Assembly (NCBI RefSeq): GCF_001507555.1
Contig: NZ_LQBO01000001.1
Span: forward strand, 1,116,001-1,180,000
DNA: 64,000 bases
Reading direction: 5' to 3'
Origin: Thiomicrospira sp. XS5
Lineage (GTDB): Bacteria > Pseudomonadota > Gammaproteobacteria > Thiomicrospirales > Thiomicrospiraceae
Within the stretch, counting starts at the first letter, position 1. Each line of letters begins with the position of its first letter. Below are positions 1-64,000 of this stretch, in pieces. The notes under the pieces are model-generated. The model saw only the letters and a program-made list of their open reading frames with translations. It did not search any database and had not been told where the DNA came from. Position numbers and translations under genes: made by a program.

Positions 1-456
1 AAGCAACCATTGTTTGACAAGGTCGGAAATGAATTTGCCGACGGTCATTTTATTAAAGCCGAAAGCCTCTTCGATTTTAAAGGTGGAGATGATGGCGAAC
101 GGAATGTGCAGTAAGGACAAAAACCAGAAGGTCGACAATAAGTAACCGACATCGCGCCAGATTGGCGATAACTCCGTCGCGAGCCAGTAATTGTAAATTT
201 CTTGAAACCCGCCGCCGAGCGTCATGAACAATAAGACGGCGGCGTCGAAAAATAAGACGAATCGTGAGAGTTGCAGTTTGGCGCGGCTGTAGTCGGCGGC
301 TTTGTGGTGTGCTTCTTCGGTGACAACACTTTGGAAGTCTTCCGGCACTTGGTTGCGGTGGGTGCCGATGTGAAATTGGTTTTTGATGTTGAGCCACAGC
401 TCGATGACCAGGTTAAGAATCAGGGTGGTTGCAAATAATACGGTAATCCAATTCAT
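1..456 (-). CDS. M48-family (Ste24/CAAX protease 1-like) membrane metallopeptidase, N-terminal part
   Basis: Reading the minus strand from an ATG at 456 gives 152 open codons that run off the left edge of the window, so only the N-terminal membrane domain is present. The product starts MNWITVLFATTLILNLVIEL, has hydrophobic segments near residues 3-20, 70-85 and 115-130, and contains a stretch reading FKIEEAFGFNKMT. That last motif is typical of the N-terminal domain of M48 zinc proteases of the Ste24 type (M48_N), which cleave proteins in or near the inner membrane. The HExxH catalytic motif would lie in the missing part. An AAGG sequence stands upstream of the ATG. It is divergent from orn. 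The family call is recognition from residues; the substrate is unknown. Confidence 0.8.
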   Translation of the reverse strand, partial: MNWITVLFATTLILNLVIELWLNIKNQFHIGTHRNQVPEDFQSVVTEEAHHKAADYSRAKLQLSRFVLFFDAAVLLFMTLGGGFQEIYNYWLATELSPIWRDVGYLLSTFWFLSLLHIPFAIISTFKIEEAFGFNKMTVGKFISDLVKQWLL

Positions 457-606
457 GGAAGCGGTGCCTTGTTTGGTTGTTTGTTCAGCCACGCCGTTCT
501 GTTTGGTCGCCGGAGAGGTGTTGAATTCCGCATTTCCGGCGTTGTGCGCGTTGAGGCTGGCTCGAATAAAGTTTAAACTAGCGCCTATTCTAGTTTAAAA
601 GGTTCA

Positions 607-1170
607 ATGAGTGTAGTGATGAAGTCTGAAAATAATTTGATTTGGATTGATCTGGAGATGACCGGTTTAGACCATAAAACCGATCAGATTATCGAAATTG
701 CCACGGTGGTAACGGATGCCGAATTGAATGTGTTGGGAGAAGGGCCAGTGATTGCGATTCAGACGGAACAGCATTACCTGGACGGAATGGATGAATGGTG
801 TACGACGCACCACGGTAATTCCGGCCTGACCAAGCGCGTGCAGGAAAGCAATATTTCGATGCGCGAATCGGAGTTGCAGACGCTTGAGTTTTTGAAAGAC
901 TTTGTGCCGAAAGGTAAATCGCCGATGTGTGGCAACACCATTTGCCAGGATCGCCGTTTTTTGATTGAACAGATGCCGGAATTGGAAGCGTTTTTCCATT
1001 ACCGAAATCTGGATGTGTCCAGTTTGAAAGAATTGGCCCGACGCTGGGCGCCAAGCGTGTATTCTTCCCACAAGAAAAAAGGCGCACACTTGGCGCTGGA
1101 CGATATTTACGAATCGATTGAAGAATTGAAACACTATCGCCAAAACCTGTTTTTACCGGAGTTTCGTTAA
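607..1170 (+). CDS. orn: Oligoribonuclease
   Basis: This 187-residue protein is the 3'-5' exoribonuclease that degrades 2-5 nt RNA fragments, including pGpG from c-di-GMP turnover, to mononucleotides in the cytoplasm. The N-terminal block [13 protein letters not shown] carries the first two acidic ligands (D15, E17) of the DEDDh exonuclease fold. The later [12 protein letters not shown] and [11 protein letters not shown] stretches carry the remaining acidic and histidine residues. Length matches the family (about 180 residues). AAGG just upstream supports the ATG at 607; a second in-frame ATG at 619 would give a slightly shorter form. A GCGCC-GTTC-GGCGC hairpin follows the stop at 1171-1184 but has no T-run. 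Because the window also encodes an MshE motor with a c-di-GMP-binding domain, pGpG removal is a plausible functional link, though only an inference. Confidence 0.97.
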
Positions 1171-1229
1171 GCGCCGTTCGGCGCAGCCCATTCCGGTGGT
1201 TTTCAAACCGATTAATTTCAACTTATGGG

Positions 1230-1258
1230 TTTATAAAAGCGCCTAAGTTCGTTATAAT
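1230..1258 (+). promoter_or_regulatory. Probable promoter of the ilvBH operon
   Basis: A perfect -10 TATAAT lies at 1253-1258, with a weak -35 (TTTATA, 1230-1235) at 17-bp spacing. It lies about 125 bp before the ilvB start and immediately before a terminator-like hairpin, which would make that hairpin part of the 5' leader. Assigned by eye only. Confidence 0.45.
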
Positions 1259-1268
1259 CGCCTGCTTA

Positions 1269-1296
1269 CCCTGCGAAACTGCAGGGCTTTGTTTTT
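1269..1296 (+). terminator. Terminator-like hairpin in the ilvB leader (possible attenuator)
   Basis: Six-base arms CCCTGC (1269-1274) and GCAGGG (1281-1286) enclose a GAAACT loop and are followed by CTTTGTTTTT. It has the form of an intrinsic terminator. It stands about 100 bp after the orn stop and 88 bp before the ilvB start. It could end orn transcription, or act as an attenuator if the TATAAT at 1253 is used. I see no leader peptide rich in Ile/Val/Leu codons. Confidence 0.45.
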
Positions 1297-1383
1297 AAAG
1301 TTATTTTTAAACGTCGCAAGGCTGTCGAACCGCTAAAACAACCAGGTTTCGGAGCTTTGCGACCAAAACGGAGGACCGTTGTT

Positions 1384-3087
1384 GTGGAATTAACTGGTGC
1401 CCAGATTCTTGTTCATTATTTGGAAGATGAGGGCGTAGAGCATATTTGGGGGTATCCTGGAGGGGCGGCTTTGCCTATCTATGATGCTCTGGATACGGAC
1501 GCACGTAAAATGAAACACGTGCTGGTCCGTCATGAACAGGCTGCGGTTCACGCAGCGGACGGGTTCGCGCGCTCTACAGGTAAACCAGGGGTCGCTCTTG
1601 TAACATCCGGGCCGGGTGCCACCAATACCGTTACCGGTATTGCGACAGCTTATATGGATTCGATTCCAATGGTTGTCATTACCGGCCAGGTTGCCACCAA
1701 TATGATTGGCCTGGATGCCTTCCAGGAAATCGATACGGTAGGCATTACAAGACCGATCGTCAAACACAACTTCTTGGTCAAGGATGTCAATGACCTCGCG
1801 ATGACGCTCAAAAAAGCGTTTTATATCGCAACGACCGGTAGACCCGGTCCGGTCGTGGTCGACATCCCGAAAGATGTCCAAAATGCCAAAAGCTCTTATG
1901 AATATCCACAAGAAGTCAGTTTGCGCTCCTATGTACCTGTAACGAAAGGCCATAGCGGACAAATTAAAAAAGCCATCGATATGATGCTGAAAGCGAAAAA
2001 ACCGATCATTTACACCGGCGGTGGTGTGGTGCTCGGTGGCGCGTCGGAAGCCTTGACGGAATTGGCACGTACCTTGGGCTTTCCAGTCACCAACACCTTG
2101 ATGGGGTTGGGGGCGTATCCAGCGGAAGACAAGCAGTTTGTCGGCATGCTCGGAATGCATGGCACTTATGAAGCCAATTTGACCATGCATAATTCCGATG
2201 TGATTATTGCCATCGGTGCTCGCTTCGATGACCGTGTCACGGGGAACTTGGAGAAGTTCTGCCCGGATGCTCGCGTCATTCATATCGATATCGACCCGGC
2301 GTCCATTTCCAAAAACGTGGCGGTTGATGTTCCGATTGTCGGTCCGGTCAAACAAGTGCTGTTGGAAATGCTGTCTTTGCTGAATAAAAGCAAAAAAAGC
2401 GTGGACAAGGAAGTTCTGGCAAGTTGGTGGGAGCAGATCGAAGCCTGGCGGGGGACTCAGTGTCTGCGCTATGATCAGATCGGTCATAAAATCAAACCGC
2501 AAGCGGCGATGGAAACCATTTGGGAAGTTACCAAGGGTGATGCGTATGTGACCTCCGATGTGGGACAGCACCAAATGTTTGCCGCGCAATACTATAAGTT
2601 CAATAAGCCGCGTCGCTGGATTAATTCCGGCGGCCTGGGCACGATGGGCTTCGGTTTGCCGGCCGCGATGGGAGTTCAAGCGGCTTTCCCGGATTCGACC
2701 GTTATTTGTGTCACGGGTGAAGGATCGATTCAAATGAATATTCAGGAAATGTCGACCTGCTTGCAATACGGCTTGCCGATCAAGGTGGTGTGTTTGAATA
2801 ACGGCTTCTTGGGAATGGTACGTCAGTGGCAAGAGTTCTTCTATGACCGTCGTTATTCGATGTCGTATATGGACTCTTTGCCGGACTTCGTCAAGCTGGC
2901 CGAAGCCTATGGGCATGTCGGCGTGCGCATTGAAGACCCGAAAACCATGAAACAAGAGCTGGAAGAGGTCTTTTCCGATAAATACAAAGATCGTTTCGTC
3001 TTTATTGACATCGTGACCGATCAGCAGGAGAACGTCTATCCGATGATTCCTGCCGGTGCCGGTCTGGATGAGATGATTTTGGTATAA
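1384..3087 (+). CDS. ilvB: Acetolactate synthase, large (catalytic) subunit
   Basis: This enzyme joins two pyruvates, or pyruvate with 2-oxobutyrate, in the first common step of valine, leucine and isoleucine synthesis. The frame stays open upstream to a TTG at 1357, but GGAGG at 1370-1374 points to the GTG at 1384, giving 567 residues starting [13 protein letters not shown], as in relatives. The N-terminal thiamine diphosphate domain has [15 protein letters not shown] with the catalytic glutamate (E51). A central FAD/dimer domain follows. The C-terminal cofactor domain carries [10 protein letters not shown] and [13 protein letters not shown], which bind the Mg-diphosphate. The regulatory subunit ilvH follows 13 bp later. 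Its closest named relatives are IlvI/IlvB of the IlvIH type. Confidence 0.97.
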
Positions 3088-3100
3088 GGGGGAGAGACGA

Positions 3101-3592
3101 ATGAAACATATTATTTCAATGTTGATTGAAAACGAATCCGGCGCTCTGTCTCGTGTGGCGGGTTTGTTTTCCGCTCGCGGTTACAATATTCACGCTTTGA
3201 CGGTGGCACCGACCGATGACGAGACGATGTCGCGTTTGACGTTGGTCACCAGTGGCGATGATCAGCAAATCGAGCAGATCGTTAAGCACTTGAACCGTTT
3301 GATTGATGTGATTAAGGTGGTGGACATTACCGAAGGTCAGCACATTGAACGAGAGTTGATGTTGCTGAAGCTGAAGGCTGTCGGCGGCATGCGCGAAGAA
3401 ATCAAACGCTTGTGCGATATTTTCCGCGGGACCATTGTCGATGTCACCACCAATATCTACACCATTCAGTTGGTGGGCGAAACGCAGAAACTTGATGCTT
3501 TTATCGATGCCATTGATGAAGGCTTGATTGTCGAGATCGTGCGTTCCGGCGCGGTCGGCTTGATGCGTGGTGAAAAATCACTTCACCTGTAA
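3101..3592 (+). CDS. ilvH: Acetolactate synthase, small (regulatory) subunit
   Basis: This is the 163-residue valine-sensing subunit that binds and activates the large subunit. The N-terminal ACT domain reads MKHIISMLIENESGALSRVA and continues to about residue 75. A C-terminal small-subunit domain follows, ending near GAVGLMRGEKSLHL. Length equals that of E. coli IlvH. A GGGGGAGAG ribosome-binding site precedes the ATG, and the gene starts 13 bp after ilvB, so the two are co-translated. A large palindromic repeat lies just after it, separating it from ilvC. Confidence 0.96.
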   Translation: MKHIISMLIENESGALSRVAGLFSARGYNIHALTVAPTDDETMSRLTLVTSGDDQQIEQIVKHLNRLIDVIKVVDITEGQHIERELMLLKLKAVGGMREEIKRLCDIFRGTIVDVTTNIYTIQLVGETQKLDAFIDAIDEGLIVEIVRSGAVGLMRGEKSLHL

Positions 3593-3622
3593 CGTGATCC
3601 GAATTAGACAATAAGATTTATT

Positions 3623-3786
3623 GAGACCTTTGTATGTGAGCTAGGGCGTGAGGTAAAAAAGAGGGAAAATGCGCAGATTCAAGGCAAAAAAACGCCGGTA
3701 ATAGCCCAGCTATTGCCGAGTTTTTAACGCCGAATCCGTGTATTTTAACCTTTTTTAGCCGTGTCATTGACTCGTGCGAAGGTCTC
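3623..3786. repeat. 164-bp imperfect inverted repeat (MITE-like element) between ilvH and ilvC
   Basis: The element begins GAGACCTT and ends AAGGTCTC, so its termini are inverted copies. The arms pair along nearly their whole length: GGTAATAGC (3697-3705) faces GCTATTGCC (3709-3717) around a CCA centre, and the GGTAAAAAAG / CAGATTC segments of the left arm face GAATCCG / CTTTTTTAGCC in the right arm. It encodes nothing convincing. In RNA it would form an approximately 80-bp hairpin. The form fits a non-autonomous miniature element or a large intergenic palindrome; I see no clear target duplication beyond TT on both sides. Confidence 0.75.
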
Positions 3787-3811
3787 TTCATTATGATTAA
3801 CTTACTTTTAA

Positions 3812-4837
<1,026 letters not shown>

Positions 4838-4884
4838 ATTGGCCGTTTGAAGCGCCTGAAAAGGCACTTCTGAATTGGTGATTG

Positions 4885-4911
4885 AAAAACCTGCCTTGTG
4901 CAGGTTTTTTT
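4885..4911 (+). terminator. Intrinsic terminator after ilvC
   Basis: AAAAACCTGC (4885-4894), loop CTTGT and GCAGGTTTTTTT (4900-4911) form a compact hairpin with a T-run, 48 bp after the ilvC stop. Confidence 0.85.
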
Positions 4912-5204
4912 ATGTCTGGCTGTCAGAATTCACCAGGCCTGGTTAAAATGGAATTTAAGCATTTGTGCATCGTATTTTTACGGATTAAAATACCTTGTAA
5001 GAAATGATTGTATTTTTGGCGGATCGGGTTGGTATGAATGGGTTGATTTCGGTGTTTCCGTGGAATAAAAAACAACGGAATGACGGTTAAGTTGTTATCA
5101 TATATACAAATCTTTAAATATCGGTTCTTCGCTAGAATGTATGTCGTATGGCATCGATAAAATAAATAATTGAACGAACCGTTAAGTGTGGTTATCAAAA
5201 CTCT
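4912..5204. other. Non-coding gap between ilvC and the MSHA-like locus
   Basis: This AT-rich stretch presumably holds the promoter of the pilus locus. TAGAAT at 5133-5138 could be a -10, but I find no convincing -35. One CCAGGCCTGG decamer lies at 4933-4942. The minus-strand reading frame here has no recognisable protein character. Confidence 0.4.
4933..4942. repeat. CCAGGCCTGG decamer palindrome (intergenic)
   Basis: Exact copy of the window-wide decamer, in the non-coding gap after the ilvC terminator, with GTCAGAATTCA directly before it. Confidence 0.8.
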
Positions 5205-6563
5205 ATGTATTGCTCCTTCTTTGGTCTGAAGAAACTTCCCTTTAAAATTTCACCGGACCTGACTTTCTTTTACAAACAGGCCGCGCGTGAAGAAATTACG
5301 CAAGCCTTGTTGTTTTCCATTGAGCGTGGCGATGGCATTATTACCGTGACGGGCGAAGTCGGTGTGGGCAAAACCACCTTGCTGCGCTTGTTGTCGGAAA
5401 CCTTGCCGGACCATTACATTCAGGTCTATATTTCCTCTCCGAACCTGTCGGGGGAAGCGCTGCTGAAATTCATTTGTTCAGAGTTGGCCATTCCGGTCGA
5501 TCCGGCTGATGGCAAAGCGGATTTGATGAATCGTTTAAACGGTTTTTTGATTGAAGAATACCGTCAAAATCGGCGGGTAGTTATGTTGGTGGACGAGGCG
5601 CAATCCATGATGCTGGATACGCTGGAAGAAGTGCGTTTGTTGGGCAACCTGGAAACCGGAGACGACAAGCTGTTGCAAATGGTGTTGTTTGGACAGCCGG
5701 AACTGGATGTGACGTTGCAAGACCCGCGTGTTCGACCGTTTAAAGACCGCATTGCCAATCACTTTATGATTCAGTCGTTAAACAATGAAGAAGTGATGCA
5801 CTATTTAAATTACCGAATGCGAGTTGCAGGCTATATGCAGTCCGACTTGTTTTCATTGAAAATTGCGAAACGGATACGAGAGCAGACCGGTGGTTTGCCT
5901 CGCTCCATTAACCTGCTGGCCGATAAATTATTGATGGTGGCTTTTTCAAAAGGCGATGCTCATCTAAAAGTCTCACACTTCAAGGAACTCGTTACCGGCT
6001 CGCCGACTAAACACGCTCGACTTCCCTGGGTTCTGGCCGCTTCATTGGCCGTAATGGCGGTGGTTTTGGCATGGACGAAGCTGGTTCCGGGGGAGAATGA
6101 GACTCCATTGGTTGCGGCAAAAACCTCTTGGTGGCAGGCTTCTCAGCACCTGTCGGAAACCGCCGCACACCTAGGGGTCAGCACTCAACGCCTGGTTCAA
6201 TTAACCGATATGGACCGTCAGGCCCGGCATTTTTTGCGTTCTCAGGTGGCGAATAAGCCGTTAATTTTAATCAATGCCATGCCCTTGCAGCGTTTTGATG
6301 ATGTGTACTCAAGCGTCTTGAACGGGCTGGACAAAGTGAATCGAGCCAATTTATTTGCGGTCATCGACCCGAAAAGCGACCCGTCAGATGTTCAATTTCG
6401 CCTACTTTATGATCCGAGGGCGGAAGACGGTACGGCTTTGCAAAGTAAACAAACCGATTTACAAACGCTGTCGGGCGGGAGCTCACGGGTTGTGTCGGTT
6501 TCGAATGTGGAAGACATGATCGCGCGGTCGCCCAAGCCACAGCGCCTATCCGCTGGGTCCTAG
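5205..6563 (+). CDS. mshM: MshM/ExeA-like AAA ATPase with C-terminal membrane extension
   Basis: The N-terminal 260 residues are an ExeA/GspA/MshM-type ATPase. It starts MYCSFFGLKKLPFKISPD, has Walker A GEVGVGKT at 50-57 and Walker B VVMLVDEAQ near 124-132. Such ATPases help place secretins or pili in the envelope, using a peptidoglycan- or membrane-linked tail. One membrane segment (LPWVLAASLAVMAVVLAWTK) follows near residues 272-292, and then about 160 residues of unrecognised, probably periplasmic sequence; many MshM proteins are shorter. It is the first gene of the locus, 28 bp before mshL. The start is the ATG at 5205, with no strong ribosome-binding site visible. The family is clear, the exact symbol inferred from context. 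Confidence 0.82.
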   Translation: MYCSFFGLKKLPFKISPDLTFFYKQAAREEITQALLFSIERGDGIITVTGEVGVGKTTLLRLLSETLPDHYIQVYISSPNLSGEALLKFICSELAIPVDPADGKADLMNRLNGFLIEEYRQNRRVVMLVDEAQSMMLDTLEEVRLLGNLETGDDKLLQMVLFGQPELDVTLQDPRVRPFKDRIANHFMIQSLNNEEVMHYLNYRMRVAGYMQSDLFSLKIAKRIREQTGGLPRSINLLADKLLMVAFSKGDAHLKVSHFKELVTGSPTKHARLPWVLAASLAVMAVVLAWTKLVPGENETPLVAAKTSWWQASQHLSETAAHLGVSTQRLVQLTDMDRQARHFLRSQVANKPLILINAMPLQRFDDVYSSVLNGLDKVNRANLFAVIDPKSDPSDVQFRLLYDPRAEDGTALQSKQTDLQTLSGGSSRVVSVSNVEDMIARSPKPQRLSAGS

Positions 6564-6591
6564 GCAAAGTGAAAAGGTATCAAAAACAATC

Positions 6592-8343
6592 ATGAAAAAA
6601 TTAGCGTTAATTCTCCCAGGCCTGCTTTGGGTCCTGACCGGGTGCAGTACTTCAGATGATGTGAAACGGGAACCGTTGGCACCGCCGGTTTCGGATAAGT
6701 TTAATCTGGAGGGCCATCTGAAGCCGGAAGACGACTTGAATAAAACCGTGGCGAAGCCGGCGGCGATTCCCGAGTTGGTGACGGATGATCCGATTAATTT
6801 GGATCCGCGAGAGCAGAAAACCATCAAGCGCTACAGTGTGTCCGCCATTAACGTGCCGGTATCGGATTTGTTGTTCAATTTAGCGAAAAACGCCGATAAA
6901 CAACTGGATCTCTCATCCGCGGTACAGGGCCGGGTCACCATTAATGCCATCAATCAGCCGCTGGATCGTATTCTTCAACGTGTGACGGCGCAAATCGATG
7001 CGTTGTACGAGCTGCAAGGCGACACCATTGTGATTTCACCGGATAAGCCGTTTTGGAAAAGCTATGAAGTCGATTATGTCAACGTCGCCAAAAATATCAA
7101 CGACACGACGGTTATGAAAATGTCGGTCGGGAATGTGGCGCAGGGTGTGAGCTTGAATAACGGTAATCAGAGCAGTCGTTTTAAATTAGATACAAAAGCA
7201 GAAAACAACTTTTGGAAAACACTGGAAGAAAATGTTTCCGCGATTGCCATGTTAGAAGTGAAGCCGGTTAAAACCGTTTCCCATAAACGGACTTACGATG
7301 GTGACCGTCAGTCGGATCGACAAAATATGGGCGATGAATACTGGGAGGGAACTTATTTACAAGGCAGCAGCACTCAAGCGTTGGAGACGGTAACGTCGAC
7401 CACCTCGGAAAAAGTGCAAAACGTGGCGGTGAACAAAGAAGCCGGATTGTTAACCGTGTTCACCAGCGGTCGACAACATAAAGAAATCGAAGCCTATTTG
7501 GAAAACACCTTGCACCGCACCAATAAACAAGTGCTGATTGAAGCGACCGTGGTGGAAGTTGAGTTAAATGACCAGTATCAGGCCGGTGTGGATTGGAGTG
7601 CGGTGACGTCCAATTCGTCCGGTTCCAGTGCCATTACGCAAAGCATGCTGGGCAGTAACTTATCCAGCGATCCGAACTTTTCCATTAATTTGACGTCCTT
7701 GGGCACCTGGGATTTTTCGTTGGGCATTAAGTTGCTGCAGAAGTTTGGCGACACCAAAGTCTTGTCCAGCCCGAAAATCATGGCGATGAACAACCAGGCG
7801 GCGTTGTTGAAAGTGGTGAAAAATGAAGTTTACTTCACCGTCGACGTGAATCGGGAATCCGCCACGTCGGTGAGCGCGGGAGTCACGACTTACGAAACCA
7901 TGGTGCACTCGGTACCGGTCGGATTCATGATGCATGTGACCCCTTTTATCACGGACAGCGGCGAGGTTTCCCTGAATATTCGACCCACTTTGTCGCGTAT
8001 TGTCAGCTATGTGGATGACCCAAATCCAGAATTGGCGAAAGAAGACATCGTCAGTCGGGTGCCGGTGATTCAAGAACGGGAAATGGATTCGGTGTTGCGT
8101 TTGCGCGATAAGCAGACAGCAATTATTGGCGGTTTGATTCAAGATACCCACAGTAACCAGCGTGAAGGTGTGCCGGGCTTGGTCGACATTCCCTGGGTGG
8201 GCGACTTATTTTCTTATCGGGATGACACCGTTCAAAAGTCGGAGCTGATTATTTTTATCCGTCCGATCATTATTAATAACCCGGATATCGAACACGGTGA
8301 TTTGAAAGCCATGAAACCGTTACTGCAAACGACGAGCAATTAA
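6592..8343 (+). CDS. mshL: MSHA-type pilus secretin lipoprotein
   Basis: A 583-residue outer-membrane secretin that would form the exit ring for the pilus. The N-terminus MKKLALILPGLLWVLTGCS is a lipoprotein signal with the modified cysteine at C18. A secretin N-domain follows (SAINVPVSDLLFNLAKNADKQ, near 85-110). The C-terminal beta-barrel domain has the usual signatures VLIEATVVEVELNDQYQAGVDW, VLSSPKIMAMNNQAA and RDKQTAIIGGLIQDT. It sits directly between the MshM-like ATPase and mshN, and its stop is followed immediately by the mshN ATG. A copy of the decamer repeat with one end substitution (CCAGGCCTGC, 6616-6625) lies in the signal-peptide region. Confidence 0.9.
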   Translation: MKKLALILPGLLWVLTGCSTSDDVKREPLAPPVSDKFNLEGHLKPEDDLNKTVAKPAAIPELVTDDPINLDPREQKTIKRYSVSAINVPVSDLLFNLAKNADKQLDLSSAVQGRVTINAINQPLDRILQRVTAQIDALYELQGDTIVISPDKPFWKSYEVDYVNVAKNINDTTVMKMSVGNVAQGVSLNNGNQSSRFKLDTKAENNFWKTLEENVSAIAMLEVKPVKTVSHKRTYDGDRQSDRQNMGDEYWEGTYLQGSSTQALETVTSTTSEKVQNVAVNKEAGLLTVFTSGRQHKEIEAYLENTLHRTNKQVLIEATVVEVELNDQYQAGVDWSAVTSNSSGSSAITQSMLGSNLSSDPNFSINLTSLGTWDFSLGIKLLQKFGDTKVLSSPKIMAMNNQAALLKVVKNEVYFTVDVNRESATSVSAGVTTYETMVHSVPVGFMMHVTPFITDSGEVSLNIRPTLSRIVSYVDDPNPELAKEDIVSRVPVIQEREMDSVLRLRDKQTAIIGGLIQDTHSNQREGVPGLVDIPWVGDLFSYRDDTVQKSELIIFIRPIIINNPDIEHGDLKAMKPLLQTTSN

Positions 8344-9672
8344 ATGAGTGTGTTGCTTGATGCTCTGAGAAAAGCCGCGGCTGAAAAACAGGCGGCCGGA
8401 AATGATTCCCCAAAAACGGCCAGGCCTGGTGGAAACAGTGGTAAGGTTGGCGACAGTCATCTCCGTGCTCAGACAACTACGTCAGGACGACCAGAGAGTT
8501 CCCAGGCAGATCAAACGGCGGGTTCCGAGCTGGAGAGACGCGACCGGGCGTCGACAGAAGCGTCGCCATTGAAAACGGGAGAACTCGACTGGAGTTTGTC
8601 GCAAATTCCGGGCTATCAGCCCCGTTCCGTGCCGGAAGCTGCAGAGCGTAATCGGGCACAAGAAGTGCTGCAAGCCATGCAACCGGTGCAAAAAACGGCG
8701 AGGTATTCGTTCCGTTGGCTTGGCCTGGGCGCTTTGGCGATGTTTGTTCTGGCTGGGATCGGGTACTATGGCTGGGCCTATTTTCAGATGCAAACTCAAG
8801 CTGTTGCTTATGAGTTGGCGGCCTACCAAACAGTCCAACCGGTTGCGTCAACAGCGCCTAAGCCGGAATCGGCGGTGCCCACGCAAAAGTCAAAACCCGC
8901 TGAGACGACGCGAGCGACTTCTGTTTCCACTGTACCTGTATCGGTCGGGGAGGGTTCGATACCAAAACGATCGCAAGCGGCTTCGAAACAAGTCTCTCAG
9001 CCAGCTTCTGAAAAAAAACCGACAGCGCCGTCGGCTCCTTCCTCTCTATCCAAAGAACATTTAAAAATAGTGGCCGTGACCGAACCGACGGATGCCGAAA
9101 AAGGCTATCAAGCTTACCAGGCGGGGCACTTGAATCAAGCACGGCGTTTCTATAACTTGGCTTATCAACAGAATGGCGAAAACATCGCGGCTTTGTTCGG
9201 GCTTGCTGCGATAGCGGTCAAACAGGGCCAAAAGTTGGATGCTTTGCAATATTACCAGCGTATTCTCGAGATCGACCCGCAAAATCAACGGGCGAAAGAT
9301 GCCGAGTTGATGCTCGGCAGTCAGATCAAAGACGGCGCCAAAACCACGGGTACATTGGCTAAACGGGCACGTGATTTCCCAGATAATGCCGCGCTTCAAG
9401 CGGCTTTGGGGCATCAGTTGGCAAAGAAAAACGATTGGGTTGGTGCTCAGAAGCAATATTTTAAAGCCTACCAATTGGCGCCTGACCGGGGCGACTACGC
9501 TTTAAATCTGGCGGTGAGTCTCGATACGCTGGGTGAATATGCCTTGGCCAAACAGTATTACGAACGCGTCTTGCAAGGGCCGACCACTGGCTTGTCGCTG
9601 AAACGAAAAGAGCAGGTTCGCCAGCGAGTGGCGGCTTTGCAGGCCTTTTTGAATCGGGAGACCAAATCGTGA
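8344..9672 (+). CDS. mshN: MshN-like TPR protein of the MSHA pilus
   Basis: A 442-residue inner-membrane protein. A disordered, polar N-terminus precedes one membrane segment at about 123-145 (LGALAMFVLAGIGYYGWAYF). A Pro/Ala/Ser/Thr-rich linker follows, then tetratricopeptide repeats from about 255 to 430 (for example GYQAYQAGHLNQARRFYNLA and ALQYYQRILEIDPQNQRAK). This architecture matches MshN. Its ATG starts one base after the mshL stop. A CCAGGCCTGG decamer is embedded at 8420-8429, encoding part of ARPGG in the low-complexity N-terminus. The exact role of MshN in assembly is not settled. Confidence 0.82.
   Translation: MSVLLDALRKAAAEKQAAGNDSPKTARPGGNSGKVGDSHLRAQTTTSGRPESSQADQTAGSELERRDRASTEASPLKTGELDWSLSQIPGYQPRSVPEAAERNRAQEVLQAMQPVQKTARYSFRWLGLGALAMFVLAGIGYYGWAYFQMQTQAVAYELAAYQTVQPVASTAPKPESAVPTQKSKPAETTRATSVSTVPVSVGEGSIPKRSQAASKQVSQPASEKKPTAPSAPSSLSKEHLKIVAVTEPTDAEKGYQAYQAGHLNQARRFYNLAYQQNGENIAALFGLAAIAVKQGQKLDALQYYQRILEIDPQNQRAKDAELMLGSQIKDGAKTTGTLAKRARDFPDNAALQAALGHQLAKKNDWVGAQKQYFKAYQLAPDRGDYALNLAVSLDTLGEYALAKQYYERVLQGPTTGLSLKRKEQVRQRVAALQAFLNRETKS
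8420..8429. repeat. CCAGGCCTGG decamer palindrome (in mshN)
   Basis: Exact copy inside the coding sequence, read as part of ARPGG. Confidence 0.75.
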
Positions 9673-9684
9673 TGAGAGGCGGGT

Positions 9685-11367
9685 ATGGATAAAGGACGTC
9701 TTGGCGACCGTTTGGTCGAAGCCGGTTTCATTACGCCGGATCAATTACGTATTGCCCTGACCGAGCAAAGCGTGACCGGGAAAAAACTCGGTAAGGTTTT
9801 GGTCACATTGGGCTTTCTGTCCGAGCAGGATGCACGGCAAATTTTAGGGGATGTGGTTGGTTATTCTTCCATGTCGTTGCAAGACGTGGTGCCGGATTCC
9901 AAAGCGTTGGAGCAGGTGTCGGAAGATTTTGCCCGGGCGAATCTCGTCATGCCGATCAGCTTGGACGATGACCGTATGAAAGTGGCGATGGCGAGCCCTG
10001 ATGATGTTTTGCTCATGGACCATCTTAAGCGGCATATTCAAGGGGATATCCGCATCGATCCGGTATTAGTGGTCGAGAATGAGATTCAAAATGCCATTGA
10101 CCATTTTTACGGCTATGAATTATCCATCGATGGCATTTTGAAGGAACTGGAAACCGGGACACCGGAGGTTTACAGCCGGTCGGCACAAGATGAGTATTCT
10201 CAGCCGATGGTGCGCTTAGTGGACAATATTCTCACCGATGCTGTGAAAAAAGGTGCATCGGACATTCATTTTGAACCGGAAGAGTATTTCATTCGAATCC
10301 GGTATCGCATCGACGGTGTTTTGCAAGAGATCCGTCTCTTGCATAAGTCTTTTTGGTCCGGGTTGGTGGTGCGCTTGAAGGTGATGGCCAATTTGGATTT
10401 GACGGATCAACGGATGCCGCAAGACGGCAGGATGGAGCTCGTGGTGCATGGGCGGCAGATCGATTTTCGTGTGTCAACGCTACCGGGACGGCAGGGTGAA
10501 AATTTTGTGTTGCGTATTTTGGATCGCGAAAAAGGTATCGTGCCTTTGAAGGCGCTGGGACTGGATGCCGACAGTTATCAGGAACTGGAACTGATGATGT
10601 CGCGACCGAACGGGATTGTGTTGGTGACCGGGCCGACCGGTTCCGGTAAGACCACCACCCTGTATTCCATGTTGAATGAAATGAACCGGGAAGGCGTGAA
10701 CATCATGACCTTGGAAGACCCGGTGGAATACCCGATGGGAATGGTGCGTCAAACGTCTATTAATGAAGACATCGGCATGACATTTGCCACCGGAATTCGT
10801 TCCATTTTGCGGCAAGACCCGGACATTATTTTGGTGGGGGAGGTGCGTGACAGCGAGACCGCGGAAATGGCTTTTCGGGCGGCGATGACCGGGCATCAGG
10901 TCTTGACGACCTTGCACACCAATTCTGCCATTGGCGCGATTCCTCGCCTATTGGATATTGGCATTTCGCGTTCTATCTTGGCGGGAAATATGACCGGGAT
11001 TTTAGCGCAACGACTGGCAAGACGGCTGTGTGAACACTGTAAGGAAGCTTATCAGCCGGATGAATTTGAACGACGTCTGCTCGGTTTGAGCGAGTCGTCG
11101 GAGTCGGTGTTATACCGGGCTTGCGGTTGTTCGGCGTGTAATGGCATCGGTTATAAAGGACGTTTGGCCATTTTGGAAACGCTTCGAGTGACCGATGAAA
11201 TGGACGATATGATTATGGCGGGGCAATCACAGCATGCGATTTTGGAGAAAGCGTTGGAAAATGGTTTTTCGCCGTTATTGCAAAATGCTTTGAAGCGCGT
11301 TCGGGCGGGTGAAACCACATTGGATGAAATCAGTCGAATTGTGGATTTGACGGAACTGGTGTCGTGA
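9685..11367 (+). CDS. mshE: MshE, pilus assembly ATPase with c-di-GMP-binding domain
   Basis: A 560-residue GspE/PilB-type hexameric ATPase that drives pilus polymerisation at the inner membrane. The N-terminus holds two MshEN motifs in tandem: RLGDRLVEAGFITPDQL (from R5, ending at Q28) and KLGKVLVTLGFLSEQDA (from K34). MshEN motifs are known to bind cyclic di-GMP, so motor activity is probably c-di-GMP-controlled. Walker A is GPTGSGKT at 316-323, the Asp box is MTLEDPVEYPM, and Walker B lies in DPDIILVGEVRDSE. Four cysteines in CEHC and CGCSAC form the usual zinc site. The gene starts 12 bp after mshN, with a GAGGCGGG ribosome-binding site. Confidence 0.95.
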   Translation: MDKGRLGDRLVEAGFITPDQLRIALTEQSVTGKKLGKVLVTLGFLSEQDARQILGDVVGYSSMSLQDVVPDSKALEQVSEDFARANLVMPISLDDDRMKVAMASPDDVLLMDHLKRHIQGDIRIDPVLVVENEIQNAIDHFYGYELSIDGILKELETGTPEVYSRSAQDEYSQPMVRLVDNILTDAVKKGASDIHFEPEEYFIRIRYRIDGVLQEIRLLHKSFWSGLVVRLKVMANLDLTDQRMPQDGRMELVVHGRQIDFRVSTLPGRQGENFVLRILDREKGIVPLKALGLDADSYQELELMMSRPNGIVLVTGPTGSGKTTTLYSMLNEMNREGVNIMTLEDPVEYPMGMVRQTSINEDIGMTFATGIRSILRQDPDIILVGEVRDSETAEMAFRAAMTGHQVLTTLHTNSAIGAIPRLLDIGISRSILAGNMTGILAQRLARRLCEHCKEAYQPDEFERRLLGLSESSESVLYRACGCSACNGIGYKGRLAILETLRVTDEMDDMIMAGQSQHAILEKALENGFSPLLQNALKRVRAGETTLDEISRIVDLTELVS

Positions 11368-11377
11368 GGGATAGGTA

Positions 11378-12583
11378 GTGGAACTCTATCGTTATACGGG
11401 TGTGAACCGTTTTGGTAAACGAGTGCGCGGTGAAGTGCAGGCGTCGAATGAGCAAGACCTGGAACAACGTTTGCGTTCGGCTCAGATCGATCTGCTGTCG
11501 TTTAAGGTAAAGTCTCCTGGGTTGCTTGGCGGGTTCGGTCACCATAAAATTTCCCGGCGAGAAATCATCACGTTGACGACCCAGTTTAAACAGCTTTTGA
11601 AAGCCGGTGTGCCGTTGATGGAAATCATTGACGAACTGCGTAAGTCCGATGACAGTGATGCCACGCGGGAAATGCTGTCAGCTGTCTATGAATCGATGGA
11701 AGGTGGGCAAAGTTTTTCGCAAGCTTTAAAGCCTTACGAAAACCGTTTGGGAAGTGTGTACATTGCTTTGGTTGCGGTGGGAGAAAAGTCCGGCCAGATG
11801 GCGACGGTTCTGGATCGTTTGGAAGCCATGCTGAAATGGGAAGAGAGTCTGGCGGCGAAAGCGAAAAAAGTAATGGTGTATCCGTCAATTGTGGGCTTGG
11901 TGGTTCTGGCGGTGATTCTGATGATGATGTTGTTTGTGGTGCCGGAGTTGGTTTCCTTCATTCGAGAAATGGGGGGCGAGTTGAGTTTTGCCACCGAGTC
12001 ATTGATTGCGGTATCCGGTTTTATGCAACAGTATTTATTGGAGCTGGTGCTGGTGCCGATTGCATTGTGGTTGGGGGTGAAATGGTGGCGAAAACGGTCG
12101 TCGGACTTCCGAATTCAGATGGATCGACTGTTGTTTAAAACCCCTCTTGTCGGTTCGGTGCTGTATAAATTGAAAGTAGCACGTTTTGCCAGTACCTTGG
12201 CGGTCATGCACAGCGCGGGTATCCACTTCGGAGAGTCGTTGAAACTGTCCGCCACGGTTGTGGGGAATGCTTATTTACAACGCAATATTGAACGAGCCAT
12301 GGCGCTGATTGAAGAAGGTGAAACAATACATCAGGCCTTTGCATTGGCAGAGGTGTTTCCGTCCATGGCGGTACGTATGGTTAAGGTTGGGGAGCAAACC
12401 AGTAATATGGATGAGGCCTTGCGTAATGTCAGTGATTATTACGACACCGAAGCCAAAGAGACCATTGACCGGGTCGAGCCCGCGATCGAACCTTTTTTGA
12501 CCGTCGTGATGGCGCTGGTGGTTGGTTGGGTCATGTTGGCCGTCCTTGGGCCAGTATACGAAACCATTTCAAAGGTACAGTAA
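11378..12583 (+). CDS. mshG: MshG, inner-membrane platform protein (GspF/PilC family)
   Basis: A 401-residue polytopic protein with two GspF domains, the membrane platform on which the MshE motor acts. The first domain carries LTTQFKQLLKAGVPLMEIID and ALVAVGEKSGQMATVLDRL; the second carries ASTLAVMHSAGIHFGESL and MVKVGEQTSNMDEALRNVSD. Membrane spans lie near 170-190, 215-235 and 375-395. Translation starts at a GTG (11378) behind GAGGGATAGG, 10 bp after mshE. The stop overlaps the mshI start in TAATG. Confidence 0.93.
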   Translation: MELYRYTGVNRFGKRVRGEVQASNEQDLEQRLRSAQIDLLSFKVKSPGLLGGFGHHKISRREIITLTTQFKQLLKAGVPLMEIIDELRKSDDSDATREMLSAVYESMEGGQSFSQALKPYENRLGSVYIALVAVGEKSGQMATVLDRLEAMLKWEESLAAKAKKVMVYPSIVGLVVLAVILMMMLFVVPELVSFIREMGGELSFATESLIAVSGFMQQYLLELVLVPIALWLGVKWWRKRSSDFRIQMDRLLFKTPLVGSVLYKLKVARFASTLAVMHSAGIHFGESLKLSATVVGNAYLQRNIERAMALIEEGETIHQAFALAEVFPSMAVRMVKVGEQTSNMDEALRNVSDYYDTEAKETIDRVEPAIEPFLTVVMALVVGWVMLAVLGPVYETISKVQ

Positions 12584-14160
12584 TGCGGTATTGCTTGTTT
12601 TTACGAGACGCGGGAATCGAAGTCATTGATGTGGAGAGCACAAGTCGTCAGCATTTGGCTTCTGCTTCGTTAACATGGGAGGTGCCGGCCATACGCGATG
12701 TACTGGCGGCGTTGGATCCTGCCGCGCCGATATCATTGGTGTTGGATTTTTCCGATGAGTCGCTGCATTACGAATGGGTTCCTAAGTTATTCCCTTGGGA
12801 ACGTCCGGCATTGGAAAAACGTTTGAAAAGCCGGTTTGATAAAAGCGCCTTTGTTCATGCGCACTGGCTGAACGTTTATCAAAAAAATGCCGAGGGCCGG
12901 GAGGAACAGTTAATTCTGTTGGCAAGTGCTCCGCATTCCGATAAGTTGGATGCTTTCCTGGCGTTGGCTGAAGAATATCGGCTGGCATTGCGACAAGTCT
13001 ATTCGTATGCGTTTTTGGTGGAAGCCTGGTTTTTGAAGCGGATGTCTCGCCGCTTGAAATTGAAAGGCAAAGTGCTTAAGCGACCGTTTATTTTGACTTT
13101 ACAGGAAAGCGAACAGCGGTTTCGTCAATTTGTGTTCATTCAAGCGCGTTTGCGCATGAGTCGAAACATAGAGCTGGATGGCGATTCCCAGCAAGCCGAT
13201 GTTTCTCGCAGGCTCGTGGATGAGACCCGTGCCACGTTGCGTTACCTCTATAATCAGAAATTGGTGCCCTTTAATGCCGAAGTCGGGCAGGTTTACTTGG
13301 ACAATGATGGAGAGAGCGCCGCGTCGGTAATGGGCGGTTTTCGTGCCAGTTTGGTTTCGTCAAACTGGGATGAATCCAAGCTGGTGATGAAAGGGAGCTC
13401 TTTAGCGGATTTGAATCCGTCGGAATCCTTGCTTGATGAAAAAAGGATGTCGATGGCGTTGGTGGATTTCTTAAAATCGTCTCCGCCGGTACCTTTTTAC
13501 CGAAATGCCTATACCGACCAGATGGGGCGATTATGGCAATGGAATCGATTGTTGTGGCTATCTTGGGCGGCGGTTGTTTTATTGGGGAGTTATGCCTTAT
13601 TGCAAATGGCGATCGATTATTATGTGTTAACGGACAAAGCACAGCGGGTTGAGGCAAAACAACAGCAGTTTGCGCAGGATAAGCAGCGCCTGCAGGCCGC
13701 GATCAAACTTCAGTATGATGCGGAAGATATGAAGGCGACCGTTGAGTTTTTTGATCGCCTTAAGCATGTCAAGCAACATGGTTCCGTGGGGCGGGAACTG
13801 TCCATTTTGAGTGATGTCTTGAGCCGACACCCTGACATTGAGCTGACGGAAATACGCTGGAAACGGCTGCGGACGTTGGATAATGAACGGGTTTTGGTGA
13901 CTTTATCCGGTTACGTAAAGGGGGGCGGGCGTTATGCTGTGCTTTTGCAAAAAGCGGATGCTTTTAAAGAGGCGGTTCAGGAAGATGACCGGATTGATGA
14001 ATTAGCGTATGTGGATGAGCCTTTAAATCGTGATGCAACTCAGGCGTTGTCCGTGGAAGGTGGGGTGGAGCGAAAACCTCAAGCCCTGCCATTCAGTTTA
14101 ACCTATCGTTTGAAGGTTTTTGAGCCGCTAGCTTTGGTCGAATCGAAGGAGGCACCATGA
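12583..14160 (+). CDS. mshI: MshI-like pilus biogenesis protein
   Basis: A 525-residue protein. The frame is open further upstream, but the ATG overlapping the mshG stop (TAATG) gives the natural start MRYCLFLRDAGIEVID. Residues 1-310 fit the cytoplasmic, actin-like PilM-type half seen in MshI. A membrane span lies at about 322-343 (LLWLSWAAVVLLGSYALLQM), followed by a coiled coil and a PilN-like periplasmic part to the end. MshI proteins are natural PilM-PilN fusions that build the inner-membrane alignment subcomplex. Sequence recognition is weak; position supports the call. Confidence 0.72.
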   Translation: MRYCLFLRDAGIEVIDVESTSRQHLASASLTWEVPAIRDVLAALDPAAPISLVLDFSDESLHYEWVPKLFPWERPALEKRLKSRFDKSAFVHAHWLNVYQKNAEGREEQLILLASAPHSDKLDAFLALAEEYRLALRQVYSYAFLVEAWFLKRMSRRLKLKGKVLKRPFILTLQESEQRFRQFVFIQARLRMSRNIELDGDSQQADVSRRLVDETRATLRYLYNQKLVPFNAEVGQVYLDNDGESAASVMGGFRASLVSSNWDESKLVMKGSSLADLNPSESLLDEKRMSMALVDFLKSSPPVPFYRNAYTDQMGRLWQWNRLLWLSWAAVVLLGSYALLQMAIDYYVLTDKAQRVEAKQQQFAQDKQRLQAAIKLQYDAEDMKATVEFFDRLKHVKQHGSVGRELSILSDVLSRHPDIELTEIRWKRLRTLDNERVLVTLSGYVKGGGRYAVLLQKADAFKEAVQEDDRIDELAYVDEPLNRDATQALSVEGGVERKPQALPFSLTYRLKVFEPLALVESKEAP

Positions 14161-14795
14161 GGTTGGTTGATTCCGTCTGGATGCGCCGTTACTTAGCATG
14201 GCCACTGGGCGTTTTGGCGGCGACGCTGTTATTCATTGTGCTGAGCGGCTGGTTTCTGACTCAGCAAGAGGCTCGGCTGCAAAGTGGTGTTCAGCAAAAA
14301 GTGGCGCAATTGGATCGTTTGGTGCAGCAAGTGGCGTTCTTGAATCGGCAGGAACGACTTTTTCTGGCATACGGAGAGTCTTACTCAGAGATTAACCCGG
14401 AAGACTTGGTGGATCAGCAGGGCCGGGTTGCTTGGACGGATGCCTTGCTGAATATTCAAAAATCCTTGGTATTGAGCCCGTTTAAAATTCAGTTTGAACC
14501 GGAAAAGCCATTGCAGCAGAGCGAGTTGAAATACATTCCGCTGGAAAAGCCGATTTTCTTTTTTACGCGGCTGAATTTAACCGCCGGGTTGCAGTCGGAT
14601 CGGGATATCATAACGCTGTTTCAACGCATTTCAGCGGATATTACGCCGTTTTTTTTGATTGACCGTTGTGATTTGGATAAAGGCGCTCAAGCACGGACGC
14701 CGGTGTTCAATCTGGATAAAGGTGGCATTCATCTACAGTGCTCTCTGATTTTTTTCGAAGCCAAACCGCGAGCATTTAAAGGGCAGGCATTATGA
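14157..14795 (+). CDS. mshJ: MshJ/PilO-like protein
   Basis: A 212-residue bitopic protein with a short cytoplasmic head, one membrane segment at about 14-34 (LAWPLGVLAATLLFIVLSGW), a coiled coil (about 38-65) and a small periplasmic domain. This is the layout of PilO/MshJ proteins that pair with PilN/MshI. It starts with an ATGA overlap of the mshI stop and ends with an ATGA overlap of the next gene, so the three are translationally coupled. The call rests on topology and order more than on sequence motifs. Confidence 0.6.
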   Translation: MRLVDSVWMRRYLAWPLGVLAATLLFIVLSGWFLTQQEARLQSGVQQKVAQLDRLVQQVAFLNRQERLFLAYGESYSEINPEDLVDQQGRVAWTDALLNIQKSLVLSPFKIQFEPEKPLQQSELKYIPLEKPIFFFTRLNLTAGLQSDRDIITLFQRISADITPFFLIDRCDLDKGAQARTPVFNLDKGGIHLQCSLIFFEAKPRAFKGQAL

Positions 14796-15130
14796 AGTAT
14801 ACGGTGTCATTCTGTGCGCTATTGCTGACGTATGCCGGTTGGGGGCAAGCCGGTGAGCATGAATTAAAACGACTGTTTTATACGCCGGAACAACGGGTTC
14901 AAATTGAGCAGGCTCGTCAGGCCTATCTGCATCCGTCGCCCAAAGTACAGCGCTCGGCGCCCCGTTCCATTAACCGTCAAGGGGCCCCGAAACCGACGGT
15001 CTCGGCGATTATTGTCTTGCCGGATGGGCAGCGGCAAGTGCGCGTGAATGGACGTTATCAATCTTTATCGGATAATCGAGTACAATTAGACGCACGAGGA
15101 AAAGTGGCGAAGTCAAATGACGTGGAGTGA
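14792..15130 (+). CDS. mshK: MshK/PilP-like small periplasmic protein
   Basis: A 112-residue exported protein with a signal peptide (MKYTVSFCALLLTYAGWGQA), a basic Pro-rich middle, and a short beta-rich end (AIIVLPDGQRQVRVNGRY) reminiscent of PilP/MshK, which link the inner-membrane complex to the secretin. It is the last gene of the MSHA-like run and overlaps rmuC by 14 bp. No pilin-type genes follow. The identification depends mainly on context. Confidence 0.55.
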   Translation: MKYTVSFCALLLTYAGWGQAGEHELKRLFYTPEQRVQIEQARQAYLHPSPKVQRSAPRSINRQGAPKPTVSAIIVLPDGQRQVRVNGRYQSLSDNRVQLDARGKVAKSNDVE

Positions 15131-16577
15131 GTTTGTGGAAGTGTTTCAGGCAAATCCGTGGGGTTGGGGATTGTTGATGGTATCGGCCGGGTTGGCGGTG
15201 CTGGCCGTGCGTTTGAAGCGACAGCGTGACGCGGCACAGGAAAAACTGCCAGGCCTGGCCAGATTGGAAGAGGAAGCCGATGCGCTTCAAGCGCACAACC
15301 AGCGGTTGCAGGCCGAGATGGTCGACTTGCAGGTGATGAAGGGTGAAGCCAATCAGCAACGCGAACAGGTGGTGCAGTTACGCCAGGATTTGGCGGCGCA
15401 ACAGACACAAAATGAACAGCTTCAACAGCGCTATGCTCAAGCACAATCCGAATTGTCCGGTCTGACAAACCGGATGGAGGCGGAGCGGGAAAGTCATGCT
15501 GAAAAACTGGCGTTATTGGAAAACGCCAAGCAAACGCTGATGCAGGAATTCAAAGTCCTGTCAAATGAAATTCTCGAACAAAAACAACAGCAAATGCGCC
15601 AGCAAAGCAAAGAGACCATCGGTGGCTTGATTCAGCCTGTGCATACGGCGCTGAACGAATTCAAACAGCGAATCGAAGCGGTGCATAAGGAAGATTTGGA
15701 AGGGCGCGCGTCTTTAACCGAACAGTTGCGACACCTGTCGGAACTGAACCAGTCGATGGCCCAGGAAGCACAGAACCTCACCAAAGCCTTGAAGGGTGAC
15801 CAGAAAATGCAGGGCAATTGGGGCGAGTTCATTTTGAAAAAGCTGTTGGAATCCAGTGGCCTGAGAGAAGGCATTGAGTTTGAAACCGAGAAAAGCTTTA
15901 CCGAGGAAAATGGTCAACGGTTACGTCCCGATGTGGTCATCAATTTACCGGATAATAAACATGTCATCATCGATTCTAAAGTGTCGTTGCTCAGTTACGA
16001 AGCCGCTTTGAACGCGGAAGATGAAGCCGAAAAACAAAAACACTTCAAAGCCCATTCCGCCAGTTTGACCAAACACATTCAAGCGCTGTCCGAAAAACGC
16101 TACGATCACCTTTCGCTTTTGAATGCACCGGACTTTGTGTTGATGTTCATTCCCATTGAAGGGGCGTACATGATGGCGATTGAGCAGAATCCGACCATTT
16201 TCGAAAATGCGTTTGACAAGCGGGTTGCGGTGGTGACGCCGACCACTTTGTTTACGACCTTAAAAACCATCGAACAGCTTTGGCGCTATGAACGTCAGTC
16301 TGAGCATACCGTGAAACTGATTCGTCGTGCGGCGGAAGTGCACGATAAATTTGCCGGTTTTGTTGAGACGTTTGAAAAAGTCGGTAAGCAGTTGACGACG
16401 GTGCAAAGTTCCTATGATCAAGCCAGAAAGCAGATGATGAGTGGCAGCGGTAACTTGGTGCGTCAGGCCGAAATGTTGAAAGAGTTAGCTGGAAAAACCA
16501 AAAAAGAAATTCCCCAACACCTTTTGGATGAAGCCGAAGGGCCCCCTCTATTGTCGGAAGAAACCAAAGAGCCTTAA
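15117..16577 (+). CDS. rmuC: RmuC family DNA recombination/nuclease-like protein
   Basis: A 486-residue protein anchored by an N-terminal membrane segment (GWGLLMVSAGLAVLAVRL, about 16-33) and followed by about 150 residues of coiled coil rich in Gln/Glu. The RmuC core has the family blocks GNWGEFILKKLLESSGLREG, RPDVVINLPDNKHVIIDSKVSL and FIPIEGAYMMAIEQNP. The acidic/lysine pattern resembles the PD-(D/E)xK nuclease fold. RmuC limits DNA rearrangement at inverted repeats in E. coli, which is of interest given the many palindromes in this window. It overlaps mshK by 14 bp and carries a decamer copy at 15249-15258. Confidence 0.92.
   Translation: MTWSEFVEVFQANPWGWGLLMVSAGLAVLAVRLKRQRDAAQEKLPGLARLEEEADALQAHNQRLQAEMVDLQVMKGEANQQREQVVQLRQDLAAQQTQNEQLQQRYAQAQSELSGLTNRMEAERESHAEKLALLENAKQTLMQEFKVLSNEILEQKQQQMRQQSKETIGGLIQPVHTALNEFKQRIEAVHKEDLEGRASLTEQLRHLSELNQSMAQEAQNLTKALKGDQKMQGNWGEFILKKLLESSGLREGIEFETEKSFTEENGQRLRPDVVINLPDNKHVIIDSKVSLLSYEAALNAEDEAEKQKHFKAHSASLTKHIQALSEKRYDHLSLLNAPDFVLMFIPIEGAYMMAIEQNPTIFENAFDKRVAVVTPTTLFTTLKTIEQLWRYERQSEHTVKLIRRAAEVHDKFAGFVETFEKVGKQLTTVQSSYDQARKQMMSGSGNLVRQAEMLKELAGKTKKEIPQHLLDEAEGPPLLSEETKEP
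15249..15258. repeat. CCAGGCCTGG decamer palindrome (in rmuC)
   Basis: Exact copy inside rmuC, read as LPGLA; the palindrome is extended by flanking G/C to 12 bp. Confidence 0.75.
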
Positions 16578-16583
16578 AAAGCT

Positions 16584-16967
16584 TTAGTGGGTGTTGAGCG
16601 ACTTGGCAAGCAGTTGTTTGACCGCTTCAATCATGGTCAAAGGTTGGAAGGGTTTGACCACCCAGGCCGACACATGTAATGCCTTAGCGTGCTGCTTGAT
16701 GCGGGGATCGGTTTCTGCCGTCAACATCAATATTGGCGTCTCATGGTACTCCGGTTGTTCCCGCAACCGTTCGACCAGTTCCAACCCCGTCTTGTCCGGC
16801 ATTAAATAATCGATAATGAACAAGTCATAATGGCTTTTTTGGGCATAGTTTAATGCTTCTGTTGCCGAAGTCGCTAAGTCCACCGTCCAGTCTTCCTGGG
16901 TTTTGAGGGTGATTTGGAGCATGTTGCGGATGACGTCGGCATCATCAACGGCCAGTAGGTGTGCCAT
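16584..16967 (-). CDS. Single-domain response regulator (CheY-like)
   Basis: A 127-residue stand-alone receiver domain. The phosphorylation pocket is complete: acidic pair D8-D9 (AVDDAD), phospho-acceptor D53 (FIIDYLMPD), T83 (LTAE) and K105 (VVKPF). It has no output domain, so it must act by protein contact, like CheY-type or stress-switch regulators. It is convergent with rmuC, only 6 bp apart, and divergent from rpsP across a 250-bp gap. No histidine kinase is adjacent. The chemoreceptor and CheW in this window are possible partners only by general association. Confidence 0.9.
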   Translation of the reverse strand: MAHLLAVDDADVIRNMLQITLKTQEDWTVDLATSATEALNYAQKSHYDLFIIDYLMPDKTGLELVERLREQPEYHETPILMLTAETDPRIKQHAKALHVSAWVVKPFQPLTMIEAVKQLLAKSLNTH

Positions 16968-17067
16968 CGGTTTCCTCTCCCAATTCGCTTAATGTCATTC
17001 TAGCAAACCCATTGAAATTACCAGGAAATAATTTTGGGGTGTTAGGGACAATAAATGCCTGAAAAAA

Positions 17068-17097
17068 TTGAAAACTTTCCAGTTTTTGGTATATAAT
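17068..17097 (+). promoter_or_regulatory. Promoter of the rpsP-rimM-trmD-rplS operon
   Basis: TTGAAA (17068-17073) and TATAAT (17092-17097) at 18-bp spacing stand about 120 bp before rpsP. This is the best sigma-70 match in the gap. Confidence 0.7.
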
Positions 17098-17216
17098 CCC
17101 GCTTTTCCAGTTTTCCGCTGGTGAAGTGAACGTAAAAACAAAGCGAGTCATCGTTTTAGTAGAAGAATTTGTTAGCAGGTTTTCCTGTTATCGCCGATCA
17201 AGATAGGAGTAATCAA

Positions 17217-17459
17217 ATGGTCGTAATTCGTTTAGCCCGTGGTGGCGCCAAAAAGAACCCTTATTACCGTGTAATGGTATCCGATCAACGTAAGTCCACT
17301 ACTGGACGTTTTATTGAACAGGTTGGTTTTTATAACCCAACAGCACGTGGCCAAGAAGAGCAGCTTCGTCTTGATTCGGCGCGTATCGAACACTGGGTGA
17401 ACCAAGGTGCTCAAATGAGCCCTCGCGTTAAGAACTTGGTTGAAAACGCCGCTAAGTAA
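17217..17459 (+). CDS. rpsP: 30S ribosomal protein S16
   Basis: An 80-residue ribosomal protein with the typical start [19 protein letters not shown] and core [13 protein letters not shown] longer frame is open from 17169, but TAGGAG at 17204-17209 and the family N-terminus fix the ATG at 17217. S16 helps fold the 5' domain of 16S rRNA. It leads the conserved rpsP-rimM-trmD-rplS operon. Confidence 0.98.
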
Positions 17460-17485
17460 TCGTTACTGATACAGTTAGGTGTCAA

Positions 17486-18034
17486 ATGTCTTCTTCGCAA
17501 GACGAACATATCATTCTCGGCCAAATTAATGGCATTTACGGCGTTCAGGGGTGGGTGAAAGTTTTTTCCCACACCGAACCGCGAGATAATATTTTGAACT
17601 ACTCCCCTTGGCGCGTGCGTGTCAAAGGGGAGTGGCGAACGGTATCGTTGCAGGACGGTCGTTCACAATCCGGTGGCAAATCCATTATTGCGAAACTCGA
17701 AGGAATCGATGATCGTGATGTGGCCCGTGAATTTATGGGGTGTGATATTGCAATTATGCCGGACCAGTTGCCGGATACGGATGATGGCTACTATTGGCGT
17801 CATCTAATCGGTTGTGAAGTGATCAACCAGCAGGGCGACGTGCTGGGGCAGGTTTCGGAAATTGTCGAAACCGGCGCACACGATGTGTTGAGGGTGACTC
17901 AGACCTCACCGTCCGGTGAAACCTTGTCCACGTTGATTCCATTTGTGATGGACACCTTTATTTTGGCCGTCGATGTTGAGGCCAAGCAAATTCAGGTGGA
18001 TTGGCAACGGGATGACGAAGACGCTGACGCGTGA
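17486..18034 (+). CDS. rimM: 16S rRNA processing protein RimM
   Basis: A 182-residue 30S maturation factor that binds S19 and the 16S rRNA head. The N-terminal beta-barrel begins [23 protein letters not shown], and the C-terminal PRC-barrel domain has [15 protein letters not shown] and [10 protein letters not shown]. Length and order (after rpsP, before trmD) are standard. Its TGA stop overlaps the trmD ATG by one base, so the two are probably translationally coupled. Confidence 0.97.
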
Positions 18035-18750
18035 TGATGCGATTTGACGTCATCACCTTATTTCCAGAAATGTTTTCAGCATTACTGGAGTCGGGGGTTT
18101 CTCGACGAGCTTATCAGGATGGTTTGTACGGGTTTCAAACCTGGAACCCACGAGCTTACACGCTCGATAAGCACAAAACAGTTGATGACCGCCCTTATGG
18201 CGGTGGGCCGGGCATGGTCATGATGTATCCGCCGTTGAAAAAAACGGTCGATGCCATCGCCGAGGCCAATCATCGCAAGCCTCATGTGGTTTACCTGTCC
18301 CCGCAAGGGGCGCCGTTAACGCAGCAAAAGCTGATGGATTTGAGTCAGCACTCGGAGTTGACTTTAGTCTGCGGGCGTTATGAAGGCATTGACGAGCGGT
18401 TCATTGAATCCTGTGTCGATGAGGAAATTTCGGTCGGCGATTTTGTCGTCAGTGGCGGTGAGCTGCCGGCGATGATGTTGATGGATGGCTTGATTCGCTT
18501 GATACCGGGTGCTTTGGGGCATGAGCAATCCGCTGAACAGGATTCGTTTTCGGACGGTTTGCTGGATTTCCCTCACTATACCCGACCGGTTGAAGTGGAT
18601 GGTTTAACGGTGCCGGATGTTCTGCAAGAAGGGCATCATGCGAAGATCGACGCTTGGCGTCACGAACAAAAGCTTGCCAGGACCAAGCAAAAACGTCCTG
18701 ACTTATACACGGCTTATCGGGCCCGGCAATCGCAAGAAACCGAGTCCTAG
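18034..18750 (+). CDS. trmD: tRNA (guanine-37-N1)-methyltransferase
   Basis: This SPOUT-family enzyme makes m1G37 in tRNAs reading CNN codons, which prevents frameshifting. The start [13 protein letters not shown] and the knot motifs [21 protein letters not shown] and [19 protein letters not shown] are diagnostic. Length is 238 residues from the ATG at 18034, which overlaps the rimM stop. A second ATG at 18037 is equally possible and matches the family N-terminus slightly better. Confidence 0.98.
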
Positions 18751-18855
18751 CTGTGTTTGACAATTCGGATTCAACCTCTGGCAGCCCGTCTGTGAATGTT
18801 GGATAAAACTCAATTTCAGTTCTTTAAGAGCTGAGTTAATTTGGAGTGCTTAAAG

Positions 18856-19203
18856 ATGAGCGATATCATCAAGCGTATTGAAGCGGAGCAAATGACGAAG
18901 GAATTACCTGAGTTTGGTCCGGGGGACACAGTGGTTGTCCAAGTAAAAGTTAAAGAAGGGAATAACGAGCGTCTACAGGCGTATGAAGGGGTTGTGATTT
19001 CTAAGCGCAACCGTGGCTTGAACTCTTCTTTCATCGTTCGTAAGATTTCTCACGGTGTGGGTGTTGAACGTACGTTCCAAGCCTACAGCCCGTTGGTTGA
19101 TTCCATTGAAGTCAAGCGTCGTGGTGACGTAAGACGTGCGAAATTGTACTATCTTCGTGATCGTTCCGGTAAATCGGCACGTATCAAAGAGAAGGTTAAG
19201 TAA
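18856..19203 (+). CDS. rplS: 50S ribosomal protein L19
   Basis: A 115-residue ribosomal protein at the 30S-50S interface, almost colinear with E. coli L19 ([51 protein letters not shown]). GGAGTG at 18843-18848 selects the ATG at 18856 rather than the earlier open frame. It closes the operon and is followed directly by a terminator. Confidence 0.98.
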
Positions 19204-19215
19204 TTTCCGGATCGA

Positions 19216-19240
19216 AAGCCCTCCCAGCGAGGGCTTTTTT
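19216..19240 (+). terminator. Intrinsic terminator after rplS
   Basis: AAGCCCTC (19216-19223) and GAGGGCTT (19229-19236) form an 8-bp stem around CCAGC, followed by a T-run. Confidence 0.9.
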
Positions 19241-19298
19241 GTTTTTGCTCCAGCATTTTTTCACATTTCCGTCGGTATGACTGTGCTATCGTTATGGC

Positions 19299-20192
19299 AT
19301 GTCACCGAACCTGCCAAATGATATTTCCGATTTTATTCAATTTCTGCGTTTAAACGAAGGTTTGAGCGATAATACGCTGCAAGCGTATCAACGAGACCTT
19401 AAAAAGTTTTGGACCTTTGTTGAGCCAACTTCGTTGACTCAAGTGGAACGGGACCAGGTCGAAGACTTTTTGTTTCAATGGCATGAGAATCAGGGCAGTG
19501 CGCACAGCATCGCACGTTGCTTGTCGACGTTGAAGCGGTTCTATCAGTTTATGGTGTCCAATAAACGTATGACGCTGGACCCGGCCGGAGCGGTCAAAGC
19601 CCCAAAATTGATTAAAAAGATTCCAAGGGTGATCTCGGAACAACAGGTCGAAGCCTTGCTGAATGCGCCGGATGAGACCACGCCGTTGGGATTGCGCGAT
19701 AAAGCCATTTTAGAATTGATGTACGCGTCGGGGTTACGCGTCTCGGAATTGGTTAATTTACCCTACGAACAGATTAATTTATCGGCCGGCCTGGTTCAGG
19801 TAACAGGAAAAGGCAAAAAAGAACGTATTGTGCCGATTGGTCAATTAGCGATTGAAGCGGTATCGGATTATTTAAAATCCGCCAGGCCTGCTTTATTAAA
19901 AGAGAACAAGTGGGTACCAACTCTATTTGTGTCGCGTTTGGGACGTACCATGACGCGGCAGACGCTATGGCATCGTATTAAAAATCTGGCGTTTGATGCG
20001 GGCATTCAGGGGGACTTGTCGCCTCATGGGTTGCGCCACGCTTTTGCAACGCACCTGATTAATCACGGCGCGGATTTACGGACGGTGCAATTGTTGTTGG
20101 GCCACTCCGATTTGTCGACCACACAAATTTATACGCATGTCGCCAAAGCGCGCATGCAGAAGATTCATCAAACGCACCACCCGAGAGGTTGA
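19299..20192 (+). CDS. xerD: Tyrosine recombinase XerD
   Basis: A 297-residue site-specific recombinase that, with XerC, resolves chromosome dimers at dif at the FtsK-pulled terminus. The N-terminal SAM-like core-binding domain spans residues 7-90. The catalytic residues are visible as R in SGLRVSEL, K in TGKGKKER, HGLRH, GHSDL and the nucleophile Y in TQIYTHV. The downstream dsbC gene is the standard neighbour of xerD, not xerC, which decides the name. The ribosome-binding site before 19299 is weak. CCAGGCCTGC, a near copy of the decamer, lies at 19882-19891 (reads ARPALL). Confidence 0.93.
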   Translation: MSPNLPNDISDFIQFLRLNEGLSDNTLQAYQRDLKKFWTFVEPTSLTQVERDQVEDFLFQWHENQGSAHSIARCLSTLKRFYQFMVSNKRMTLDPAGAVKAPKLIKKIPRVISEQQVEALLNAPDETTPLGLRDKAILELMYASGLRVSELVNLPYEQINLSAGLVQVTGKGKKERIVPIGQLAIEAVSDYLKSARPALLKENKWVPTLFVSRLGRTMTRQTLWHRIKNLAFDAGIQGDLSPHGLRHAFATHLINHGADLRTVQLLLGHSDLSTTQIYTHVAKARMQKIHQTHHPRG

Positions 20193-20259
20193 TTGACGGT
20201 GGCTTCGTTTTGGTTTGAAAGAGATAAACAGTATTGGAAATGAAACAGTAGGACAAAAA

Positions 20260-20985
20260 ATGAAAATGGGATTATCTAAAATGAAACCCTTATCAATCGG
20301 TATGACGTTGCTGGCCTTTTCAGGTTGGGTGCAGGCGGATGAAGCGGTTATTCAAAAGAAATTGCAGCAATTGATTCCCGGCGCACCACCAGCCGATATT
20401 CAGGAAAGCCAGATTCCGGGCTTATATCAAGTGTCTATTGGCCCCAAAATCGTTTATATGAGTGCGGATGGTCAATATTTGGTGTCCGGGCATATTGTGG
20501 ATTTGAATACCCGTGAAAACCTAACCGAAACCGCTCAGAATAAAGCACGCAAAACGGAACTGGATAAATTGTCTGCCGATAACATGATTGTCTATCCCGC
20601 TAAAGGTGAAGCGAAGCGCACGATTACCGTCTTTACGGACATTGACTGCCCTTACTGCCGAAAGCTGCATAAAGAAATTCCGGCCCTGAATGAGGCGGGG
20701 ATTGAGGTGCGTTACATGGCGTACCCTCGCGCCGGAGTCGGGTCCCCAGCGTATCAGAAAGCGGTATCGGTGTGGTGCAGCGATGACAGTCGTCAAGCGA
20801 TGGATGAAGTGATGGAAAGCGGTCGAGTTCCGGCTAAGACCTGCTCGAACCCGGTTCAAAAGAATATGAAAGAAGCCGAAGCGTTTGGAGTTAGCGGCAC
20901 GCCGAACATTGTGTTTGACTCTGGAGAGATGATTCCCGGTTATGCCCCCGCTGGAGACTTGATTAAAATGCTTATTAAAGGCTGA
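20260..20985 (+). CDS. dsbC: Thiol:disulfide interchange protein DsbC
   Basis: A 241-residue periplasmic disulfide isomerase. The frame opens at 20215, but AGGA at 20250-20253 points to the ATG at 20260; another ATG lies at 20281. A signal peptide ends near GWVQADE. The N-terminal dimerisation domain is followed by a thioredoxin fold with active site CPYC (TDIDCPYCRKLH), a cis-Pro loop (SGTPNIVF), and the pair of cysteines C...C (VWCSDD, AKTCSNP) seen in DsbC. It follows xerD as in many gammaproteobacteria; recJ does not follow here. Confidence 0.95.
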   Translation: MKMGLSKMKPLSIGMTLLAFSGWVQADEAVIQKKLQQLIPGAPPADIQESQIPGLYQVSIGPKIVYMSADGQYLVSGHIVDLNTRENLTETAQNKARKTELDKLSADNMIVYPAKGEAKRTITVFTDIDCPYCRKLHKEIPALNEAGIEVRYMAYPRAGVGSPAYQKAVSVWCSDDSRQAMDEVMESGRVPAKTCSNPVQKNMKEAEAFGVSGTPNIVFDSGEMIPGYAPAGDLIKMLIKG

Positions 20986-21010
20986 ATCGTCAGGTTGTAA
21001 ACAGACATAA

Positions 21011-21033
21011 AAAAAGGGCGTTTCGCCCTTTTT
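21011..21033. terminator. Bidirectional terminator between dsbC and the convergent gene
   Basis: AAAAAGGGCG (21011-21020), loop TTT and CGCCCTTTTT (21024-21033) form a perfect stem with A- and T-runs on opposite sides, so it can serve both converging genes. Confidence 0.88.
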
Positions 21034-22274
21034 TATTCTTTAATATTCAGTTCCGGTGCCCGATAACTGTATGGATTTGGCCGAGAGGCCAGTTCTTGAG
21101 TGACGGTTTCCAAGTCCTGTACTTTCTTTTGAATATGATCCTGTTGGGATTTCAGTTCGGAGACTTGTTTACTCAGTTGTTTCAAGCTGGTGTCAATGTT
21201 TTTCAAGGCCCCGGTATTGGAAGGGCTGCTCTTTGATTTTGACGAGCTGGCCTTCATTTCGGATTCCAGCGTGGCTTGAATTTTTTTCAATAGCTTGCGC
21301 TGTTCGCTCACCGACCAGGAAATGCCGTTCAGTTTTTTCACTTGCGACTCGGTCAGCCCCATGGAGGTAACTTCAACCGGTGCCACGGATGATTGGCTGG
21401 TTTTATGCAAGGTCGAGGCTTGAATTTTGGCTTGAACGTCTTGAATTTTTTGCAGCAATGTTTGAATGCTGGCATATTGTTCCGCACGTTCACTGGCGTA
21501 TTGTTTCAGGTCTTTTTGGACGTCTTTCATCATGTCATCAGAAATTGCCGGCGCCGTGATGGTTGTTGCGTCAGCCTTGGGCTGAGATACCGCGAGTGCC
21601 TCTTCTGGTTTGGCGGAAGGCGCCTCAGTGGTTTCGGCCGGTGTGGCATCCTGTTTTGTGTCGGTTGGAGCTTCCGGCGGCTTCGGTTCCGTTGCGGCAC
21701 TGGCCGATTTGGTTCTCGGAATGTTCAAACGTTGAATGTCCGCGGCTAAAGCTTCAATCAGCGACGACAATTGATCGACTTTGAGATTGAGGTTTTTATT
21801 GAACAGGGTGTTTTCCGTAGTGATGATGTCAAGGACATCGTTTTTCAGGTTTTCGTGTTTTTTGCTGAGACTGTAATAAAGCCAGCCCATGACACCGACG
21901 GAAATGACGCTGACAGTCACGGAGACGGACATCATAATTGTGATGGCATTTTTTGCCGTTTTTAAATCATTGGATGCCACGCGAAGCGATTGGCGCCAGG
22001 CGACGTTCGAGTCTGACAGTTCAATGACTTGCGCTTTTTGTTCGTGGGAGATTTTAATCGCGGCTTCGGCGGCGGATTGGCTTTGCTCCGCCGCCAATTG
22101 CGCGGTTCTAGCGGCTTCCAGCGACAAGGCGGCCGCATCCAAATGATCCGCGTTCCCAGTGGCTTCCAAGGCTTTGTTTTTTTCGGAGGCTTTTTCCACT
22201 TCTTCCTGCATATCGGCCGAAGCGTTTTCCAATTGCTCCAATTCGTCTAGTAAATCGTCCGCTGTATCACTCAT
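21033..22274 (-). CDS. Unknown single-span membrane protein with long coiled coils
   Basis: A 413-residue protein I do not recognise. Residues 1-108 are polar and Ala/Glu-rich helical sequence; one membrane span lies at about 110-134 (ITIMMSVSVTVSVISVGVMGW). Residues 140-190 and 265-400 look like coiled coil (for example LKQLSKQVSELKSQQDHIQKK), separated by a Pro/Ala/Thr-rich linker at 195-260. The N-terminus carries ADDLLDELEQL (5-15), which recurs in the upstream partner. It starts 12 bp after that gene and ends in a shared terminator. A structural, scaffold or localisation role is a guess; no enzyme motif is visible. Confidence 0.7.
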   Translation of the reverse strand: MSDTADDLLDELEQLENASADMQEEVEKASEKNKALEATGNADHLDAAALSLEAARTAQLAAEQSQSAAEAAIKISHEQKAQVIELSDSNVAWRQSLRVASNDLKTAKNAITIMMSVSVTVSVISVGVMGWLYYSLSKKHENLKNDVLDIITTENTLFNKNLNLKVDQLSSLIEALAADIQRLNIPRTKSASAATEPKPPEAPTDTKQDATPAETTEAPSAKPEEALAVSQPKADATTITAPAISDDMMKDVQKDLKQYASERAEQYASIQTLLQKIQDVQAKIQASTLHKTSQSSVAPVEVTSMGLTESQVKKLNGISWSVSEQRKLLKKIQATLESEMKASSSKSKSSPSNTGALKNIDTSLKQLSKQVSELKSQQDHIQKKVQDLETVTQELASRPNPYSYRAPELNIKE

Positions 22275-22286
22275 AGTGGATTGCCT

Positions 22287-23621
22287 TTATTTTTTACCCA
22301 GCGCATTGATGCGGTTTTTCAGGGATTCATTTGTTTCTTTGAGTTCGGTGTTTTTATGGCGAATTTCCGACAGTTGTGCCAGCAACTCCTCATTTGAAAC
22401 GGCCGCATTCAATTCGGATAACTCGATTTCATAGCCCGCATTTTTGGCGGCTTCAAACGCACGTTCGGTCGCTTGGAAGGTGGCCTCAATCGCTCTTTGT
22501 GTTTTATCGGCCGATGCCTGGGCTTTTTTAGAGACTTCCAGTGCCAGTCGTGTCGCTTCGTGAGCGGTTTCGGCGACCTCTGAACCGATTTGTTTCACTT
22601 CCTCGTCAATCGCAATGGCTTCTTCCATGCTTTCGATGCTGTCCGCGGCTTGTTCAATCAAGTCGTGGTTTGCCTTTTCGTCCGAAGGCGAAGTGTCTGG
22701 CGTTTCACTTTGAGCGGGTTCCGCCGTTTCTGAAGTGTCTTCGACGACGTCTTCGGCCATGGGTTCCATGGAATCCGGGTCCGTTTCAATGGCTTCTGTT
22801 GGAGCCTCCATCGTGTCTTCATCGGAAAGAGGAGGGAGGTCCGTTTCAGAATCAACATTAATATCGTTTTCTTGTTGCGCTTCGGCGTCGTCCAAGCTTG
22901 TTTCCACACCTTCGGTCGCCGGCGCCTCTTCCATGTCTGGCAGGGCTTCGTCCGCAGTCATGGCTTCGTCTGACAATGCTTCATCCAAGACCGGAGGAAC
23001 CGTGTCTTCGGCAGACATTTCGTCGCTCTGTGATTCGGTTTCTGCAGTGGAATCGTCTTCTAAGGTGTCGGCTTCTTCCGGCAGTTCTAATGACTCAATG
23101 GCTTCATCTTGAAAGTCGTCTTCCAGTTCGGCCATCTCGTTTGCCATGGCAGCAATATCCTCATCGGAGGTTTCTTCGCCTTGCGCCTCATTCATGTCGG
23201 GCGCAGGTGCTTCCTCTGGCGGTTCGGCTGGTGCGTCTGCTGGGGTTTCTGCTTCAAGTGGGGTTTCCAGCGCGTCCGTCACATCGTCTTCTAACGTCTC
23301 AGACGTGTTTTCAACTTCGGCGAGTAATTCGTCAACGGTACTGGCTTCATCTTCGGTGAAGGGGAGTTCGCTGTCAGCATCTTCAGCCGTGTCTTCGGTG
23401 GCTTCAGAGATTTCTGGTTCGGCAGATGGTTCTGGCTCGGGAGTGTCTTCGGACAGTTCCGGTTCGACATCGGTTTCCGCCAGCTGATCGAGCGCGTCCA
23501 ATAAGTCATCGGCATTTGACTCAGAGGCCGGTGTTTCGTTGGCTTCGGTCATGGATTCTTCTCCCATCATTTTCAGCATTTCCTGAGTCGCTAAATCGTC
23601 TTTTTCCATATCCGCGGTCAT
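22287..23621 (-). CDS. Unknown, extremely acidic repetitive protein with C-terminal coiled coil
   Basis: A 444-residue soluble protein without signal or membrane segment. Residues 25-320 are dominated by Glu, Asp, Ala, Thr, Ser and Pro with hardly any basic residue, so this part is probably disordered. Residues 325-444 form Ala-rich helices ending in a coiled coil with Leu heptads (LLAQLSEIRHKNTELKETNE). ADDLLDALDQL (37-47) matches the N-terminal motif of the downstream membrane protein. AAAGG upstream supports the ATG at 23621. It heads a two-gene operon. The coding sequence contains many GAA/GAC-rich near repeats, and antisense frames look long because of this composition. Confidence 0.7.
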   Translation of the reverse strand: MTADMEKDDLATQEMLKMMGEESMTEANETPASESNADDLLDALDQLAETDVEPELSEDTPEPEPSAEPEISEATEDTAEDADSELPFTEDEASTVDELLAEVENTSETLEDDVTDALETPLEAETPADAPAEPPEEAPAPDMNEAQGEETSDEDIAAMANEMAELEDDFQDEAIESLELPEEADTLEDDSTAETESQSDEMSAEDTVPPVLDEALSDEAMTADEALPDMEEAPATEGVETSLDDAEAQQENDINVDSETDLPPLSDEDTMEAPTEAIETDPDSMEPMAEDVVEDTSETAEPAQSETPDTSPSDEKANHDLIEQAADSIESMEEAIAIDEEVKQIGSEVAETAHEATRLALEVSKKAQASADKTQRAIEATFQATERAFEAAKNAGYEIELSELNAAVSNEELLAQLSEIRHKNTELKETNESLKNRINALGKK

Positions 23622-23657
23622 GATTGAATACCTTTTAAATGCGTTCCGCTATCTTAG

Positions 23658-23696
23658 CGCAATAAGCCCGGTTTGTGATACCGGACGCTTATTGCG
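23658..23696. repeat. Strong intergenic stem-loop
   Basis: CGCAATAAGC (23658-23667) pairs with GCTTATTGCG (23687-23696), and inside it CCGGT (23668-23672) pairs with ACCGG (23680-23684). It lies between rluA and the acidic-protein gene, both on the minus strand. There is no T-run on either side, so it may be a processing or protective hairpin rather than a terminator. Confidence 0.6.
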
Positions 23697-23722
23697 GATA
23701 TTATTGCGAAACTAAAAGCATT

Positions 23723-24409
23723 TTATATGCCAGTTAGATAGGCGTTTAGGTTTTCTTTGTGTTCGAAGGTCAGCTTTTCGCCATGAGTTGGGTGGCAGAA
23801 TGAAAGGGCGCAGGCATGCAGTAATAGCCGTTCGGCCATGTTAAAGCTGTGAGGGTCGGCATAGAGGTTGTCGCCCAAAATGGGGTGTCCGAGCATTTTC
23901 ATGTGCAGGCGAAGTTGGTGGGAGCGGCCGGTAATCGGCGTGAGGTTCACGAGGGAGGCGTTATTGCCAAGGCTTTTGGCGTGCCATTCGGTTGCCGCGG
24001 CCTTTCCTTGCCGGAAGTCGATCATCTGTAAAGGCCGTTTTTCCCAATCGCATCGCATGGGGAGCTGAACCCGTCCTTTCGGCTGGCTGGGGTGTCCATA
24101 GCAGATAGCCTGGTAGTGTTTTTCAGTGAGACGGTCTTGGAATTGGATACTGAGATGGCGGTGGGCCGCTTTGTTTTTGGCCAGTACCATCAGACCGGAG
24201 GTGTCCATGTCAAGCCGGTGGACAATGAGTGCATCTGGGCAGTGCGTTTGTATTTGTGCCAGCAGGTTGCTTTCTGGATGAACGCTTCGACCAGGAACCG
24301 AAAGTAAACCGGACGGCTTATTAACCACCAACAATTCCTCATCTTCATAAATCAGCCAGGCCGGGTCAAACGGGATGTGAGGTATGTCGGTTCGATAAGG
24401 TGTGGTCAT
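23723..24409 (-). CDS. rluA: Dual-specificity pseudouridine synthase RluA
   Basis: A 228-residue enzyme predicted to isomerise U746 of 23S rRNA and U32 of some tRNAs. It has the RluA catalytic motif HRLDMDTSGLMV with the essential aspartate, plus VNKPSGLLSVPGR and PITGRSHQLRLHM. There is no N-terminal S4 domain, and the length is near E. coli RluA (219). These details separate it from RluC and RluD. It is followed downstream by the hairpin at 23658-23696. Confidence 0.93.
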   Translation of the reverse strand: MTTPYRTDIPHIPFDPAWLIYEDEELLVVNKPSGLLSVPGRSVHPESNLLAQIQTHCPDALIVHRLDMDTSGLMVLAKNKAAHRHLSIQFQDRLTEKHYQAICYGHPSQPKGRVQLPMRCDWEKRPLQMIDFRQGKAAATEWHAKSLGNNASLVNLTPITGRSHQLRLHMKMLGHPILGDNLYADPHSFNMAERLLLHACALSFCHPTHGEKLTFEHKENLNAYLTGI

Positions 24410-24499
24410 GGTGCGATGAATCCGATGGCGAATGGAAGCGGAAACCGTAAAACGGATGCGTTAAAATAATGGTCTTTATTGTAAAAGAGAAAAGGTTTG

Positions 24500-24982
24500 A
24501 TGAGTCATAAAGTTTCAGTGATTTTTGTTTGTTTAGGCAATATTTGCCGCTCGCCGACGGCGCATGCGGTTTTTCGTAACCTGGTGGCCGCAGAAAATTT
24601 GCAGGATGAGGTATTAATCGATTCCGCAGGAACCGCCTCTTGGCATAAAGGTAAGTCGGCCGACAGCCGGTCGATTCAAGTGGCGCATGGGCGCGGTATT
24701 CAAATGGATGATTTGCGATCCCGTCCGGTGGATATGGGCGATTTGATGGAGTTCGATTACGTCCTGGCGATGGACGATATGAATTATTCCGACTTGATGG
24801 CCATGGCCTTACCAGAGCACCAAGAAAAAATCCGATTGTTTTTGGAGTTTGCCCCTGAATTTGAAGAGCGTGAGGTCCCTGATCCGTATTATGGCGGCCC
24901 GCAGGGGTTTGACCATGTGTTTGATTTGGTGACGGCGGCTTCCAAAGGTTTGCTGGACGAGATTAAGCGCAAGCACCTATAA
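24500..24982 (+). CDS. Low-molecular-weight protein tyrosine phosphatase
   Basis: A 160-residue cytoplasmic phosphatase of the Wzb/Etp/arsenate-reductase-like fold. The P-loop is VCLGNICRSPTA, with nucleophile C11 and R17 (CX5R), and the general acid lies in VPDPYYGG. AAAGG at 24491-24495 fixes the ATG at 24500. No tyrosine kinase or capsule gene is nearby, so the substrate cannot be inferred. It is convergent with rne; a perfect palindrome at 25043-25070 separates them. Confidence 0.93.
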   Translation: MSHKVSVIFVCLGNICRSPTAHAVFRNLVAAENLQDEVLIDSAGTASWHKGKSADSRSIQVAHGRGIQMDDLRSRPVDMGDLMEFDYVLAMDDMNYSDLMAMALPEHQEKIRLFLEFAPEFEEREVPDPYYGGPQGFDHVFDLVTAASKGLLDEIKRKHL

Positions 24983-25042
24983 ATCGTGCGCGGTTTTGTC
25001 TGCGTTGCCTTTTGAATGATCTAAAGCGAGTTCCCTAAAACG

Positions 25043-25070
25043 CAAAAACGACCAGGCCTGGTCGTTTTTG
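25043..25070. terminator. 28-bp perfect palindrome with CCAGGCCTGG core; bidirectional terminator
   Basis: Positions 25043-25070 are exactly self-complementary, with outer CAAAAACGA / TCGTTTTTG arms and the decamer core at 25052-25061. It lies between the convergent phosphatase and rne genes. A G+C-rich stem with A/T tails would stop transcription from both sides. Confidence 0.85.
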
Positions 25071-25105
25071 GGTCTTCAGAATAACCGGTTGTCACCTGGA
25101 TAGAG

Positions 25106-27538
25106 TTAAGACTTCGTGCTTTCCAACGCATCCTCTTTAGCCGGTTTGGCCGAAGTGTCTGTTTGGTTTTCTTTAGACTTAGAAGTGGTTTCTTTCTCTG
25201 GCTTTTGAGCTGACTGAGTCTTGTCTGCCTGAGGTTTGGATTCCGACTTCGATGTCTGAGGCTGAGCTTGAGCCTTTTCCGGCTTGTTATCAACCGCAAC
25301 GCTATTATCCGCTTTTACATTGTCGTTGGCCGGCTTCGGTGCCTCTTGTGAGGGTTTCGCATCGGCTTCCGGCGCGGGCAGATTGTGAATCGACATGGTT
25401 TCAGCCCCTTCCGGTTTGCGGCGGCGGCCATTGTAGCTACGGGTATTGTAACGACTGCGACGTCTTGGGCGTTCGGAGCCTGTGTCTTTATTGCCATCCT
25501 TATTGGATGGAGCGGCACCGCTTTCGGCGTTTTTGACGGCTTTATTGGCAGCTTTGCTTTCTTTTGATTCTTTCGCTTTGCTCGGCTTGTTATTCGCCTG
25601 TTTATTGTCGGCGACGACCTCGTTTTTGTCGGTATTGTTGTTGCGCGAACGTGAACGACGGCGTCTGTTATCTCGGCCTTCGTTTTTGCGCTCTCCCGAT
25701 TTTTCATTGCGATCGTTGCGGTCATTGCGCTTGTTATCGCGACGGTTGTCGTTTTTATCGGAACCGTCTTTATCGGATTGACGACGACGGTTGTTGCGAT
25801 TGCGGTTGTTACGGTTACCGTTTCGCCCGTTGTTTCTGGAACGGGTTTCTTTTTTCGGTTCTTCCGCTTCTTCCTGTTCAAACAAAGCTTTCCACAAGCG
25901 TTTGAATAGGCCGGGTTTGGCTTCTTCTTTCGGGCTTGGTGGTGGAGAGCTTGGCTGCATGTTTTTGATCGCCGGCTCTTCTTTGACCACGTTTGGCTTG
26001 GCTTGTTGCTGCGCTTCTTCTTTGGCAACGACTTCCTTGATTTTATAGCTGGAGTCGATCGCGACTTCGTCACCGATACGCGTTCTTTCCATTCGATAAT
26101 CCGGTGTGTCGAGGTGTTCGTTCGGAATCACCAGGATGTGCAGATTGTGGCGGTCTTCAATACCGGTAATTTGATGGCGTTTTTCGTTCAGTAAGAAGGT
26201 CGCGACTTCCACCGGCAGTTGCACAGTGACGCGGCGCGTGTTTTCCTTCATGGCTTCTTCTTCCAGCAAGCGCAAAACCGACAGGGCCAGCGATTGGACG
26301 CCACGGATGACGCCGGTGCCTTTGCATCGTGGGCAAATCATCTGAGTGGATTCTTCGATGGATGGACGCAGACGCTGACGAGACATTTCCAACAGGCCGA
26401 AGCGCGAAATCTTACCGATTTGCACACGGGCGCGGTCGGACTTCACCGCTTCACGCATTTTGTTTTCCACGTCACGCTGGTGGCGGTTGGAGTGCATGTC
26501 GATGAAGTCGATTACGACCAAACCGCCGATGTCACGCAAGCGGAGTTGGCGAGCGATTTCGCAGGCCGCTTCCAGGTTGGTGTGGTAAGCGGTTTCTTCA
26601 ATGTCGCCACCTTTGGTGGAGCGGCTGGAGTTGATGTCGATGGACGTCAAGGCTTCGGTGATGTCGATGACGATGGCGCCACCGGACGGCAAAGTCACTT
26701 CGCGAGTGTAGGCCGTTTCGATTTGCGATTCGACTTGGAAGCGTGTGAACAGGGGAATGGTGTCCTGATACGGTTTGACTTTATAAACCTGATGCGGCAT
26801 GACGTGTTGCACAAAGTCACGCGCCTTGTGGAAGGTTTCCATGTCGTCGATGATGATTTCACCGATGTCTTGACGCAGATAATCACGAATGGCCAAAATG
26901 ACGATGTCGGATTCCTGGTGAATCAGGAAAGGCGCGCTTTTTTCTGCGGAGGCCTTTTGAATGGCTTCCCACAGCTGCACCAGGTAGTTCACACCCCATT
27001 GCAATTCTTCGGTGGATTTGCCGACTCCGGCGGTGCGGATAATCAACCCCATGCCTTCCGGCATGTCCAAGTCTTTCAAGGCATCGCGGGTTTCGGAACG
27101 GTCATCGCCTTCAATGCGGCGGGAAATGCCACCAGCTTTCGGGTTGTTTGGCATCATGACCACATAAGGGCCAGCCAAGGTGATTTGGGTGGTTAAGGCC
27201 GCACCTTTATTACCACGTTCTTCTTTTTGAACCTGAACAATGAGTTCTTGACCTTCCGACAGGATGTCTTTAATGGACAGGCGTTCGCCTTTGGCATTGT
27301 CAGGGTAATATTCTTCGGCCACCTCTTTAAAGGGTAAAAAACCGTGGCGTTCGGCGCCGTAGTCTACGAAAGCCGCTTCTAAGCTGGGCTCGATTCGGGT
27401 AACGGTCCCTTTGTAAATATTGGCTTTTTTCTTTTGGTGGTGTGGGGTTTCAACATCTAGATCATATAGTTTTTGACCATCGACTAAGGCAATACGCACC
27501 TCTTCGGATTGCGTAGCGTTAATCAGCATTCTTTTCAT
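25106..27538 (-). CDS. rne: Ribonuclease E
   Basis: An 810-residue endoribonuclease, organiser of the RNA degradosome. The catalytic half matches E. coli: S1 domain around 35-125 ([22 protein letters not shown]), 5'-sensor, active-site aspartates D301 and D344 ([24 protein letters not shown]), and zinc-link cysteines C402/C405 (ICPRCKGTG). Residues 541-553 ([13 protein letters not shown]) look like the amphipathic membrane-binding helix. The remaining tail is disordered: an Arg/Asn/Asp-rich RNA-binding block (about 565-660), then Lys/Glu/Ser-rich sequence. It is divergent from rluC, with a long untranslated leader as in E. coli, where RNase E autoregulates its own mRNA. Confidence 0.97.
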
Positions 27539-28031
27539 GCGATTCTCTTTTTAGTTATCGTAAAGGAAGCTCGCATGTCGAACAGGAGGAAGGATAATAC
27601 GAGAAGGATCGCTGGGCGATTAGGCGTCTTGAGGCAACCGTTTATTCTTGTTTGCAATGACCGGACGATGATTGAGTGGCCGGAGTTGGATTGCTTTTTG
27701 TGAGGTTGTCGTTTTTGTCGAGCTGTTTATCGGTTGTTGAAAAATGTAAAAGCTCTTAGCCAATCAGAAGGGCAGTTCGCTGCGGTTCTAATTTATTTTG
27801 TTATTCGCTCAGTTTCAGTTCTTTATGCTTTGCTCTCGTGTGGTTAGGCCGTCGTCTTATGAACGTCGCGTTTGCTTGCGGGTGCGACGACTAACTTTTT
27901 ATTCGCTTCTTAGCCTGCTGACAGGGTCGCTTCAGGTTAAAAAATTCTTTAAGCCGCTGTTTTGGAAGCTTTAATAGCTTATTGATTTAAATGAAAAACA
28001 GCCGCTGTTCATGTTCTTTTATTGCGCATTA
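27539..28031 (-). promoter_or_regulatory. Long 5' untranslated leader of rne
   Basis: No credible gene lies between 27539 and 28224. If transcription starts from the promoter at 28032-28060, the rne mRNA has a leader of about 490 nt. It contains a long hairpin: GTTA and GTCGTC (27843-27856) pair with GACGACTAAC (27886-27895). In E. coli the rne leader hairpins let the enzyme repress itself; equivalence here is inference. Confidence 0.5.
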
Positions 28032-28060
28032 AATATAACATCCCTTGGCGCGCCATGCAA
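28032..28060 (-). promoter_or_regulatory. Probable rne promoter
   Basis: On the minus strand, TTGCAT (28055-28060) and TATATT (28032-28037) lie 17 bp apart, the best sigma-70 match upstream of rne. Confidence 0.55.
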
Positions 28061-28224
28061 TTTAAATATTTCAGGCGGTGGTGAACGGGCAGGGAAGTGG
28101 GGTCGAGAATGTCGACAAAGCCTGATTTCGGTATTGGGATCAGGTAAAATAGACGGTTTTTTGGCCAAGCGGTCGCTTCATCTAAATTTGGAGAGGGCGT
28201 CTTAGACTTATTTTTGGAATGCTT

Positions 28225-29160
28225 ATGGGTGTGAAGTTTCTTGAGGTGACCTCGGAGGACGCGGGGCAGCGGGTGGATAATTTTTTGATGCGCCATTATC
28301 GCAATGTGCCCAAGACTTTGATTTATCGGATTATTCGTAAAGGCGAAGTTCGGGTGAACAAAGGTCGCGTTAAGCAGAACACTCGTCTGGTTGATGGCGA
28401 TGTGGTGCGGGTGCCGCCGATTAAGGTGCCGGAAAAAACCGAGTCCACTGTGCCGGCCGGTCAGTTACAGCGCATTGAAGACAGCATTCTTTACGAAGAT
28501 AAGGATTTGATGGTCATCAATAAACCTTCCGGTGTGGCCGTGCATGGCGGCAGCGGCATTCAGTGGGGCTTGATTGAAGTGGTGCGTGCCTTACGCCCGC
28601 TGGCGAAACGTTTGGAGCTGGTGCATCGTCTGGACCGGGAAACATCCGGCTGTATTTTGCTGGCGAAAAAAGCCTCGGTACTGAAGGCGCTGCATGAGCA
28701 AATTCGTGAAAACAAAATGACCAAAGAATATCTGGCATTGCTGACTCATCATTGGCCGAAAGGGTTGGAAAAAATCGATTTGCCCTTATTGAAAAACACA
28801 TTGAAATCCGGTGAACGGGTCGTGAAAGTGTCGAAAGAAGGCAAGCCCTCGGTGAGTTATTTTCGGGTGTTAGAGCGCTTTGACGATTGCGACTTGGCCG
28901 CGGTGCGTCTTAAAACCGGCCGGACGCATCAGATCCGAGTGCATGCCTTGTCGCAAGGCTGTCCGTTGGTGGGTGACGACAAATACGGCGATAAAACACT
29001 GAATAAGGCTTATAAAAAACTGGGGATGAAACGGTTGGCATTGCATGCGCAGTATCTGGGATTCGAACACCCGGTGACCCAGGCCTGGCTAAAAGTGGAA
29101 GCGCCATTACACGATGATTTTGAATTAACCTTGACGAACTTGCGGGGAGAGAAAGCATGA
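28225..29160 (+). CDS. rluC: 23S rRNA pseudouridine synthase RluC
   Basis: A 311-residue enzyme predicted to modify U955, U2504 and U2580 of 23S rRNA. It has an N-terminal S4 RNA-binding domain (AGQRVDNFLMRHYRNVPKTL, IIRKGEVRVNKGR), then the catalytic HRLDRETSGCILLAKK and LKTGRTHQIRVHA. Position divergent from rne is conserved. Two ATGs compete (28219 and 28225); GGA at 28216-28218 suits the second better. A decamer copy at 29079-29088 encodes QAWL near the C-terminus. The stop overlaps the next gene (ATGA). Confidence 0.95.
   Translation: MGVKFLEVTSEDAGQRVDNFLMRHYRNVPKTLIYRIIRKGEVRVNKGRVKQNTRLVDGDVVRVPPIKVPEKTESTVPAGQLQRIEDSILYEDKDLMVINKPSGVAVHGGSGIQWGLIEVVRALRPLAKRLELVHRLDRETSGCILLAKKASVLKALHEQIRENKMTKEYLALLTHHWPKGLEKIDLPLLKNTLKSGERVVKVSKEGKPSVSYFRVLERFDDCDLAAVRLKTGRTHQIRVHALSQGCPLVGDDKYGDKTLNKAYKKLGMKRLALHAQYLGFEHPVTQAWLKVEAPLHDDFELTLTNLRGEKA
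29079..29088. repeat. CCAGGCCTGG decamer palindrome (in rluC)
   Basis: Exact copy inside rluC, read as TQAWL. A copy with one end substitution (GCAGGCCTGG) follows at 29789-29798 in the next gene, also read as QAWL. Confidence 0.75.
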
Positions 29161-29828
29161 CGAGGCAATACCAGTGTGTGATTTTTGACTGGGATGGAAC
29201 GCTGATGAATTCGGAGGCGCGTATTGTGTCGTCGATTCAAACCGCCGCAGAACGGGTGGGCTTTCCGGTGTTGCCGTACGATGTTTCCAAGCAAATCATT
29301 GGTTTGAGTCTGGAAAAAGCGATTCTAACGCTCTACCCCGACGCGGATGCGTTGGGTATCGAGGCGATGGCGAAAGGCTATACGGATTGTTTTTTGGATG
29401 AGTCCTGTGTGCCAATGTTGCCGTTCGAAGGGGCGGAAACCTTGTTGCAGTTTTTGCGCGGCGAAGGCGTGAAAGTCGCGATTGCCACCGGTAAGAGTCG
29501 AAAAGGGTTGGATCAAGTGTTGGATGAAGTTGGGTTTGAACCGTATTTCCACTTTACCCGTACCCCGGTGGAGTCCGAATCCAAGCCGAGTCCGTTGATG
29601 TTGCAACAGATTTTGGATGAGTTTGATTTGGCACCCGAGCATGCGGTGATGGTGGGTGATACCGAATTTGACATGCAAATGGCGCAGACCATTGATATGG
29701 ACCGGATCGCGCTCAGTCATGGGGTGCATGAATTGGAGCGTTTGCAAGGCTTTGATCCGGTAGCCAGTTTTGATGATTTGATGTCGATGCAGGCCTGGTT
29801 AAAAGGCCGTTTGTTGCCACACGCTTAA
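29157..29828 (+). CDS. HAD-superfamily phosphatase (Gph/phosphoglycolate phosphatase-like)
   Basis: A 223-residue hydrolase. HAD motif I is FDWDGTLMNSE (nucleophile and acid aspartates), motif II is IATGKSRKG, the lysine lies in ESKPSP, and motif III is MVGDTEFDMQMA. A helical cap follows motif I. It overlaps rluC by 4 bp, a pairing common in gammaproteobacteria. Substrate specificity cannot be read from sequence; a phosphoglycolate phosphatase-like role is only a family guess. Confidence 0.9.
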   Translation: MTRQYQCVIFDWDGTLMNSEARIVSSIQTAAERVGFPVLPYDVSKQIIGLSLEKAILTLYPDADALGIEAMAKGYTDCFLDESCVPMLPFEGAETLLQFLRGEGVKVAIATGKSRKGLDQVLDEVGFEPYFHFTRTPVESESKPSPLMLQQILDEFDLAPEHAVMVGDTEFDMQMAQTIDMDRIALSHGVHELERLQGFDPVASFDDLMSMQAWLKGRLLPHA

Positions 29829-29841
29829 GCTGCGAAGGATC

Positions 29842-30450
29842 TTAATCCGGCAAGTAGGGCAGTTGCAGGCCGCATTGTCTTAAAAAATGCGTTAAGTCAA
29901 TCAGTGGCAAGCCGATTAAAGCATTCGGGTCTTTGCCTTCGATGGATTCAAATAACGTAATGCCCAAGCCTTCTGATTTGAAGCTGCCGGCGCACTGATA
30001 AGGCTCTTCCAATATCAGGTAGTTGTGAATGTCGGTTTCCGATAGGCTTCGGAAAGTGACATGGGTTTCATCCAGTGTTTGCAGTCTGAGGTTGTGGCGA
30101 GTGTCCAAAACCACCAGGCCGGTTCGGAAGGTAACGGTGTGACCGCTGAATTGTCGAAGCTGTTCAACGGCGTTTTCGTAATGGTGTGGTTTGCCGATGG
30201 GGCGGTCCTGGAAGCTGGCGCTCTGGTCCGACGCGATAATCAGTGCGTCCGGGTGATGTGGCGCGATGGCTTCGGCTTTCGCCAGCGAGAGACGGTTGAC
30301 CATTTCGGCCACAGTTTCGCTCGGGTTTGGGGTTTCGTCCACCTCGGGTTTGGCGGTGACAAACGGCAATCCAAGCTTTTCCAAGAGCATTTTTCGGAAG
30401 GGGGAGGTGGATGCCAGAACGATTTGTGGGAGAGATGACGTCGAAGTCAT
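29842..30450 (-). CDS. yceF: Maf/YceF-type nucleotide pyrophosphatase
   Basis: A 202-residue house-cleaning enzyme, probably hydrolysing m7GTP like E. coli YceF. The Maf core is recognised by IVLASTSPFRKMLLEKLG, EVDETP, RLSLAKAEAI, ALIIASDQ and GKP; the C-terminal EPYQCAGSFKSEGLG is typical of the YceF branch. It is divergent from yceD, exactly as in E. coli. No unusual features. Confidence 0.92.
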   Translation of the reverse strand: MTSTSSLPQIVLASTSPFRKMLLEKLGLPFVTAKPEVDETPNPSETVAEMVNRLSLAKAEAIAPHHPDALIIASDQSASFQDRPIGKPHHYENAVEQLRQFSGHTVTFRTGLVVLDTRHNLRLQTLDETHVTFRSLSETDIHNYLILEEPYQCAGSFKSEGLGITLFESIEGKDPNALIGLPLIDLTHFLRQCGLQLPYLPD

Positions 30451-30541
30451 GCTAGGCCTTTGTTTTTTTTAAATTTTGCGAAAATAGGATGGCGGATATT
30501 ATCGTCATTTATTTTTGACTTTGGGATGTAATGGGAGTATT

Positions 30542-31081
30542 ATGCGCGCCATGTTTGACAAGCTTCCGGATTTGATTGACCCTGTTTACTCTTCGCAACA
30601 TGATAAACGATTTGTTGCGCGAGTCAATCAGGAGCGTTTCCCACGCTTGAAGCAACTGCTTGTTTCGACAGAACATGATGTGGAAGTGGACGTACACTTT
30701 TATTATCATCCGCAATACAAAATGCATGCGTTTGATATGAAATTGGGCACGGTTTTCACGTTGGAGTGTCAACGCTCGTTAAAAAGTTTTGATTATCCAT
30801 CCTCATCATCGGTTACCGGTGTGTTTGTTGAGTCAATGGCTCTGGCCGAAGAGTTGCCTTCCGACGTGGAGGTGTATGAACTGTCGGAAGAGAAAATCTC
30901 ATTGATGGATTTGGTGGAAGACGAGCTGATGTTATCCGTGCCTTTGTCGGCCATTGATGACGCCAGTGAAATGGACTACCAGAATCCGCCCGAGGAAGAC
31001 GCTCTGCCGGAAGATAAAGAATTAGAAAAAAAGGAAAATCCTTTCGCCGCTTTGAAAGGATTGAAAGACAACCCGAATTAA
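30542..31081 (+). CDS. yceD: YceD (DUF177), 23S rRNA accumulation protein
   Basis: A 179-residue protein of the YceD/DUF177 family, which is needed for normal 23S rRNA levels and is almost always encoded before rpmF. GGGAG at 30533-30537 supports the ATG at 30542; an ATG at 30551 is less well placed. The core SLKSFDYPSSSSVTGVFVES and the acidic tail are typical in position, though the CxR-type cysteine signatures seen in some homologues are poorly preserved (one Cys in LECQRSL). The Glu-rich C-terminus is low complexity. Confidence 0.88.
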   Translation: MRAMFDKLPDLIDPVYSSQHDKRFVARVNQERFPRLKQLLVSTEHDVEVDVHFYYHPQYKMHAFDMKLGTVFTLECQRSLKSFDYPSSSSVTGVFVESMALAEELPSDVEVYELSEEKISLMDLVEDELMLSVPLSAIDDASEMDYQNPPEEDALPEDKELEKKENPFAALKGLKDNPN

Positions 31082-31099
31082 TGTTCAGGAGAATTTAAG

Positions 31100-31273
31100 A
31101 TGGCTGTACAAAAAAGTCGTAAAACCCCTTCAAGACGTGGTATGCGTCGTTCGCACGATGCGTTGACCACTGCGCCGATCACCGTTGATGAAACCACCGG
31201 TGAAGTTCATCGTCGTCACCATGTAACGGCGGATGGTTACTATAAAGGCAAAAAAGTCATTCAAGACAAATAA
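31100..31273 (+). CDS. rpmF: 50S ribosomal protein L32
   Basis: A 57-residue ribosomal protein read directly from the sequence: [20 protein letters not shown] at the start, a [20 protein letters not shown] middle and a [12 protein letters not shown] end. All are diagnostic of bacterial L32 of the form lacking the zinc-binding cysteines. AGGAG at 31087-31091 precedes the ATG. It lies 18 bp after yceD and before plsX, the universal order. Confidence 0.98.
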
Positions 31274-31284
31274 TCTTTTTAGGG

Positions 31285-31316
31285 AACCCCGGTCGTTCGA
31301 CTGGGGTTTCTCATTT
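31285..31316 (+). terminator. Terminator-like hairpin after rpmF
   Basis: AACCCCGGTCG and CGACTGGGGTT form an 11-bp stem with one G-T pair around TT, followed by TCTCATTTCTTTT. It may partly separate the ribosomal gene from the fatty-acid genes. Confidence 0.6.
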
Positions 31317-31366
31317 CTTTTGCATTCCCCATTCTATTTTTGGATTACTATTTTTAGGATCTGACC

Positions 31367-32407
31367 TTGAGTATTAAAATTGCTATCGATGCGATGGGCG
31401 GTGACCACGGTATTAAGGTAACTGTTCCAGCTTCTTTGGAAGCTTTGTCAAAATTTCCGGATCTTTCGATTGTTTTAGTGGGCAACAAACCTCTGATTGA
31501 AAAGGCATTGGCGTCACATCAGTATGATGAGTCGCGGCTGTCCGTCGAACATGCGGAACAAATTGTTGAGATGGATGATTTACCTTCCAAGGCGTTACGG
31601 AATAAACGTAAATCGTCAATGCGTATTGCGCTGAATTTAGTGAAAGAAGACGTTGCCCAGGCCGCGGTCAGCGCGGGTAATACCGGCGCCTTGATGGCGG
31701 TTTCTAAGTTTGTATTGAAAACCTTGCCGGGCATTGATCGCCCAGCCATTTGTACTCAGATGCCGACGATGAAAGGCCATGTCCATGTGTTGGACTTGGG
31801 TGCGAATGTCGGGGCTGATGGGCAAAGTTTGGCGCAATTCGGTGTGATGGGGTCGGTGTTGGCGAATGCCGTCGATAATAATGCCAAGCCCCGCGTGGCG
31901 CTGTTGAATATCGGTGAAGAAGAAATCAAAGGGCATCAGCGCATCAAAGACGCCAATGAACTGCTGAAGAACAGTTCCATTAATTACGTCGGCTACGTGG
32001 AAGGGGATGAAATCTACCAAGGTGATGTCGACGTGGTGACCTGTGATGGCTTTGACGGCAATGTGGCGTTGAAATCCAGTGAAGGCGTTGCCAAAATGAT
32101 TTCCTTTTATCTGAAAGACGCCTTTAATAAAAATCTTCTGACCAAGCTGGCCGGTTTGGTCGTCTATCCTGTCTTGAAAGCTTTTAAAGAAAAAGTCGAC
32201 CCTAGACGTTATAATGGGGCCTCATTGTTGGGGTTACGTAAAATTGTCATCAAAAGTCATGGCGGTGCCGATGCGTTTTCGTTTTATCATGCCATTGCCG
32301 AAGCGCGCCTGGAAGTGATCAAAAACGTACCGGAATTGATTGCATCTGAAGTGAAGACGATTTTGGATAGCCATACCGACGACCAATCCTTGGAAAAACA
32401 AGAATAA
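31367..32407 (+). CDS. plsX: Phosphate acyltransferase PlsX
   Basis: A 346-residue enzyme that makes acyl-phosphate from acyl-ACP, the first step of phospholipid synthesis by the PlsX/PlsY route. The start IKIAIDAMGGDHG and the VSAGNTGALMA and DLGANV stretches are characteristic. Translation begins with a rare TTG at 31367 behind AGGAT; no in-frame ATG exists upstream near a ribosome-binding site. The gene heads the fab cluster. Confidence 0.96.
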   Translation: MSIKIAIDAMGGDHGIKVTVPASLEALSKFPDLSIVLVGNKPLIEKALASHQYDESRLSVEHAEQIVEMDDLPSKALRNKRKSSMRIALNLVKEDVAQAAVSAGNTGALMAVSKFVLKTLPGIDRPAICTQMPTMKGHVHVLDLGANVGADGQSLAQFGVMGSVLANAVDNNAKPRVALLNIGEEEIKGHQRIKDANELLKNSSINYVGYVEGDEIYQGDVDVVTCDGFDGNVALKSSEGVAKMISFYLKDAFNKNLLTKLAGLVVYPVLKAFKEKVDPRRYNGASLLGLRKIVIKSHGGADAFSFYHAIAEARLEVIKNVPELIASEVKTILDSHTDDQSLEKQE

Positions 32408-32431
32408 CAGGCGACAGCTAAAGCAGGTCTT

Positions 32432-33409
32432 ATGAGTCAAAAAATCTACAGTCGAATTATTGGAACGGGAGGCTACCTCCCTGAAAAGGTGATGACCAAC
32501 GCCGATTTGGAAAAAATGGTGGACACCAGCGACGAGTGGATTCGAGAAAGGACCGGGATTGAAGAAAGACGCATCGCTGCGGAAGGGCAAACCACCTGTG
32601 ACTTGGCGGAACAAGCCTCGTTACAAGCGTTGGAAATGGCTGGTGTCACCCCTCAAGAACTGGACATGATTCTAGTGGCCACCACGACGCCCGATAAGAT
32701 TTTCCCGAGTACTGCAACGCTGTTGCAAGCCCGTTTGGGTAATCACGGCGCGCCGGCTTTTGATTTGCAAGCCGTTTGTACCGGTTTTGTCTACGCCTTG
32801 AGTGTCGCAGACCAATACATTAAAACCGGCATGGCTAAGCGCGTTTTGGTCGTCGGAGCCGAGACGTTGTCGCGTATCACCAACTGGGAAGACCGTAACA
32901 CTTGTGTGTTGTTTGGCGATGGTGCCGGTGCGGTTGTTCTGGAAGCGTCAGAAGAAACCGGTGTTTTGTCGACGCACATTCATGCCGACGGTCAGTATGA
33001 AGAGTTACTGCACGTCCCGTCCGGCCCGTCCAAAGTGCCGCAAACCGATGAAATTGCCGAAAGAACCATGTCCATGAAAGGCAATGAAGTGTTCAAGATC
33101 GCCGTAAACACACTGAGTCAAATCGCGTCGGAAACCCTGGCCGCCAACCAAATGCAGAAAGAAGATTTGGACTGGTTGGTACCCCATCAAGCCAACTCCC
33201 GTATTATTAAAGCCACGGCCCGCAAATTGAAGTTGGGCGATGACCAAACCGTGATGACGGTCAGCAAACACGCCAATACTTCCAGTGCATCGATTCCACT
33301 GGCGTTGAATGAAGCGGTCCGAGACGGCCGTATTCAGAAAAACCAGGTCGTGCTGTTGGAAGCCTTTGGTGGCGGCTTTACCTGGGGCTCCGCGTTGCTT
33401 CGATTCTGA
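32432..33409 (+). CDS. fabH: 3-oxoacyl-ACP synthase III
   Basis: A 325-residue condensing enzyme that starts fatty-acid synthesis from acetyl-CoA and malonyl-ACP. The catalytic triad is C116 (LQAVCTGFVYAL), His in WLVPHQANSRI and Asn in SKHANTSSASIP. The GGGFTWGSALLRF C-terminus is standard. It lies between plsX and fabD. A near copy of the decamer (GCAGGCCTGG) follows its stop at 33411-33420. Confidence 0.98.
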   Translation: MSQKIYSRIIGTGGYLPEKVMTNADLEKMVDTSDEWIRERTGIEERRIAAEGQTTCDLAEQASLQALEMAGVTPQELDMILVATTTPDKIFPSTATLLQARLGNHGAPAFDLQAVCTGFVYALSVADQYIKTGMAKRVLVVGAETLSRITNWEDRNTCVLFGDGAGAVVLEASEETGVLSTHIHADGQYEELLHVPSGPSKVPQTDEIAERTMSMKGNEVFKIAVNTLSQIASETLAANQMQKEDLDWLVPHQANSRIIKATARKLKLGDDQTVMTVSKHANTSSASIPLALNEAVRDGRIQKNQVVLLEAFGGGFTWGSALLRF

Positions 33410-33410
33410 A

Positions 33411-33420
33411 GCAGGCCTGG
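33411..33420. repeat. GCAGGCCTGG decamer variant between fabH and fabD
   Basis: One mismatch to the window-wide decamer, starting 2 bp after the fabH stop; followed by TCAGAATTCAG, which resembles the flank of the copy at 4933. Confidence 0.6.
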
Positions 33421-33457
33421 TCAGAATTCAGATTAATCAGATTTAAGGAACGTTTTT

Positions 33458-34381
33458 ATGTCATACGCGTTTGTTTTTCCCGGTCAAGGGTCGCAATCCG
33501 TTGGAATGCTGGCCGATATGGCCGAGCAGCATGCGGTTGTAAAATCCACATTTGATGAAGCCTCAGAAGCGCTAGGTTACGACCTTTGGAGCCTGGTGCA
33601 AAACGGTCCGGAAGAAAAATTGAACCAAACCGACGTCACGCAACCGGCGATGTTGACGTCCGGCATTGCGATCTGGCGTGCCCTGGCCGAGCAGAAAACC
33701 TTGGCGCCAGCCTATCTGGCGGGCCATTCGCTGGGCGAGTACACGGCCTTGGTGGCGGCGGGCGTGATGAATTTGGCGCAAGGCGTGGAATTGGTCGCCG
33801 AGCGCGGGCGCTTGATGCAATCCGCCGTGCCAGCCGGTGAAGGGGCTATGGCGGCTGTTTTGGGCTTGGAAGATCAGCAGATTGTTGACATCTGTGCCGC
33901 TGCAGACGGTGTCGTGGAAGCGGTGAATTTCAATTCACCGGGGCAGGTGGTGATTGCCGGTGCGAAAACCGCGGTGGACGCCATTTTGCCTGTATTTGAG
34001 GAAGCGGGTGCCAAACGTGTTGTGCCGTTGGCGGTCAGCGTGCCATCTCACTGCTCTTTGATGAAGCCGGCGGCGGATGCCTTGGCCGAAAAACTGAACG
34101 GCATGGCGCTGAACACGCCAACCATTCCGGTTCTGCATAACGTCAATGTCGAAACCGCTGCTTCAGAAGCGGAAATCAAACAGGCGTTGGTGGAACAATT
34201 GTACCGTCCGGTGCAGTGGGTGAAGACGGTTGAAAAAATGAAATCATTGGGTGTCGAGCGTTTGTATGAGCTGGGCCCAGGCAAGGTGTTGATGGGCTTG
34301 AACCGTCGCATCGATCGTAAAATGGGGATGCAAGCCGTTTACGATTCGGCTACACTTACGGCATCGTTGGAAACTCTCTAA
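33458..34381 (+). CDS. fabD: Malonyl-CoA:ACP transacylase
   Basis: A 307-residue enzyme that loads malonyl groups on ACP. The nucleophile is S91 in AGHSLGEYTAL, with FPGQGSQSVGM at the N-terminus, the substrate arginine in AERGRLMQ, and His in VSVPSHCSLM. TTTAAGGA lies before the ATG. Standard position between fabH and fabG. Confidence 0.98.
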   Translation: MSYAFVFPGQGSQSVGMLADMAEQHAVVKSTFDEASEALGYDLWSLVQNGPEEKLNQTDVTQPAMLTSGIAIWRALAEQKTLAPAYLAGHSLGEYTALVAAGVMNLAQGVELVAERGRLMQSAVPAGEGAMAAVLGLEDQQIVDICAAADGVVEAVNFNSPGQVVIAGAKTAVDAILPVFEEAGAKRVVPLAVSVPSHCSLMKPAADALAEKLNGMALNTPTIPVLHNVNVETAASEAEIKQALVEQLYRPVQWVKTVEKMKSLGVERLYELGPGKVLMGLNRRIDRKMGMQAVYDSATLTASLETL

Positions 34382-34391
34382 GGAAAACCTT

Positions 34392-35132
34392 ATGTTATCT
34401 GGAAAAATAGCTTTTGTAACAGGGGCGAGCCGTGGCATCGGAAAGGCGATCGCCTTGGATTTGGCGGCGAATGGCGCGACGGTCATTGGAACGGCTACAT
34501 CCGAAAACGGTGCGCAAGCCATTACCGACTATTTAAAGGAAGCGGGCGCGCAAGGTGTGGGGAAATGTTTGAATGTTACCGATGCCGAAATGATTGCCAC
34601 CGTATTGGGTGAAGTGACCAAAGAATTCGGTACGCCGACGGTGCTGGTCAACAATGCCGGAATTACACGCGACAACCTATTGATGCGTATGAAAGACGAT
34701 GAATGGGACGACATCATCGACACGAATTTGAGTTCGGTTTACCGCATGTCCAAGGCGTGTCTGCGCGGCATGATGAAAGCCAAGCAAGGGGCGATTATCA
34801 ACATTGCATCCGTTGTCGGTGTGATGGGGAATGCCGGGCAAACCAACTATGCTGCGGCCAAAGCCGGGATTATGGGCTTCACCAAGTCGTTGGCTCGTGA
34901 AATCGGTGCTAAGAACGTAACGGTGAACACCGTCGCGCCTGGGTTTATTGATACCGATATGACGCGCGCCTTGCCGGAAGAGCAGCGCGATGCCTTGACG
35001 CAACAGATTCCGTTGAAGCGTTTGGGCGAGCCGGAAGACATCGCCAAAACGGTGACCTTTTTGGCCTCGGAAGGCGGCAGCTACATTACCGGCCAAACCA
35101 TTAATGTAAATGGTGGTATGTACATGATTTAA
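34392..35132 (+). CDS. fabG: 3-oxoacyl-ACP reductase
   Basis: A 246-residue short-chain dehydrogenase that reduces 3-oxoacyl-ACP with NADPH. The nucleotide motif is TGASRGIGKA. The catalytic Ser, Tyr and Lys lie in IINIASVVG and NYAAAKAG, and NNAGITRDNLLMRM is typical of FabG. It starts 10 bp after fabD. Its stop overlaps the left arm of a terminator hairpin, so acpP has at least partial transcriptional independence. Confidence 0.98.
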   Translation: MLSGKIAFVTGASRGIGKAIALDLAANGATVIGTATSENGAQAITDYLKEAGAQGVGKCLNVTDAEMIATVLGEVTKEFGTPTVLVNNAGITRDNLLMRMKDDEWDDIIDTNLSSVYRMSKACLRGMMKAKQGAIINIASVVGVMGNAGQTNYAAAKAGIMGFTKSLAREIGAKNVTVNTVAPGFIDTDMTRALPEEQRDALTQQIPLKRLGEPEDIAKTVTFLASEGGSYITGQTINVNGGMYMI

Positions 35133-35152
35133 AAGCCGATTCAGGCTTTTTT
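35131..35152 (+). terminator. Intrinsic terminator at the end of fabG
   Basis: AAAAGCC (35131-35137), loop GATTCA, GGCTTTTTT (35144-35152). The stem begins within the fabG stop codon. Confidence 0.8.
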
Positions 35153-35154
35153 AA

Positions 35155-35182
35155 TCTTTAACTATTGGATTTGGCTTATAAT
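35155..35182 (+). promoter_or_regulatory. Probable acpP promoter
   Basis: A perfect TATAAT stands at 35177-35182, with only a weak -35 (TCTTTA, 35155-35160), 112 bp before acpP and right after the fabG terminator. High, separate acpP expression would make sense because ACP is very abundant. Confidence 0.5.
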
Positions 35183-35293
35183 GCGTCTGGATGTTTTTTC
35201 AAAATAGCTTGAAAAAAAACAAAGATAAAGCGAAAATGAGCGGAATTTTTGAAAGAAGAATTTTAATTTAACTAGTAAACCGGAGAATATTCC

Positions 35294-35530
35294 ATGAGCA
35301 GTATTGAAGAACGCGTCAAAAAAATTGTTGTAGAACAATTGGGTGTTGAAGAAGACCAGGTTACCCCTGATGCTTCTTTCATCGATGATTTAGGTGCGGA
35401 TTCATTGGACACAGTTGAGTTGGTTATGGCATTGGAAGAAGAGTTTGACTGCGAAATTCCTGACGAAGAAGCAGAAAAAATCTCTACTTTAGCGCAAGCA
35501 ACTGCTTATGTAGAAGCGAACCTAGAGTGA
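35294..35530 (+). CDS. acpP: Acyl carrier protein
   Basis: A 78-residue acidic four-helix protein that carries acyl chains on 4'-phosphopantetheine attached to S37 in [15 protein letters not shown]. The rest ([33 protein letters not shown]) is typical. CGGAGA precedes the ATG. It has its own putative promoter and terminator. Confidence 0.99.
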
Positions 35531-35550
35531 TCTAAACTGAAAGTTTTCAG

Positions 35551-35575
35551 AAAAGCCGTTTTTACGGCTTTTTTT
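35551..35575 (+). terminator. Intrinsic terminator after acpP
   Basis: AAAAGCCGT (35551-35559), TTTT loop, ACGGCTTTT (35564-35572) and further T residues, 20 bp after the acpP stop. Confidence 0.88.
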
Positions 35576-35698
35576 GTTTCTGGCCACTGAAAAATGGCGG
35601 AGCCTGTGTATGCCGGGTTTGGCGAAAGGCGCATGGAACAAAGGAATAAAGCACTGGCGGACAAGCGCCGGTGGCGTGTGAATGTAAAGGAATGAAAG

Positions 35699-36937
35699 AT
35701 GAAAATGCGTCGTGTTGTGGTAACGGGTATCGGTTGTGTCACACCGGTCGGGAATACGGTTGAAGCCACTTGGGCGGCTTTGTTGAAAGGACAAAGCGGT
35801 ATTGAAACCATTAAAGGCTTTGACACGGATGGTTTTGCCGTGACATTCGGTGGGGAAATCAAAGACTTTGATATTACCGAATACATTACACCCAAAGAAG
35901 CGAAAAAAATGGACCCGTTCATTCACTATGGGATGGCAGCGGGCACGCAAGCGCTCAAAGACTCCGGTTTGGAAGTGACTGACGATAATGCCGAGCGTAT
36001 CGGTGTGTCTATCGGTTCCGGCATTGGCGGGATCGGCTCCATTGAGAAACAACATGCGACCTTGCAAAAATCCGGTCCGCGTCGTGTTTCACCGTTTTTC
36101 GTTCCAAGTTCCATCATTAACATGGTCTCCGGTAACCTGTCGATCATGCACGGTTTGAAAGGCCCGAATATGGCGATTGGCACCGCCTGTGCAACCGGTA
36201 CACACAGCATTGGTGATGCCTACCGAATGATTCAATTCGGCGATGCCGATGTGATGGTTGCCGGTGGGGCGGAACAAGCCACCACGCCGCTGGGATTGGC
36301 TGGATTTGCGGCGGCAAAAGCCTTGTCGACCCGCAATGACGATCCGCAAACCGCCAGCCGCCCTTGGGATAAAGGGCGTGACGGGTTCGTTTTGAGTGAC
36401 GGTGCCGGTGCTGTGGTGTTGGAAGATTATGAACACGCCAAAGCGCGTGGCGCGCATATTTATTGTGAAATCGTCGGTTTCGGCATGAGTGGTGATGCGT
36501 ATCATATGACCAAACCGGCCGACGGTGGGGAAGGCGGCGCGCGTTGTATCCAGAATGCCTTGCGCAACGCCGAGTTGAACCCGGAACAAATCGATTACAT
36601 TAATGCGCACGGCACCTCGACACCGGCCGGTGACGTGTGTGAAGCCAGCGCGATTAAATCCGTCTTTGGTGACCACGCGCACAAATTGGCGGTCAGTTCC
36701 ACCAAATCCATGACCGGACACGCTTTGGGCGCGGCCGGGGCGATGGAAGCCGTGTTCACCGCGTTGATGATTCAAGAACAGGTATTGGCACCGACCATTA
36801 ATTTGGAAGACCCGGCGGACGGGTGTGATTTGGACTTTGTGTCCGATGGCGCGCGTGAGGCGAAAATCACCTATGCGGTGTCCAACTCGCTTGGGTTTGG
36901 CGGAACCAATGCCTCTTTGGTGTTTGCTAAAGTTTAA
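35699..36937 (+). CDS. fabF: 3-oxoacyl-ACP synthase II
   Basis: A 412-residue elongating condensing enzyme, important for temperature control of unsaturated chain length. The triad is C164 ([13 protein letters not shown]), His in [12 protein letters not shown] and His in [20 protein letters not shown] at 35686-35690 supports the ATG at 35699. It is separated from acpP by a terminator and about 125 bp without other features. Confidence 0.98.
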
Positions 36938-36978
36938 TGGTTTTTGACTGCTTCCGACATCAATAAAGGTTCGACCAA

Positions 36979-38322
36979 ATGGCCGCCACGTCTACGCAGA
37001 CAATGAACGTTGTTTCCATTGACTGTCCACAAGTTGACCTGTTAAAGCTGCATCAGCTGGATACGGCACGCTATCCGTTTTTATTGGAGAGCGTGGCTCA
37101 GGGGCAATTGGGACGTTTTGATGTGCTGTTTGCCTTTCCGCAAGACACCTTGACCTTGTCGGATGCAACCGACGCCGAGGCGTTCCAAAATGCGTTTCAC
37201 GACGCCTATCAATCACTCCAAGTTCCGGACATTGATTCGGACTTACCCTTTACCGGCGGTTGGTTCGGTTATTTCAGCTATGATTACGCTCAGGTCGTTG
37301 AACCGACATTGAATTTGCCTGTGTCTGATTTACCGTTGGCGGTGTTGGTTCGAGTGCCGACGGCGGTGATGGTCGACCATCAAACCGGACAGGTACACTT
37401 TATGGCCGAAGCCGGTTTTGAAGCGTGTCTCGACACCATGCGTCAGGATTTTGACTCGGCGCAAGCCCGGTCGGATAAACCGGTTGATATTCAGGTCACT
37501 AATCGCTGGGAAGAACCGGAAGCCAAATATCTGAACGGCATTGAAACCATTAAAGATTACATCCTGGCCGGAGACATCTTTCAGGTCAACCTGTCGCGTG
37601 AATGGCGCTTTGAATTGAGCGAGGCCGATTATGCCGCCTTGTACGCGTCGTTGCGGCGCAATAATCCGGCCCCATTTGCGGCTTGTGCACAGTTTGGCGA
37701 TTGGCAGTTGCTCAGTTCTTCTCCGGAACGTTTGGTGCAGTATCGCGCACCTTGGGTGGAAACACGCCCGATTGCCGGTACCCGCAAACGCAGTGCCGAC
37801 GTGTCGGCCGATCGCGCTTTGATCGAAGAATTGATTTCCCACCCGAAAGAACGCGCCGAACACATTATGTTGATTGACTTAGAGCGTAATGATCTCGGGC
37901 GAATCTGCTTGCCCGGTTCGGTGGAAGTCAATGAGTTGATGGTGGTGGAAACCTACGAGCATGTGCATCACATCGTGTCGAATGTGCGTGGGCATCTTCA
38001 GCCCGGCATGACGCCGTTGGAAATCATTCACGCCACCTTCCCGGGCGGCACCATTACCGGCTGTCCGAAAGTGCGCTGCATGGAAATCATTGCCGAATTG
38101 GAACAAATGCCTCGACAAGCTTATACCGGTTCTTTAGGCTATATCAACCGGGACGGTTCGTTGGATTTTAATATTCTGATTCGGACGATTCTGCAACAAG
38201 GGAATCAAGTGTCGCTGCGGACCGGCGCGGGCATTGTCGCCGATTCGATTCCGGAACGGGAGTTGAAGGAATCTCGCCATAAAGCCAAGGGGCTGTTGAA
38301 CGCGTTACTGGGTGATGTTTAA
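36979..38322 (+). CDS. pabB: Aminodeoxychorismate synthase component I (PabB)
   Basis: A 447-residue chorismate-using enzyme; with a PabA glutaminase it makes 4-amino-4-deoxychorismate for folate. The C-terminal chorismate-binding domain has GDIFQVNLSREW, SSPERLV, LIDLERNDLGR, FPGGTITGCPK and RTGAGIVADS. The adjacent pabC argues for PabB. However, the motif at 264-268 is PIAGT, where E. coli PabB has PIKGT with a catalytic lysine; PIAGT is the anthranilate synthase (TrpE) form. Some PabB proteins lack this lysine. No tryptophan genes lie nearby, and pabA is not in the window. Confidence 0.87.
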   Translation: MAATSTQTMNVVSIDCPQVDLLKLHQLDTARYPFLLESVAQGQLGRFDVLFAFPQDTLTLSDATDAEAFQNAFHDAYQSLQVPDIDSDLPFTGGWFGYFSYDYAQVVEPTLNLPVSDLPLAVLVRVPTAVMVDHQTGQVHFMAEAGFEACLDTMRQDFDSAQARSDKPVDIQVTNRWEEPEAKYLNGIETIKDYILAGDIFQVNLSREWRFELSEADYAALYASLRRNNPAPFAACAQFGDWQLLSSSPERLVQYRAPWVETRPIAGTRKRSADVSADRALIEELISHPKERAEHIMLIDLERNDLGRICLPGSVEVNELMVVETYEHVHHIVSNVRGHLQPGMTPLEIIHATFPGGTITGCPKVRCMEIIAELEQMPRQAYTGSLGYINRDGSLDFNILIRTILQQGNQVSLRTGAGIVADSIPERELKESRHKAKGLLNALLGDV

Positions 38323-38363
38323 GTAACATCTGCTTGAAGAGTCGATACCAAAGAGGAGTGGTT

Positions 38364-39281
38364 ATGAAGTTCAATACACAAATCTGGCTGAATGGGGAAC
38401 CGATTTCACAGTCTGGCTTTGACCGAGGTTTGTTGTATGGCGACGGCTTCTTTACCACGATCTTGCTGGTCGACGGTCAACTGGCCAATTGGGACGCTCA
38501 TTGGGCGCGACTGAACGAAAGCCAGAAGCGTTTAGGCTTTCCGGCGTTGAATCCGGTCAATATGATTAATGATTTGATTGCGTTTATCAAATCGCGTCCG
38601 GCACAACCGTTGGAAGTCATTAAGATTTTGATTACCCGCGGCGAAGGCGGCAAAGGCTATCAGCCGTTAGCCAAGCCACGTCCATCGGTCTTCATCCAGC
38701 GGCTGCCGTTTCCTGAAGAGGGCGCGACGGAAAGCCTAACATTGGAAAACGACCACACCCGAGAGGGTATAAAGGCCTGGCCGTTTTTTCGATTGAAGAT
38801 GACCGTGTCCGATATCGAGGCGTCGCGTCAAACACAATTGGCCGGCTTGAAGCACTTGAATCGCTTGGAAAACGTCTTGGCCCGCCAGGCGTTGTTGGAC
38901 ACCGAGTTCGACGAAGCGGTGATGCTGGACGGTGACGGTCAGGTTATCAGTGCTACTCAGGCCAATCTGGTGCTGATCAAAGACGGGCGGTTTTTGACGC
39001 CGAAATTGACGCACAGCGGGGTTTTTGGAACCTGTTTGCGTTCGCTCAATCACGCCTTGCAGGCAAGCGGGTTTGAACAGACGGTGGAATGGGGCGAGAT
39101 ACGCCGCGAAGATGTCTTGGCCGCCGACGAACTCTTTTGCTGCAATGCCTTGCGCGGTGTGATGCCGGTGAGTCACTTTCAGGGCCGAGCCTATGCCATG
39201 CATCAAAGTGATAAAATCGCCCAGGCCTGGCTGAATTGGCAACAGACGAATTTAACGAATATCCGAGGGTTACGGGTTTAA
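38364..39281 (+). CDS. pabC: Aminodeoxychorismate lyase
   Basis: A 305-residue class IV PLP enzyme that releases pyruvate from aminodeoxychorismate to give p-aminobenzoate. GAGGAG at 38353-38358 selects the ATG at 38364 over an earlier in-frame codon. The fold-type IV start FDRGLLYGDGFFTTI and the PLP lysine K163 in GLKHLNRLENVLARQ are clear, as is QANLVLIKDGRFLTP. Its stop overlaps mltG in TAATG. A decamer copy (39221-39230) encodes AQAWL near the C-terminus. Confidence 0.95.
   Translation: MKFNTQIWLNGEPISQSGFDRGLLYGDGFFTTILLVDGQLANWDAHWARLNESQKRLGFPALNPVNMINDLIAFIKSRPAQPLEVIKILITRGEGGKGYQPLAKPRPSVFIQRLPFPEEGATESLTLENDHTREGIKAWPFFRLKMTVSDIEASRQTQLAGLKHLNRLENVLARQALLDTEFDEAVMLDGDGQVISATQANLVLIKDGRFLTPKLTHSGVFGTCLRSLNHALQASGFEQTVEWGEIRREDVLAADELFCCNALRGVMPVSHFQGRAYAMHQSDKIAQAWLNWQQTNLTNIRGLRV
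39221..39230. repeat. CCAGGCCTGG decamer palindrome (in pabC)
   Basis: Exact copy inside pabC, read as AQAW. A copy with one end substitution (GCAGGCCTGG) lies at 39850-39859 in mltG, read as QQAWA. Confidence 0.75.
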
Positions 39282-40288
39282 TGCAAAAAATCAAACTGTT
39301 CCTTATGACGGTGGCGGCTTGTGTGCTGGTCACCTGGTTATCGGTTGAGGGTTGGGCTTTCAAGCAGTTTCTGACCCAACCGATTTCCTCACAAACCGAC
39401 GCGCAAGTGGTGTCGATTCCGAAAGGCACCACGTCCCGTAAAGTAGCGCACTTGCTGTACGAGGCCAAGATGGTGCGTCATCCGGAATGGTTGGTTTGGG
39501 TTCTGAAGTGGCGTGGTCAGGCAGAACAGGTGAAAGCCGGTGAAATCGAAATTCATCCGAATTGGACGTTGGACGAATTAATCGATGCCTTGGTTCAAGG
39601 CAAAACAGTGACGTATCCGGTGACCTTTATTGCCGGGGAGACCATACAACAAGGCTTGGAAACCCTGCGAAATTCACCCAAGCTGGAAAAGGTGCTCGAC
39701 TATCAAGACACCGCCACCATCCAGGCCCAGCTGGGCTTAAAGCAACCTTTGGAAGGTCAGTTCCTGCCGGAAACCTATTTTTATTCCGCCGACGAAACGG
39801 ACTTGTCGATTTTGCAGCGTTCCCATGCGTCGTTACAGAAAACCTTGCAGCAGGCCTGGGCGAATCGTGCGGATAACTTGCCGATTAAAACCCCTTACGA
39901 GGCGCTGATTCTGGCGTCGATTGTCGAAAAAGAAACCGGCTATGCGCCCGAGCGGCCGATGATTGCCGGTGTGTTCGTCAACCGCTTGCGCAAAGGCATG
40001 CGGTTGCAGTCCGACCCAACGGTGATTTACGGCATCGGTGACAAATACGACGGCAATATCCGCAAGAAAGACTTGCAGACCAAAACCGCTTACAACACCT
40101 ATCGCATTAACGGTTTGCCGCCCACGCCGATTGCACTGGCGAGCGCCGATGCGATTCGTGCGGTGTTGAACCCGGAGACCACCAAGGCGTTATACTTTGT
40201 GTCGAAAGGTAATGGTCAGCACGTGTTTTCCAACACATTGAAAGAACACAATCGCGCGGTGCGTAAATACATTTTGTCGCGTCAATAA
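39281..40288 (+). CDS. mltG: Endolytic murein transglycosylase MltG
   Basis: A 335-residue inner-membrane enzyme that cleaves nascent glycan strands and sets their length. One N-terminal membrane segment (IKLFLMTVAACVLVTWLSV) is followed by a LysM-like region and the YceG catalytic domain, with the active glutamate in ILASIVEKETGYA and the RLQSDPTVIYG block. It starts at the ATG overlapping the pabC stop. Conserved position between pabC and tmk. Confidence 0.96.
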   Translation: MQKIKLFLMTVAACVLVTWLSVEGWAFKQFLTQPISSQTDAQVVSIPKGTTSRKVAHLLYEAKMVRHPEWLVWVLKWRGQAEQVKAGEIEIHPNWTLDELIDALVQGKTVTYPVTFIAGETIQQGLETLRNSPKLEKVLDYQDTATIQAQLGLKQPLEGQFLPETYFYSADETDLSILQRSHASLQKTLQQAWANRADNLPIKTPYEALILASIVEKETGYAPERPMIAGVFVNRLRKGMRLQSDPTVIYGIGDKYDGNIRKKDLQTKTAYNTYRINGLPPTPIALASADAIRAVLNPETTKALYFVSKGNGQHVFSNTLKEHNRAVRKYILSRQ

Positions 40289-40304
40289 TTCAAGCAGCCC
40301 ATAG

Positions 40305-40979
<675 letters not shown>

Positions 40980-41135
40980 AATTTCCGGGCTAAGCCTCTT
41001 CAAAACGTATTTCATGAAACACCTCAGGGTGTTAGAATGCAAACTTCCCGTGAACGAAATGAGAATCAATCTACCTATGAACCAGCGTAATACAGCACGA
41101 AAAAACGATGGGTGGCTAAAACGGATGGTGACTCG

Positions 41136-42113
41136 ATGATTTTCCCCTGGCAGGAAACCGCTTGGCAGCAGTGGCAGCAGCAGGCCGTCCATTTGGGGCA
41201 GGCGTATCTGCTGTCCGGTGCGGCGGGCATTGGTATTGATGCCTTTGCGCGGGAAATGGCGCAAGGTTTATTGTGTCAAACGCCGGGGGTAACCGCTTGC
41301 GGGCAATGTGCACAATGCCACAAGTTTCAGCAGGCGACCCACCCCGACTTTTTCGTGTTGCAGCGCTTGGAAGATAAAAAAGAAATCACCATCGATCAAG
41401 TGCGTGAGCTGACCGACAAGGTCAGCCGCACGGCGCATCAAGGCGGCTTCAAAGTGGTGCTGGTATTGGAAACCGAAACCTTGAATGTGTCGGCTTTCAA
41501 CGCTTTGCTGAAAACCCTGGAAGAACCGCCGGAACGCACGGTGTTGATTTTGACCACCCATCGTTTGAGTGCGCTGCCGGCCACCATTATCAGCCGATGC
41601 CGTCAGGTGGCGTTTGCGGCCCCGTCGCGTGATGAGGCTCTGGCCTGGTTGCAACAAGCTTTACCGCAAGCGGATTTGCCGTTGTTGAAAAAAGCGCTGA
41701 CGCTCAACTGGGGTGGGCCGGTGGCGGCGAAAACTTGGATTGACGACAAAGCGTTTGAATGGGAAGCGGCTTGGCAGGACGATATCAAAGGCCTGCAACA
41801 AGGACGCCTGAGTGTGTCGCAGGCCGTCGAAAAATGGAAAAAATGGCCCCAGCCAGAAGTGGCGCTGGATTATTTCTATGCCTGGTCGGTGAATGTGGTG
41901 CGTTCCGCCTTGTATGGCCAAAAGAGGCCTTACAGTCCCAATTGGTTAGCCTTCCAGAAAGCAGTGTTGCAGGCGCGCCAATACTGGCATCAGAACGTCA
42001 ATAAAGACTTGTTGCTGGAAGGCATCTGTTTGGAATGGTTGCAACAGCATCAAACCGATTATCAGCCGGGCGCGGCGTTTTCCGGTGCCTTGATTCGCGG
42101 CCGCGATTTGTAA
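41136..42113 (+). CDS. holB: DNA polymerase III subunit delta'
   Basis: A 325-residue clamp-loader subunit. The N-terminal AAA+ domain keeps the family look (LLSGAAGIGIDAFAREMAQ, a degenerate P-loop as usual for delta'), a four-cysteine zinc module (CQTPGVTACGQCAQC), and the LLKTLEEPPERTVLILTT and SRC segments. The frame is open from a GTG at 41112, but the ATG at 41136 gives the normal N-terminus. About 150 bp before it holds nothing recognisable. Confidence 0.94.
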   Translation: MIFPWQETAWQQWQQQAVHLGQAYLLSGAAGIGIDAFAREMAQGLLCQTPGVTACGQCAQCHKFQQATHPDFFVLQRLEDKKEITIDQVRELTDKVSRTAHQGGFKVVLVLETETLNVSAFNALLKTLEEPPERTVLILTTHRLSALPATIISRCRQVAFAAPSRDEALAWLQQALPQADLPLLKKALTLNWGGPVAAKTWIDDKAFEWEAAWQDDIKGLQQGRLSVSQAVEKWKKWPQPEVALDYFYAWSVNVVRSALYGQKRPYSPNWLAFQKAVLQARQYWHQNVNKDLLLEGICLEWLQQHQTDYQPGAAFSGALIRGRDL

Positions 42114-42174
42114 TGAAATGACGGGGGTGTTCGTGAATGGATGAGCATCACACCCAAAATAAACGAGTTTTACT

Positions 42175-42948
42175 ATGATTATTGATTCACATTGTCACCT
42201 GAATATTTTGCCCGACGATGTCGGCGGAACGGAAGAGGTGCTGGAAAAGGCACATGAATTGGGCGTCGATAAAATGATGTGCATCGCCATTGGTCCCGGC
42301 GCCTGGCATGAGGTGCTGACGTTGGCGGACACGCACGAAGAAGTCTATGCCGCCATCGGCATTCATCCCTGTGAACCCAAAGACGTGGTCACCACCGATG
42401 ATGCTCTGTTAAAGGCGGCGTCGCACCCGAAAGTGCTTGCGGTGGGGGAAGTCGGTCTGGATTATTATCATTTTAATGCCGACGATGAGGACATGACGTG
42501 GCAGGCGGATCGTTTTCGGCAAATGATTCGCTTGGCCAAGCAGTTGGATAAGCCGTTGGTGATCCATACCCGTAACTCCACTCCGGATTGCCTACAGATT
42601 CTGAAAGAAGAAGGGGCCGATCAGGTCGGGGGCATTATGCATTGTTTCGTCGAAGATTTGGCGACGGCCCAAGCCGCGATGGCGTTGGGCTTTTACATTT
42701 CCTTTTCCGGCATCGTGACTTTCAAGAACGCTAAAGAATTGAAAGAAGTGGCCAAAGCCATTCCGCTGGATCGCATTTTGGTGGAAACCGATTCGCCGTA
42801 TTTGGCGCCGGTGCCGTATCGCGGCAAAACCAACCAACCGGGTTATACCCGTTACGTGGCCGAAGAAATTGCGCGCTTGAAAGACTTGCCGTTGGAGGCC
42901 GTGGCCGAAGCCACCACGGCCAATTTCAAACGCCTGTTTAAGTTATGA
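42175..42948 (+). CDS. ycfH: TatD-family metal-dependent hydrolase (YcfH type)
   Basis: A 257-residue TIM-barrel hydrolase, probably a DNase or D-tyrosyl-tRNA-type deacylase relative. Metal ligands are visible as H6 and H8 (DSHCHLN), E in AVGEVGLDYY, H in LVIHTRNS, H in IMHCF and D in VETDSPYLAP. It is the usual last gene of the holB-tatD pair and overlaps the ABC transporter start (ATGA). Confidence 0.95.
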   Translation: MIIDSHCHLNILPDDVGGTEEVLEKAHELGVDKMMCIAIGPGAWHEVLTLADTHEEVYAAIGIHPCEPKDVVTTDDALLKAASHPKVLAVGEVGLDYYHFNADDEDMTWQADRFRQMIRLAKQLDKPLVIHTRNSTPDCLQILKEEGADQVGGIMHCFVEDLATAQAAMALGFYISFSGIVTFKNAKELKEVAKAIPLDRILVETDSPYLAPVPYRGKTNQPGYTRYVAEEIARLKDLPLEAVAEATTANFKRLFKL

Positions 42949-44822
42949 GTCGGTTTTCCAGTATGAGTCAGGCAGGAGCTGGGAAAACCGCCGACGCCTT
43001 AGTGAGTGTGTCGGCGGATCAATTGGGGCAACCGGAATCAACGGTGGCATCCGATCGTCCGGCGTATAGCTGGCAGCGTATTTTCGATTTGGTGTTGCGC
43101 CATAAATCCCGTCTGATCAAAGCCCATATCATTGCGTTGTTCGCCATGCTGGCCACGGTGCCTTTGCCGTTGTTGTTGCCGTTGCTGGTGGACGAAGTGT
43201 TGCTGGATAAACCCGGTTGGATTGTGCATTCGTTGAATGATGTGATTCCGCTGGCTTGGCAAACCGCACTCGGCTATATCCTGATTGTGACCTTGATTAC
43301 CATTTTGCTGCGTGTGCTCGGGGTGGTGTTCGGAGTGTGGCAGGTGCAGCAGTTCACCGTGATTTCCAAAGACGTGACCTTTGGCATCCGAAAGGACTTG
43401 CTGGCACGGATTCAAGGCGTCGCCATGAGTCAGTACGAAACCATGGGCAGCGGCAGCGTGACCGCCACCATGGTGAATGACGTCAATACCATCGACACCT
43501 TTTTGGGCACGACCGTCGGCAAGGTGATACTGGCGATTTTCTCACTGGTCGGGGTGACGGCGGTTCTGTTGTGGCTGCATTGGGAACTGGCCTTGTTCAT
43601 CCTGTTGATGAACCCCATCGTGGTGTATTTCACCATGCGGATGGGGCGCGCGGTCAAAACTCTGAAAAAAGACGAAAACACCGCCATTGATGCTTTTCAG
43701 CAGGCGTTGTCGGAAACTTTGGACGCCTTGCAACAGGTGCGCGCCGCCAATCAGGATACGCCGTTTTTCCGCCGGATTCTCGGCAATGCGCAGGACATCA
43801 AACGCCATTCCGAAGCCTTTACCTGGAAGTCGGAAGCCGCCAGCCGTATTTCGTTTTTGATTTTTCTGGTCGGGTTCGACATTTTCCGTGGCGTCAGTTT
43901 TCTGATGGTGGTGTTTTCCAATCTATCCATCGGCGAAATGATGGCGGTGTTCGGGTATCTGTGGTTCATGATGGGGCCGGTGCAGGAAATTCTCGCCATT
44001 CAATACGCCTACAGTGCTGCTAGCGGGGCGTTGCAGCGCATCAATAATGTCTTGGATTTGGAGCAGGAACCCAAATACCCGCAAAAGCAGAACCCATTTG
44101 ACGCCGACACCGTTTCGGTGGACGTTAAAAACCTGTTTTTCCATTACCCCGGCAAAGACGAAGCCGTATTGCATGATCTGAGTTTTACCATTCAGCCAGG
44201 TGAAAAGCTGGCATTTGTCGGCGCCAGTGGCGGGGGCAAAACCACGCTGGTGCAATTGCTGCTCGGTTTTTATCAACAGGATGGCGGCGAGGTGTTATAT
44301 AACGGGGTGTCGATTAAAGACATCGGCCAGCAGTGCGTGCGGGAAAATGTAGCCACTGTCTTGCAACAACCGGTGTTGTTTCAGCAGAGCATTCGTTTCA
44401 ACTTGACGCTGGGGCAGGATTTGGCGGATGAGCAATTGTGGCAGGCGTTGGAAATGGCGCAATTGAAAGAGGTGGTCGAGAAGCTGGAACAGGCTTTGGA
44501 TACGATGGTCGGCCGTAACGGCATTAAATTGTCCGGTGGTCAGCGTCAACGCCTCGCCATTGCGCGAATGATTTTGCAGGATCCGAAAGTGGTGATTATG
44601 GATGAAGCGACGTCGGCGTTGGACATGGAGACCGAACGCCAGCTGTACGTCGATTTAGCGCCTTTCCTGAAAGGGCGAACCACTTTGATTGTGGCGCACC
44701 GTTTGAGTTCCATCAAGCAGGCGGATCGCATTCTTGTCTTTGAAGACGGCCACATTATCGAATCGGGCAGCCATGAAGATTTGGTGGTTTCCGGCGGGAC
44801 TTATCAGCGCCTGTATCGTTAG
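42945..44822 (+). CDS. ABC exporter half-transporter (MsbA-like)
   Basis: A 625-residue fused membrane-ATPase protein that should work as a dimer. Six membrane spans lie between about residues 45 and 350 (for example HIIALFAMLATVPLPLLLPL). The ATPase domain has Walker A GASGGGKTT, signature LSGGQRQRLAIAR, Walker B VVIMDEATSALD and the H-loop IVAHRLSS. The first 40 residues are an extra polar extension. Substrate is unknown; lipid, peptide or drug export are all possible. Four-base overlap with tatD shows coupling. It is followed by a palindromic terminator. Confidence 0.92.
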   Translation: MSRFSSMSQAGAGKTADALVSVSADQLGQPESTVASDRPAYSWQRIFDLVLRHKSRLIKAHIIALFAMLATVPLPLLLPLLVDEVLLDKPGWIVHSLNDVIPLAWQTALGYILIVTLITILLRVLGVVFGVWQVQQFTVISKDVTFGIRKDLLARIQGVAMSQYETMGSGSVTATMVNDVNTIDTFLGTTVGKVILAIFSLVGVTAVLLWLHWELALFILLMNPIVVYFTMRMGRAVKTLKKDENTAIDAFQQALSETLDALQQVRAANQDTPFFRRILGNAQDIKRHSEAFTWKSEAASRISFLIFLVGFDIFRGVSFLMVVFSNLSIGEMMAVFGYLWFMMGPVQEILAIQYAYSAASGALQRINNVLDLEQEPKYPQKQNPFDADTVSVDVKNLFFHYPGKDEAVLHDLSFTIQPGEKLAFVGASGGGKTTLVQLLLGFYQQDGGEVLYNGVSIKDIGQQCVRENVATVLQQPVLFQQSIRFNLTLGQDLADEQLWQALEMAQLKEVVEKLEQALDTMVGRNGIKLSGGQRQRLAIARMILQDPKVVIMDEATSALDMETERQLYVDLAPFLKGRTTLIVAHRLSSIKQADRILVFEDGHIIESGSHEDLVVSGGTYQRLYR

Positions 44823-44841
44823 TCATATCGTTAGGGAAAAT

Positions 44842-44870
44842 AAAAAACCACCAGGCCTGGTGGTTTTTTT
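44842..44870. terminator. Perfect palindromic terminator with CCAGGCCTGG core
   Basis: Positions 44842-44869 are exactly self-complementary, with the decamer at 44851-44860, ACCA/TGGT extensions and A6/T6 ends. It separates the convergent ABC transporter and chemoreceptor genes and should stop both transcripts. Confidence 0.88.
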
Positions 44871-44917
44871 AATTCAAAAGCACGGTGATCGTTTCATCGG
44901 CCGATTTCTCTAACGGT

Positions 44918-47149
44918 TTAAAAATCACTCCATTCATCCGACGTTTCTTCGCCATCATGTTTGTCAGACGGTTTCGGTTCCGCTGGCGCGTTTGGCTTGT
45001 GAGCCGGCGGCAAACCGGCTGGCTTGGCTTCCTTTTTTGGGGCGGGCGGCAGGTTGATTGCCTGGCCGGTGTTGAAAAATGCCATGTTGCGGTCCAGACC
45101 ATCGGCCTGTTCATTCATGCTGTCGGCAGCGGCGGCCGTTTCTTCGACGAGTGCCGCGTTTTGCTGGGTCACTTCGTCGATTTGGCTGATGGCTTTATGC
45201 ACCTGATCAATGCCTTCCATCTGCTGGTTCGAGGCTTGCGAAATCTGCTCAATCATTTGAGCGACCTCATCTATGGACTGGGTAATGCCCGATAGGACTT
45301 CGCCCGACTCCGACGCCAGTTGGGTGCCCTGGTCAATGCGAGCGACACTTTCGGTGATCAACCCGGTAATTTCTTTGGCGGCATCGGCGGATTTCTGCGC
45401 CAGTGAACGTACTTCTCCGGCCACGACGGCAAAGCCGCGTCCGTGCTCACCGGCACGGGCGGCTTCAACCGCCGCGTTGAGTGCCAACAGGTTAGTTTGG
45501 AAGGCAATGCCGTCAATCAGAGTGACAATGTCGGAGATTTTGTGGCTGGATTCTTGAATGGCATTCATGGCCTCAATGGTTTGTTTCATCACCGTCGAAC
45601 CGGTATTGGATTGCCCTTGTACTGTGTGAGCCACGTCAGAAGCTTCTTGGGCGTGTTGGGCATTGTTTCGAACACTGGAGGTCATTTCTTCCATGGTGGA
45701 AGAGGTTTCTTCAATCGCAGCGGCTTGTTCCTGAACCCGTTGGCTTAAGTCCATGGCGCCTTGCGCCACTTCCTGAGACCCTTGCGAAACGACTTGAGAC
45801 GCTTGGGCCGTTTGGTTGATGACATCGGCGAGTTTGATGACGGTGTTGTTAACCGTTTGTTTGAAATCATCCAAATGACCTTTGTATTCGCCGGTGACCG
45901 TTTGGGTCAGGTTGCCTTGCTCGATTTCTTTCAGAACGCTAATGGCTTCATTGACCGGTTGCACGATGCCATCCAGTATTTGGTTGATGCCTTGGATCAT
46001 TTGCTTCCAGTCCCCTTGAAGCTGATCGGCATTGGCGCGTTTATCCAGGTTTCCGTCGGCGACGGCCTGAATCAACATGTTGGTATCGGCGGTAATCGCT
46101 TTGAGGTTATGGCGAACCGCTTCAATGGCTTCGTTAATAAAGGCTTTTTTACCGGGAAGCTTTTCGATATCGGCGTTAAAGTCGCCTTTCCCAAAGGATT
46201 CAAACACCGCCATGGCTTTCTTTTTCACTTGAATGTGCCCGTCGACCATCTTGTTGACGCCGGCGGCCATTTTCTGGAAGTCGCCTTGGAATTGCGCTTC
46301 ATTCACGTTGACATCAATATCACCGGCATCGTGCTGTTGAGACATGTGATCCATTTCTTGTAATAACGATTGCAGGGTGCCTTGTAGATGTTTCATGGCG
46401 TTGAGCATCTGTCCGCTTTCATCGTCGGTTTTAATGTCAATTTGGGTGGATAAATTGCCGTCGGCAATGGCGTTGGCCGTGTCGATGGACTGGTGCAGTT
46501 GCCGCGCAATATTTCTGGGAATGGAATACCCCAGCCATAAGGCACCAATAAGAATCAAGCCCAGTATCACCATGGCAATGTTCTGGAACTGCTCAAGCTG
46601 TTGTGCCAGTTGTTCCCGTATCTCGACGGATTTGGTGAGAGCTGCTTCGCCGGCTTTATCCAAGTTGTCGCGTAATGCAGAAAATTTTTGTTCATCTTCT
46701 TGGCGCATAGCCTGGATTTCGCTTGGGCTCGCTTGGCCAATGGCGGCGATTAATTTATCCGACTGCTGTTTCCAAGCGTCGAAGTTGGATTGAAACTCGG
46801 CGGATTTCGCCAATACATCTTGGTAATCTTGCATGCTGGCTTGATATTTGGCATAACGATCCGCGACCTGTTGAGCATTCTCTAGGCGGGAGGCGTTTTC
46901 GGCACCGGCCTCTCCATAGCCGGCTAACAGGTTCAGTTCGGCTTCTCTTGCTTGATATAAGTCTCGGTCGGCATTAAGCGTTAGCGAAATGGCGTTAATA
47001 AATTTATCTGCTTGCAGTTGAATGGAGCGCTCCTGCATTTTGAGCATCCAGGATGAGGCGGCGAGCAAAAGGATGATGGAGATCGTCAAGGTGACGATGG
47101 GAATGGAGCTTTTGAAGCGAATACTGTTGAAAGTTTTGCTTTTGGACAT
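44918..47149 (-). CDS. Methyl-accepting chemotaxis protein
   Basis: A 743-residue membrane receptor. TM1 lies at 17-36, a helical periplasmic sensor at about 40-185, and TM2 at 190-209. A HAMP domain follows, then at least two further HAMP-like segments (for example [20 protein letters not shown]), and a standard signalling tip ([33 protein letters not shown]). The C-terminus is a flexible Pro/Ala/Lys linker ending in EWSDF, which fits the xWxxF pentapeptide that tethers CheR or CheB. The ligand is unknown. No flagellar-type promoter was recognised upstream. Confidence 0.95.
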
Positions 47150-47379
47150 CGAAATACCACTCTTATTTTTTATGAAGAACGTCTAAGTGCCCTGTCATCA
47201 TATAATTAACGTGGTTTTTTGTGGGTTCTTTTTAAGCAAAACTTTTTTTGCGGTAATTGAGTGTGTTTATTTCAGGTTTTGCTGTTAAGTTTTCGATGTT
47301 AAGGGGCTATCTTAGATAGAGGGAAAGAAACAGGGAGCGATGTGAAGGATGAATTTGAAAATGAAGCGTACGAGAATAA

Positions 47380-47456
47380 TGGGGCGATTGACGGGGATCG
47401 AACCCGCGACAACAGGAATCACAATCCTGGGCTCTACCAACTGAGCTACAACCGCC
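47380..47456 (-). tRNA. tRNA-His (anticodon GTG)
   Basis: The reverse complement folds as a cloverleaf of 77 nt with CCA encoded. It has the histidine-specific extra G at position -1 facing C73, anticodon loop ATTGTGATT, and the TTCGATCC T-loop. It is the last of three tRNA genes on this strand. Confidence 0.97.
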
Positions 47457-47483
47457 ATAATGGTGTGAAAGACATACCGTAAG

Positions 47484-47560
47484 TGGCACGCCCATCAGGA
47501 TTCGAACCTGAAACCCTCGCCTTAGAAGGGCGATGCACTATCCAGTTGTGCTATGGGCGC
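47484..47560 (-). tRNA. tRNA-Arg (anticodon TCT)
   Basis: 77 nt with encoded CCA; acceptor GCGCCCA pairs with TGGGCGT (one G-T pair), anticodon loop CTTCTAA, T-loop TTCGAATCC. It reads AGA/AGG, like argU in E. coli. Confidence 0.97.
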
Positions 47561-47614
47561 TTATCGAACCTCTTAGATATCGTGCTGAATAGCGAGCATC
47601 AACAAGATAAAAAT

Positions 47615-47691
47615 TGGTCGGAGTAGAGGGATTTGAACCCCCGACCACCTGTACCCAAAACAGGTGCGCTACCAGACTGCGCTATACTCCG
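47615..47691 (-). tRNA. tRNA-Pro (anticodon TGG)
   Basis: 77 nt with encoded CCA; acceptor CGGAGTA pairs with TACTCCG, anticodon loop TTTTGGGTA, T-loop TTCAAATCC. First gene of the tRNA transcript. Confidence 0.97.
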
Positions 47692-47705
47692 AAAAGATGC
47701 GGCGT

Positions 47706-47734
47706 ATTTTATAGACCGGAGGGGGGGCTGTCAA
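47706..47734 (-). promoter_or_regulatory. Promoter of the tRNA cluster
   Basis: On the minus strand, TTGACA (47729-47734) and TAAAAT (47706-47711) lie 17 bp apart, followed by a GC-rich discriminator (ACGCCGCATC) typical of stringently controlled stable-RNA promoters. Confidence 0.8.
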
Positions 47735-47853
47735 TAATTAAAATCAGGAAATATGAAAAAAATTTTACACGCGGTTTTGACGACGAGCCCCGTCAAATCA
47801 GTTATTATATTCCGCTCGTTTCGTATTAATTTGTTTTAAATAGGATTTTTCAC

Positions 47854-48705
47854 ATGACGGCAAAAATTTTGGATGGAAAGGCCATTGCTCTGGAGTTGAG
47901 AGAAAGTATTCGTGCGGAAGTGGACGCACAGGTTGCGAAAGGGCAAAACCCGCCAGGCCTGGCCGTTATTCTGGTAGGCGAAGACCCGGCTTCCCAGGTG
48001 TATGTGAGAAACAAAAAGATTGCGTGCGAGAAAGCCGGCTTCAATGATGTGTCGATGGTGTTGCCGGCCGACACGACCGAAGAACAGTTGTTGGCGGAAA
48101 TCGACACTTTGAATGCCCGTGACGATGTGCACGGCATTATTGTGCAACTGCCGGTGCCGGATCACATTGACCCGGAAAAAATCATCGAGCGTATCGATCC
48201 GAAAAAAGACGTGGACGGTTTCCACGCTTATAACATGGGGCGTTTGGCGACGCGCATGCCAGGGTTGGCGCCTTGTACGCCGCACGGCGTCATGACCATG
48301 CTGGAAAAAACCGGCATTCCGCTGCGCGGGTTGGATGCCGTTGTAGTGGGCGCGTCCAATATCGTGGGGGTGCCGATGGCATTGGAACTGTTGAATGCCC
48401 GTGCCACGGTGACGGTTTGCCACAGTGCCACCAAGGATTTGGCGCAGAAAGTGTCCGAAGCCGATTTGGTGGTCGTGGGCGTTGGAATTCCGAACATGGT
48501 GAAAGGCGAGTGGATTAAAGACGGTGCCATTGTGGTGGATGTGGGCATCAATCGTTTGGACGACGGCACTTTATGCGGTGATGTGGAATATGATGTCGCC
48601 AAAGAAAAGGCCAGTTGGATTACCCCGGTGCCGGGCGGTGTCGGACCGATGACGATTGCCACCTTGATGCAAAACACTTTGCAAGCGGCTTACGCTCAAT
48701 CGTAA
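47854..48705 (+). CDS. folD: Methylenetetrahydrofolate dehydrogenase/cyclohydrolase FolD
   Basis: A 283-residue bifunctional enzyme that converts methylene-THF to formyl-THF. The substrate lysine region [13 protein letters not shown], the [10 protein letters not shown] motif, the NADP-binding [11 protein letters not shown] and the PGGVGPMT motif are all present. A TTTTAAATAGGA stretch precedes the ATG. TTGACG and CGTCAA form a short inverted repeat at 47777-47796 in its upstream region. A decamer copy (47953-47962) encodes PPGLAV. A double hairpin follows the gene. Confidence 0.98.
47953..47962. repeat. CCAGGCCTGG decamer palindrome (in folD)
   Basis: Exact copy in folD, read as PGLA and extended by flanking G/C to 12 bp. 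Confidence 0.75.
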
Positions 48706-48718
48706 CCGAATTGTCCAA

Positions 48719-48769
48719 AACCGCCAGGCCTGGCGGTTATCTTAATGTTCAGCCGTTCGGCTGAACATT
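48719..48769. terminator. Two adjacent palindromes after folD
   Basis: A perfect 20-bp palindrome (48719-48738) is built on the decamer at 48724-48733. It is followed by 12-bp arms AATGTTCAGCCG and CGGCTGAACATT (48744-48769) around TT. They lie between the convergent folD and AraC-type regulator genes. T-runs are short, so termination strength is uncertain. Confidence 0.65.
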
Positions 48770-48833
48770 CATTATCTTTATCTTTTTATCGCGGTTGATG
48801 GTTGATGACCTTGAATCGAGCGGTCGTTTGAGT

Positions 48834-49769
48834 TTAAGCCGTTTGTGAGTTTTGGCGCAAGGCTTCAATATCCCGTCTCGGTGGCGCGCCGAACAGGCGG
48901 CTGTATTCTCGGCTGAACTGTGACGGACTTTCGTAACCGACCTGAAATGCAGCGCGTGCCGCTTCCATGCCTTCATTGAGCATTAAACGTCGGGCTTCAT
49001 TTAAACGTAACCATTTTTGATATTGCAATGGACTTTTGGCCGTGAGTTGGCGGAAGTAGTGGTGCAGGCTGGAGCTGCTCATTTGCACATGGTGCGCGAG
49101 TTCATCAATCCGAAGTGGTTGGGCGTAATTCAGTTTCAGCCAATCGATGGCGCTGGCAATCCGTTGGCTTTGACTGCCGACCGAAACAATTCGCCACAAC
49201 CGTGGTGCCAAATCCGTTTGCAGTAAGCGGTAATGAATTTCCCGTTCAATCAACGGCGCTAATACGGCCATGTCGTCGGCGTGGTCCAATAAATTCAAAA
49301 GGCGGGTAAAGGGTTCCAATAATTCCGGGGTGACGGTTCCCAGAACAGCGCTGCTTTCCGCCGCATCGCCGCGTGGAATCGGCCGTTTGGTTTGTGAAAT
49401 CAATTCGGCAATGATGCGCATATCGAGCTTGAGAACCAATCCTAAAGAGGGAGCTTCGGGGCTGGCTTCCAGCACTTGTGAGCTGGCAGGCAAATCCAGC
49501 GAGGTTACCAGAAAGCGTTCGGTATTGTATTCATGCACATCGTCGCCAATCAACATTTGTTTGGCGCCTTGCACCACGAGCACAATGCTCGGTTCGATCA
49601 AACAGACACAGGGATCTGATGGCGCTTCTCGTCGAAAAAGCGATAGATTGGGAATCGCCGTCGGGCGATCCTCCTGGTCCCGGGTCAGGTGGTCAATCAC
49701 CGCCGCGAGCTCATCGTGCAATGCTTGAATGGCAGGTGTGTTTGGCATGACTTTGTGGTCAGTCGGCAT
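48834..49769 (-). CDS. AraC-family transcriptional regulator (YqhC-type)
   Basis: A 311-residue regulator. The N-terminal AraC_N-type sensor domain (about 35-190) includes CVCLIEPSIVLVVQGAKQM and SLGLVLKLD. The C-terminal double HTH has IDELAHHVQMSSSSLHHYFRQL and AARAAFQVGYESPSQFSREYSRLFG. GGGAG upstream supports the ATG at 49769; the frame is open further. It is divergent from the cyclophilin-like/cupin/dehydrogenase genes and presumably controls them. E. coli YqhC, of similar make-up, activates an aldehyde reductase gene. The ligand here is unknown. Confidence 0.88.
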   Translation of the reverse strand: MPTDHKVMPNTPAIQALHDELAAVIDHLTRDQEDRPTAIPNLSLFRREAPSDPCVCLIEPSIVLVVQGAKQMLIGDDVHEYNTERFLVTSLDLPASSQVLEASPEAPSLGLVLKLDMRIIAELISQTKRPIPRGDAAESSAVLGTVTPELLEPFTRLLNLLDHADDMAVLAPLIEREIHYRLLQTDLAPRLWRIVSVGSQSQRIASAIDWLKLNYAQPLRIDELAHHVQMSSSSLHHYFRQLTAKSPLQYQKWLRLNEARRLMLNEGMEAARAAFQVGYESPSQFSREYSRLFGAPPRRDIEALRQNSQTA

Positions 49770-49979
49770 GGCTTTTCTCCCAACGGTTTTCACTTCATAC
49801 AATACCGTTTTCTATGGCTGTCTGTCGAATGCCAATTTAACTTTCTGGTGGATTAGGCAAGAAATTTACTCAATTAATATACCTTTTAGGGTAGGTTTCG
49901 ATGCAATATGGTATTCAACGCTCGAGTCGATTTCGACAGCAGAGCGCTGAGTGCCGTTATTTGTCAGGTGAGAATTGAG

Positions 49980-50444
49980 ATGACAGGGTTGCTGAAAAAA
50001 GGCTTTTGGGGCCTGTTGGCGTTGGTGGCTCATGCTGCTTTTGCACAAAACGAGGCCACTTCCATGGAAAGAGAGTCGTTTATGAAAATACGTCTGGTGA
50101 TGGAAAATGCCGTGGTGGAAGCCACCTTGGATGATAACGCGGCCAGTCGGGATTTCGCGGCGATGTTGCCACTGGACGTGACCTTGTCCGACTACCATCA
50201 AACCGAAAAAATCGCCGATTTGCCGTCGACCTTGTCGACGGACGGCACACCGGACGGTATTGACCCAGTCATTGGCGACATCACTTATTACGCGCCCTGG
50301 GGCAATTTGGCAATTTTTTATCGGGATTTTGGTTATGCGCGAGGCCTGGTTCGCCTTGGGCGCATCGATTCCGGCATTGAAACGCTTATTCAACAAGGTG
50401 AGTTGCGCGTGCGAATTGAACGTGTTCAAGACGGTTCGGATTGA
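49980..50444 (+). CDS. Cyclophilin-like fold protein, exported
   Basis: A 154-residue protein with an N-terminal signal peptide (LLKKGFWGLLALVAHAAFAQ) and a cyclophilin-like domain from about residue 35: MKIRLVMENAVVEATLDDN, FAAMLPLDVTLSDYH and GDITYYAPWGNLAIFYRDFG are the recognisable blocks. This small domain family often sits beside AraC regulators, oxidoreductases and cupins. The start is the ATG at 49980; an upstream open frame lacks a ribosome-binding site. Function unknown; exported here, unlike many homologues, judging by the signal. Confidence 0.8.
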   Translation: MTGLLKKGFWGLLALVAHAAFAQNEATSMERESFMKIRLVMENAVVEATLDDNAASRDFAAMLPLDVTLSDYHQTEKIADLPSTLSTDGTPDGIDPVIGDITYYAPWGNLAIFYRDFGYARGLVRLGRIDSGIETLIQQGELRVRIERVQDGSD

Positions 50445-50499
50445 TTAAAGTCAGTCCGGACAGAACGTAATAAGTTTCAACTAGGAAGGAGAGAAGGAT

Positions 50500-51663
50500 A
50501 TGCAGACTCGACCATTTTTCAGAGCGTTTTTGATTGCGCTTAAGAGCAGTTTCGCCACACTCGGCTTTGCGCAAAGCGATCTCCCGCAAACCCAAACCCA
50601 GACCCAGACCTTGTACCCACTTGATGCGCAAGAGACCTTTAAGGGCCCGGACGCTTACTTTACCGGTGATGTGTCGGTGAAAATGTTGTTTCCCAACAAC
50701 GAAACGGCACATTACTCTGGCGCTTATGTCACTTTTCAACCCGGTGCACGAACCGCGTGGCACCAGCATCCGGCCGGGCAACATATGGTGGTGACGTCGG
50801 GCACCGCTTTGACCGGCACTCGAGATGGAAAGGTGATTGCGTTTGAGAAAGGTGAAACCGTCTGGTGTCCGAAAGACATTGACCATTGGCACGGTGCTAC
50901 GCCCGAAGCGGCCATGACCCATTTGGTGGTGACCGGCAGTCTGGACGGCGAAAACGTGATTTGGAAAGAAAAAGTCTCCGATGCCGACTATCAGTTGGCG
51001 GTGGCAGCCAAGGCACCCAAAAAATTGGATATCCAGTCTTTGACCTTAGAACAGCAGGCCTTGGTGCCGATTTCGGCTTTGACGGCCAGTGGGGATTTGA
51101 CGGCGTTGACCGCCGCGATGCAAGCCGGATTGGACGCTGGGTTAACGGTGAATGAAATCAAAGAAACACAAGTGCATCTCTATGCTTATGTTGGTTTTCC
51201 GCGTGCGCTGAATGGCATGGGAACCTTGATGAAAGTCGTCGAAGCCAGACGGGCCCAAGGCATTAAAGACCCGGTGGGTGACGCGCCAGGATCGATTCCA
51301 AAAGGGCAGACCAGCCGCGAGTTCGGTGAAAAAGTACAGACCGAATTGGTGGGGCACCCGGTGAGTGGTCCTTTGTTTGACTTTTCGCCGGCCATGAATG
51401 AATTTTTACAAGCGCATTTATTCGGTGACCTGTTCGCACGCGGCATTTTGGATCACCAGGCCCGAGAACTGGTCACGGTGGCCGCTTTGGCCAATATGGA
51501 CGGTGTGAAACCGCAGCTGAATGCGCATATCGGCATGGCGTCCAATGTGGGGTTGAGTCGACAGCAATTGCAGGATGTGGCGAAGGTGTTGAGTGCCCAT
51601 GTCAGCCGGGAAGCCGGGTTAAGCGTTGAAAACGCGTTAAAAGCGGTGCCTGCGAAAAACTAG
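50500..51663 (+). CDS. Cupin and carboxymuconolactone decarboxylase-like fusion protein
   Basis: A 387-residue two-part protein. A possible signal peptide ends near LGFAQS, followed by a QTQTQTQT run. The cupin (about 45-150) shows metal-binding AWHQHPAGQH (H88, H90, H95) and DIDHWHGA (H131). The second part (about 175-385) holds two carboxymuconolactone decarboxylase/AhpD-like helical repeats (LTVNEIKETQVHLYAYVGFP; LDHQARELVTVAALANM), but without the CxxC of true AhpD. The ribosome-binding site GGAGAGAAGG is strong. Similar fusions occur with oxidoreductases in stress or aromatic-compound loci; the reaction is unknown. Confidence 0.85.
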   Translation: MQTRPFFRAFLIALKSSFATLGFAQSDLPQTQTQTQTLYPLDAQETFKGPDAYFTGDVSVKMLFPNNETAHYSGAYVTFQPGARTAWHQHPAGQHMVVTSGTALTGTRDGKVIAFEKGETVWCPKDIDHWHGATPEAAMTHLVVTGSLDGENVIWKEKVSDADYQLAVAAKAPKKLDIQSLTLEQQALVPISALTASGDLTALTAAMQAGLDAGLTVNEIKETQVHLYAYVGFPRALNGMGTLMKVVEARRAQGIKDPVGDAPGSIPKGQTSREFGEKVQTELVGHPVSGPLFDFSPAMNEFLQAHLFGDLFARGILDHQARELVTVAALANMDGVKPQLNAHIGMASNVGLSRQQLQDVAKVLSAHVSREAGLSVENALKAVPAKN

Positions 51664-51707
51664 CGGGGCCCGCATGGAATTCAAAATCGGATAACAGGAG
51701 TCATGAA

Positions 51708-52874
51708 ATGGATAAGAAGAAAGGTCTGACCAGACGGGAATTTATTGAAACATCAACCATTGCAGGAGCCAGTCTTATGTTGGGAGCGACACCAAGTGCA
51801 TCGGCCGCCGAAACACCGGCCAACCAAAATATTCCATCCAGAGGTTATGCCGCCACGGACGAGTCGGGCATTTTAACGCCTTGGGAGTTTGAACGTCGCC
51901 CGGTCGGTGACAATGACGTGCTGATTGATATCAAGTTTGCCAGCATTTGCCATTCCGACATTCACCAAATGAAAGGGCACTGGGGGCCGCAACAGTATCC
52001 ACAGGTGCCGGGTCATGAAATCGTCGGGGTGGTGGCTGCCGTCGGTAAAAATGTTACCAAGTTTAAAGTCGGTGACCGTGCCGGGGTCGGCTGCATGGTC
52101 GATACCTGCCTGGAATGCGAAGATTGCAAGGGGCAAGGCGAGCAGTATTGTCCGGAAACCACCTTCACTTACGGCTATCCGGAAGAAAGTTCTCCGACAG
52201 GCATTTCTCAAGGAGGCTACTCCAATAATATCGTGGTACGCGATTATTTTGCGGTGCACATTCCGGAAAGCATTTCCTTTCAGGAAGCGGCGCCGTTATT
52301 GTGTGCCGGCGTCACCACCTATTCTCCCATCATGAAAGCCGAGTTTAAAAAAGGCGATAAAGTTGGGGTAGCCGGTATCGGTGGTTTGGGGCACATGGCG
52401 ATTAAACTGGCGGTGTCGAAGGGCGCGGAAGTTTATGCGTTTACCACCACGCCGGACAAAGCCAAAGATATTTTGGCGTTCGGTGCCAAAGAAGCCATTG
52501 TCGTGGACGACTTGCAGAAACTGGCCCCTTACAAAGGGATGTTGGATTATATGATCACCACCATTCCAGTGCAGTATGATGTGGCGGCCTACGCTTCAGT
52601 GGTGAAGCCGAACGGTTTCTATACCCAGGTCGGGATGCCGGAAGGGTTTGCATTGACGTTAAGCGCGATTGGCATGTCGATCAACCGGGTGAATTTCAAT
52701 GCCTCCTTGATTGGGGATATGAAAGAAACGCAGGATGTGGTCAACTATTGTGCAGACCACAAAATTCACCCTCAGATTGAAGTCATCAATGCCGAGCAGG
52801 TGAATGAAGCTTGGAAAAATGTCGTCGATAAAAAAGCGCGTTATCGTTACGTCATCGATGCCGCGACGATTTAA
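51708..52874 (+). CDS. Zinc-dependent alcohol dehydrogenase with Tat signal peptide
   Basis: A 388-residue medium-chain dehydrogenase of the cinnamyl alcohol/YahK type. The catalytic zinc site is C81 and H103 (SICHSDIHQ, PGHEIVG), the structural zinc site has four cysteines (C134, C137, C140, C148), and the NADP motif is GIGGLGHMAIK. The N-terminus LTRREFIETSTIAGASLMLG is a twin-arginine signal with AxA-like cleavage near ASAAE. Such enzymes normally stay in the cytoplasm, so export of a folded, cofactor-loaded enzyme is unusual. It is third in the AraC-divergent gene set. Substrates are probably aldehydes, by family. Confidence 0.9.
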   Translation: MDKKKGLTRREFIETSTIAGASLMLGATPSASAAETPANQNIPSRGYAATDESGILTPWEFERRPVGDNDVLIDIKFASICHSDIHQMKGHWGPQQYPQVPGHEIVGVVAAVGKNVTKFKVGDRAGVGCMVDTCLECEDCKGQGEQYCPETTFTYGYPEESSPTGISQGGYSNNIVVRDYFAVHIPESISFQEAAPLLCAGVTTYSPIMKAEFKKGDKVGVAGIGGLGHMAIKLAVSKGAEVYAFTTTPDKAKDILAFGAKEAIVVDDLQKLAPYKGMLDYMITTIPVQYDVAAYASVVKPNGFYTQVGMPEGFALTLSAIGMSINRVNFNASLIGDMKETQDVVNYCADHKIHPQIEVINAEQVNEAWKNVVDKKARYRYVIDAATI

Positions 52875-52923
52875 TTCCGTGCTTGCAAACGGGTGGTGGT
52901 ATGTTAGCCAACACGCGTGAATA

Positions 52924-52950
52924 AAAAAGCCCCGCTCTGCGGGGCTTTTT
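52924..52950. terminator. Bidirectional terminator after the dehydrogenase
   Basis: AAAAAGCCCCGC (52924-52935), TCT loop and GCGGGGCTTTTT (52939-52950) form a perfect 12-bp stem between convergent genes. Confidence 0.92.
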
Positions 52951-52978
52951 CGTTGGTCATATGTGGAAAGCGGGAGTT

Positions 52979-53656
52979 TTAAACCGTTTCGGTATCGGTT
53001 GTGTCTGTCCCTGTGCCGGTGTCAGCGCCTGAATCGTCACTGTCCGGCGTGGTTTCCGCTTCCTCTAACGGCGGCAAGCCCAAATAATCGCGTCGGAAAC
53101 TTTCCATGCCTTGGTTGACCAAGTCGGTGGTGGCCATGAAGTTGTCTTTAATGTCGCCGTCAAACACTTTCAGTTCTTCCAAAATCGTTTGGGCTTCATC
53201 AAATCCTTGCTGCAACCCGCCGCCAACGACGTCCATGAACTTGTTCATCAGTTCTTCACCTTCCAAATCCGGGTGGACTTTTTTGAAGCCTTCCAGGAAG
53301 CCGGTCGCACCGCTGAGGATTCGGTCGGCGGTGTTTTCCGGTGACCAATATTCCATGCCGCCCTGTTTTTCCAGGTTTTCCAAGCTAATGGCGTTTTCGC
53401 CCAGGTCTGGTGCCAGGATTTCATTCAGGTTGGTAATGGCCGATTGATAGGTCATTTTTAACGAATTTTCAATCGCCTGATCCCCGTTGCCGAACAGGTG
53501 CGCCACTAAGCTGGATTGTTTTTCTGTGCGGATGGCCACCGCGTCGAATTTCATCTCTGGCCCTTTTTGAGCTTTTTCCGACGCCTGGGCTTCGTTTTGA
53601 GTGCCCGCCTGTTTTTGATAAGCCTGTAATCCGGGTGGAATCTGTGAAATAGACAT
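52979..53656 (-). CDS. DUF5610-like protein of unknown function
   Basis: A 225-residue soluble protein starting MSISQIPPGLQAYQKQAG. The middle (about 55-195) is helical with AITNLNEILAPDLGENAI, MEYWSPENTADRILSGATGF and GGGLQQGFDEAQTILEELKV. The last 30 residues are Thr/Asp-rich low complexity. This pattern recalls the DUF5610 family of marine gammaproteobacteria, sometimes near flagellar genes. AAAGGAAA precedes the start. It is divergent from prfB over 288 bp with no other gene. No function is known to me. Confidence 0.7.
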   Translation of the reverse strand: MSISQIPPGLQAYQKQAGTQNEAQASEKAQKGPEMKFDAVAIRTEKQSSLVAHLFGNGDQAIENSLKMTYQSAITNLNEILAPDLGENAISLENLEKQGGMEYWSPENTADRILSGATGFLEGFKKVHPDLEGEELMNKFMDVVGGGLQQGFDEAQTILEELKVFDGDIKDNFMATTDLVNQGMESFRRDYLGLPPLEEAETTPDSDDSGADTGTGTDTTDTETV

Positions 53657-53944
53657 AGCGATTTCCTTTTCTGGTATTGAGTCGGTGGAGAGAATCTTAT
53701 TGTTTTTTAAGCACTTTCTCGATTATTATCTTAACGAATTTCGGTCGTTTGAGAAAGTCTTTTCTCCAAAAGCGTTATCGGCGGATGGTTTGAAAACTTT
53801 AGTGTTTCTTTTAAATTGAAACTTGGTGTAAATGGGTTTGACGGAAGCCGGTAAAGGTTCGTAGAAAAGTGGTGTGACTGGCTGATAATAAAGGCAAAAA
53901 GTGGTATCATTCCGCTTTTACACAAAAAGCACATTTTAACGGAT

Positions 53945-55040
53945 ATGGAACTCAACCCAATTTACACCAAGATCAAAGATTTTACCGAGCGCACAGATGT
54001 GCTTAGGGGGTATCTTTGACTATGAGACCAAGCAAGAACGTTTAGTCGAAGTCGAGCGCGAACTGGAAGATCCGACGGTTTGGAACGAACCGGAACGCGC
54101 CCAAAATCTGGGCAAAGAAAAAGCCCATCTGGATAAGGTGGTTAAAACCATCCAGGATTTGGACGGCAGTCTGGAATCGGCCCAGGAAATTCTGGAAATG
54201 GCCGAAATGGATGCGGACCAGGAAATGGTCGATGAAGTGGTCAGCGAACTGGAACGACTGGAACAGGAACTGGATCAGTTGGAATTCCAGCGCATGTTCT
54301 CCGGCGAATTGGACTCGAATAACTGTTATTTGGAAATTCAATCCGGCTCCGGCGGCACCGAAGCGCAAGATTGGGCCAATATCCTGTTGCGCATGTATTT
54401 GCGTTGGGCGGAAAGTCACGGTTTCAAAGCCGAGTTGATGGAAGTCTCCGCTGGGGAAGTAGCCGGCATCAAGAGTGCCACCGTGCATGTGCAGGGCGAT
54501 TATGCGTTTGGCTGGTTGCGCACCGAAACCGGTGTGCACCGTTTGGTACGCAAGTCACCGTTCGATTCCGGTAACCGTCGCCATACCTCGTTTGCCTCCG
54601 TCTTTATCTCGCCGGAAATTGACGACAGTTTTGAGATTGAAATCAACCCCGCCGATTTACGCATTGACGTTTACCGCGCCAGTGGGGCCGGTGGTCAGCA
54701 CGTTAACCGAACGGAATCGGCGGTGCGGATCACCCACTTGCCGACCAATACGGTGACACAATGTCAGAATGGGCGCTCTCAGCACCAGAACAAGGCCGAA
54801 GCGATGAAGCAGTTGCGTGCCAAACTCTATGAGCTGGAAATGCTGAGCCGTAATGCCGAGAAGCAGGAAATGGAAGACAGTAAATCCGACATCGGTTGGG
54901 GCAGTCAGATTCGTTCTTACGTTCTGGACTCCGGCCGCATCAAGGATTTACGCACCAATGTCGAAACCGGTAATACCACGGCGGTGTTGGACGGTGATCT
55001 GGATCAGTTCATCATTCCAAACCTCAAAGCCGGTGTTTGA
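53945..55040 (+). CDS. prfB: Peptide chain release factor 2, with programmed +1 frameshift
   Basis: Reads UGA and UAA stops. The gene is joined: 53945-54016 (24 codons, [20 protein letters not shown] then RGYL), then 54018-55040, giving 364 residues. The in-frame TGA at 54017-54019 is bypassed by a +1 shift at CTT-T, with an internal Shine-Dalgarno AGGGGG at 54005-54010, exactly as in E. coli, where RF2 level controls its own synthesis. The codon-recognition tripeptide SPF lies in RKSPFDSG, and the catalytic GGQ in [15 protein letters not shown]. lysS follows, the conserved pair. Confidence 0.98.
54005..54020 (+). promoter_or_regulatory. prfB programmed frameshift site
   Basis: AGGGGG, TAT, then CTTTGAC. 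The internal Shine-Dalgarno lies at the required distance from the slippery CTT and the TGA stop, so low RF2 favours the +1 shift. Confidence 0.97.
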
Positions 55041-55080
55041 TGACATCGTAAGTGTGCGACGAATACTTTGACAAAATCGA

Positions 55081-55090
55081 CCAGGCCTGG
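55081..55090. repeat. CCAGGCCTGG decamer palindrome (prfB-lysS gap)
   Basis: Exact copy about 40 bp after the prfB stop, without long flanking symmetry; AGCCTGGCC, a partial copy, follows at 55105-55113. Confidence 0.75.
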
Positions 55091-55158
55091 CAAAAACCAC
55101 CATTAGCCTGGCCAATAATGAATTGAAACCATCTTTAGTGATTTGAATAGGAAACATC

Positions 55159-56667
55159 ATGGCAAACCCTGAAACACCAGCAGTGGATGAAAACAAAATC
55201 ATTGCGGAAAGACGCGCCAAGCTCGCCGCTTTAAGAGAGGAAGGGCACTCCTACCCGAACACCTTCCGTCGTAACGACGTCTCCAGTGACTTGCACGAGC
55301 AATACGATGCCTTAAGCAAGGAAGAGCTGGCAGAGATGCCAAAGGTGCGCGTCAAGGTCGCCGGGCGTATGCTGCTGCGCCGCATTATGGGGAAAGCCAG
55401 TTTCGCCACCTTGCAAGACACGCATGGCCGTATTCAGATTTACGTCACACGCGACGAATTGCCGGAAGGGTTCTACAACACTCAGTTCAAAAAGTGGGAT
55501 CTGGGTGATATCGTTGGTGCGGAAGGTTATTTGTTCAAAACCAATACCGGTGAATTGTCGGTACACGTTGAGCATATTGAGCTGATTACCAAGTCGCTGC
55601 GCCCGTTGCCGGATAAATTCCACGGGTTGCAGGACCAGGAAATCAAATACCGTCAACGTTATGTGGATTTGATCGTCAACGAAGAAAGCCGCGAGACGTT
55701 TCAATTGCGTTCCAAAATCGTTCAGCATGTGCGTCAATTCTTGATTGAAAAAGGCTTTATGGAAGTGGAAACCCCGATGATGCATGTCATTCCGGGTGGC
55801 GCCACAGCCAAGCCGTTCAATACCCACCATAATGCGTTGGACATGCCGCTGTATCTACGGATTGCGCCGGAGTTGTATTTGAAGCGTTTGGTCGTGGGCG
55901 GTTTCGAGAAGGTGTTTGAAATTAACCGCAGTTTCCGTAACGAAGGCTTGTCGACCCGTCATAACCCGGAATTCACCATGGTGGAATTCTATGCGGCCTA
56001 TACCGATTACCATCAATTGATGGATTACACCGAAGAGCTGTTGAAAGAGTTGGCGGAAATGACCGTTGGTTCGACACAAGTTCCGTATCAAGGCCAAACC
56101 TTCGACTTCGGCAAGCCGTTTGCGCGCTTGACGATGAAAGATGCCATTTTGCAGTATAACCCAAGCGTTACCGCTGATCAGTTGGACGATTTGGAATCGG
56201 CGCGTGCCATCGCCAAATCGCTGCACTTGGATTTGGATGAAAGTTGTGGGCTGGGCAAGGTGATGACCGAAATCTTTGAAGAAACGGTCGAAGAAAAGTT
56301 GATGGACCCAACATTCATTACCGAATATCCGGCGGAAGTATCACCTTTGGCGCGTCGTAACGACGACAATCCGTTTATTACCGACCGTTTCGAATTGTTC
56401 ATCGGTGGCCGAGAATTGGCCAACGGCTTCAACGAGCTGAACGATGCCGAGGACCAGGCAGAGCGTTTCAAAGCGCAGGTGGCCGCGAAAGATGCCGGTG
56501 ATGACGAGGCGATGCATTACGATGAAGATTACATCACCGCTCTGGAACACGGTATGCCGCCAACGGCGGGTGAAGGTATCGGGATTGACCGCCTAGTGAT
56601 GTTGTTCACCGATAAACCATCGATTCGCGATGTGTTGTTGTTCCCGCACATGCGTCCGGCCGAGTAA
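55159..56667 (+). CDS. lysS: Lysyl-tRNA synthetase (class II)
   Basis: A 502-residue class II synthetase. The N-terminal OB-fold anticodon-binding domain (about 60-150) includes [19 protein letters not shown]. The catalytic domain has motif 1 ([21 protein letters not shown]), motif 2 ([21 protein letters not shown]) and motif 3 ([14 protein letters not shown]). GAATAGGAAA precedes the ATG. Its place after prfB is as in E. coli. Confidence 0.98.
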
Positions 56668-56694
56668 TCGACTTCGTCGATTAACGATGCCAAT

Positions 56695-56728
56695 AAAAAA
56701 GCCGCTTTTAACAGCGGCTTTTTTGTTT
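56695..56728 (+). terminator. Intrinsic terminator after lysS
   Basis: AAAAAAGCCGCT (56695-56706), loop TTTAAC, AGCGGCTTTTTT (56713-56724) and further T residues. Confidence 0.92.
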
Positions 56729-56741
56729 TTGAGCGCTTGCC

Positions 56742-56769
56742 TGAAACCCACCAGGCCTGGTGGGTTTCA
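56742..56769. terminator. 28-bp perfect palindrome with CCAGGCCTGG core
   Basis: Exactly self-complementary, with decamer at 56751-56760 and TGAAACCCA/TGGGTTTCA arms. It follows the lysS terminator and precedes the end of the convergent ygfZ gene, for which it may act as terminator, although there is no long T-run. Confidence 0.7.
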
Positions 56770-56781
56770 AGGAATGACGGT

Positions 56782-57846
56782 TTATTCTTCCGTCAGATCA
56801 TAAGGCAGGGGTTCCACATTCGCCGGGGCGCCGCTTTCACTTTTCAAGTGGCCGTTCACCGCTTCCAGTGGTTTTAGCGTGGTAATGGCCAAGCAGACTG
56901 AGCCTTCAAAGACGTCCGGTGCCGATAAGATACAGGTAAATTTGTATTTTTTATCGGCGTCATCGGTCAGCACAAATTCAGTGCCGGGTGCCGGTGCGTC
57001 GGCGTCACCTAAGTGTAAGCGAAGCATGCGCTTGGTGGCTTTGCCGCGGTAATGCATGCGGGCAATGACTTCCTGGCCGGGGAAGCAGCCTTTTTTGAAG
57101 TTGATGGCGTCCAGTTTGTCCAAATTCAAAAACTGGGCAATGAATTCATTACTGGTGTCGGCATTCACGCTGGGTTGGCCGCTGACAATTTGCAATAATT
57201 TCCAGTCAATATTGTTGGTGGCTTCGCCGTTGCTTTTTAATTGTTCCCAAACCGTTTTCATCGACGCCAGTGGGCCAAAGAAGCTGTAACAGTGATAAGG
57301 GCCGGGGCGTTTTACGGCAATGACGTCGCGCACGCCGTCCATGTCCAGTGTTTTGACTTCGTACAATTCTTTGATTTTGGTGGTTAGCAATCGCTGAACG
57401 TCCAGGTCGCCGAAGTCGCCGCCGTAGCCGATGTGAATCATCTCGTCGGAAACGTCTTCCAGTTCGACTTTTGAGCGCAGTTTAAACATGGTCAAGCGTT
57501 TCAGGATGGTGTCTTTCACGGAACCGTCAAAATTCAGGTAGAAGGCTTCCTGGTGTTTGAAAATGGTCATGACCGCGAGCACTTTTCCTTGCGGGTTGCA
57601 GTAAGCGCTCAATTGCGCGTGTTCGTCGGTGACGTCATTCAGGTCGTTGGTGAATTGCCCTTGCAAAAAGTCGAACGCCTCTTCGCCGGAGACTTTGATG
57701 ACAGCCTGATGGGCCAGCGAGGTGAAGACCGGGCCGTTTTTGATCATGTAACGTTCAATTTCCGGTAGGCCGAAAGTGGTTACTTCGTCGGCGTCGTTCC
57801 ATTGTGCGCCCTTTGACGATAAAAAATCTTTCCAGTCAGCGTTCAT
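56782..57846 (-). CDS. ygfZ: Folate-binding protein YgfZ (GcvT-like, Fe-S enzyme repair)
   Basis: A 354-residue tetrahydrofolate-binding protein that helps build or repair certain iron-sulfur enzymes such as MiaB. The fold is that of GcvT (VIKVSGEEAFDFLQGQFTNDL), and the YgfZ hallmark KGCFPGQEVIARMHYRG carries the essential cysteine. Two adjacent ATGs (57849, 57846) are possible; AAAGGA spacing favours the second. Divergent from cheW. Confidence 0.93.
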   Translation of the reverse strand: MNADWKDFLSSKGAQWNDADEVTTFGLPEIERYMIKNGPVFTSLAHQAVIKVSGEEAFDFLQGQFTNDLNDVTDEHAQLSAYCNPQGKVLAVMTIFKHQEAFYLNFDGSVKDTILKRLTMFKLRSKVELEDVSDEMIHIGYGGDFGDLDVQRLLTTKIKELYEVKTLDMDGVRDVIAVKRPGPYHCYSFFGPLASMKTVWEQLKSNGEATNNIDWKLLQIVSGQPSVNADTSNEFIAQFLNLDKLDAINFKKGCFPGQEVIARMHYRGKATKRMLRLHLGDADAPAPGTEFVLTDDADKKYKFTCILSAPDVFEGSVCLAITTLKPLEAVNGHLKSESGAPANVEPLPYDLTEE

Positions 57847-57951
57847 CATTCTTCCTTTGAAAAAAATTGCGGGCGGTCATTATACCTTGAAGTCACTGCT
57901 TTTTTGAATGCGAACACGCTTGAAGTCTTGAGGTCGGAAATGATTTAGAGA

Positions 57952-57980
57952 TTGATAAACCTTTTCGGAGTGGTTAATAT
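57952..57980 (+). promoter_or_regulatory. Probable cheW promoter
   Basis: TTGATA (57952-57957) and TAATAT (57975-57980) at 17-bp spacing, about 35 bp before the GTG start. Both boxes are imperfect. Confidence 0.4.
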
Positions 57981-58015
57981 CTCACTATAAAGCAATCCTA
58001 TCGGAGGTTACATTT

Positions 58016-58576
58016 GTGGCTGAAACATTTAATGAGTTTTTAACATTTAAGCTGGGCAAGGAAGAGTTCGCGATTGCGATTGACCGAGTTCAGGAAATTC
58101 GCGGCTGGCAGGAGCCAAGTCCGTTGCCGAACGTGCCGGCGTACGTGAAAGGTGTCATTGATATCCGTGGTACCATTGTGCCGATTTTGGACTTGCGTGA
58201 GCGTTTTCATATGACGGCGGAGTTTAAGGCGACGACGGTGGTGATCGTGGTGAACCTGGCGACCCGTCAAGGCGAACGTATTGTGGGATTGGTGGTGGAT
58301 GCGGTTTCTGACGTGCACCAATTTGATATGAATGCGTTGCAGGCGCCGCCGGATATTTCCAATTCGATTGACACGCAATACATGCAGGGCTTGACCACGA
58401 TTTACGATCAAGGTTCGGAGGCGGAAGCGGACGTTCAGAATGAAAGCCGTATTGCGTCGGAAAAAGTCTCGAAAGGGCGCATGGTGATTGTCATCGACAT
58501 TGATAAGTTGGCCTCGGAAGGGCTGATTGAACAGGTCGCCAATGCGGATGAAGCGATTCCATTGCGTAATGGTTAA
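58016..58576 (+). CDS. cheW: CheW-like chemotaxis coupling protein
   Basis: A 186-residue CheW-domain protein that would link receptors to the kinase CheA. The core reads FLTFKLGKEEFAIAIDRVQEI, VIDIRGTIVPILDLRERF and IVGLVVDAVSDVHQ. GGAGG at 58003-58007 sets a GTG start. It stands alone, away from other che genes, so it could equally serve a second, pilus-type system. The receptor at 44918-47149 is a possible partner. Confidence 0.93.
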   Translation: MAETFNEFLTFKLGKEEFAIAIDRVQEIRGWQEPSPLPNVPAYVKGVIDIRGTIVPILDLRERFHMTAEFKATTVVIVVNLATRQGERIVGLVVDAVSDVHQFDMNALQAPPDISNSIDTQYMQGLTTIYDQGSEAEADVQNESRIASEKVSKGRMVIVIDIDKLASEGLIEQVANADEAIPLRNG

Positions 58577-58586
58577 TCGCTAAAGC

Positions 58587-60203
58587 TTAAGACTTCTTTT
58601 TGCTTTTATCGTGAGGCTTGGGTTTCAACGTAGTGGGTTTGCGGCGTTTTTTCATAAACGGGTAATCCAGGTTGTAATTCAAGCCGCGACTTTCCTTGCG
58701 CTTTAACGCGCTTTTAATCATCAGTTCCGCTACTTGAGCCAGGTTTCGCAGTTCGAGTAAATCGGCGTTCAACTTATGGTTATAGTAGTATTCGTAAATT
58801 TCTTGCTTTAATATCTTGATGCGCTTTAAGGCGCGTTTCAGGCGTCTGTCCGTACGAACGATGCCAACATAATCCCACATCAAACGACGCACTTCATCCC
58901 AGTCATGGCTGACCAATACCTTCTCTTTGGCGGGTGTCACTCGCGTGTCGTCCCAATCTTTGACGTTTCGATCCGGGTCGAAGGTGGGTTTGATGTTTTC
59001 TTTGATATCTTGGTAGGTTTTTTCGGCAAACACCAAGCCTTCCACCAATGAGTTACTGGCCAGGCGATTGGCACCGTGCAGGCCGGTATAAGCGGTTTCG
59101 CCAATGGCGTAAAGGTTATTGAGGTCGGTTCGTCCATTGAGGTCGGTGGTGATGCCGCCACAGGTATAGTGGGCGGCGGGAACCACCGGAATCGGTTGTT
59201 GGGTGATGTCGATGCCGACTTTCATGCAGCGTTTCTGGATGGTGGGGAAATGGTGGCGGATAAACTCTTCCGATTGGTGCGATATATCCAGATAGACGCA
59301 ATCAATCCCGTGTTTTTTCATTTCCTGGTCAATGGCGCGGGCGACGATGTCGCGTGGTGCCAAGTCTTTGCGTTCATCATAGTGCTGCATGAAGGGTTCG
59401 CCATTCGGCAGTTTTAAAATGCCGCCTTCTCCGCGTACTGCTTCGGAAATCAAGAACGAACGGTCTTGTGGGTGGTACAGGCAGGTCGGGTGGAATTGGT
59501 TAAACTCCATATTGGTCACCGAGCAACCGGCCCGCCAGGCCATGGCGATGCCGTCACCGGTGGAGGTGTCCGGGTTGCTGGTGTACAAATAGGTTTTGCT
59601 GGCGCCGCCGGTGGCGAGTACCGTGAATTGCGCCAGGTGGGTTTTTACGTCTCCGCTGGCTTGATCCAAAATATAGGCGCCGATGCAGCGCCGTCGGTCC
59701 TTGTTAAGGATGAGGTCGACCGTCATGTGGTCCGGCAGCAGGGTAATGTTCGGTGTGTTTTTGACGACTTCCAGCAGGGTTTCGGTCACGGTTTTACCGG
59801 TATGGTCGGCGGCGTGAATGACGCGACGGTGGCTGTGACCGCCTTCCTGGGTTAGATGGTAGGCGTCGGACGTTTCCTGTTTGCTAAAGGGGACGCCCAT
59901 TTCGATTAACTCATAAATGGCCGCGGCACCGTTTTCGGCCACCATTTTGACGGTTTTGGGATCGCACAAACCGGCGCCGGCATTCATGGTGTCTGCAATG
60001 TGGGATTCAACCGAGTCAAAAGGATCCAGCACCGCGGCAATGCCCCCCTGTGCATAGGCGGAGCTGCCTTCGTTCATCGAGGATTTGGCTACCAATGTAA
60101 CGGAGTAGTGTTTGGCCAATTTTAGGGCAATGGACAAGCCGGCAATGCCGCTGCCAATGACGAGAATGTCGGTATGAGTATGCTGGGAAACATTCGAGTT
60201 CAT
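58587..60203 (-). CDS. nadB: L-aspartate oxidase
   Basis: A 538-residue FAD enzyme that oxidises aspartate to iminoaspartate, the first step of NAD synthesis. The FAD motif is VIGSGIAGLSIALKLAKH; GSSAYAQGGIAAVLD, the HTHRRV-like GGHSHRRVIHA and GGITTDLNGRTDL blocks are typical. The frame continues to an ATG at 60254, but the internal ATG at 60203 gives the normal N-terminus and length. The last 25 residues are Lys/Pro-rich, an unusual basic tail. Divergent from rseC. Confidence 0.96.
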   Translation of the reverse strand: MNSNVSQHTHTDILVIGSGIAGLSIALKLAKHYSVTLVAKSSMNEGSSAYAQGGIAAVLDPFDSVESHIADTMNAGAGLCDPKTVKMVAENGAAAIYELIEMGVPFSKQETSDAYHLTQEGGHSHRRVIHAADHTGKTVTETLLEVVKNTPNITLLPDHMTVDLILNKDRRRCIGAYILDQASGDVKTHLAQFTVLATGGASKTYLYTSNPDTSTGDGIAMAWRAGCSVTNMEFNQFHPTCLYHPQDRSFLISEAVRGEGGILKLPNGEPFMQHYDERKDLAPRDIVARAIDQEMKKHGIDCVYLDISHQSEEFIRHHFPTIQKRCMKVGIDITQQPIPVVPAAHYTCGGITTDLNGRTDLNNLYAIGETAYTGLHGANRLASNSLVEGLVFAEKTYQDIKENIKPTFDPDRNVKDWDDTRVTPAKEKVLVSHDWDEVRRLMWDYVGIVRTDRRLKRALKRIKILKQEIYEYYYNHKLNADLLELRNLAQVAELMIKSALKRKESRGLNYNLDYPFMKKRRKPTTLKPKPHDKSKKKS

Positions 60204-60274
60204 GCGGTGTCTTGCGTCTCTTGAAAATCCAATAAATGGTACCATATCTGTCATGTTGGTATGGAATAGAAATA

Positions 60275-60772
60275 ATGACTAACCCGAAAGAGTTAAAATC
60301 CGCGCTGAACCCGGAAAATGAAGAGGGCCGCCTAACCGCAAGAGGTTGGGTGGAATCGGTTTCGGGGGATGTGGCTTATGTGTCGACGGAGCGGCAAACG
60401 GGATGTTCCGGCTGCGCTTCCCAAGAGGGCTGTGGAACGGGCTCTCTGGCTAAGTTGTTTGCGCCGCGAAATCGTTCACCGATTGCGGTTATTAATGCTT
60501 TGGATGCGGCGCCGGGAGACGCTGTATTGCTCTCAATGGAGGAGTCACATTTGATCAAACATTCCTTCATGGCTTATGGGGTACCATTATTAGGACTGTT
60601 TATTGGAGCAGGCTTGCTGCAATTTATCACTCAGCTATTGGCCATGGAAGAGGCGAGAGAGTCCTTGACGATGGTCGGTGGGTTTTTGGGTGTCGTCATC
60701 GGTTGGTGGGTCACAAAAACATATTACCGCCCGAAACCGCCGGTGATGGAAAAGATTCTGCAGGCCTCTTAA
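60275..60772 (+). CDS. rseC: RseC/MucC-like SoxR-reducing protein
   Basis: A 165-residue inner-membrane protein. The N-terminal cysteines C44, C47 and C53 (GCSGCASQEGCG) are the RseC pattern. Two membrane spans lie at about 98-120 and 127-147. RseC modulates sigma-E signalling and, with Rsx, reduces SoxR. The start ATG at 60275 follows an open frame without a good ribosome-binding site. It is next to mucD, but the expected rpoE-rseA-rseB genes are not upstream; nadB is. Confidence 0.92.
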   Translation: MTNPKELKSALNPENEEGRLTARGWVESVSGDVAYVSTERQTGCSGCASQEGCGTGSLAKLFAPRNRSPIAVINALDAAPGDAVLLSMEESHLIKHSFMAYGVPLLGLFIGAGLLQFITQLLAMEEARESLTMVGGFLGVVIGWWVTKTYYRPKPPVMEKILQAS

Positions 60773-60782
60773 AGGAGCTAAG

Positions 60783-62204
60783 ATGAAGACAATGGTTAAA
60801 TCACTATATTCCTATGGTTTGGTCACTTTGTTGTTGGCCTTGAGTCTAACAACGGCGCGGGCCGCGACCGTCACCTTGCCGGATTTTTCCGAGTTGGCGG
60901 CCGAAAACAGCCCGATGGTGGTGAATATCAGTACGACACGTAAGGTCGAACGGGCGGCTTATCCTCAATTCCGGGGGATGCCAGATGAAATGTTGCGTTA
61001 CTTTTTCGGTATTCCTGGTCAAAAAGGTCCTGGCCAGCAACAACCTATGCCGGAAGAACAGGTGAACTCGCTCGGTTCCGGTTTCATTATTTCCGAAGAT
61101 GGGTATATCATCACCAACAATCACGTAGTGGCCGATGCCGATGATATTGTCGTCAAGTTGAGCAACCGTCAGGAGATGAAAGCCAAAGTGATTGGTACGG
61201 ATGAACGCTCCGACATTGCCTTGATTAAAATTGAAGGGGATGACTTACCGGTCGCGAAAATCGGTACTTCGAAAGACTTGAAAGTCGGGGAATGGGTGAT
61301 GGCCATTGGTGAGCCGTTTGGACTGGATTACACCGTGACGCACGGAATTGTCAGTGCTCTGGGGCGTTCATTGCCGGATGATACCTATGTACCGTTTATC
61401 CAAACCGACGTGCCGATTAACCCAGGGAATTCCGGTGGGCCCTTGTTGAACATGCAAGGCGAAGTCGTGGGCGTCAATGCGCAGATTTTCAGTAAAAGCG
61501 GTGGCTCCATGGGGTTGTCCTTTTCGATTCCGATTGACATAGCGATGGATGTGGCGCAGCAGTTGAAAGAAAAAGGGCATGTTGAACGTGGTTTCCTAGG
61601 TGTCGGCGTGCAGGAAGTGTCCGGTGATTTGGCGCGTTCTTTCGACATGGAAAGACCGACAGGTGCGTTGGTCACGTCTACGGCAAAAGGGTCGGCCGCC
61701 AGTGAAGCCGGTATTGAGCCGGGAGACATTATTGTTGAGTTTGCCGGCAAAACGATTCACAAGTCGGCCGATTTGCCGCCGGTGGTGGGTAACTCGCCTG
61801 TCGGCAAACCTGTTAAGGTTAAAATTTTGCGAAACGGCGACTACAAAACCCTGACGGTGCGTTTGAAAGCGCTGGATGGCACCAAAGTCGCTTCGGCGGG
61901 TGGGTCAAAATCGTCAGGATTGAAAAACACCGCGCTGGGCGTGAAGCTGGAAGCCATCGACCAGGAAACCTTGGATAAATTAAACATTCCGTTCGGTGTC
62001 GGCGTTAGCCAGGTTCAGAATGGCAGTGCGGCGCAAAAAGCGGGTATTATGCCGGGTGATATTCTGGTCACGGTGAACTTCAAACCGATCAAATCGGCGG
62101 ATGATTTGAACAAAATCATCGGTGCGGCTCCGAAGGGGCGTTCGATTCCGGTTCGGATTATTCGTGGAAATCGTTCGATTTTCCTACCGTTGATGTTGTC
62201 TTGA
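60783..62204 (+). CDS. mucD: Periplasmic serine protease MucD/DegP (Do family)
   Basis: A 473-residue HtrA protease-chaperone. A signal peptide ends at TTARA-A (about 27). The catalytic triad is H114 (TNNHVVADAD), D144 (RSDIALIKI) and S217 (GNSGGPLL). Two PDZ domains follow (about 275-365 and 385-470) with GFLGVGVQEVS and SQVQNGSAAQKAGIMPGD. It lies 10 bp after rseC, the muc-type arrangement, and is ended by a hairpin. Confidence 0.97.
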   Translation: MKTMVKSLYSYGLVTLLLALSLTTARAATVTLPDFSELAAENSPMVVNISTTRKVERAAYPQFRGMPDEMLRYFFGIPGQKGPGQQQPMPEEQVNSLGSGFIISEDGYIITNNHVVADADDIVVKLSNRQEMKAKVIGTDERSDIALIKIEGDDLPVAKIGTSKDLKVGEWVMAIGEPFGLDYTVTHGIVSALGRSLPDDTYVPFIQTDVPINPGNSGGPLLNMQGEVVGVNAQIFSKSGGSMGLSFSIPIDIAMDVAQQLKEKGHVERGFLGVGVQEVSGDLARSFDMERPTGALVTSTAKGSAASEAGIEPGDIIVEFAGKTIHKSADLPPVVGNSPVGKPVKVKILRNGDYKTLTVRLKALDGTKVASAGGSKSSGLKNTALGVKLEAIDQETLDKLNIPFGVGVSQVQNGSAAQKAGIMPGDILVTVNFKPIKSADDLNKIIGAAPKGRSIPVRIIRGNRSIFLPLMLS

Positions 62205-62308
62205 ATGGTAGAAAGGTAACTAAATCGGATAAACGAGTGAGATTTGAGACAAATTAGCGTAAAATACGCGAAATATTTGTTATCAAACGATTTAATGCCT
62301 TGATATCG

Positions 62309-62350
62309 AAAAGGGTGGCTAGCGTTATGCAACTAGACACCCTTTTTTAT
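62309..62350 (+). terminator. Terminator between mucD and lepA
   Basis: AAAAGGGTG-G-CTAG pairs with CTAG-A-CACCCTTTT around CGTTATGCAA, followed by T residues; one mismatch interrupts the stem. Confidence 0.8.
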
Positions 62351-62416
62351 TATGTTGGACGGATTTTGAAGTCGTTTGGTTGAAACTCGTTTTATATCGT
62401 TTTATTTGAGGCGTAG

Positions 62417-64000
62417 ATGTCAAACCAGCTTGATCATATTCGTAACTTTTCCATTATCGCGCACATCGACCACGGAAAGTCGACCATTGCCGACCGTTTT
62501 ATTCAGCTCTGCGGCGGCCTCACCGAGCGGGAAATGGACGCCCAGGTGTTGGATTCCATGGACTTGGAGCGGGAAAGAGGCATTACGATCAAGGCGCAAA
62601 GTGTGACGCTGCACTATCAAGCCGATGATGGCCAAACTTACCAATTGAATTTTATCGACACACCTGGGCACGTGGATTTCTCCTATGAAGTGTCGCGTTC
62701 TTTAGCGGCGTGCGAAGGCGCATTGCTGGTTGTGGATGCGTCCCAGGGGGTGGAAGCGCAGACAGTGGCCAACTGTTACACGGCCATTGAGCAGGGGCTG
62801 GAAGTGCTACCGGTGTTGAATAAAATCGATTTGCCGGCGGCCGAGCCGGAGCGTGTTGTCGATGAGATTGAAGAGATTATCGGAATCGAAGCGCATGAAG
62901 CGGTTCAAGCCAGTGCGAAATCCGGCATTGGTGTCAAAGAAACGCTGGAAGAAATCGTGCATAAAATCCCCGCACCGGAAGGGAATCCGGATGGAGATCT
63001 AAAAGCCTTGATTATTGATTCCTGGTTCGATAATTACTTGGGGGTGGTCTCTTTAGTGCGCGTGATTGACGGTAAGATTGGTAAAAAGACCAAAATGAAA
63101 ATCGTCTCCACGAAGGAAGAGTATCAAGTCGATGATGTGGGGATTTTTACGCCGAAACGGACACCGCGTGATTCTCTCGCCGCCGGTGAGGTCGGGTATG
63201 TCATTGCCGGTATTAAGGACATTGACGGTGCCCCAGTTGGGGACACCATTACCACCGCTGACGCGGATATTGAACCTTTACCCGGCTTTAAACCGGTTCA
63301 ACCACGTGTTTTTGCCGGGCTCTTTCCAATCAGTTCTGAAGATTTCGAAGATTTGCGTGAGGCCTTGCGAAAACTGCGTCTGAATGATGCGGCCTTGCAT
63401 TTTGAACCGGAAAGTTCCGACGCGCTGGGGTTTGGTTTCCGTTGCGGTTTCCTTGGAATGCTGCACATGGAAATTATCCAGGAGCGGCTGGAGCGTGAAT
63501 ACAATCTGGATTTAATCACAACGGCGCCGACGGTGGTTTATGAGGTTCTGACCAAAAGCGGTGAACTGTTGAGTATCGACAATCCATCGAGTTTGCCGGA
63601 TCAAAGTTTGATTGAAGAAGTTCGCGAACCGATTATTCAAGCGAATATTCTGGTGCCGGATGAGTTTGTCGGAGCGGTCATGAAGCTTTGTGTGGAAAAG
63701 CGTGGCGTGCAAAAAGACATGCAATATGTCGGGAATCAAGTCTCGATTACCTATGATTTACCGTTGAATGAAGTGGTCCTGGATTTCTTCGATCGCTTGA
63801 AGTCGACCAGTCGTGGCTATGCGTCGATGGATTATGAATTCCGCCGCTTCCAGGCGGATGACTTGGTGAAGTTGGAATTCCTGGTGAATGGCGAAAAAGT
63901 AGATGCTTTGGCGTTGATCGTACACCGTTCAACTGCCGTTCAGCGTGGCAAAGTGTTGATTGAGAAGTTACGAAAAATCATTCCGCGTCAAATGTTCGAT
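62417..64000 (+). CDS. lepA: Elongation factor 4 (LepA), 3' end outside the window
   Basis: A ribosomal GTPase; 528 codons are visible of about 600, so the C-terminal domain is cut by the window edge. The G1 motif is [10 protein letters not shown]2 lies in [12 protein letters not shown]3 is DTPGHVDF and G4 is NKID. Domains II, III and V follow, with [19 protein letters not shown] near residue 340. GAGG at 62408-62411 precedes the ATG. In E. coli lepB would follow. Confidence 0.98.

Follow-up and report, generated by a model that had tools for sequence, protein, structure and literature searches.

Polar flagellar motors carry lineage-specific parts, the genes of which are often unknown. FlgP and FlgT, which belong to the H-ring and basal disk in polar flagella, are periplasmic or outer-membrane proteins, and the polar hubs PopZ and HubP/FimV combine an acidic disordered region with an oligomerising end. 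The E-ring proteins FlbB and FlgY are described as coiled-coil rings that associate with the membrane and surround the motor (PMC13023049), and the 'EIDALL' peptide of FliM/FliY is described as binding CheY-P (PMC9126983). Here, a two-gene locus of Thiomicrospira sp. XS5 was compared with these systems in a window of 64,000 nucleotides, the whole stretch of DNA analysed. The two proteins are referred to as A and B, and a related protein encoded in the flagellar gene cluster as C.

A preliminary description of the window had placed a two-gene module at 21033-23621 with its genes 12 bp apart, and the ORF check agreed on both the ORFs and the spacing, A running on the minus strand from 23621 to 22287 and B from 22274 to 21033 (Table 1). 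The genes had also been said to end at a shared terminator. A hairpin (-16.3 kcal/mol for a 61-nt stretch, z -4.15) does overlap the stop codon of B, and the gene sharing it is dsbC, which is convergent to B and uses the same hairpin. The tested neighbours of A-B are housekeeping genes, and no flagellar genes adjoin the pair within the 64-kb window. Orthologues of A and B were found in most of the 60-62 Thiomicrospiraceae genomes searched, B being present in 59 of 62, usually behind an rluA-type gene; the order-level genome set comprised the same 62 genomes. Against G014, the best match of B, dN/dS is 0.09 for B and 0.15 for A, with dN = 0 in residues 1-20 of A and in residues 1-17 and 399-413 of B. 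The low-complexity middle of A and the antisense ORFs present at the locus would fit low-complexity ORFs without a protein product. The dN/dS values, the conserved ends and the spread of orthologues all speak against such an artefact, the probability of which is negligible; since orthologues occur throughout the family, A and B are not chance ORFs, and they are confirmed as a conserved unit of real coding genes. No homology to a family with an assigned function was found above the curated cut-offs in Pfam and NCBIfam, where A and B gave only weak matches, mostly to coiled-coil models, and their orthologues gave only single-member matches; sequence matches in the PDB were likewise mainly to generic coiled coils. 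The label 'unrecognised module' given to the pair therefore holds, as A-B is a conserved unit. A keyword search of open-licence literature, covering few of the possible names, found no paper on the A, B or C proteins.

Table 1 Coordinates of the features of the A-B locus within the window
Feature	Position	Strand	Remark
Gene A	22287..23621	-	444 aa, acidic; middle probably disordered; C-terminal leucine-zipper-like helix
Gene B	21033..22274	-	413 aa; membrane protein with one span; paralogous to C of the flagellar cluster
A-B intergenic gap	22275..22286	.	12 bp
Bidirectional terminator hairpin common to B and dsbC	21010..21034	.	
RluA-type pseudouridine synthase gene	23723..24409	-	Conserved, upstream of A; outside the proposed mechanism
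A residues 7-21, conserved N-terminal peptide KDDLATQEMLKMMGE	23559..23603	-	Consensus of 36 orthologues
A residues 18-315, Lys/Arg-free stretch	22677..23570	-	Composition
A residues 35-44, SNADDLLDAL, weak FliM/CheZ-like peptide	23490..23519	-	Matrix score 11.4
A residues 312-444, conserved helical region ending in zipper	22290..22688	-	Orthologue conservation
B residues 3-12, DTADDLLDEL, FliM/CheZ-like N-terminal peptide	22239..22268	-	Matrix score 18.5
B residues 110-130, membrane span	21885..21947	-	Hydrophobicity
B residues 401-407, PYSYRAP, conserved C-terminal tail, predicted periplasmic	21054..21074	-	

Protein A had been called 'giant', which is too strong for 444 aa; the acidic stretch of about 300 residues attributed to it is real, since 298 consecutive residues contain no Lys or Arg. 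Asp and Glu make up 32% of A overall, giving a net charge of -124. The middle of A is of low complexity, and its sequence varies among species yet remains acidic (23-46% D+E in 36 orthologues), a composition suggesting that this region is probably disordered. The C-terminal zipper carries two invariant Asn residues, seven residues apart, each in 23/23 orthologues, and a PDB profile search with the C-terminal region picked up chiefly zippers and designed helices, at a best E of 0.00023. Common ancestry of A and B was considered and dropped, as the hhalign probability was 80.5 but only 37.6 in the full-length test; the two proteins are kept only as having similar Ala-rich helices.

The single membrane span ascribed to B was found at the tabulated position, with one hydrophobic span in all 28 aligned orthologues. 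Lys and Arg are richer before the span in 20 of the 28, richer after it in none and tied in 8, including the window protein (3 and 3). On hydrophobicity and charge, the N-terminus of B is predicted to be cytoplasmic and its tail periplasmic. The Y-x-Y tail is present in 27/28 B proteins and, in a background comparison, in 19/20 B against 6/427 other ORFs. A single-sequence AlphaFold model of B consists of helical rods only (mean pLDDT 59.2, pTM 0.25), with low-confidence helices at residues 3-39, 42-136, 141-183, 246-289, 309-316, 322-344 and 354-396, the FliM/CheZ-like peptide lying where a long predicted helix begins. No match was found for the N-terminal domain of B in a PDB profile search.

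B and C are paralogues, aligned by hhalign with a probability of 97.1 (E 4.8e-11). Among 26 families built from these loci, the B-C profile scores were 92.6 and 95.6, while the best of the 24 other families scored 38.8 against B (family A) and 24.9 against C. The homology covers the span and the following helices, and both proteins have a FliM-like start, cross the membrane and carry the Y-x-Y tail. A scan of genome contigs with C yielded 33 loci, titled as Hydrogenovibrio, Thiomicrospira, Thiomicrorhabdus, Sulfurivirga or as Piscirickettsiaceae, Thiotrichales or Gammaproteobacteria MAGs; the same scan with B yielded no relative. C is flanked by genes for an LppC-like protein, LPP20 (FlgP-type) and FlgT, together with FlgK, FlgI, FlgH, FlgA, FlgM, FlgN and a CheV-type protein, and the order LppC-like - C - LPP20, judged by eye, is repeated in relatives. 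With homologues of FlgP and FlgT encoded beside it, C probably belongs to the same assembly as these proteins, although B and C differ from them in having a span and a long predicted cytoplasmic part, and no sequence match to them was found. A membrane-associated coiled coil is a trait in common with the E-ring proteins; FlbB, however, has a globular head and FlgY has ARM-like domains, whereas A and B have no such Pfam match, and the models of B and C, both of low confidence, contain helices alone.

The N-terminal peptide of B was compared with the FliM and CheZ peptides. FliM N-termini read ILSQDEVDALL in 29 loci, and CheZ C-termini mostly read SQDxVDDLL in 7 loci, the CheZ of the same genome ending in SQDEVDDLLGDLGI. 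With a matrix built from these termini and including two E. coli peptides, a scan of 656 ORFs ranked 16 A, B or C proteins ahead of the top-scoring protein from outside the FliM, CheZ, A, B and C families. The score of the B peptide was equalled in 0/1000 shuffles (FliM of the family, 27.5-27.6). The A peptide, in a protein rich in D and L, was equalled in 31/1000, and window A scored lower than three proteins outside these five families. A strict pattern, composed for this short motif after the proteins had been inspected, occurred within the first 40 residues of 19/29 B, 36/39 C and 1/972 other ORFs; the 10 B proteins missed include some narrow misses, and 13/25 A proteins carry the pattern anywhere in their sequence. 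B and C resemble FliM/FliY with their N-terminal IDALL-type peptide, a resemblance only, but differ in crossing the membrane, and B lacks the 'LSQ' part; no FliM/SpoA switch domain was matched by Pfam in A, B or C. The DDLLxxL peptide of CheZ is similar but lies at the C-terminus of CheZ and at the N-terminus of B and C. The CheZ domain PF04344 matched neither window A nor window B (E up to 1), nor any of 28 B proteins, and the B-CheZ profile score is 23.5 versus 92.6 for B-C.

The distribution of the pair was followed across genomes. The proposed A-B complex occurs in Thiomicrospiraceae and in at least one relative outside the family. In a class-wide profile search, B matched 6 and A matched 12 of 274 genomes, two of the own family in each case, and G118, from another family (84% complete), was the only outside genome matched by both; the pair is adjacent there, and no FlhA match was found. 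Within the family, G053, taken as T. cyclica, is the only near-complete genome without FlhA and FliM, and its single contig of 1,932,455 bp gave no match to FlhA, FliM, CheZ, A, B or C. At the site, from which A-B is cleanly missing, an FKBP gene comes 106 bp after the RluA-type gene. T. cyclicum ALM1 is described as non-motile (PMC4891895). G052 and G060 possess FlhA and FliM and gave no C match; a short A and a B without the N-terminal peptide lie between their RluA-type and FKBP genes. The loss in G053 amounts to a single event, and that genome is a reduced one. G001 (97% complete) and G039 (79% complete) have FlhA, FliM and CheZ and gave no match to A or B.

A flagellar accessory role is probable, because the C gene lies in a flagellar cluster and B begins with a CheY-docking-like peptide. 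The more definite proposal, that of an accessory complex of A and B which spans the inner membrane and serves the flagellar motor or its chemotactic control, is tentative, at somewhat less than even confidence; it goes beyond the preliminary description by drawing on the paralogue, the FliM/CheZ-like peptide, the Y-x-Y tail and the loss in a non-motile relative. Against it stand the G118 pair without an FlhA match, the flagellar genes of G001 and G039 without A or B matches, the A and otherwise conserved B of G034 and G048, the lack of flagellar neighbours of A-B in the window, the missing C match and B peptide in G052 and G060, the B proteins outside the strict pattern, the shortness of the motif and the single occurrence of the loss. 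In such a complex, B would have its N-terminus in the cytoplasm and extend its long helices and its tail into the periplasm, where the tail would bind a motor or envelope partner. A would dimerise through its zipper and may pair with the similar Ala-rich cytoplasmic helix of B, keeping its long acidic cloud there. The DDLLDEL peptides would dock CheY, probably in phosphorylated form, and CheY docked near the motor could act as a local reservoir, a sink or a competitor of FliM. This docking, read from sequence, is the least certain step. It is speculative, and on balance doubtful, that A, B and C represent a new class of CheY target besides FliM, FliY and CheZ, spanning the membrane with a cytoplasmic peptide that mimics FliM and a tail gripping the motor scaffold in the periplasm. 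Such proteins would buffer or deliver the chemotactic signal at the motor, or hand it on to the periplasmic rings.

The B-C homology, the position of C beside FlgP-type and FlgT genes, the Y-x-Y tail and the T. cyclica loss would also fit a motor scaffold without CheY binding, in which B and C are inner-membrane-anchored periplasmic coiled-coil struts and the DDLL helix either attaches to a different component in the cytoplasm (C-ring, export gate or stator) or does no more than start the helix. This alternative, rather unlikely in our judgement, gains from the motif of B opening a long predicted helix and from the peptide-less B of G052 and G060 despite FlhA and FliM, but it leaves unexplained a peptide likeness to FliM/CheZ beyond that of nearly all other scanned ORFs. 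A scaffold or an anchor for a large assembly, as suggested previously, is consistent with the architecture and with the paralogue in the flagellar cluster; the polar landmark named alongside them gained no specific support.

The layout of A, with a short conserved N-terminal peptide, a long acidic region and a C-terminal zipper helix, is nevertheless PopZ-like and would suit a polar scaffold or landmark in which acidic A condenses or recruits proteins at the pole, B anchors A, and flagella are one client. The G118 pair without an FlhA match is compatible with this. However, no landmark family was matched in Pfam or NCBIfam, PopZ and LysM/FimV models being absent from the matches of window A and B (E up to 1); PopZ and HubP/FimV differ from A/B as a separate lineage, a gene context of pole biology was not found, and the T. 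cyclica loss follows flagella and CheZ, making a polar role the least probable of the functional alternatives. The same G118 pair, G001 with flagellar genes and without A-B, and the housekeeping neighbours would also suit a general envelope module unrelated to flagella, lost from T. cyclica by genome reduction, with C recruited separately into the flagellar cluster. This is unlikely, since A-B is gone exactly where FlhA/FliM-bearing relatives retain it, and the motif and tail are common to B and C. If the accessory complex proposed above is correct, three proteins of sulfur-oxidising bacteria would be new flagellar parts, and CheY would be predicted to have membrane-bound targets besides FliM, FliY and CheZ; if the motor link alone holds, they would provide a new accessory family for cryo-tomography.

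Several minor observations concern individual genomes. In the MAGs G034 and G048, which gave no FlhA or FliM matches, A is kept and the reading frame of B is broken, which may be an assembly error; these cases were not scored as losses, as the remainder of the gene is conserved. Other matches viewed outside the family were, by eye, a pseudopilin (L093) and a porin-like protein (L105). Linkage of A-B to FlhA was dropped, the distance ranging from about 7 kb in G045 to about 0.9 Mb in G008.

In the window, the acidic protein A and the single-span membrane protein B are encoded by adjacent genes, which were recovered at the coordinates and spacing given in a preliminary description, together with the terminator it had proposed, a strong bidirectional hairpin shared with the convergent dsbC. 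Other neighbors encode an RluA-type pseudouridine synthase, a low-molecular-weight phosphatase and RNase E/G. That description had also claimed an unrecognized two-gene module; A-B is indeed a conserved two-gene unit, and it matched no described family. Both genes are under purifying selection, with the strongest conservation in residues 1-20 and the C-terminal 133 residues of A, and in B except for the linker (~196-300).

Features of the window and of the gene group containing the B paralogue C
Feature	Coordinates	Strand	Remark
Gene A	23621->22287	minus	444 aa ORF
Gene B	22274->21033	minus	413 aa ORF
A-B intergenic gap			12 bp
Terminator hairpin	21010-21034		common to A-B and dsbC
MSHA-type pilus gene cluster	5205-15130		by reading of sequence
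Stand-alone response-regulator receiver gene	16584-16967		Response_reg match
Chemoreceptor	44918-47149		C-terminus EWSDF
LppC-like, C, small lipoprotein, LPP20/FlgP-type, small helical protein	L114:16879-19857 and L115:1-1060		own genome C1, ~1974878-1978960; outside window

Among the family genomes, B was found in 57 of 62 with a single-protein query and in 59 of 62 by profile search, and A in 51 of 60. Of 20 loci, 16 have an RluA-type gene immediately upstream of A; among the other four, the pair is placed elsewhere in three, all from one genus (g2), and at L072, one of the 20, it is masked by antisense ORFs. The RluA-A-B order also occurs in seven more loci, including L091 and L092 (genomes G052 and G060), where A was unmatched in the search and was assigned by position and a partial match. 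The sole convincing pair outside the family is a distant one (L090:1-1367), which lies downstream of a gene read by eye as cca-like in the 1.1-Mb genome G118, a member of a different family in the class.

Protein A contains 32% Asp+Glu, has a net charge of -124 and lacks Lys/Arg over residues 18-315, in line with the nearly uninterrupted acidic stretch of about 300 residues described earlier. Its N-terminal peptide (KDDLATQEMLKMMGE) is conserved, as is a C-terminal helical region ending in a zipper, L/I-x-x-I-x-x-x-N-x-x-L-x-x-x-N-x-x-L, in which both Asn are invariant (23/23), a pattern as seen in parallel dimers. The middle is variable in both length and sequence yet keeps its acidity (23-46% D+E in 36 orthologues). 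In two loci it is an acidic spacer remade by expansion of near-perfect six-residue repeats, AELDEV (A gene at L079:9479-10417) and ADIEDS (A gene at L080:8003-8845). In G052 and G060 (L091:8326-9564; L092:7635-8881), A has only ~110 aa and B ~297 aa; this B lacks the DDLL start and ends in DYFYRNPQQFNP or DYIYRNPQQFNP, and an FkpA-type gene then follows.

Protein B comprises, in order, DDLLDEL, an Ala-rich helix, the single membrane span expected from the preliminary description (residues 110-130) and long helices; a variable linker then leads to the tail PYSYRAP. Coiled coils and disorder in A and B are inferred from long predicted helices, weak coiled-coil family matches and composition. In two MAGs the B frame is broken with the rest conserved (L051:1870-2981, G034; L061:379-1480, G048), which may be an assembly error.

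The B profile weakly matched (E 3.1e-4) a second protein of its own genome, the paralogue C (420 aa; 52 of 60 family genomes), which combines an acidic N-terminal part and a span with long helices and a tail reading YEYSAP. Alignment of the full-length B and C profiles gave a probability of 97.1 (E 4.8e-11). In a null of 26 families with at least seven members, drawn from 1077 ORFs in the retrieved loci, the B-C scores were 92.6 and 95.6, whereas the best of the 24 other families reached 38.8 against B (this being A) and 24.9 against C. In 20 of 28 B, Lys+Arg were more numerous on the N-terminal side of the span, in none on the C-terminal side, and eight, the window B included, were tied; for C the corresponding counts were 12 of 15 and none. 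By these positive-inside counts, both N-termini are predicted to lie inside. C adjoins LppC-like, small lipoprotein, LPP20 (FlgP-type) lipoprotein and small helical protein genes, in the same order in relatives (15 loci listed, genes read by eye). Because of these LPP20/FlgP-type neighbors and the flg genes close by (flgN, flgM, flgA, flgT, flgH, flgI and flgK, with CheV-type and FlgE/F/G-type genes), C is very probably a flagellar protein. Several proteins of this gene group have aromatic ends such as YSFP or YFFE.

In 27 of 28 B, and in 15/15 and 18/18 C from two alignments overlapping in species, a Y-x-Y motif lies among the final 40 residues. Among 448 ORFs, it lies within the last 20 residues of 19/20 B, 1/1 C and 6/427 others. 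Aromatic C-termini, for example YSFP or YTYP, are also found in several small proteins beside C, and a common periplasmic partner would account for the tails of B, C and these neighbors.

The CheZ tail binds CheY in a manner similar to the FliM peptide. In these genomes FliM starts with M(D/E)DILSQDEVDALL(K/R)G (29 of 30 loci listed), and CheZ ends in SQDEVDDLLGDLGI or close to it (7 loci). CheY-P is bound by the FliM peptide via 'EIDALL' (PMC9126983). A 10-residue matrix was built from 12 distinct peptides, ten FliM/CheZ peptides from these genomes and two from E. coli. When 656 ORFs were scanned, and leaving aside FliM and CheZ themselves, 16 A, B or C proteins outranked the first protein from outside these families; below these, A/B/C were interleaved with other proteins. 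For the window genome, scores were 18.5 for B, 14.2 for C and 11.4 for A, with 0, 2 and 31 of 1000 shuffles as good, respectively. A strict pattern, drawn up only after the proteins had been inspected, occurs within the first 40 residues of 19/29 B, 36/39 C and 1/972 other ORFs, the last a CheA-like protein (by eye); with distinct ends only, the set holding few repeats, the counts are 19/29, 35/38 and 1/962. The pattern is present anywhere in A in 13/25. Some of the ten B without it are near-variants, e.g. ADDLINDL; B of G052 and G060 yielded no FliM/CheZ-like peptide, and their short A retains LLDDI. A model of C (18 sequences) predicts this segment to be helical (18-34, pLDDT ~65), with a long low-confidence stretch after it. 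By sequence, the B/C peptide resembles those of FliM/CheZ; B and C are putative CheY binders.

Because B is a paralogue of the flagellar-cluster protein C, the reading of A-B with the most support is that of a flagellar or chemotaxis accessory. FlhA is present in 57 and FliM in 55 of 60 genomes. G053 (single contig, 1,932,455 bp), the sole genome at least 90% complete lacking both, matches in length the published genome of Thioalkalimicrobium cyclicum ALM1, now Thiomicrospira cyclica. It had no match to CheZ, A, B or C, and its FKBP gene lies 106 bp past the RluA-type gene; G052 and G060, both with FlhA and FliM, carry the short A and B between these two genes. Strain ALM1 is described as non-motile (PMC4891895). 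This loss of A-B alongside flagella is a single event. Counting against a flagellar role, A-B lies outside any flagellar operon; A and B were unmatched in G001 (97% complete) and G039 (79%), both with FlhA, FliM and CheZ; G118 (84%) has the pair with FlhA unmatched; G034 and G048 keep A and the frame-broken B with FlhA and FliM unmatched; and C was unmatched in G052 and G060. On balance, some flagellar role for A-B appears fairly probable. The full mechanism, in which A-B would span the inner membrane as an accessory complex whose FliM/CheZ-like peptides dock CheY, is proposed tentatively, at slightly less than an even chance; putative CheY docking by the A/B/C peptides would be its boldest testable step.

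Elsewhere in the window, the chemoreceptor C-terminus resembles a CheR-docking pentapeptide, and the receiver gene is flanked by rmuC and rpsP (both read by eye).
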